From assembly GCA_016212935.1 (NCBI GenBank), contig JACRDE010000385.1, positions 1 through 32,917 of the forward strand: a stretch of DNA of 32,917 bases, read 5' to 3'. Both the position numbers and the translations under genes were made by a program. A model generated the notes under the pieces. It searched no databases. It was not told the origin of the DNA and saw only the letters and a list, made by a program, of their open reading frames with translations. Shown piece by piece: positions 1-32,917 of the stretch. The stretch is from Desulfomonile tiedjei. Lineage in GTDB: Bacteria; Desulfobacterota; Desulfomonilia; Desulfomonilales; Desulfomonilaceae. Each line of letters starts with the position of its first letter. The stretch's first letter is position 1.

Positions 1-582
1 CCCAACCCTTATGCACTTCCGGCTCACCGCCACAATTCTTTCGCTTGAACTGCTCATGAAACTGACTCCCTGAAACCAGGTTACCCTACGCGTAAGCCAA
101 GCTCCAAATGCCGATAACTTGATCGACGCAGGCACGGCGAAAACAACGGAGGTTGGTCGCGGCCCCATACGTCCCAGAACACACTGGGGACTTCGGAAAC
201 TAATCCCAATGATTTCGTTAACGTTTGCCGCCAGTGAGGACCCATGATAGAATACACTGGCTTTTTCGTCCAGTCCGGATCTGAGCCCCGAGGAGTTCAC
301 GCTCATGAGAGGAACCCAGCTGGCTCGGCGTTGGACGAACGGCCCGTTGTCCTCGCTTTTGGGTTCTATCCCGTAAAGTTGGCCGGATAATGCGGCCCGC
401 ACCCTATCAAAAGTGCGAGCTTCATGCCAGTGCCAGTGGAAGATGAACGCCCTGAGGACCGGTTACCAGGAATTCCATGGACATGCCGTGGCCTCATGGA
501 ATAAAAGCAACGCAGCGGTGTTTCAACCGTAGACCGGCGCTCGTGCAGGCATGTGGTCCTCAACTCCTGCGGGATATTCGCT

Positions 583-858
583 ATGGCATGTTGGTACGTA
601 TATCTGCTCCGCTGCTCGGATGACAGTCTGTATTGCGGAACAACGACTGATGTGGATAGGCGTCTTCAAGAGCACAATGACGGCACAGGATGTCGGTACA
701 CGAGGTCGCGGCTTCCGGGCCGGGCCGTATGGTCGTCCGAGGCTTTGGGAAAAGAGGCGGCCTACAGAGAAGAATACCGGATTAAACGGCTCAGCAAGGC
801 TGCAAAGGAAATGCTGGCGAGTCAGGTGTCAGAGAGGACGATGGACGGCCATCCGTGA
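583..858 (+). CDS. GIY-YIG domain nuclease, UPF0213-like
   Basis: Translation from ATG583 begins MACWYVYLLRCSDDSLYCGTTTDVDRRLQEH, the typical WYVYLLRC...YCGTT..v.rR...H GIY-YIG signature. The supplied ORF starts upstream at 553. Confidence 0.85.
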   Translation: MACWYVYLLRCSDDSLYCGTTTDVDRRLQEHNDGTGCRYTRSRLPGRAVWSSEALGKEAAYREEYRIKRLSKAAKEMLASQVSERTMDGHP

Positions 859-1844
859 GCTGGAGAGTGCCGGATTATGAAGCAATTATGAGGGGAAAGG
901 CTCGGTTCGCATAGATAGCAACGTGCGCAAGGTTCCCGAAAACCCTGTACCCATGCATCATATCCTTAGAGTTTCCACGCCGGTCGAATATCGCCTTGGC
1001 CAGGATAGATATTGGGAAAAGTGATTCGATTCCCGGAAGGTATAGGGGCCACCGCCTTTTTGCAGTATCCATGCAGCATTTGTCTCATTCATGTGTGCCG
1101 AACGGTGGGCAAAGCGGTCAATATTGCTGACTGGACCTGTAAGAACCTTCATTTCGGCCCAGCAATTATGGTCTGCTCTTTCGCTTGTTTCTCCAGGAAT
1201 GGAGCGGGTAATCGGTAGGAATTCCACGAGCGGACATTCCCAGAAACACTCGAGCCCTGACCGAACAGTTTCGCCGTTTGTACCGCAGCGGCGCACTATA
1301 TCACCCATTTGCACACGTTCCAACCGGCTGTAAATTGGTCGATGTCCGAAGAGCGAAGGGCAAGAACGACAGCTTGGACGCGGAACCCCGACCGATGGCC
1401 CTTGAAGACAGACTGTGTGCCTTTCTCACGGATTGAACCCCAAGAAATAAGCTCTGCCACCGTCTGCGGCTCTATGTTCCTCGAAATTTCGCCTCTTTCT
1501 CATGATCCCGCCCACGGGTTGACGTTCCGGCAGCTTGATCAGCATGCTTTCGTCCCATTGTGCCGTCTTCCCGACAGCCCCACTGATCTACTCTTTCTTC
1601 TTTGTTCTTTCTTCTTTCCCCTTCTTCTATTGATGGGGTTATAGAGGGGGCTTCATTGAAGGGTACAATGAATTAATGTGTCCGTCTGTACGGCTCCATT
1701 CGTTCTCTGCCGAGCGTCTTCACGAACAGCCGCACAGGCGACGCTATCTATATTTAATGGTTAATGGTTCTTGTTTGGATGGGAAATGAACGAACGTGCG
1801 TCTCTGCGTTCATCCGCTTTTCTGGAAGACAGGAGGTGATATCG

Positions 1845-2045
1845 ATGCTGGTCTGTCAAATCGGAATCGTGATGCTCGCGGGTTTGAACCTCCTCGTAAA
1901 CAACGCTCTTGGCCTGATGATCTTGCTTCACCGGCCCTCCGACGTACGGGCAATCTCAAAGGCATGGCATGATCATCGCCAGAAGAAGCCAGATGTAAAA
2001 ACCGAAGAGAAAGGAAAACAACCCGATGAAGAAACCGTGGTCTGA
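1845..2045 (+). CDS. Small putative single-pass membrane protein (66 aa)
   Basis: Start at ATG1845 behind aggaggtgat; MLVCQIGIVMLAGLNLLVNNALGLMILL is hydrophobic, followed by a charged tail. Confidence 0.55.
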   Translation: MLVCQIGIVMLAGLNLLVNNALGLMILLHRPSDVRAISKAWHDHRQKKPDVKTEEKGKQPDEETVV

Positions 2046-2130
2046 TGTGTTGGTGGCTGTATTGATAGCAGCCTCTGGGGCTATTTTGGAAATCATCAAG
2101 ATCTTCAGCAAGAAAGGCAGGGCAGCATGA
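2026..2130 (+). CDS. Small putative membrane peptide (34 aa)
   Basis: MKKPWSDVLVAVLIAASGAILEIIKIFSKKGRAA; overlaps the ends of both flanking small ORFs; Lys-flanked hydrophobic segment. Confidence 0.4.
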   Translation: MKKPWSDVLVAVLIAASGAILEIIKIFSKKGRAA

Positions 2131-2273
2131 TAAATGAACTTGACAAACTGATCGTCGGTGCTGCCGCAACGATGGCCATAATCTACCTGATCGGCTCCTC
2201 CGCCATTTGGGAGATCACCAAGACGGTAGCTGAGTGTTTGTTGGTTATTCCCGTGCTGATCTGGGCGATTTAA
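2127..2273 (+). CDS. Small putative membrane peptide (48 aa)
   Basis: ATGA overlap with the preceding ORF; MINELDKLIVGAAATMAIIYLIGSSAIWEITKTVAECLLVIPVLIWAI is strongly hydrophobic. Confidence 0.45.
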   Translation: MINELDKLIVGAAATMAIIYLIGSSAIWEITKTVAECLLVIPVLIWAI

Positions 2274-2319
2274 GCATCGCCAACATCCAGCTGACAACAA
2301 GAAGAAGGAGGAGAATCAC

Positions 2320-2991
2320 ATGAGCACGAACGCTTTCTTGGATTATGAACTGGTGACCCGTCGAGTGAAGGTTGGCAATGAATGGCAGACCAAGGTGTTC
2401 CCTGTGGTCGGTGGCCGACTGAGAATCGTACATGAGAGCAATGACCACCTGAGCATCGAAACTCAAATCGTCAAGCTGGAGTCCGACTTCGTGGTCGTTC
2501 GGGCTACCGTGGAAACAACCAAAGGCAAATTCAGCGGTACCGGCACTGCGTCGACCCAAAGAGATGCGAGGCTTGCCGATGCTCTGGTGGAATTGGCGGA
2601 GACTCGGGCGATTGCGAGGGCTCTTCGGTTTGGCGGCATCGGAAGCGAATACACCTCGGCAGAAGAGGTTTCTCATGTCGTGGCAGAACCTGAGCTCTCA
2701 ACGGGAGGAAACGAAAGCAAAGTGGGCAAACCCGTGCTTGAGCCGCAGGAGAGCGAGAACAAACAAGAAACAAAGCAACCGGTTCACCCCAAGAATGGTG
2801 GCAACGGCAACGGAGGTCGGGCCACTGGCGCTCAATGCAGAGCCTTGTATGCCCTTTCCAAAAAGGCAAAGATGTGTGACGAGGACCTGGACAGCTTACT
2901 CCGCCCGCTCAATTCCACCCGCTTCGAAGATCTCACCCTGTCCGATGCCAGCCGCTTGATTCAATATTTTCAAACCCAGATCGCCGCGTGA
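2320..2991 (+). CDS. Rad52/Erf-like ssDNA-annealing / recombination protein
   Basis: Strong RBS (agaaggaggagaatcac). Central GTGTAS...DARLADALVELAETRAIARALRFGGIG resembles the AETRAIGRAL-F-GYG signature of phage ssDNA-annealing/ssDNA-binding proteins; C-terminal small helical module after a low-complexity linker. Confidence 0.6.
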   Translation: MSTNAFLDYELVTRRVKVGNEWQTKVFPVVGGRLRIVHESNDHLSIETQIVKLESDFVVVRATVETTKGKFSGTGTASTQRDARLADALVELAETRAIARALRFGGIGSEYTSAEEVSHVVAEPELSTGGNESKVGKPVLEPQESENKQETKQPVHPKNGGNGNGGRATGAQCRALYALSKKAKMCDEDLDSLLRPLNSTRFEDLTLSDASRLIQYFQTQIAA

Positions 2992-3061
2992 TGTTGCCCT
3001 TACCAATCTATCATCACTGTTCATAACGGGGCGAGTGGCCAAACTCTTCCGGGGGAGAAGT

Positions 3062-3199
3062 ATGTACAGGTTTACACGATTCCTTCGTCAACTATTCCAG
3101 GAAAGAAAACACTGGAGGAGAAGAAACCGCAAACTGTTCCGGCATTGTAGCCGGTTGACCTACCGGCCGGGTCTGCGCCGAAAAAGGAGAAGACGATGA
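3062..3199 (+). CDS. Arginine-rich microprotein (45 aa)
   Basis: MYRFTRFLRQLFQERKHWRRRNRKLFRHCSRLTYRPGLRRKRRRR*; preceded by gggggagaagt; its TGA overlaps the ATG of the downstream nuclease (ATGA). Confidence 0.45.
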   Translation: MYRFTRFLRQLFQERKHWRRRNRKLFRHCSRLTYRPGLRRKRRRR

Positions 3200-3972
3200 A
3201 CGACCAGGCACAAGAGAAGCCTCATCTCAGCTACAGCCAAATCAACACATACTGTACGTGTCCCTTGAAATACCGCTTCCACTACATCGACCGGATCGAG
3301 CCTCCCTTCACCGCAGCCCCTCTCGCTTTCGGGTCGGCCATTCATGAGGCAGTGGGAGCATTTTATCAGAGTTGTCTTGAAGGCGATCCTCTTTCGGCCG
3401 GTAACATTCATGACGTATACCGTCAAGCGTGGGAAAGCCATGCCAAGGAGCGACCGATTCGTTTCTCTAACGGTGATTCCGCTGAGAGCCTCACGGAAAA
3501 GGCAAAGCGGATGCTGGAGGTGTTCCACGCAGAATTCGATCCGGCTGTTCAGATCATCGGGATCGAGGAGCCCTTCGAGGTGGACCTCGGCAAACGCATG
3601 CCACCGCTGGTGGGTTGGATTGATGTGGTGGAACAGGCGCCGGAGGGCACCGTAACCGTAGCGGATCTGAAGACCGCATCAAAGCGTTACTCGGATAACA
3701 CCGTCCACGCCAACATGCAGCTCACCTGCTATTCACTGGGTGCACAGACGCTTGGCTTCAATGGGGACACTCGCTTTCGTTTGGACGTGCTCCTCAAGAC
3801 CCAGAATCCGGAGTTGATCCGGTACGAGACTACCCGAACCGATGCCAACCGCGACAGATTCCTGAAACTGGTGAAGAGCGTTTGGCAAGGCATCAAAAAG
3901 GAAGTCTTCTTCCCCAAAGCAGATTGGCAGTGCGGGCAATGTCCGTTTGCTGATCCGTGTGGGCAGTGGTAG
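3196..3972 (+). CDS. RecB/Cas4-like PD-(D/E)XK family nuclease with probable C-terminal Cys cluster
   Basis: LSYSQINTYCTCPLKYRFHY, FGSAIHEAV, GWIDVV...VTVADLKTA, MQLTCYSLGA, and C-terminal CGQCPFADPC: the RecB-nuclease motif series with Fe-S-like cysteines. Confidence 0.85.
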   Translation: MNDQAQEKPHLSYSQINTYCTCPLKYRFHYIDRIEPPFTAAPLAFGSAIHEAVGAFYQSCLEGDPLSAGNIHDVYRQAWESHAKERPIRFSNGDSAESLTEKAKRMLEVFHAEFDPAVQIIGIEEPFEVDLGKRMPPLVGWIDVVEQAPEGTVTVADLKTASKRYSDNTVHANMQLTCYSLGAQTLGFNGDTRFRLDVLLKTQNPELIRYETTRTDANRDRFLKLVKSVWQGIKKEVFFPKADWQCGQCPFADPCGQW

Positions 3973-3981
3973 GAGGGCGAG

Positions 3982-4242
3982 ATGGCTACAAAAGCAAAAC
4001 CCGCTGCAACAGCGGAAGAGCCTGCCTCGGTTACGGTCGATAGACACATATCTTTGGATATGGAAAGAGGGAGCGTAGCCGTATCTCGCAACGGGCTCAC
4101 CCTTTCCGTGTCAGGCAAGAACGTGCAGTTGCGCAAGCAATCCCCTCTCAATCTGTCGTTCGATTCCGGCGAAGTCGAGTATGATGATGGAGAGATCCAG
4201 GTGAAGGCAGAGGGAGATGCGATCAAGCTGCAACTGGATTGA
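3982..4242 (+). CDS. Hypothetical protein (86 aa)
   Basis: RBS aggagggcgag before ATG; collinear with the operon; no family recognised. Confidence 0.6.
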   Translation: MATKAKPAATAEEPASVTVDRHISLDMERGSVAVSRNGLTLSVSGKNVQLRKQSPLNLSFDSGEVEYDDGEIQVKAEGDAIKLQLD

Positions 4243-4262
4243 TTCATCACTGTTTCATCACG

Positions 4263-4296
4263 AGCCCGGCTGATCTTGGGATTAGTCGGGCTTTTT
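4263..4296 (+). terminator. Rho-independent terminator-like hairpin
   Basis: AGCCCGGCTGAT-cttggg-ATTAGTCGGGCTTTTT: near-perfect inverted repeat followed by a T run, in the gap between the 86-aa gene and the methyltransferase gene. Confidence 0.65.
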
Positions 4297-4312
4297 CATT
4301 GGGAGGACACCG

Positions 4313-5326
4313 ATGCGAATAGCAGGTCGAATGAAGATGGGTTATTACCCGACTCCTGCAAGAGTCGTGGATTACATAAAGAAATGGCTTTCTTTTCCCC
4401 CCGCGCCTTTCACAGCGTTGGACCCGTGCTGCGGCGAAGGCATCGCTTTGGAACATCTCGTGCGAGGCAGTGAAGCCATTACCTACGGTGTGGAGCTGGA
4501 TGAGCAACGAGCGGACGCAGCCCAAGATCGCATTCAGAACGTTCTGAAGTGCGGAATCGGGGAGACACGGATCGCTCACCAGTCCTATTCGCTTCTGTTT
4601 CTCAATCCGCCCTACGATGAAGCGACCCTTGAAGAGGATGCGGACATCAAAACCGAGCGACAGGAGAAGGCGTTTCTCCGTATGACGGTACCGTATTTGG
4701 TTCCCGGTGGGGTGATAATCTACATCATTCCTCAGAAACGCCTAAACAGGGGCATTGCGCGTCTATTGGCTTCTCGCTTTGAGCGGGTCAATGTCTTCCG
4801 TTTTCCCGATCCCGAGTACGACGACTTCCAACAGGTGGTGGTGTTCGGCGTACGCAAGTCAGTCAATTCCTTGGATGATGGCGTGGCTCTGAAGCTTCAG
4901 AACGTTCCGAACCGCAAGCTGAAGCCCTTGCCGGAGACTGACACGGCACAGTACTCCGTTCCCCCTGCCGGACCTTTGAAGCTGTTCCGCTCGACGGTTA
5001 TCGACCCTGAAGAACTGGCGAAGCAGATGGCACAGTCTCCTTTGTGGCGTAGGTTCGATGCAATGACCACCCGAAGCGAGTTGAAATTGCCCCGCCCGCC
5101 TCTGCCTTTGCACTCGGGACACTTGGGTCTGCTGTTGGCGGCGGGAAAGCTCGACGGAGTGGTGGGTGAAGGCCCGGATCGCCATGTGGTGAAAGGCAAA
5201 GTAACCAAGGTCGTTTCCCGGGTGGAGGAGTACAAAGGAGACGTATTGGAGCAGCGGGAGCTGGATCGGTACGTGGTCTCCATCAAGATTATGAACCGTA
5301 ACGGCGAAATCCGTGAGTTGACTTGA
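4313..5326 (+). CDS. DUF6094-like class I SAM-dependent (N6-adenine type) methyltransferase
   Basis: GYYPTPARVVDYI, motif I-like LDPCCGEG, motif IV LFLNPPYDEA. Confidence 0.75.
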   Translation: MRIAGRMKMGYYPTPARVVDYIKKWLSFPPAPFTALDPCCGEGIALEHLVRGSEAITYGVELDEQRADAAQDRIQNVLKCGIGETRIAHQSYSLLFLNPPYDEATLEEDADIKTERQEKAFLRMTVPYLVPGGVIIYIIPQKRLNRGIARLLASRFERVNVFRFPDPEYDDFQQVVVFGVRKSVNSLDDGVALKLQNVPNRKLKPLPETDTAQYSVPPAGPLKLFRSTVIDPEELAKQMAQSPLWRRFDAMTTRSELKLPRPPLPLHSGHLGLLLAAGKLDGVVGEGPDRHVVKGKVTKVVSRVEEYKGDVLEQRELDRYVVSIKIMNRNGEIRELT

Positions 5327-5337
5327 GAGGGGGAGCC

Positions 5338-5925
5338 ATGTTGGACCATGTCGTGTTTGAGGAGCCCTGGAAAGGCATCAAGGTGTCGGCTTACACCGAC
5401 CAATATGCCTACGACCCGGAGGACAATTCACTGGTGTTCATTTCCTTGGCCGGTACCGAGCAGGCGGTAAAGGCCATATCATCCGCGATTATCGGGGGAC
5501 AAACCGTGAGCATCATGGGTGCAGACAATTCGGAAATCCTGCTGGACGGGCACGCTGCAACCCATTTCCGAGTCTTGTCCACAAAGCTTTCCGGCGGCGC
5601 TGTGCATCAGCTGGTGGCGGACAGCAGGTTCTTCGGGAGTGACGAGCCCGGAGCCTATCTCGTGGTCATCCCTCAACAAGAGGATGTATCCAAGGTTGTC
5701 TATCGCCAAGTCCTTACCCACTTGGCTTCTCCGCTACTTCCCGAGTGGGTTCAATGGATTTGCGGGCAGCTCAAAGAGGTGGACCGGATGCGGGAGATGG
5801 AAGGGACCTTGAGAGTTGCGCAGGTCTCGGCAAACGAGGCCACCGTGGATCAACTGGTCTCGCAAGGATTACGTACGGGACAAATTCGTCTCGAAGGAGG
5901 AGGAACTCATGCTCGATTCCATTAG
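5338..5925 (+). CDS. Hypothetical protein
   Basis: ATG5338 preceded by gagagggggagcc; follows the methyltransferase directly; its 3' end overlaps the helicase start. Confidence 0.6.
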   Translation: MLDHVVFEEPWKGIKVSAYTDQYAYDPEDNSLVFISLAGTEQAVKAISSAIIGGQTVSIMGADNSEILLDGHAATHFRVLSTKLSGGAVHQLVADSRFFGSDEPGAYLVVIPQQEDVSKVVYRQVLTHLASPLLPEWVQWICGQLKEVDRMREMEGTLRVAQVSANEATVDQLVSQGLRTGQIRLEGGGTHARFH

Positions 5926-7963
5926 CGATGTGAACGGATATTTGCAGCAATTCGGAGGGGCTTTGGCTAACAAGATTCAGGTGGAGGCCGAGCCTCTTTT
6001 CAAACCCGGTAACCCATGGCACCCACGCATGAGCAAGCTTCTGCGAAAACCATTTCAAGCCCAGGCCGATGCGATTCAGGGCGCTGTCGAGACGTTGCGC
6101 AAACACAACCATGTGATGTGCATCGGAGAGATGGGCGTGGGCAAGACGCTCATAGGAGCCGCTGTGCCGTACATCATGGAAAACGGGCATCCTCCGCGTG
6201 TCTTGGTCATGTGCCCCGGTCATCTCACCCGCAAGTGGGTGCGAGAGGTGAGAGAAACCGTGCCGGGCGCTGATGCAACCATCATCACGCGTTTGTCTGA
6301 CGTGTCGGCCATTGACCATTATGAGCCACATGGGGGCCTGCGGTACTACGTGGTCAGTAAAGAGCGGGCAAAGCTGTCCTATGCGTGGCGGCCCGCTTTT
6401 AATCTTCGTCGCGGGGTTCCCGTATGCCCGGACTGTGGCTCGACTGTTGTAGATGGAGATGGCGTAGAGGTCAGCGCTGAAGCTCTACAGCATCGTAAGG
6501 CTCGCTGCGGGTCCTGTGGGGCCGCATTGTGGCAGGCGGACAATACTCGGTTCCGCCGATTCTCCATTGCGGATTACGTCAAACGCCACTTGAAGGGTTA
6601 TTTTGATTTCTTCATCTGCGACGAAGTCCATGAGATGAAAGGAGGAGACACCGCTCAAGGCAACGCCTTCGGGACGCTGGCCAGTGCGTGCAAGAGGACC
6701 ATTGCGCTCACGGGAACTTTGTTGGGCGGGTACGCCAGCCACATGTTCCATCTCCAGTACCGGATGAGCCCACAGGCCATGAACGCGGACGGATTTTCCT
6801 ACGGCAACCGCATGAACTTCGTCAATCGGTACGGAGTGCTCGAAAAGATCACTCGCTACTATCCCGGTGATGACAACATCTGCTCCAAGGGCAAGAAGGG
6901 TACTACAGTCACTCGGGAGAAGCCCGGCGTGAGTCCTGCGATCTTCTCGAATCATTTGATGGGCTCCACGGTGTTCCTCCATTTGCAGGACATTGCGGTG
7001 GATCTGCCGGGTCTCACAGAGGACGTTGTTCCGGTTGCGATGGAAGACGACCTTTCCGTTGCCTACAAGGACCTTGAGCACAGGATAGGCTCTGAGATGA
7101 AACGACTCCTGGTCCAAGGATCTCGGCGGCTCCTCGGCGCGTATCTCAATACCCTGCTCTGCTATCCCGACCGGCCTTTTCACAGTGAGCCCCTGGTCGA
7201 TCCGGCCAATGGAAACGTCATCGCTGAGCCACCCCAGTTACCCTCGGATCGCGTGTACCCCAAAGAGGCCGAGCTTCTCAAGATCGTTCATGGAGAGATT
7301 TCTCAGAGCCGACGGAGTTTTGTGTACTGCACCTTCACCAACACCAAGGACGTGACGGGCCGTCTCAAAGAGATCGTCGCCCGCCAAGGGTTCTCTGTCG
7401 AGATACTCAGGTCGTCGGTAAAGCCCGAGCAGCGTGAGGAATGGCTGCGGCAGAAAGTGACGGAAGATGTGCAGGTGGTGATCGGTAACCCCATGCTGGT
7501 TCAAACCGGCTTGGACCTGTTGGATTTTCCCACGATAATCTTCTATCAGACGGGCTACTCTGTTTTTACATTGAGGCAGGCGTCCCGGAGATCGTGGAGG
7601 ATAGGCCAGAAGGAGCCTGTACACATTCACTATCTTCACTACAAAGATACCATGCAGGAACGGGCACTCGAACTGGTCGGCAAGAAGCTCTCAGCTTCGT
7701 TGGCCATTGAGGGCAAGCTCACCGATGATGGACTTGCATCCATGTGCGCCGGTGACGACATGACGTTGATGCTGGCCCGAGCCCTTGTCGAAGGCAGGCA
7801 TATCCAGGGCGCTGAGTCGGTGTGGCGAAAGCTCAACTGCCCCAAACAGACCCCCACCCCGGGGAACGTCATCCCACTTCGCCGGAACTGGTCTTTGGAG
7901 CTGATGGAAGAGCGGTCGGGTACGCTCTGGGATGATTTTTCGGTCATCCAGGCGCTCGGCTAA
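5909..7963 (+). CDS. SF2 (SNF2/DEAH-like) helicase with zinc-ribbon insert
   Basis: ATG5909 behind ggaggaggaactc. Walker A GEMGVGKT, DExH-like ICDEVHEMKG, ALTGTLLGG, zinc-ribbon CPDCGSTV...CGSCGA, C-terminal RQASRRSWRIGQKEPVHIHYL (SNF2-type motif VI). Confidence 0.85.
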   Translation: MLDSISDVNGYLQQFGGALANKIQVEAEPLFKPGNPWHPRMSKLLRKPFQAQADAIQGAVETLRKHNHVMCIGEMGVGKTLIGAAVPYIMENGHPPRVLVMCPGHLTRKWVREVRETVPGADATIITRLSDVSAIDHYEPHGGLRYYVVSKERAKLSYAWRPAFNLRRGVPVCPDCGSTVVDGDGVEVSAEALQHRKARCGSCGAALWQADNTRFRRFSIADYVKRHLKGYFDFFICDEVHEMKGGDTAQGNAFGTLASACKRTIALTGTLLGGYASHMFHLQYRMSPQAMNADGFSYGNRMNFVNRYGVLEKITRYYPGDDNICSKGKKGTTVTREKPGVSPAIFSNHLMGSTVFLHLQDIAVDLPGLTEDVVPVAMEDDLSVAYKDLEHRIGSEMKRLLVQGSRRLLGAYLNTLLCYPDRPFHSEPLVDPANGNVIAEPPQLPSDRVYPKEAELLKIVHGEISQSRRSFVYCTFTNTKDVTGRLKEIVARQGFSVEILRSSVKPEQREEWLRQKVTEDVQVVIGNPMLVQTGLDLLDFPTIIFYQTGYSVFTLRQASRRSWRIGQKEPVHIHYLHYKDTMQERALELVGKKLSASLAIEGKLTDDGLASMCAGDDMTLMLARALVEGRHIQGAESVWRKLNCPKQTPTPGNVIPLRRNWSLELMEERSGTLWDDFSVIQALG

Positions 7964-8136
7964 CAGTCCCCCCGGCACGATACCCCACGACGATTTCATC
8001 CTATCCCGCCGCTGCCCTTTCAAAACCTTCACCACGTTCAAAGCAGCGACTGACCTTTCCTTCGTAACGTTTCGCACGTTCAGAACCGGAGGCTTCCTCT
8101 CCGGAAGTACCCAAACAAAGGAGGTACACCACTCTC

Positions 8137-8751
8137 ATGTCACCCCCAGACAAAGATCTGATGACCCGACTCACCGAGTTGGTCCACGAACATGGTCATC
8201 AATGGAAACAGATCGCCCCGATTCTCGCCGCCGAAGGCTATCGGGATGCGAAAGGTGGGCCTTACTCGGACAACTACCTTCGCAAGAGGATGAAAAGCCG
8301 GGAGACGGCAGCGTCCGGGATATCTTCAAAACCTTCTGAAGATTCGCAACGCAGAAATTCTGAACCTGTGAAACCTTCTGAACAACCAGTCCTGGACATT
8401 CCGCAACTGGCCTGCGCTGTCATTTCCATCCTGAAAGAAGAAGGGTCACTGGAGTCAGCCGTCCAAGATGTGCTGGGTGATCTGGAACGTACCAAACTGG
8501 ACCCTGCCTGCGAGATGCCTCCCCAGCCCGTCAGAGTGACTGATCGCCGCTGGGAGAAGCTGGCAGGCACCTGTGACTGTGATCTTGCAAAGCTATTCCA
8601 TGAGAAGCGCCGTGATCTGCGCCTGTCTGTTTCACAGATGCTGGATTACGTGCTGTGGAATTTCTTCGAGAAGCCGCAGCTTTCCTTTCAATCAAAAGCT
8701 TCTGAAGGTTTCGAAGAAGCGGGGGAGGAGTCGCATGTCAGGCCATCGTGA
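8137..8751 (+). CDS. Hypothetical protein, possibly DNA-binding
   Basis: RBS aaaggaggt upstream; N-terminal helical segment LTELVHEHGHQWKQIAPILAAEGYRDAKGGPYSDNYLRKRMK resembles an HTH; Ser/Pro-rich linker. Confidence 0.5.
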   Translation: MSPPDKDLMTRLTELVHEHGHQWKQIAPILAAEGYRDAKGGPYSDNYLRKRMKSRETAASGISSKPSEDSQRRNSEPVKPSEQPVLDIPQLACAVISILKEEGSLESAVQDVLGDLERTKLDPACEMPPQPVRVTDRRWEKLAGTCDCDLAKLFHEKRRDLRLSVSQMLDYVLWNFFEKPQLSFQSKASEGFEEAGEESHVRPS

Positions 8752-8929
8752 GCTAACGTGGGAAAAGGTCTCGGGCATTGAGCTGGCCGAGATCAGGACG
8801 CTGATGCTCATCAAGGAAGTCCATCCCCAGCAGTTACAGCGCATATTGGACGCCAAGGGTGTCACAGCGCTGGACCACTTGGACTGTCTCACCGTGAGGA
8901 ATTTCCTTCACTACCTGCGGTCCCTGTAG
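8735..8929 (+). CDS. Hypothetical small protein (64 aa)
   Basis: gggggaggag before ATG8735; overlaps the end of the preceding gene. Confidence 0.5.
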   Translation: MSGHRELTWEKVSGIELAEIRTLMLIKEVHPQQLQRILDAKGVTALDHLDCLTVRNFLHYLRSL

Positions 8930-8950
8930 GCAGGATCTACCGTATGGGAG

Positions 8951-8979
8951 CCGCAATCCTATATTTGCGGTTTCTTTTT
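8951..8979 (+). terminator. Rho-independent terminator
   Basis: CCGCAA-tcctata-TTTGCGG followed by TTTCTTTTT just after the last gene of the left operon. Confidence 0.7.
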
Positions 8980-9337
8980 CCCCGTTCGGCACACGGAGTC
9001 ATGGTGTTTTTATTGCACTGACGAACAAGAACCCCGCCTCCGCAAGTGCGATACAGGCCAACACGCATTAAGTAAATCGGATACTTATGAGGCGATCCTA
9101 TCCTTATGTGTCCGAGAGGCTGGATTTGATTTCACCGGACTTCAAAGAAATCTTGTGGCAGAAATGTCCGCATAAATTACTCTTGTATTAGGTCTATCCA
9201 TGAATAAGCGGCTGATAAACCTTCCATTTTCAAGAGAAGGAGAGACATAGGCATTAGTCTTATGTGATATGAAGACACGATCTAGCAAGGTGTTATTGGA
9301 AGTAATCATTTGCCGGCTTTCGTTATTTCAAGACACT

Positions 9338-10024
9338 TCATCCACCGCTCACTGAATTTGGAAGAGAATTACGTAACAAAGGCAAGAGATATTCCAAAAC
9401 ATCCTCAGGAATCTTTGCGCTACCATGATTTGTCAGATGGATAGGCGCAAGCTTGCTATCAAATTTAGCCTTAAGTTGCAGCTTTTCCACAACATATCTA
9501 CGACCTTTGACGAAATGGTCTAGTGCGATCCTGACATCTTTGTCACCAGTGACCAGTACTTTTGCACTCACCCCTGTCTCAAGCTCAAGTCCAGCAATCT
9601 GCATCGAATCAATAGTGACCTGTTTTCTCAACTCAGCTTGGAACGCTACAGCCCAATCTAGCAAATTGACTCGAAGAGGACTAATCGAAAGAGAGAAACT
9701 ACTGAGTTCAAGAAGTTTACTGACATAGGCCTGGAAGCTACGAGGTGCATCCCAAAGCTCAATGTTTGGAAAATCCTCAAATAGATTGAAGTCCACTTGT
9801 CGATAGCTCACCCGGTCAAAAATCTCTTCGTTACCGAAGGGGTCTGTAACTGTTTCCTGGTAAGTGATTTTTTCAATGTAGCGAGCTTCAACAGAGGTAT
9901 CTCGCACTCGCTCAACGACAAAGCCGTCATAGCTGTCTTCAGTGAAGGCATTGGCCTTCATTTTGGAAGCCAGTATTCTAAGGGGTACCGGCCACTGAGC
10001 GCTTAACCACCGGATACGCTTCAC
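9338..10024 (-). CDS. Hypothetical protein (228 aa), last gene of the hsd-linked operon
   Basis: 12-nt gap from the upstream gene; full-length ORF; no family recognised. Confidence 0.7.
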   Translation of the reverse strand: MKRIRWLSAQWPVPLRILASKMKANAFTEDSYDGFVVERVRDTSVEARYIEKITYQETVTDPFGNEEIFDRVSYRQVDFNLFEDFPNIELWDAPRSFQAYVSKLLELSSFSLSISPLRVNLLDWAVAFQAELRKQVTIDSMQIAGLELETGVSAKVLVTGDKDVRIALDHFVKGRRYVVEKLQLKAKFDSKLAPIHLTNHGSAKIPEDVLEYLLPLLRNSLPNSVSGG

Positions 10025-10036
10025 AGATTTTCTCCC

Positions 10037-11158
10037 CTAGTCTGTGTGATCTGCAGCCACTTCCTCTACCTTATTGCGAATCTCAGCAAGGGTCCTGTGG
10101 GCTGTCTGCTCGATCAAAGAGAGAAGTTGTTGTTTGTGCTCAGGAGAAATTGGTCTGAGGGTCTTCGTGTATTCGCGATTTTGGAAGTGAAAAGCACCAC
10201 GCACAATGTACTTGAACCCCCTACCTGCGTCCGGCTCTTCGAAGCCAGCCTCATATTCTACGATGAAGTAAGGAGAGATTGTCTGCTTGGATCTCCAAAT
10301 GATTGAAGTGATGAAGAAGCCTTTGGCTCGTAGCTGCTGATACTCAGTTGAAGCAAGCAAACTCTGCCCCTTGAATGCAACGTTCTTGACCAAGGCCAGC
10401 ATTTCCTGCCCTGCTTGCTCGGCATCTTGGTCATCCTCAAGATCAAGCTCATTTTCATCTACTTCCTTGATGTTTGACTCAACTTTGACACTGGTTACAT
10501 CGTCCAGCTTGAAATCTGGAAGTTTGCTGATCAATGAAGTGAAGAACTCCGTCCGCTGCTCGGAGTTGGTGAATTCCGTGAGTTCAATCAAATCAGCTGG
10601 AATGTCGGTCTTCTTCTTTCCGTCAAGGCGCTCCTTGAGATTGTGGACGATCTCCTTTGCCTTGGCATTGGCTGGCATTCGTACAATAGTTTTGTCCCCT
10701 TCGATGATGAATTCAATGCCTGCTTGTTTAGGGCGCCGTTGAACAAGTCGGTTTTTAGAATAGTCAATCTCCGAGTACTGCACTGTCACAAGATACTTGT
10801 TGGTACCATCCTGGTGTGTGATTACTTTTTCATCGCCGGGTGCTTGCTCCCTATAATCATCTGAAACTTCTTTAATTTCATCAATGGACAGTTGGGTGTT
10901 GAGGACAATAGACGTAAGTTTTTCCGCTCTGCCGGAATGCTCACGCTGGTCAAGAATGAGGTTTAAGTCATGATAGTCCTGGGGCAACAGGGAAAGATTA
11001 TTTGCAAGCGTTTCCCGTGAATCTCTGGGCGAGTAGAATATGCCTCTGTCTTTTGCTAATTCGAGCATGACAGATTCCGTAATTCGCAACTTAGACGCCA
11101 TTAGAACGTCAAAAATTTCTTGGTCTGTCGCACAGTAAAGTGGATTGCTTTTAGACAT
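10037..11158 (-). CDS. Hypothetical protein (about 373 aa), hsd-linked accessory gene
   Basis: Likely start ATG11158 (MSKSNPLYCATDQEIFDVL) overlapping the upstream stop by 8 bp; contains LAKDRGIFYSPRDSRETLANNLSLLPQDYHDLN and an acidic stretch DENELDLEDDQDAEQ. Confidence 0.75.
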   Translation of the reverse strand: MSKSNPLYCATDQEIFDVLMASKLRITESVMLELAKDRGIFYSPRDSRETLANNLSLLPQDYHDLNLILDQREHSGRAEKLTSIVLNTQLSIDEIKEVSDDYREQAPGDEKVITHQDGTNKYLVTVQYSEIDYSKNRLVQRRPKQAGIEFIIEGDKTIVRMPANAKAKEIVHNLKERLDGKKKTDIPADLIELTEFTNSEQRTEFFTSLISKLPDFKLDDVTSVKVESNIKEVDENELDLEDDQDAEQAGQEMLALVKNVAFKGQSLLASTEYQQLRAKGFFITSIIWRSKQTISPYFIVEYEAGFEEPDAGRGFKYIVRGAFHFQNREYTKTLRPISPEHKQQLLSLIEQTAHRTLAEIRNKVEEVAADHTD

Positions 11159-12131
11159 TCTCCATTCCAATATCAAGCTCAGAGAATCTTGTTTGCACTT
11201 GATTTATTTGGCCGTATTTGATGGAATCGAGCAGTTTCTTGATATCCGTCGCTCCGTCGCACTGATCGATGTACTGGTCTATCGCCTTTCCAAAAAAGGC
11301 AGGCGCATCACGATGGGCGTCAAGAGTCTTGATTTGAACATCTGTATCGTCCACCAGGACCTGGTAATGCATAAGATAGTCAATCAAGTAAAGGAACTCC
11401 TCTACTGATTCGCCTCTCCGTCTGTAATAGATGACAACTCCCCTACGATTCCGGCTCTTGGGGTCAGCGTAGGAAAGAATGATCCATGGGCCAGTCAACA
11501 TCTCCAATGTGGCCGCCTTGGCATGTTCCAACTGGACCTTTTTCTTGCGTACAAGATGCGGATAGAAGAAACGACAGTGCTCACGGGCAGGCAACTCTCC
11601 AGTACCGCGCATCTGAACTATTTCGTAGCGCACATTGTTCAGCCAGAAGATATCTTTAGGACCGAAGACTACTATTTTAGATTTCTTTGGAATGTCCAAT
11701 GTCTCATGTTTCACTGCATCTAAAAGGCCGCTGAAGTCTTTATCGTGTTCACCGTCATGATTATAGACAAAAAGAAGACCACATATTCCTGGGGAAACAT
11801 CGTTGTGAATGTACTTGTTTCTCCATTCGTCGCTTTTTTCGGCACAAGTCAAGGCTCGTGCAAGGCCTTCAATTGCGGCACAAACCTTGCCGGTGCTGAT
11901 AGTTCCCCTTGCATAACTCTTCAGATCACAATTGATATAGGATCTGGCAAGAGTATAGGGCTCGTCATAGTAAAAAACGATATCCGATGGATGTGTCTTG
12001 GCATTGTGCCGTTCTTTTTCCTCACACGGCCAATTCCAGTTCCAGGGGCCAACCTGCTCCCATAAGAATTCGGAAAAAAGTTCTTTTGACAGCTTTTCTG
12101 CCATCTTGGCAATATTCGATGTTTCTCCCAT
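11151..12131 (-). CDS. Putative PD-(D/E)XK nuclease-like protein (326 aa), hsd-linked accessory gene
   Basis: THPSDIVFYYDEPYTLARSYINCDLKSYA fits an (E/P)-D...(D/E)-x-K nuclease core; preceded by a conserved-looking WNWPC. Confidence 0.65.
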   Translation of the reverse strand: MGETSNIAKMAEKLSKELFSEFLWEQVGPWNWNWPCEEKERHNAKTHPSDIVFYYDEPYTLARSYINCDLKSYARGTISTGKVCAAIEGLARALTCAEKSDEWRNKYIHNDVSPGICGLLFVYNHDGEHDKDFSGLLDAVKHETLDIPKKSKIVVFGPKDIFWLNNVRYEIVQMRGTGELPAREHCRFFYPHLVRKKKVQLEHAKAATLEMLTGPWIILSYADPKSRNRRGVVIYYRRRGESVEEFLYLIDYLMHYQVLVDDTDVQIKTLDAHRDAPAFFGKAIDQYIDQCDGATDIKKLLDSIKYGQINQVQTRFSELDIGMENV

Positions 12132-12133
12132 AT

Positions 12134-12400
12134 TCAGCTTCCTGATTCAATAGAATTTGACTTCCGAACTAGAATCAAAATCTGGCTGTCTTTATGCTCA
12201 GGGCGCATTTCGAGAGGATCACTTTCATTGTCTATGGTCGGACCGCCACTGAATACTTTGCCGATTACATCCGGCCGGTGCTGGTCGTCCAATGTATTCA
12301 TAATGGCTGTCTTGTTTGAGGGCAGCGATGATTTTCTCCATTCCTGCGAGTTGGTCCGGTTTGGCTTCGTGATCAAATTGGGAAATTCGTGAATTGGCAT
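12134..12400 (-). CDS. Hypothetical small protein (88 aa) within the hsd operon
   Basis: Fits the operon spacing exactly (3 nt after hsdS, 2 nt before the nuclease-like gene); polar composition, no family recognised. Confidence 0.45.
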   Translation of the reverse strand: MPIHEFPNLITKPNRTNSQEWRKSSLPSNKTAIMNTLDDQHRPDVIGKVFSGGPTIDNESDPLEMRPEHKDSQILILVRKSNSIESGS

Positions 12401-12403
12401 GGG

Positions 12404-14050
12404 TTAAACCTGCGCCGTAAGTTCAGCAACAATGGCGTCCATGAGATCTGTCTCCATAACCCGAGAGGCTACAAGCTGGGCTTCCAACTGGTCAACCAAT
12501 GACATCAGCTCATTGATTTTGGAAACTATCCGCCGTTGTTCGGCGAGGGGTGGAAATGGAATCGGGCAATTGCGGACTTGGCGCATATTGATCGATGCGA
12601 GATTCGTGGTTTGTTTCGACGCAGACTCAAAGTAGCCCCGGCCATCAGGGGAGTTGAAATAATGCTCAAACCAAAACGGCGTAATCTCGGGGGACCGCAT
12701 TCGCGCACGAAATATATGGTTCTGGTGAAGGCAGACGGGAATTTCGGCCCTCCAGATAGCTGCCCGACCGACCTTATCCCAATCGCCACCCTCGGTCATC
12801 AGAAGGTCGTTCTCACGGAGTGCATAACGATCAATCTCATTTTCGGCGATTGACACATTCTTGATCACTGAGAGGTCGATCTCGCCGCGTTTTACATTGG
12901 CCACTCGGAGATACGGCAAGGTCACTGTCTTTCGCTGTGCGAGCTTGCGACCGAGCGTGACGCCGCCAGCGACAAGAGCAACATCCTCAAATCGAACTCG
13001 CGTCCATGACGGTGGAAGCGAGTCATAATCGGCGTCATCTGCATTTAAAAAGGCAACGGTGCTTTTCAACCCAAGCCGTGAGAGACACTCCTCCGCCGAT
13101 TCGTCGTTTGGGTCTTGCGGAACAAGCTTTCCCTGGACGGCAAGAGCGAGAATGGTCTTACGGAGGTCGGCTGGCTCGATTGTATAGGAGTCATGGAAGA
13201 GGAACTTGAGATTCGCTGAAGTAGGCGCTTCGCCGAAATGGGTGAGTGCGGCTCGGGATAGTGCCGTGTGTTGCTTATCGCGCCCATGTTGCTGCGCTCC
13301 TAGCTGATCACACAACCTCATCAACTCATCCACTTTTGCTACAATTCGGTGTTGCTCGGCGAGGGGTGGGATCGGAGCGAGTGTCGACCGCAGATTGTTC
13401 TGTGTAATTTGGTTGATCGTGGTTGTGTTCACTTCGCCGATCATTTGCCGAAACAACGGAGAGCAAATGAAGTGGTATAGATATTGATTCACCTCGCTTC
13501 GAAAGATTGCCATAAAGGCTCCAAAAGCTGTCGGCTCGTTGAGGTCCTGAATCATTGCAACTTTCCCGACCAGCGCTCGGCTTCCATTCCTCGCGCAGAT
13601 TAGCAAGTCACCATCTTGCACCATGAGGCTCTGTTTGGGATCAAGTTTCACTCGCACGAGGTCGGAGAAATCGAGTTTGCCCTTCTGTATGTTACTTGAG
13701 CGCAGAACCGGAATCCCTACGACGGATACGTCCCCTGGCGAATAGGTCAGGCCTATATTAGTTTCGCCAATATTACCAAGACGTTCCCATGCCCATCCAG
13801 AGGGTAGTCCGAACGGAATCTCGTCTGGCGTGATCGCTGGCATGGGCTGTGATTTTCGTCGCTGATAATTGTCAAGGCCCGTTCGGTTCGTTAGCCTGGC
13901 TAGCAAAGTATCCGCCGACTCGTCATTTGGGTCTTGCTCAACGAGCCTTCCGCGAACCGCCAGTTGTAGCACCAACTCCCGCATCTTCTGCATCGCTTTA
14001 GGCCAATCGGCGAACTGGTCAAACTTCTCAAAGAACGTCTCAATCTTCAT
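12404..14050 (-). CDS. hsdS: Type I restriction-modification specificity subunit HsdS
   Basis: Two target-recognition halves each ending in PPLAEQHRIVAKVDELM / PPLAEQRRIVSKINELM; repeated conserved regions ELVLQLAVRGRLVEQDPNDESA / TILALAVQGKLVPQDPNDESA. Confidence 0.95.
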   Translation of the reverse strand: MKIETFFEKFDQFADWPKAMQKMRELVLQLAVRGRLVEQDPNDESADTLLARLTNRTGLDNYQRRKSQPMPAITPDEIPFGLPSGWAWERLGNIGETNIGLTYSPGDVSVVGIPVLRSSNIQKGKLDFSDLVRVKLDPKQSLMVQDGDLLICARNGSRALVGKVAMIQDLNEPTAFGAFMAIFRSEVNQYLYHFICSPLFRQMIGEVNTTTINQITQNNLRSTLAPIPPLAEQHRIVAKVDELMRLCDQLGAQQHGRDKQHTALSRAALTHFGEAPTSANLKFLFHDSYTIEPADLRKTILALAVQGKLVPQDPNDESAEECLSRLGLKSTVAFLNADDADYDSLPPSWTRVRFEDVALVAGGVTLGRKLAQRKTVTLPYLRVANVKRGEIDLSVIKNVSIAENEIDRYALRENDLLMTEGGDWDKVGRAAIWRAEIPVCLHQNHIFRARMRSPEITPFWFEHYFNSPDGRGYFESASKQTTNLASINMRQVRNCPIPFPPLAEQRRIVSKINELMSLVDQLEAQLVASRVMETDLMDAIVAELTAQV

Positions 14051-15506
14051 TGACGCTTCCGTTTTCAGCGGTTAAAGCGCGATAGAACTCCTGCTTAAGT
14101 GTGGCTCGGGTCTCCGCTATTTGCCTGAGAAGTTTCTCGTATCTGGGCAGCAGATGGTCGACATCGCCAGGGCCGTCATCATTCTTGTATGGGTTTTTAA
14201 AATCGAGGTTGTAGTTGCCTGCCTTGATCTGGTCGATAGAGACACGCCAGGCCTGCTCGTTTTCCACCCGGTTGTTCCACCATGTCTTTTCCGGTTCGAA
14301 CTCCTGTATGCGGATAGGTTTGCCTTTATTGTAGCTCTTGGCCCCCCGTGGATACGGATGCTCGTAATACCAAGTCTCTGTCGTAGGCTGATCCTTGGTG
14401 AAGAAGAGGAGGTTGGTGCGGATGCTGGTATACGGATTGAAAACGCCGTTGGGCAGGCGGACGACGGTGTGCAGATTGCAGTCGGTTAACAGAGCTTCCT
14501 TAATGCGCGTTTTAACCCCTTCACCGAAGAGAGTACCATCTGGTAGCACGAGGCCTGCTCGGCCACCCGGCTTTAGTATCTTCATGAGGAGTACAAGGAA
14601 TAGGTCGGCAGTCTCACGGGTGCGGAATTCTGCGGGGAAGTTCGCCTCAATGCCGTCCTCCTCCATGCCCCCGAAAGGCGGGTTTGTGACGATAACGTCC
14701 ACACGTTCCTTGGGCGACCAATCACGCAGAGGACGAGCGAGGGTATTGTCATGCCGGACATTCGAAGGAACATCGATACCGTGGAGCAACATATTGGTCA
14801 TGCACAGGATGTGGGGCAAATGCTTCTTTTCGATGCCTTGAAAACTTTCCTGTATGTAATGCTCGTCGTCCTCCGTTCTTGCCTGTTTACGCAGATGTTC
14901 GATTGCACAGACCAGAAAGCCTCCAGTGCCACATGCAGGGTCGAGAATGGTTTCTCGTTTTGCAAGACTTGGATTAACCTGATCGACAATGAACTGAGTC
15001 ACAGCGCGTGGAGTATAAAATTCGCCTGCATTACCGGCGGACTGAAGATCCTTGAGGATTTTCTCGTAGATGTCGCCGAACATGTGACGGTCATTTGAGG
15101 AGTTGAAGTCGACGCCATTGATTTTATTGATGACCTGCCTCATTAGAGTGCCGTTCTTCATGTAATTGTTGGCATCTTCAAAGGACATACGGATCAGGCC
15201 GCTGATTTTGTTCGCTCTCCCGTTTAGCGACTTCAGTTTGGGTAACAGAGTGTTGTTTACGAAGTCCAGAAGCGCTTCCCCCGTGATGCCTTCTTCGTCC
15301 CCAGCCCACGCAGACCAGGATAGATTCTGTGGAATAGGCGACCTGTATTCGTCGTGAAGCAGTTCGAGTTCTTTTTCTCGGTCGTCGAAGATCTTAAGAA
15401 AAAACATCCAGCCGAGTTGTTCAAGGCGCTGCGCATCACCGTAGGTTCCGGCATCTTTGCGCATGATATCCTGAATGGATTTGACTATGGTGGAAATATT
15501 GGACAT
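14040..15506 (-). CDS. hsdM: Type I restriction-modification methyltransferase subunit HsdM
   Basis: ILDPACGTGGFL (SAM motif), VTNPPFGG (NPPF catalytic motif), GEFYTPRAVTQFIVDQV. Confidence 0.97.
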   Translation of the reverse strand: MSNISTIVKSIQDIMRKDAGTYGDAQRLEQLGWMFFLKIFDDREKELELLHDEYRSPIPQNLSWSAWAGDEEGITGEALLDFVNNTLLPKLKSLNGRANKISGLIRMSFEDANNYMKNGTLMRQVINKINGVDFNSSNDRHMFGDIYEKILKDLQSAGNAGEFYTPRAVTQFIVDQVNPSLAKRETILDPACGTGGFLVCAIEHLRKQARTEDDEHYIQESFQGIEKKHLPHILCMTNMLLHGIDVPSNVRHDNTLARPLRDWSPKERVDVIVTNPPFGGMEEDGIEANFPAEFRTRETADLFLVLLMKILKPGGRAGLVLPDGTLFGEGVKTRIKEALLTDCNLHTVVRLPNGVFNPYTSIRTNLLFFTKDQPTTETWYYEHPYPRGAKSYNKGKPIRIQEFEPEKTWWNNRVENEQAWRVSIDQIKAGNYNLDFKNPYKNDDGPGDVDHLLPRYEKLLRQIAETRATLKQEFYRALTAENGSVNED

Positions 15507-15509
15507 GGC

Positions 15510-17876
15510 TTAAGCCGCTTCCCGGTAAAGTTGATTTTCGAGTTCGCGTATGACTGCAAGGTAGTTTTGCTTCCCGCCGAAGAGTTTTACGATTTCGACA
15601 GGCGTACCGAAAGCGGTGAGTGGATCAACTTTGAGGATTTCGAGCGACTCAACGCTCTTAATACCGCTGTCGGCGTACTTCTGTAACAAGGCTTGGATTA
15701 CAGCCCGAGCCTTTTCGCCATAGGTCGTGAACAGATTGCGCTTCTTAACACGGTCAGCCCGTTCACGACGGGTCAGAGGAGGTTGGTCGAATGCGACATG
15801 GCAGACAAGATCGAAGGCATCGTAATCCCTCCCCACCTGCTCAGCCAGTTCCTCAAGAAACACTCCTTGATTTCCGAGTTCTTCTATGATGACGTGCTTG
15901 CGATCTGTATCATTCCAAGCGTTCAAAAAGGCATCCAGTGATGTATACATCCTGCGAATGGTATTGCGTGTATAGTCTCTAAGGGATTCAGTAATCAGAT
16001 TGCCGTTGGCGTCGAGGAATTGAACACGCTCGCTGATGATCGTAACTTCCACATCATCGACATAATACTTGACCTGCCGCCCGCTGACGTCAGTCGGTTG
16101 CGACATGAAAGGTCTGTCGATTCCATCGAGGGGCGATTCTTGACCTGATGTGCCTGTAGTTTCATCGGGGGGGACCGGCGACTCGTTGGAGTTCGGTTCG
16201 TAAACCTGAACAGGATCACCATCGAAGCTAGGGTCCGCGAACAGTGTTGTGGCCCGCCTAAAATCCATAATAGTAAAGAAGAACTTGTTGTATTCCTCAT
16301 TGATGCGGGTCCCACGGCCGATAATTTGCTTAAACTCCGTCATGGAATTTATGCGTTTGTCGAGGACGATCAAACGGCAGGTCTGTGCGTCGACTCCCGT
16401 CGACATCAGTTGCGAGGTCGTAGCTATGACCGGGAATGTGGACTCTGGATCAATAAAATTGTCCAGCTGCGCCTTGCCCTCATCGCTGTCGCCGGTAATA
16501 CGCATCACGTACTTGTTATTTGCAGCGGCAAGGTCTGGATTGGCATTCACGAGGGCTTGTCGCATCCGCTCAGCATGATCAATATTCTCACAAAAGATGA
16601 TTGTTTTGGCGAAACGGTCTATAGATTTGAGGAACTCAGTTATCTTTGCGGCGACGAGTTCAGTCCGTTTTTCCAGGATCAAGTTCCGGTCGAAGTCCAT
16701 CTCGTTGTACTCACGGTCTTCGATAAGCTGGCCGTATTTGTCCGTCTTTCCCATTGTGGGACGCCATCCTTCGAGATCTTTGTCGAGACCGATGCGGATG
16801 ACCTTGTACGGTGCTAGGAAACCGTCAGAAATGCCTTGCCTGAGTGAATAGGTATAGATCGGATCGCCGAAATACTCGATGTTGGAAACATCTCTGGTTT
16901 CCTTAGGGGTTGCTGTCAAACCGATCTGGGTTGCAGATGAAAAGTACTTCAGAACTTTGCGCCAAGCCGCATCGTCTGCAGCGCTGCCTCGATGACACTC
17001 ATCCACAACAACGAGGTCGAAAAAATCAGGTGTAAACTGCTTATAGATATTCTGTTCTTCTTCGGTGCCGGTAACAGCCTGATACAGAGAAAGATAGATT
17101 TCAAAGGCTTTATCAACGGTTCTATTCGTGATCTTGGTCATCGCCTGACCGAACGGCTTAAAATCATTGGTCTTGGTCTGGTCGGCGAGGATGTTGCGAT
17201 CCACGAGGAACAGTATGCGTTTCTTAGCGCCGGATTTCCACAACCGCCATATAATCTGGAACGCTGTGTACGTCTTTCCGGTGCCTGTGGCCATGACCAA
17301 TAGTAAGCGGTTCTCACCTCGGGCTATGGCATCGACGGTTCGGTTTATGGCAACGATTTGGTAATAACGCGGTGTTTTTCTGGAGTCTCCATAGTAGTAG
17401 TCCTGGGTTGCCACCGTTTCCTGTGCGCCTGTGTAATGTTTTGCTATGCAATAACGTGCCCAGAGTTCATCGGGTGTCGGAAATTGGTCGAGCGGGATCT
17501 CCCTTTCCACGGTGCCGCTAGTGCCGGTTCGGTCGTGTTCCAGGAACGCATCGCCGTTAGAACTGTAGGCAAAAGGCACATCGAGTATCTCAGCGTATTC
17601 AAGCGCTTGCGGCATTCCATCGCCGACCGAGTGTCTGTTGTCCTTGGCTTCCACAACCGCTATAGGGATATTCGGCTTGTAGAACAGGATGTAATCCGCC
17701 TTTTTCGCTTCGCCTCGGGTGACGGTCTTGCCCAGCACAATGACGCGGCCCCTAGTGAAGTAGTGCTCCTCAAGCACCTGGGTCATCACATTCCACTTGG
17801 TTCCGTTCTCCCCGACAATTGCCGGTGTGATGAATTTCGTTCGGATGTCCGCTTCCGTTAAAGCCTTCTTATTCAT
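15510..17876 (-). CDS. hsdR: Type I restriction endonuclease subunit HsdR (EcoEI-like)
   Basis: MNKKALTEADIRTKFITPAI start; VVEAKDN nuclease motif; VMATGTGKTYTAFQ; DECHRGS; IGLTATP; C-terminal IIGRGTRI. The supplied ORF starts upstream at 17918. Confidence 0.95.
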   Translation of the reverse strand: MNKKALTEADIRTKFITPAIVGENGTKWNVMTQVLEEHYFTRGRVIVLGKTVTRGEAKKADYILFYKPNIPIAVVEAKDNRHSVGDGMPQALEYAEILDVPFAYSSNGDAFLEHDRTGTSGTVEREIPLDQFPTPDELWARYCIAKHYTGAQETVATQDYYYGDSRKTPRYYQIVAINRTVDAIARGENRLLLVMATGTGKTYTAFQIIWRLWKSGAKKRILFLVDRNILADQTKTNDFKPFGQAMTKITNRTVDKAFEIYLSLYQAVTGTEEEQNIYKQFTPDFFDLVVVDECHRGSAADDAAWRKVLKYFSSATQIGLTATPKETRDVSNIEYFGDPIYTYSLRQGISDGFLAPYKVIRIGLDKDLEGWRPTMGKTDKYGQLIEDREYNEMDFDRNLILEKRTELVAAKITEFLKSIDRFAKTIIFCENIDHAERMRQALVNANPDLAAANNKYVMRITGDSDEGKAQLDNFIDPESTFPVIATTSQLMSTGVDAQTCRLIVLDKRINSMTEFKQIIGRGTRINEEYNKFFFTIMDFRRATTLFADPSFDGDPVQVYEPNSNESPVPPDETTGTSGQESPLDGIDRPFMSQPTDVSGRQVKYYVDDVEVTIISERVQFLDANGNLITESLRDYTRNTIRRMYTSLDAFLNAWNDTDRKHVIIEELGNQGVFLEELAEQVGRDYDAFDLVCHVAFDQPPLTRRERADRVKKRNLFTTYGEKARAVIQALLQKYADSGIKSVESLEILKVDPLTAFGTPVEIVKLFGGKQNYLAVIRELENQLYREAA

Positions 17877-18418
17877 TGGTCTCTGACCATAGTCCGTCTT
17901 ATCACACGGCGGACTCACGCTGTTTCCTTCGGCACAAGATGTTCAAGGGTCTTCTTGTATTCCGAAATTGTTCGGCGATCTTGTGAAAATAAGAACCTGA
18001 TTATCTAGCTGCTGAGCTTATCGCATCACACCGCTCTGGGTCAAGAAAAACGAGGTGTTTGGCTGATTTAAGCCTCTTGGGGTCCAGGGTCGAAAGGATG
18101 GTCGAAATTCTTTGAGCTGTGAGAAACTGCTTCGATAAGCTGTTTCGGTGCCCATTCGGAGTGGGAATCAAACCATCGGCAAAAGGTCTCATGAATGCTG
18201 GACCAGGTTTCTCCTTCCGCGACCTGTAAGTTAGAGGCCTGCTCTCTCAATCAGGGGGGCCAAGGATGGGATGCGCGATCTTAGCCAGGCCCGGGACCCT
18301 CATCGTGTGTGGTTTTCCGCTGTCCAAAATACCACCGTCTCTCAGAATCGATCTGACTCAGCCTTAGCCGATTTCCTTCAAGCAAAGCGCCTTGGAATCG
18401 GGGTGTGAGTGGGTCCTT

Positions 18419-18529
18419 CAATCGGGGCGGAGACAGAAACGGGGCTTCAGATCTGAAGGTTAATACCGGTGCAGGGCAAGATCGATCAAGGCGCTTCCTC
18501 TAGAAAAGACCCTACCAAAGCGGGGGATG
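18419..18529. repeat. Diverged direct repeat, copy A
   Basis: CAATCGGGGCGGAGACAGAAACGGGGCTTCAGA...AAAGCGGGGGATG aligns along its length with 19658-19768. Confidence 0.6.
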
Positions 18530-18686
18530 CCCTTCTGTAGAAATGTATAGATATACTTGCATCAATGCAAACATCTTGCTGTAAACGTCGTCTCAAGGCT
18601 GGGACGCACAACGTCAGACGCAATCCTGATCAATCAATAGACTGCTCAGAACAAAAGAGAATCGGCGACTTGCCACCGTGGCAAGT

Positions 18687-19418
18687 CTACTCTTTGCTCT
18701 TTGATAACAAATCCTTAATCCCTTCGAGAATTTCTTTCTGTCTCTTCGCGGTCAGTCCTTCGATGAGAATCTTGGTCCCGTCTCCCGATGGGCGAACCTT
18801 GCAGCCTCCGACTTCCACGAACTTCGGCTTTCGCCCGCCTTTCTTCTTTTCCCTTTTGGCCTGGAGTGTTCGGACCTGCTTCTCGAATTCCTCGGCCGGT
18901 TCTGTTGCGATCATTTCCTCATTGTCCTGCACGTATTCAGCGCAGTTCGGTATCCGGGAGGCGATCAGAAGTCTCTTGATTCCCAGGTGGCTCAACTGAG
19001 GCAGTTGTTCCCCAAATCCTTCGTACACACGCAAGTAGTTGTAGGCCGTCCTCTCGGGAATCCCAGTGTACCGTATCCATGTAAGGAAAAGTTTCTGGGG
19101 CTTAAGGGCCTTACGCACTTCGGACAAGAGATGGCCTGTCTCATACAACGATTGCATCATGGCCCCCATAACCGGGTAGGCTTTCTGGAACAATCCAATG
19201 AAGGCATCTTTGGTGTCGCCCTCGAAGGGGACTTCCTCACCTTTGTCGTTCTTAATGGTGTCGGACTCCCGCAAGCCTTGTACGGCCTTTTCAAACTTAT
19301 CGCTGGGCACGAGAGTTATAGTCTCGGCCTGTGCAGGCGTTTCCTCTTGCAAGGGTATCGTGGCAATCTCCGCAATTTCCTGCTTCGTAACCTCAATTGG
19401 TTCTTTCCGCTTAGCCAT
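18687..19418 (-). CDS. DUF3102-like hypothetical protein
   Basis: ETGHLLSEVRKALKPQKLFLTWIRYTGIPERTAYNYLRVYEGFG resembles DUF3102-type helical proteins; basic linker KREKKKGGRKPK. Confidence 0.55.
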   Translation of the reverse strand: MAKRKEPIEVTKQEIAEIATIPLQEETPAQAETITLVPSDKFEKAVQGLRESDTIKNDKGEEVPFEGDTKDAFIGLFQKAYPVMGAMMQSLYETGHLLSEVRKALKPQKLFLTWIRYTGIPERTAYNYLRVYEGFGEQLPQLSHLGIKRLLIASRIPNCAEYVQDNEEMIATEPAEEFEKQVRTLQAKREKKKGGRKPKFVEVGGCKVRPSGDGTKILIEGLTAKRQKEILEGIKDLLSKSKE

Positions 19419-19657
19419 CCGTCTCTCCTCTTACGTCGCTGTCACTGGAATCGCTGGACGACATCTCATCTTACCGGTTTAGCCCGGCCACATCTTTCCA
19501 CGGCACGATGCTTAACCGCCCGACGCCTCCAATGGTTCGGCACCATAACACAAGCAGAAAAAGTCGCCAATAAGTTTTCTCACCTAATTGGGTTACGCCT
19601 GGTCAGGCTTGCCCTCGGGGCATATCGATGGGAATGTCGGAATGGCAATCGGCAGGT

Positions 19658-19768
19658 CAATCGAAGCGAAGAGAGAAATGGGGCTTGAGACCCTGAAGTT
19701 GGGGCCAGAGTGGCACACGAGTGATCAGGTGGCTTGCTCTAAGAAATGCGGTGGCTAAGCGGGGGATG
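19658..19768. repeat. Diverged direct repeat, copy B
   Basis: CAATCGAAGCGAAGAGAGAAATGGGGCTTGAGA...TAAGCGGGGGATG; same 111-bp length as copy A, about two thirds identical by hand alignment, ending in the exact 12-mer AAGCGGGGGATG. Confidence 0.6.
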
Positions 19769-20310
19769 ATTGTCCAGGTACATAGGCATTTTCATTCCAG
19801 TTATGAGACGTTTTCTGTCAAAGCGACCCTTCCATTCGCATGTACAGGAAATTTGAAAAGAACTTTCAACAACTGCTCCCCTGTCTTTGCAGTTACTCTC
19901 ACGGTAGGCGAGGATGATTCTTCGTCTCGTTGCCATCTCTGTCGTACCATGAACAGTCGTTTTCCGAGAATTGGTCTTTTTGCGTGACGAAAATGGTCCT
20001 GTCCTGTATACTTTCGCCCGTTTCGGTAAGGATTGTGGATTTCTTATTATGAATTGGAAATGAGGATTACAACAGCTGCCGAAAGACTCTGGTTCGAGGA
20101 CCAGGATATGACTGAACACCGTCTGAGGTTGCAGTTCCCTGTCGCGAATCCGGGGTGCACGCCAAGCCGGATATCCCACCATTTACCGTGGCGTCGCAGA
20201 AGAATTCCGAATCCACCTGAAATGAGCTGCGGAGACAACCCAGGATCTGACGATAAGGACTACGACAACGTGCAAATCGCCGAGCCCTTGGCTCATGACG
20301 GAGATGAGAG

Positions 20311-22467
20311 ATGTCAGTAAGCATCATCCGTGGAACCAATGACAAACCTGTGGCAAGCGAGCTTCTGGCCAATTTGTTTCGGAAGCAGTCCAATCTCACC
20401 GGACAATTGTTCGTGGGATATCCGATCATCGGCACCCCAGAAGGGAGACTCTCGATTGATGCATTGTTGATCACACCCGAAAAAGGTTTGGTCATTTTCG
20501 ATCTAGTCGAAGGAAGAGAAATACAGGACTGGAAGAATCGTCAAGATCAAGCTGCCAATTTATTGGAAGCGAAGCTGAAGGCGCACCGCGAATTGGTGAA
20601 GCGTCGCGATCTTCTGATTCCCATCCAAACGCTGACTTTCGCTCCGGCTGTCTCCGATTTGCCCGTAAACAAAGATTACCTGATAGCGAACAATAAAGGG
20701 CTCGAAAGGGCTCTCAATGAATTGGAGGAGTGGGACCCGCAAGACGCGGACCTCTTCGACAAGACTCTATCTGCTATCCAGAGTATATCCTCGATCAGAA
20801 AAAGCCGAACTAAGCGGGTAGTCGAGAAGGAAGACTCTCGTGGAATGAAATTAAAACACCTGGAGGATTCAATCGCGACCTTGGATTCCCAACAAGGAAA
20901 GGCCGTGGTGGAAACCGTGGAAGGTGTACAGCGAATTAGAGGACTTGCGGGATCAGGCAAGACAATCGTCTTGGCCTTGAAAGCAGCCTATTTGCACGCT
21001 CAACATCCGGAATGGCGTATCGCTGTGACGTTTCATACCCGCGCTCTTAAAGGACAATTTCACAGGCTGATAAATACTTTCTGTATTGAACAAACTGGGG
21101 AAGAACCAGACTGGGAAAACGTTCTGGTAATCAATGCATGGGGAGCTCCAGGAAACGCCGAGAGGGACGGCATTTATCATCAATTCTGCCGAGTTCATGA
21201 CTTGCCCTACTACGATTTCCGCTCCGCGAGAAATCAAGCCAGAGGGAGAGAATTCGAATGGGCATGCGAAGAGGCACTTAGGAACACACCCAAGCCAAAA
21301 CATATGTATGATGCCATTTTGGTGGACGAAGCACAAGATTTTCCCCCTGAATTCATTCGGCTTTGTTACGAGTTCCTCCGTAAGAAAAAACGCCTGGTGT
21401 ATGCTTACGATGAATTGCAGAGTCTTTCAGGTGAATCACTGCCATCTCCGGAGGACATCTTTGGCAAGAATTCTGATGGGACGCCTCGCGTTAGTCTTGA
21501 TGTCTCCACAACGGGATCTGCGCGAAAGGACATAATTTTACCGAAGTGTTATCGCAATTCTCGACCACTTTTGGTGACCGCTCATGCTTTGGGCTTCGGA
21601 ATTTACAGGAAACCGCCTACAAGATTCTCCACAGGCCTAGTGCAGATGTTTGATCATCCAAATTTGTGGGAGGAGGTAGGATACGCGGTTGAGGACGGGC
21701 GGCTCGTGGAAAACTCCGAGGTAACTCTTGCACGTACTCCAGAAACCAGCCCGAGATTCCTGGAAGACCATTCGTCAATTGAGGATTTGGTACAGTTCCG
21801 AAGCTTCCCTTCCGAAGACGAACAAACGGACTGGTTAGTGGAACAAATACGTAAAAATCTTGAGGAGGATGAACTGCGCCATGACGATATCGTGGTCATC
21901 AATCCAGATCCATTGACGACAAGGGGAAAAGTGGGGCCTGTTCGCAAGAAATTATATGAGATTGGAATCAATAGCCATTTGGCAGGTGTCGATACAGATC
22001 CAGACATTTTCTTCAAAACGGGCGTTAAATCCGTCACGTTCACTGGGATCTACCGAGCGAAAGGCAATGAAGCGGCAATGGTCTATATTGTCAACGCACA
22101 GGACTGCCAGTCGGCTTCATCCAATTTGGCCAGCATCAGAAATCGTCTTTTTACTGCCATAACACGCAGCAAGGCTTGGGTCAGAGTCCTGGGTATCGGT
22201 GAAACTATGGAGAGGCTTGCGGACGAGTTCAGTAGATTGAAGAAGAATCAATTTCAGTTACGTTTCCGGTATCCGACTGAGGAAGAAAGAAAGAAACTGC
22301 GGATAGTCCACCGAGACATGAGTTTAGAAGAAAGAAAACGACTGAAAAAGAGAAAAGAAGGACTGGCCGGTCTAGTTCAGGATCTAGAGGCTGGCATTAT
22401 TGATCCTCAAGATTTAGATGAAGACATAGTACAGAAACTGGAAGCCCTACTCATGAAGAAGAAATAA
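20311..22467 (+). CDS. SF1 UvrD-like helicase with NERD-like N-terminal region (Helicase-DUF2290-type defence gene)
   Basis: Walker A RGLAGSGKT, LVDEAQDFPPE, PKCYRNSRPLL, TGIYRAKGNEAAMVYIVN, FTAITRSKAWVRVLG; N-terminal LSIDALLITPEKGLVIFDLVEG resembles NERD. Confidence 0.85.
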   Translation: MSVSIIRGTNDKPVASELLANLFRKQSNLTGQLFVGYPIIGTPEGRLSIDALLITPEKGLVIFDLVEGREIQDWKNRQDQAANLLEAKLKAHRELVKRRDLLIPIQTLTFAPAVSDLPVNKDYLIANNKGLERALNELEEWDPQDADLFDKTLSAIQSISSIRKSRTKRVVEKEDSRGMKLKHLEDSIATLDSQQGKAVVETVEGVQRIRGLAGSGKTIVLALKAAYLHAQHPEWRIAVTFHTRALKGQFHRLINTFCIEQTGEEPDWENVLVINAWGAPGNAERDGIYHQFCRVHDLPYYDFRSARNQARGREFEWACEEALRNTPKPKHMYDAILVDEAQDFPPEFIRLCYEFLRKKKRLVYAYDELQSLSGESLPSPEDIFGKNSDGTPRVSLDVSTTGSARKDIILPKCYRNSRPLLVTAHALGFGIYRKPPTRFSTGLVQMFDHPNLWEEVGYAVEDGRLVENSEVTLARTPETSPRFLEDHSSIEDLVQFRSFPSEDEQTDWLVEQIRKNLEEDELRHDDIVVINPDPLTTRGKVGPVRKKLYEIGINSHLAGVDTDPDIFFKTGVKSVTFTGIYRAKGNEAAMVYIVNAQDCQSASSNLASIRNRLFTAITRSKAWVRVLGIGETMERLADEFSRLKKNQFQLRFRYPTEEERKKLRIVHRDMSLEERKRLKKRKEGLAGLVQDLEAGIIDPQDLDEDIVQKLEALLMKKK

Positions 22468-22472
22468 GTGTG

Positions 22473-23177
22473 ATGCTCACTGCAAGCCAGACCAAGAAAC
22501 AGATTGACGAACTCTTGAAAAAGCTAATCGAGTTTGGCCTATCAACTGATCAGAATTTTCCATTCGAAAGACACGGACCTGCCGGTTCGGTAGAGATTAC
22601 CTTCCCCTCGGCGGAACGATTCTCTGTTGCCATGAAAAACATCTCGTATGTAGAAATCTACCGACGCTTAACTAAGGAAAGGGCTTATCTACTCAAAATG
22701 ATTGACGGTGCAATAATCCAAATAATGTACGCTTTCAGTGGAGGTCGCCTGGAACGTCATCGGCTAGCATTTTTCCCTTCACCCGATCTGGAGGAATTCC
22801 AAAACAATCCAGATGTCTACTTGCAAGACGAGATCTACGCCGACATAGTTGCCAAGAATATTGTTCCGTTCCCTTTACGCTTCGACTTTGATATAAGAGG
22901 AGAAATCCACAAAGACCTGGTACATCCAAGATCCCACCTCACTTTAGGGCAGTACGAAAATTGCAGGATTCCTGTGAGTGCACCGCTTATCCCTTTTCAT
23001 TTCTTCGAATTCATTCTTCGCAATTTCTACCATACCGCTCACCACACCTGTGGTGACGCATTGCCTCGATATACTGATACATTCGATGAGTCAATCACGT
23101 ATAACGAACGCAGAGTGGTTCACGTTCAAACTCCGGTACCGGATTCAGCAGCAGTAGCAGTAGGGATGCGCGATTAG
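22473..23177 (+). CDS. DUF2290 domain protein
   Basis: RLERHRLAFFPSPDLEEFQNNPDVYLQDEIYADIVAKNIVPFPLRFDFD...HKDLVHPRSHLTLGQYENCRIPVSAPLIPFHFFEFILRNFYHT is recognisable as DUF2290; starts 5 nt after the helicase stop. Confidence 0.8.
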   Translation: MLTASQTKKQIDELLKKLIEFGLSTDQNFPFERHGPAGSVEITFPSAERFSVAMKNISYVEIYRRLTKERAYLLKMIDGAIIQIMYAFSGGRLERHRLAFFPSPDLEEFQNNPDVYLQDEIYADIVAKNIVPFPLRFDFDIRGEIHKDLVHPRSHLTLGQYENCRIPVSAPLIPFHFFEFILRNFYHTAHHTCGDALPRYTDTFDESITYNERRVVHVQTPVPDSAAVAVGMRD

Positions 23178-23252
23178 TTTTTTGTGGTGACCCTCACCAA
23201 GCTTAAGTGTGCCACAAGCACTGGCGGGACAACCAATCAAGGGAGATTCTGA

Positions 23253-24194
23253 ATGTCTTTGAAAAATGCAAGCCTGTGGATGGATGAAGTCCCCGTGTTT
23301 CATGAGTTGCCTTCTGACCAGGCCATTCGCAAGTTACAACAATTCGGATACCTTAAGTCACAGGAGCCTGGTAAGACGCTAACGCGAGCGGGAATGAGCG
23401 CCAAGAGTGTCATCGATCAGCTGTCCTTTTGGAAGAAGAAGTCTTGGGCACACGACGGGCATGCTTTTGGCTATATCCCGCTGCTTCGGCACGATTCCCA
23501 AAAACCGGTACAAATAATGCATGTCGGGGCAATCCAACCCGACGAGTCATTGAAAGGTGCCAGAGTTACTATCCGACTCAACAGATTACGGGTCGCTAGC
23601 TATCCAGGCAGAGGGAGGCACAATATTCTCTTTGATTTCCATGCGGAAAACCACCTTAAAGGAAAAAAAGAGAATGTACATTTCAACCAAGTCTATAAAG
23701 TACAGGAAGGGGAGAGCGCAGGGATCATTGGCTACCCCATTTTTATAGGACTCAATGTGGGCCGAGAAGGCCTCCTATTCGATGGTTGCACCGTAAACGT
23801 CAAGAACGACCAAGACCAGGCCATCGTAAAGTTTCTGGATTCAGACACATTCAAGGCTGGACTCAAGCTTGTCAAGACAGCCCAACCTGCTATAGCCCCC
23901 TTAACAGACATTACCGTTGGGCTCACCAAGATGCTAGCCCACAGAAGCGAAAACCTCGGTGTTCAGAAATTCTCCATGGGCCTCAGCTTCGATCAGGTAC
24001 CGGGGGGTGCCAGGTTGGCTGAGGGGGCGTACGTGGTAGTCCAGATACCGGAGGAGGATCAGGTGGTCTGGGACTGGAAGGAATGGATCTACGAACCACT
24101 GTTGGGCAGCATCGTAAGGAAAGAAGAACCGACTAAGCTGATTCCATTTAACTATGTCATGTTTGGTATCAGCCGATACACTGACTCTGACTGA
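23253..24194 (+). CDS. Hypothetical protein (313 aa) between two predicted defence modules
   Basis: Uninterrupted ORF with RBS-like aagggagattct; no family recognised. Confidence 0.65.
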   Translation: MSLKNASLWMDEVPVFHELPSDQAIRKLQQFGYLKSQEPGKTLTRAGMSAKSVIDQLSFWKKKSWAHDGHAFGYIPLLRHDSQKPVQIMHVGAIQPDESLKGARVTIRLNRLRVASYPGRGRHNILFDFHAENHLKGKKENVHFNQVYKVQEGESAGIIGYPIFIGLNVGREGLLFDGCTVNVKNDQDQAIVKFLDSDTFKAGLKLVKTAQPAIAPLTDITVGLTKMLAHRSENLGVQKFSMGLSFDQVPGGARLAEGAYVVVQIPEEDQVVWDWKEWIYEPLLGSIVRKEEPTKLIPFNYVMFGISRYTDSD

Positions 24195-24409
24195 AGGACG
24201 GTCAACGACTCTCTCTGGGCGTTCTGAAGAAATCCTCTGTTTTGGCAGTTCGGCGGGGATTGAAGACTCAAATATTCTTCTGGCACGGCTCGTCACCGGA
24301 AATTCCTCCCGGCTGCAAGCGGAACGCCAACAGCCTAAGATCACCCGTCAATTATGGTTTGTTGTAAAATGGCCTTGACTTTTGGTCAGAACTTTTACAA
24401 ATTCCTCCA

Positions 24410-25522
24410 ATGAAGATCGCACACGAAATTCTGCTGGCTGTAGCCCAAATCGCTGCCAGACGTCAGGACAAAGAACTCCTTGTGCTCCTCCGTCGTCGTA
24501 TCCGGCCGCTGGAGGAAGATGAACCGGAACTCGCACAAGCACTTTCTCAAGCCATAGCTTCGGCTGGTGGACTGGGTGCAATGCGGAAATTCAGGAGGCT
24601 TGCGGAAAGCCCTGTAGATCCGGATTCCGGTTTGCAGCTCCTTGAAAGCATTCCCGAACCCCAAACTGATATCATTCCGGTCTTGGACCCTAACACGAAG
24701 AAAACGGTTGACGATTTCTTGAGGCAGCGGCGGCACGCCTCCGACCTGAGGCAGGCTGGCATACGGCCCCCTTCTACAATAGCACTCCTGGGTCCGCCGG
24801 GCACGGGGAAGACCACCCTGGCTCATTGGATCGCTGCTGAACTAGGGCTTCCACTGTTTGTCTTGAACCTGGTTTCCGCTGTGACCAGCTATCTGGGTCA
24901 AACGGGCCAAAACCTTAAGAAAGCCTTGGACGAAGCCAAGAGTCAGTCCTGCGTATTTCTTATCGACGAATTTGATTCCCTCGGTCGAACAAGGGCGGAC
25001 TCCGGGGACGTGATGGAAATGCAGCGTGTTGTGACGGCCCTGCTTCAGGAACTGGACAGATGGCCTGATCACAGTGTGCTCATTGCCGCTACGAATTTGC
25101 CCGAGCTGGTGGATTTCGCTTTTCGAAGAAGATTCGACAGATGGTTACGGCTTTTACTTCCGGGAGGAAAGGAGCGCCTGAGCATCCTGCAGGCACATTG
25201 CCGGGCTGTCAAGGTGCCGACCAAGTACTTGGAACTTGCCGCCATAGGTTTGTCCCAGGCTTCGGGAGCAGACCTTGCTCTTTTTGTACGCCGCGTGGCT
25301 TCTCGCCAAGTGCTGGACCGATTGCCACCGCTGGAGGCTCTTTGGGCCGAACTTCAAGAAGTTATACCTGAGTCGGAAATTCCCGAAGAGGACAAGAGAC
25401 TCTTTGTCCAGAAAGCTCGGGCATTAGATCCGAAACGATTTACGTATAGAAATATTGCGCCTATCCTGGGTATCTCTCACACTACCGCCATGAATTTCTG
25501 TCGTGTCAACCCGAAATCGTAG
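24410..25522 (+). CDS. ietA: AAA ATPase, IetA-like
   Basis: Walker A LGPPGTGKTTLA, Walker B CVFLIDEFDSLGRTR, sensor 1 IAATN, Arg-finger region FRRRFDRWL; directly followed by a subtilase gene. Confidence 0.8.
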   Translation: MKIAHEILLAVAQIAARRQDKELLVLLRRRIRPLEEDEPELAQALSQAIASAGGLGAMRKFRRLAESPVDPDSGLQLLESIPEPQTDIIPVLDPNTKKTVDDFLRQRRHASDLRQAGIRPPSTIALLGPPGTGKTTLAHWIAAELGLPLFVLNLVSAVTSYLGQTGQNLKKALDEAKSQSCVFLIDEFDSLGRTRADSGDVMEMQRVVTALLQELDRWPDHSVLIAATNLPELVDFAFRRRFDRWLRLLLPGGKERLSILQAHCRAVKVPTKYLELAAIGLSQASGADLALFVRRVASRQVLDRLPPLEALWAELQEVIPESEIPEEDKRLFVQKARALDPKRFTYRNIAPILGISHTTAMNFCRVNPKS

Positions 25523-25534
25523 AGGAGGAGACCG

Positions 25535-27832
25535 ATGGCCACCAAGGATCGCTTTCCCATTCTCGGAAAAGGAGAACGGCTGGCTGAGCCAGTAAGGTTA
25601 CCTCCTCGGGGTGGTGCTAAGAAACCTATACGAACATTTGAGCAGGCCCGAAAACGCCTACTGCCACAGATGAAAGACCTGCTGAACGGTATCGACCACC
25701 TCGACCCAGGTTTACGCCTCAGCAGAGTCTTCTTTCAGGTAAAACTTGACTTTGAATATCTGGCCAAGAGCTATTTTCCGGCAACGTTTTATCGGTATTC
25801 TCGATGGGAATTCGTAGGATCAAGGCCCTGGCATCAGTCGTTTCGTGACGAGATTGCCTTGAATGAGGAAAAACCGGCTCGACTCCTCTTCTTCACCGCA
25901 TCAAGAATGTCAATTGAGGACTCATTTAACCGCCTTGAACGCGCCAAAGGCTTAACCGAGGCCGAGAAGGCCGACTTCATGAAAGTTGACGGACTCGGGC
26001 TTCAGGTCTCAGCGGACAGGCTTATCAATCTAACGTCTTTCAAGAAAGGCATAGTGGAACTGATCTTCCATCCACTAGATGGGAAGGCTTGGAAAGAATG
26101 TCAGAAGAAACTTGCTGTTATTGAGGATGAAATCAAGGGTTCGGAATTTTATTGGGTTTGGAAGAGAGGGGATTACCCGGAGCCCATTTTTGTTCCAGCG
26201 AAACTTGGGAGGAGGACCGTCGAGCGTTTAGGTTCCTTCAATCCCTTACGAGCTGCTAGGCCCATGCCTTCAATTTCCTTTCCGCGAATCAGGAAAACGC
26301 GTGGTGCAAAGCTCCAAGAAATGCCTCCCAAACCTGTGATGAGGAGCGTGTATCCTGAAATTGGTGTTCTTGATGGCGGCGCTGATATATCCTGTCAACC
26401 CTTGCGAGGCTGGGTAACTAACGAAGATGTTACGTCAGCATCTGAAAGGGATGAATACCTAGAGCACGGCACAGCTGTCTGTGGAGCTGCTCTTTTCGGT
26501 TCCCTGGATTCTGAAGACGCGCCTCAAGCACCCAAGTTTAAGATAAAGAGTTTCAGGGTGATACCCCCGACTGACCCACTGGCCTTATATCGCGCTCTTG
26601 ACTGTGTCCGATCCATTGTTGAGAGTGACGCAAATCGTTATATACACGTTTACGTCATGAGCTTCGGTCCCGATATCGCAATCGGTGATGAAGAAATCGA
26701 TAGATTTACCGTCACTCTTGATCAGCTGGCTTACCGAGAGAATGTTCTCTTCTTCGTAGCGGTCGGGAATGAAGGGGATCAGGCGCATCCGTGCAATCGG
26801 ATTCAGCCTCCGTCCGATCTTGTTAACGGCGTCGGCGTTGGGGCTTTCACCTACCGTGGGCATCGCGAGGTTGTGCCTGCAGACTATTCTTGTATTGGCC
26901 CAGGCCGCCCCGGCAGTATAATTAAACCCGATCTATCAGCCTTCGGTGGGAGCGAAAGCCATCCTTTTGGGGTAATCACGGCGGGGGAAGATGACGCGGA
27001 AGTAATCCCGTGGTACGGGACCAGCTTCTCAGCACCAGTTGCGGCGTCAGTAGCTGGAAATCTCCTCTACCGCAGCTCGGATCCAGGAGTAATGAGTCCT
27101 CAAACGGCCAAGGCTCTCATGATTCACCACGTCAAGCCGTTCAAAGGTGAAAGCACGTGCAAACACGGTAGAGGGCCGTTACTGTCCGCCGCTGAAGACC
27201 TGATGGCTTGTGCTCAAAATGAAGTCAAGACTCTTTACAATGGTGAAATCGAATTGACTCAATGCATGCGGTTAGGCTTACCCTTTCCGGACGGTCTGGA
27301 CTACGACGGACGTATTCAGTTTCAGTGGACGGTGGTCTACTCGTGCGGTGTTTGCCCCAATACCCCTGATGATTATACCTTGGCGGGTATGGACCTAGTT
27401 TTTCGCCCCAATGCCACCCTGTACAGATACTACTGGGGGAGTTCGGAGCGCAACCAATATGAGGATGTGGACGAACGAATCAATCCAGAGCGTGCATCTC
27501 AATTAAGATCCGAGGGCTGGCGCCGTGGTGGCAATCCGGCTAGCCTGACCTTCAAGAAGGAACATCAACTACGTGAAGAGGGCAAGTGGGAGACAGTGAT
27601 CATAGGTCGTCGAGCTACCCGAGCGAACAATGTCTATCGTCCTTCCCTCGATCTACATGCGATACCGAGGGGAGACTGGGAGCATGCCGGGCCGGGTTAC
27701 CTGAGCTATGCGGCTGTCGTATCTGTGAAGGTCTCGGACAAATCTGTAGAACTCTACCAAAGAGTGAGGGAACAGATTTCTCAATTGGTCCCCGTCCGAC
27801 TGAGAGCCCAGGCACGATCCCGGATCATATAA
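25535..27832 (+). CDS. ietS: S8 family subtilisin-like serine protease, IetS-like
   Basis: Asp motif IGVLDGGAD, His motif EHGTAVCG, oxyanion FFVAVGNEG, Ser motif GTSFSAPVAASVAG. Confidence 0.85.
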   Translation: MATKDRFPILGKGERLAEPVRLPPRGGAKKPIRTFEQARKRLLPQMKDLLNGIDHLDPGLRLSRVFFQVKLDFEYLAKSYFPATFYRYSRWEFVGSRPWHQSFRDEIALNEEKPARLLFFTASRMSIEDSFNRLERAKGLTEAEKADFMKVDGLGLQVSADRLINLTSFKKGIVELIFHPLDGKAWKECQKKLAVIEDEIKGSEFYWVWKRGDYPEPIFVPAKLGRRTVERLGSFNPLRAARPMPSISFPRIRKTRGAKLQEMPPKPVMRSVYPEIGVLDGGADISCQPLRGWVTNEDVTSASERDEYLEHGTAVCGAALFGSLDSEDAPQAPKFKIKSFRVIPPTDPLALYRALDCVRSIVESDANRYIHVYVMSFGPDIAIGDEEIDRFTVTLDQLAYRENVLFFVAVGNEGDQAHPCNRIQPPSDLVNGVGVGAFTYRGHREVVPADYSCIGPGRPGSIIKPDLSAFGGSESHPFGVITAGEDDAEVIPWYGTSFSAPVAASVAGNLLYRSSDPGVMSPQTAKALMIHHVKPFKGESTCKHGRGPLLSAAEDLMACAQNEVKTLYNGEIELTQCMRLGLPFPDGLDYDGRIQFQWTVVYSCGVCPNTPDDYTLAGMDLVFRPNATLYRYYWGSSERNQYEDVDERINPERASQLRSEGWRRGGNPASLTFKKEHQLREEGKWETVIIGRRATRANNVYRPSLDLHAIPRGDWEHAGPGYLSYAAVVSVKVSDKSVELYQRVREQISQLVPVRLRAQARSRII

Positions 27833-27925
27833 GGTCCTTACGTCCAGAACTGAGATCTGCCACGGAGACTTATTTACCCCTGATTCGATCACGGAAAGAC
27901 TCGGATGCATAAACGGAGGGTAACA

Positions 27926-28747
27926 ATGGAATTATCGGATGAATTCCTCTTCAAGTTTCTGCTGTCAAATCGATTTGGTCATTTCAGTTGTGTAAAGAGT
28001 CTCGCCAAGTGGGAAGTCCCATCGCAAGACTTGCCAGGGACATGGATGCCTAAGATCGCAGGGAAATTAGTGCCATGCCAGACTGGGTATCATTTGGCTC
28101 GCAAGAAGGATTTGATCGAGTGGATAGGACCACTGCTCTATGTTGCTGAGCCAAGGGGGCAGTTGACTCCGTCGGATCGGAAAGTGGTTGCTTCTGAGGT
28201 TCGACTATTGTTTCGGGTTGAAACCTGGAATGACAGAACAGCCAGATTGTTTGCGGCAGACTGTGCTGAGCACGTCTTGGCCTATTATCAGTACATAGAT
28301 GTCATCAATCCCCAACACACGAGTATTAGGCAAGGAATCCAAGATCTTCAGCAAGCGATCCAAGATGCCCGAGCTTGTGCTGACGACCTCATCAGCCCTT
28401 CGGAGATGTTGAAAAGTGCTAAACTGGCAGATTACGCCGCCAAGCGTTTGGGGCATTTGATTCTGGGAAGCAAGGATTATGCCGCAGCGTGGGCAGCGGC
28501 ACTGTCGACAAAATGGGCTACATCGAAAGAGAAACCATGGGTTGCTGCAAGGAAGGCCTCAAAGTATGCAGCAGCATGCGTAGGTATTGTCGAACTTGCC
28601 CCAGCTATGATAACTCAGGCCTGTAATCAAGTGGTGATGCAGTTAGCTTCTCGTGACCCAGACCAAGAACTGGGCGATTCAGCTGGGGATTCCGAGCGGA
28701 AGTGGCAAAACGATCAATTGTGGTCTCGTCTCAACAGAGCATGTTGA
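27926..28747 (+). CDS. Hypothetical protein, possibly with DUF7666-like N-terminal region
   Basis: RBS cggaggg before ATG27926; N-terminus LPGTWMPKIAGKLVPCQTGYHLARKKDLIEWIGPLLYVAE...ETWNDRTARLFAADCAEHVL; Ala-rich C-terminal helical region. Confidence 0.55.
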   Translation: MELSDEFLFKFLLSNRFGHFSCVKSLAKWEVPSQDLPGTWMPKIAGKLVPCQTGYHLARKKDLIEWIGPLLYVAEPRGQLTPSDRKVVASEVRLLFRVETWNDRTARLFAADCAEHVLAYYQYIDVINPQHTSIRQGIQDLQQAIQDARACADDLISPSEMLKSAKLADYAAKRLGHLILGSKDYAAAWAAALSTKWATSKEKPWVAARKASKYAAACVGIVELAPAMITQACNQVVMQLASRDPDQELGDSAGDSERKWQNDQLWSRLNRAC

Positions 28748-28994
28748 ATGCAAGCGCTAGAGTTTCTTTGACGGTCCAATCACCTTACGTTCTATACCAC
28801 CACGTTAACTCAGTGCCATTTTTGCAGGAACAGAAAATCTCACGAAATTCTCTGTGATCTCTTTGGTCACTTCTTTACACGCGCGCCTGTGGAGCGGTCG
28901 CCTTGGAAAGTGAACCCGAGGCCATGGCGAAAAAGGAAGAACGTCTTTAGCATTGATCCCAAGTCAGTGCGGCTCCGCCATTCCTCGATAGTCA

Positions 28995-30650
28995 TTATTG
29001 AAAATCAACGGGCAAAGGGACCGACAGAATCATCGCCGTTATCATGACCATTTCCATGATCTCACGAACCTTTCGCTCTTCTTCCGCCGCTGTTTCGATC
29101 CATATCGAGTCATGAATACAGGCGACTATCCGGGCGTCCAGCCCTCTTTCCTTGAGTTCGGCACTGAGTCTGACCAGAGAAGCCTTGAGAAGATGGGACT
29201 CGACTTGCTGTAACAATGTCGCCTTCATCTCACGCATCAGCTTGTCGCTCTCTCTTTTGGGGAATCGACGGATGCGGCCTGTAACCGGATTCTTGAGCAC
29301 CCGTTCTGAGGGTCTGGGCTCCGTGAGCGTGGCGAACTCTCCATTGAAATAGGGATGAATGCTCTTGTAGGTTCCGAAGAAGGTGTCGATGTAGTTTTCG
29401 GCCTGGGATTCATCCGCTCCGCCCGGCAGTCCCTGCTCTTTCCACGATGCGGTGATCTCTCGGGCCAAAGCCCGCGACCCCTGCCCGAAAATAATGCCGA
29501 AGTTGATCGGCTTGGCTTCCTCACGGCTGCCCAGCCCCATCATTTGCCCTGTGCGGGTATGAAGATCTTCGCCGGCGAGAAACAGGCGCGACAGCTCAGG
29601 ATCTCGGCTCAAGTGGGCCAGAATCCGCGCTTGGCAAGTTTTCCAATCGGCTTTGACCAGGGTGCGGCCCGGCGGGGCGATTAGAAGAGGCCGGTATTTC
29701 TTTTTGTCGATGCTCTGCACCGGCGGATCTGAGGCCACGATACGGCCTGTGGATGCACGAGTCATCCGCCACACAGGATGAACTCTGTCGGCTCCCGCAC
29801 CAGCCTCAAGGAATCGTACATCCCGTGTGAGCTTTCGCCAAAGTAAGATTTGTGCCGCAAGCTCGATGCCATGTTCCTCGGCCAGTTCCTTCAGATCATC
29901 GTCGTCTATTCGGAAGCCGCGCCCAATACCCTCGGGAAAATCGACACCCTTGTCATGCAGGTACCAATAGGTCTTCCGGGCAGAAAAGAGGTTACGGGAC
30001 CCAAAATCGAGTTGTGATTTCAACTGCTCAAGCTGTAATCTGGCGGCCGCAAGGGAGTTACAGCAGGCGGCCTGATTGACAGCGATACCGTCCAGGTGCA
30101 TGTGCACAAGGACTGATGAGACAGGAAGTTCGACTTCCCGATAAAGCCGGAGCAGGTCCGAATCCATCTTGGCCCGCAGGACTTCCGACAAGTCGTAAAC
30201 GAGCCCGGCGTCTTTCTCAAGGCAATGATGCAGGAACTCTGGATAGCCCTGTGCGAACAGGTCCTCCCCCATGTAAGGATAGTCCTTGTAGAGGTACTCA
30301 CGCACAAGAGCGCTCAAGCGGTACCCGTGGTCATCGTCCCGGCTCGGATCGAGCAGGTGGGCCATGAGCCGAGTATCCCAGACTCTGAGCGGATCGATCT
30401 CCAAGCCCCGGATCTCATAGACCTCCCGCATCCTCTTGAGCCCATGAACCGCCACAGGAAAGCGCTTGCCGGTGTATAGAATCCCTACTGCGGAGTCCAA
30501 TTCACCCCGTGGAGCGGTGATGTAGCCCGCGCCCGTTTCAGGTCCGTAGTACCCAATGATAACCGAGTCATCCTCGGGCACAGACAGCGGAACACTCAAC
30601 CCGACGAGGGAATCTTTATTGACCGTGCTCAGGAAGCTCTTCAGATCCAC
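28995..30650 (-). CDS. Family A (PolA-like) DNA polymerase, mobile-element type
   Basis: RMTRASTGRIVASDPPVQSIDKK, motif A-like LVKADWKTCQARILAHLS, O-helix REEAKPINFGIIFGQG, motif C-like CIHDSIWIE; remnant exonuclease-like DTRLMAHLLDPSRDDDHGYRLSALV. Confidence 0.88.
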   Translation of the reverse strand: MDLKSFLSTVNKDSLVGLSVPLSVPEDDSVIIGYYGPETGAGYITAPRGELDSAVGILYTGKRFPVAVHGLKRMREVYEIRGLEIDPLRVWDTRLMAHLLDPSRDDDHGYRLSALVREYLYKDYPYMGEDLFAQGYPEFLHHCLEKDAGLVYDLSEVLRAKMDSDLLRLYREVELPVSSVLVHMHLDGIAVNQAACCNSLAAARLQLEQLKSQLDFGSRNLFSARKTYWYLHDKGVDFPEGIGRGFRIDDDDLKELAEEHGIELAAQILLWRKLTRDVRFLEAGAGADRVHPVWRMTRASTGRIVASDPPVQSIDKKKYRPLLIAPPGRTLVKADWKTCQARILAHLSRDPELSRLFLAGEDLHTRTGQMMGLGSREEAKPINFGIIFGQGSRALAREITASWKEQGLPGGADESQAENYIDTFFGTYKSIHPYFNGEFATLTEPRPSERVLKNPVTGRIRRFPKRESDKLMREMKATLLQQVESHLLKASLVRLSAELKERGLDARIVACIHDSIWIETAAEEERKVREIMEMVMITAMILSVPLPVDFQ

Positions 30651-30733
30651 GAATCTCCTGCTCCTCAGGCGTAAGCCCCATGAAATCTCTATTTCCGGGG
30701 CGGTAGTTAAGACTTAGATCTCGGGGAATTCCT

Positions 30734-30816
30734 CTATTAATCTATACTCCGAAAGAGGAATCTCTGAACCGCAGAGCGGACCAGAGCACTATTAAATCTA
30801 ATCTGTACGCCGAGAG
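30734..30816. repeat. Two iteron-like AT-rich direct repeats
   Basis: CTATTAATCTATACTCCGAAAGAG (30734 onward) and CTATTAAATCTAATCTGTACGCCGAGAG (30789 onward), between the polymerase and initiator-like genes. Confidence 0.3.
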
Positions 30817-30896
30817 AACTTATCAGTAGGTACTACAAGAACTCGATTTCGTTGGGCACAACCCAGCCTAAAAACAGGGGTTTTTCTAGTACCCAT

Positions 30897-31937
30897 TCAC
30901 ACGTTCTCTCCTGGATTTTTGTCGGAGAGTAAACCGACCGACTCCAGGTGCTCCAGATACCTCTTGGCGGACCTCCGGGAGATCTTGTAGCCGCGTGCCG
31001 CTGTCTCTGATTCTATCTCCGCCGCTGAAGGAATACGGAAGGCTCGGTTGGCGATGGCAGCCTCAACCCTCACAACGAGCAGGTGCAGATAGATCGTTAC
31101 CGCCGGATGGTCGATCCGCTCCAATGTCCCCTCCGCCACCATGGATTGCGGAAAGCAGACGTACTTCTGGGATATCTCCGGTGGCGGCTTGTGGGTGAAG
31201 TAGACCAAATGGGAGCGCTTCCCCATGCACCTGTTGCGAAAGTTCTTGATGAGCTTAGCGGCATCGTCACGATAGTTGTCCAGGAGCCTCACGAAAGCTT
31301 CCTTCGGGACTGCGTAGTGCGGTGACCCAAAGTCATGAAGCCGAAGGTCAAACACAGCCGACACTTCCCTCACCGCCTTGCTCAAAGGCATCTTTTGTTC
31401 ACCGTAGAAGATCTGGAGTAACTCAAATAGGTCCACCCGGTTGAGTCGTTTCTGGTCGTTCTTCTTCCTTTGCAGATTCAGAGGGCATTTGATGCGCTGG
31501 CATCTCCGCGACCGGCAACTGAAACCCACGCCCACCTTGCCGTCGTACATGAACGCGCCCATCCGAAGAGCCCGAACGTACCACCGCTTCTCCACCTTTT
31601 CATCAACCTGGTCGGAGAATCGGCCTTGGTGCTTCCCGGCCAGACAGTCGAAGAGGTAATCGGGGCTTACCTGAAGCCCGAACCGATGACGCAGGAATTC
31701 CTTGGTATCGGCCCACCATCTCAGGTGCCTTATGACTCTCGGATCAAGTCTCCCGTCCTGATCTGGCTCGGGCTCGTAAGGCTCGTACATGTCCGGGTGC
31801 CACACTTCAGTGGGTGGGACGGGCTGCTCGTCGGGATGGAAGACAGCGAAGCGCTCCCCATACTCCTGCCAGAGCTTCAGCATCCATTTCTTTCTTTCCG
31901 TCGGATCTTCAGGGATACTCACCAGCGTGGCCTCCAC
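30897..31937 (-). CDS. Putative replication-initiator-like / winged-helix protein
   Basis: C-terminal IPSAAEIESETAARGYKISRRSAKRYLEHLESVGLL looks like a winged HTH; Cys-containing CRSRRCQRIKCPL; placed upstream of and co-oriented with the DNA polymerase. Confidence 0.4.
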   Translation of the reverse strand: MEATLVSIPEDPTERKKWMLKLWQEYGERFAVFHPDEQPVPPTEVWHPDMYEPYEPEPDQDGRLDPRVIRHLRWWADTKEFLRHRFGLQVSPDYLFDCLAGKHQGRFSDQVDEKVEKRWYVRALRMGAFMYDGKVGVGFSCRSRRCQRIKCPLNLQRKKNDQKRLNRVDLFELLQIFYGEQKMPLSKAVREVSAVFDLRLHDFGSPHYAVPKEAFVRLLDNYRDDAAKLIKNFRNRCMGKRSHLVYFTHKPPPEISQKYVCFPQSMVAEGTLERIDHPAVTIYLHLLVVRVEAAIANRAFRIPSAAEIESETAARGYKISRRSAKRYLEHLESVGLLSDKNPGENV

Positions 31938-32387
31938 AGATCAGACTCTCAAGGATGGTTTAGCTAACTCCCGTTGTCGCGACATGCGTTCTTAAAGCCC
32001 CCTGAGAACGATTCTGAAGGACTTTCTTGAAGAAGTAATGGTCGAATGTGTCTCTTTCGTGAGATTACCAAATGATAAATATAAGTTAACGTATATCGGT
32101 GTATTATCAACTCCTTGCAAACATGTCCGCTACGATATTTGTCGCTCCCAGGACTGTCCGTACGGGAACACGAACGAAAAGCCTCCTGAGAGGTAATTTT
32201 AGTGATTTTGAGGTGTTGTGGCATTTACTCTCAATAACCACTGATTCGTTCAAATAAAGTTGGTCTCGGGGGTTGGTCGGGCAGTTCGAGTGGTTTAGGT
32301 GCGGCTTTGCACTCAAGTGCGACCGATGACAGACCTTTCCTCATAAAAGAGTGGAGCTACAGGATGTTTTGTCGTTGAGCATCCAGT

Positions 32388-32917
32388 CTACCCACGAGAA
32401 CGGTCGCGAATCTTTCCTATGCCGATCTGCATCAGATCCTCGCCAATGATCAACTTCCCGGAAAAGTTGTGCTGCGCCTCCCGCAAACGGTCTATCGGTG
32501 TATTTCCTGGACCGATATGGCTGAGAATCAACGTCTTAGCGCCACACTGCTGCGCGACTTTTCCGACCTCCTCAATGACCGTATGAGCGGATATGGCGTG
32601 AATGTAGAGCGGCCAAGCGGGATCTCCTTGCTTGACGCCTTTGAACGCGGTGTCAATCCAAGTCTTGTCGATGACCTCGTGAACGAGGACATCGGTGTCC
32701 TTGGCTAATTTTTGGAGATTCCCCTTGGTATTAGGACCGGTATCGCCGGAAATGACGACTGATCCGTCATCAGTGTCGAAGCGGAAGGCGAAAGCCGGAT
32801 AGACCTGGCGATGATCGACCAGAATGGCCGAAACGCGGACAAGATCGTCTTTGTAAATTTCAAACGGATCCATCGCCGGACAGGTTTCGGCATCAGTCCA
32901 CACTTTGGTCGGGTCGG
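32388..32917 (-). CDS. MBL-fold metallo-hydrolase (RNase Z / arylsulfatase-like), truncated by the window edge
   Basis: FDTDDGSVVISGDTGPN, DVLVHEVID, IHAISAHTVIEEVGKVAQQCGAKTLILSHIGPG; the frame stays open to position 32917. Confidence 0.75.
   Translation of the reverse strand, partial: DPTKVWTDAETCPAMDPFEIYKDDLVRVSAILVDHRQVYPAFAFRFDTDDGSVVISGDTGPNTKGNLQKLAKDTDVLVHEVIDKTWIDTAFKGVKQGDPAWPLYIHAISAHTVIEEVGKVAQQCGAKTLILSHIGPGNTPIDRLREAQHNFSGKLIIGEDLMQIGIGKIRDRSRG

Follow-up and report, generated by a model that had tools for sequence, protein, structure and literature searches.

A predicted PD-(D/E)XK nuclease subunit in a 3HP operon neighbouring hsdRMS in Desulfomonile tiedjei

The 326-residue protein encoded downstream of the type I restriction genes on this Desulfomonile tiedjei contig is Hp1 of a complete 3HP operon and is likely to be its nuclease subunit, gated by its partners Hp2 and Hp3 and cutting nucleic acid on infection, with the hsd genes forming a separate system. 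The relevant features of the window, by which we mean the whole stretch of 32,917 nucleotides that was analysed, are given below; codon positions are counted from the ATG at 12131.

9338 to 10024, minus strand: Hp3, 228 aa, GTG start (PADLOC Hp3, E = 2e-17; PHROG 5850, E = 5.1e-37)
10037 to 11158, minus strand: Hp2, 373 aa (PADLOC Hp2, E = 5.5e-39; AlphaFold2 model; Foldseek)
11151 to 12131, minus strand: Hp1, predicted PD-(D/E)XK nuclease subunit of 3HP (PADLOC Hp1, PHROG 7059, conservation, AlphaFold2 model)
11919 to 11927, minus strand: codons of Hp1 Asp69-Leu70-Lys71 (DLK)
11982 to 11984, minus strand: codon of Hp1 Asp50, the Asp of PSD
12134 to 12400, minus strand: 88-aa open reading frame between hsdS and Hp1, coding status uncertain
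12404 to 14050, minus strand: hsdS, type I specificity subunit, a neighbour outside 3HP
14040 to 15506, minus strand: hsdM, a neighbour outside 3HP
15510 to 17918, minus strand: hsdR, a neighbour outside 3HP

The Hp1 reading frame, which an earlier note on this DNA had delineated from the letters alone, is real in both coordinates and length, and begins with the ATG at 12131. Its product is matched by the PADLOC Hp1 model over residues 2-325 (E = 3e-64) and by PHROG 7059 (E = 3.5e-109), and the three consecutive genes match three PHROG families that correspond to the same Hp1/Hp2/Hp3 trio. Hp2 starts at an ATG at 11158 (an alternative TTG lies at 11176), and its start overlaps the end of Hp1; Hp3 is the fastest-evolving of the three subunits. 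All three genes are present, contiguous and on one strand in the order Hp1-Hp2-Hp3 found at other loci, and each protein matches its model over nearly its full length. The trio is a complete 3HP (Rst_3HP) operon with Hp1 as its first gene, and represents an already-known system, named for its three "hypothetical proteins." Its setting differs from that of most other 3HP loci we fetched, which reside in prophages, filamentous phages or plasmids; the window's copy follows immediately after hsdRMS, on a contig of 33 kb in a draft genome of 647 contigs.

A Vibrio phage record labels the same trio Rst_3HP Hp1, Hp2 and Hp3. The Rst prefix in DefenseFinder presumably designates the systems of Rousset and colleagues; because of this meaning, and because models for those systems were built for DefenseFinder, we infer that the system named 3HP in PADLOC and DefenseFinder is one that this group described. 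In their study of P2 hotspots, Rousset et al. (2022) reported protection against P1 by an E. coli system made up of three genes, for which they noted "no clear predicted domain" (PMC9122126). The DefenseFinder paper, in which models for the Rousset systems were made, lists Rst_3HP as mostly prophage-borne (PMC9090908).

Scanning a genome collection yielded two loci (a Sulfotelmatobacter MAG and Acidicapsa), and protein searches returned plasmid and phage records. Viral contigs, in which a single-protein scan with Hp1 had found no locus, gave 80 loci when scanned with an alignment. Among 94 fetched loci with Hp1, a number that includes two copies of the window and some near-duplicates, Hp2 is present in 92 and Hp3 in 90, in constant order; where Hp2 or Hp3 is missing, the fetched stretch is cut off at the operon. 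Carriers include P2-like prophages, filamentous Pseudomonas phages and a Vibrio prophage, together with plasmids of Pseudomonas, Azospirillum, Aliarcobacter, Vibrio and Enterobacter. At one locus (L078:7050-10082), approximately 1.3 kb separates Hp2 from Hp3, which have almost no gap between them in relatives; this is possibly an insertion element. Two of the filamentous Pseudomonas phages, each approximately 13 kb long, devote roughly one-fifth of the genome to 3HP (L011:485-3252 and L014:4992-7889); both depositors annotated Hp1 as a nuclease related protein, and the L011 record calls Hp3 RdgC-like. For a Klebsiella prophage that carries 3HP, the Phold paper reports a GAPS1-like gene.

The earlier note had recognized a PSD...DLK core in Hp1, and had taken the spacing of its residues as a sign of a PD-(D/E)XK active site. 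The segment, THPSDIVFYYDEPYTLARSYINCDLKSYA (residues 46-74), contains P48, D50, D69 and K71, and the WNWPC segment upstream contains C36. The core itself was correctly identified; the argument from spacing did not hold, as the pattern P-x(0-1)-D-x(9-30)-[DE]-x-K is present in 29% of shuffled Hp1 sequences and D-x(9-30)-[DE]-x-K in 96% (n = 2,000). By itself, the motif is at chance level, and its spacing alone is no evidence. It rises above chance because it is conserved in relatives and because fold prediction concurs. Searches of Pfam and of PDB sequences with Hp1 gave no meaningful match.

The AlphaFold2 model of Hp1 is confident (mean pLDDT 88.8, pTM 0.88). It contains a helix at residues 2-20 that includes E3, a strand at 46-56 that bears D50 and is broken at residue 50, a strand at 62-73 that bears D69 and K71, a helix at 80-99 and a strand at 113-124; in this predicted structure, the order of elements is that expected for the alpha-beta-beta-beta-alpha-beta core of PD-(D/E)XK enzymes. 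Searching the PDB by structure with Foldseek gave no match at E <= 0.001 and no convincing full-length match, and the top-ranked rows were long, poor superpositions (acetyl-CoA carboxylase, TM 0.25). Short, lower-rmsd matches to nucleases were found at E values of about 0.026-0.09. These local matches included the R2 retrotransposon endonuclease (probability 0.97, 4.3 Å over 122 columns), AF1548 (0.89), Cap4 (up to 0.82) and, lower in the list, MspJI (0.47), all of which are known to carry restriction-endonuclease-like domains. Their resemblance is confined to the Hp1 core: sequence similarity to Hp1 is not detectable, and their partner domains and partners are different. RPB5 proteins, whose N-terminal domain is classed with the same fold, matched Hp1 in both the PDB and viral Foldseek libraries; the viral library gave mainly unnamed matches, with a few PD-(D/E)XK proteins besides RPB5. 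The predicted structure has the PD-(D/E)XK fold anticipated by the earlier note, as a restriction-endonuclease-like topology with local matches; because the E values of these matches are modest, the assignment rests on topology and conserved residues, with Foldseek as support.

Conservation was assessed in 38 sequences that are mutually less than 90% identical, comprising the window's Hp1 and 37 homologues with 29-69% identity to it. The positions invariant in all 38 include E3, W24, C36, H42, H47, P48, D50, D69, L70, K71, S72 and C96. The P-x-D...(D/E)-x-K motif is kept across the family (38/38), including the Asp and Lys residues (D50, D69 and K71) on which, along with the fold, the earlier note had let its nuclease reading stand or fall; fold and residues both came out in its favour. 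The conserved Cys36, His42, His47 and Cys96 suggest a putative metal site. The nuclease assignment is not entirely new, because one NCBI record independently annotates the E. coli Hp1 (WP_000508501.1) as a "PD-(D/E)XK nuclease domain-containing protein"; most of the listed records still have "hypothetical."

From hsdR through Hp3 the genes share a strand and follow one another nearly without a break, bridged by the 88-aa reading frame, for which no relative was found among the sequences searched. Such tight spacing makes shared transcription possible in this genome, and it favours the proposal that Hp1 is an accessory effector nuclease of the hsd operon serving type I restriction, a role we now consider highly improbable. 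hsd genes are absent from the available flanks of the other 3HP loci we fetched, and at six loci of the same phylum that encode a close HsdM, none of Hp1, Hp2 or Hp3 lies near hsd. When genomes of this phylum were sampled, 26 of 297 encoded a close HsdM, and 1 of 395, the window's own, encoded Hp1. Composition also shifts at the boundary, from a GC content of 0.505-0.525 (GC3 0.57-0.60) in the hsd genes to 0.45-0.46 (GC3 0.42-0.51) in the 3HP genes. Because the other fetched 3HP loci are without hsd, the six hsd loci are without 3HP and composition changes at the boundary in the window, the link is only local, and we regard type I restriction and 3HP as distinct defences that share an island. 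The conserved linkage to hsdRMS implied by the accessory module of the earlier note was not seen, and with 3HP free-standing in comparative context, we rejected Hp1 as an hsd accessory. Of the note's second nuclease beside HsdR, what stands is the PD-(D/E)XK-type core, predicted from fold and conservation; its attachment to hsd does not.

Two further systems lie nearby on the plus strand. One is a Helicase-DUF2290 pair (20311-23177; PADLOC helicase E = 0, 1063.9 bits; DUF2290 E = 2.6e-96), a known system reported to be active against T7, and the other is an ietAS-like pair (24410-27832; AAA ATPase IetA, E = 7.8e-72; subtilase IetS, E = 1.2e-44). Between them, a 313-aa protein (23253-24194, plus strand) has no match in Pfam and PADLOC searches. 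Together with the type I system and 3HP, the two pairs form a four-system defence island. The island's flanks (3196-7963 and 28995-30650) encode a PDDEXK_1 nuclease, a DUF6094 methyltransferase, a helicase and a family A DNA polymerase, which suggests a mobile element, for example a plasmid or a phage-like element.

Comparison with GapS4a, another suggestion of the earlier note, proved a good lead. The NCBIfam GapS4a model matches the window's Hp1 at E = 1.3e-6, with 27.9 bits against a curated cut-off of 270 bits, and 12 of the 38 aligned Hp1 sequences match it (best E = 2.7e-11). Profile-profile comparison then linked Hp1 to GapS4a at 96.2% probability (E = 2.7e-9, 210 columns), where control pairs of non-partner families reached at most 0.6%. 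These profile matches, with an alignment to GapS4a that spans Hp1 residues 1-223, make the two proteins distant relatives. At the (D/E)XK position, GapS4a has VSAK, or SAK after a one-residue shift, and the acidic residue is not obvious. The kinship of Hp2 with GapS4b is fainter: 3 of 41 Hp2 homologues match the NCBIfam GapS4b model (best E = 5.2e-6), the window's Hp2 has no match in NCBIfam and so no GapS4b partner by that test, and the two profiles align at a low 14%, across 73 N-terminal columns. We considered and rejected classification of the trio as GAPS4 (NF047933, NF047934), as the cut-offs were not reached and gene number differs; GAPS4 loci consist of two genes and lack Hp3, whereas the window has a third gene. 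Genuine GapS4a/GapS4b pairs were found in Ewingella (L096), where both proteins score above the curated cut-offs, in E. coli (L102 and L103, where the records already give these names) and in Pantoea (L104). A GapS4a scan of 59 genomes of the window's phylum gave no match, but its control was likewise silent, which makes this negative uninformative.

A third branch is represented by a trio on haloarchaeal plasmids, in Natronorubrum (L095:4298-7302) and Halobacterium sp. DL1 (L097:3307-6273) loci, which matches the 3HP profiles at 97.4% (Hp1), 98.2% (Hp2) and 97.7% (Hp3). Its gene order is Hp3-Hp1-Hp2, unlike the Hp1-Hp2-Hp3 of 3HP, and its Hp2-like protein has a C-terminal helix-hairpin-helix stretch that is clear in Natronorubrum. 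A viral scan for additional haloarchaeal Hp1 relatives found none. The haloarchaeal Hp1 relatives retain both E3 and D50, and where 3HP has DLK they have ESK, a swap that is permitted in PD-(D/E)XK enzymes. In a joint alignment of 3HP, GapS4a and haloarchaeal sequences, E3, W24, C36, H42, H47, D50, Y55, C96 and E210 are invariant; retention of the Cys-His-His...Cys set across the three branches suggests a metal-binding site. We put forward, tentatively and with some reserve, that 3HP, GAPS4 and the haloarchaeal trio may constitute one bacterial-archaeal defence superfamily, all with a PD-(D/E)XK nuclease and an invariant Cys-His-His...Cys metal site adjoining the catalytic Asp, and with the 3HP sensor Hp2 having a CENP-N/CENP-L fold.

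These alignments bear on whether Hp1 might use a PD-(D/E)XK fold mainly for binding or as a scaffold, leaving the damage to another subunit or a host factor. Non-catalytic members of the fold exist, with RPB5 among the Foldseek matches, and the missing obvious acidic residue in the GapS4a motif would be in keeping with such a role. We nevertheless judge it improbable for Hp1, as E3, D50, D69 and K71 are invariant in 38 3HP sequences and the haloarchaeal D-to-E swap points to selection for metal binding rather than for shape alone.

The AlphaFold2 model of Hp2 (pLDDT 88.7, pTM 0.79) matched the eukaryotic kinetochore proteins CENP-N and Iml3 (CENP-L) in Foldseek with probabilities of 0.99-1.0 and E values as low as 2e-5; E. 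coli RnlA was matched with a probability of 0.99. Because whole-chain TM scores are low (0.19-0.26) and rmsd values are 9-13 Å, the modelled likeness to CENP-N, CENP-L and RnlA is at best a shared-domain signal. The model suggests that Hp2 is a predicted binding or sensing subunit.

In the nuclease-subunit reading that we favour, Hp1, Hp2 and Hp3 would assemble into a three-protein complex with Hp1 as its putative effector. Hp2 would bind DNA or a phage trigger and, together with Hp3, would sense infection, keep Hp1 inactive until then and license cleavage. Within Hp1, E3, D50 and D69 would hold a divalent metal while K71 assists hydrolysis, and C36, H42, H47 and C96 would bind a structural metal adjacent to the active site; on infection, Hp1 would cut nucleic acid, most likely DNA. 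Alternatively, Hp1 could be a toxin nuclease directed against RNA or the host chromosome in abortive infection, with Hp2 and Hp3 acting as antitoxin-like partners, a scheme that differs from the favoured one solely in its target. Several PD-(D/E)XK defence effectors are suicidal, and RnlA, which belongs to the RnlA-RnlB toxin-antitoxin pair, is among the matches of the Hp2 model, but this match belongs to Hp2 and not to Hp1; we view a toxin role as possible, if on the unlikely side.

With these assignments, 3HP, formerly a system without a clear predicted domain, gains a predicted catalytic subunit in which candidate active-site residues are named and, in Hp2, a likely sensor whose predicted fold can be recognised. 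What is new here is a testable nuclease assignment for Hp1 and the proposed superfamily of 3HP, GAPS4 and the haloarchaeal trio; 3HP itself was known. It also gains relatives in GAPS4 and the haloarchaeal trio, so that findings made on one of these systems could inform the others. If Hp2 truly shares ancestry with CENP-N and CENP-L, a bacterial defence protein would enter the question of kinetochore origin.
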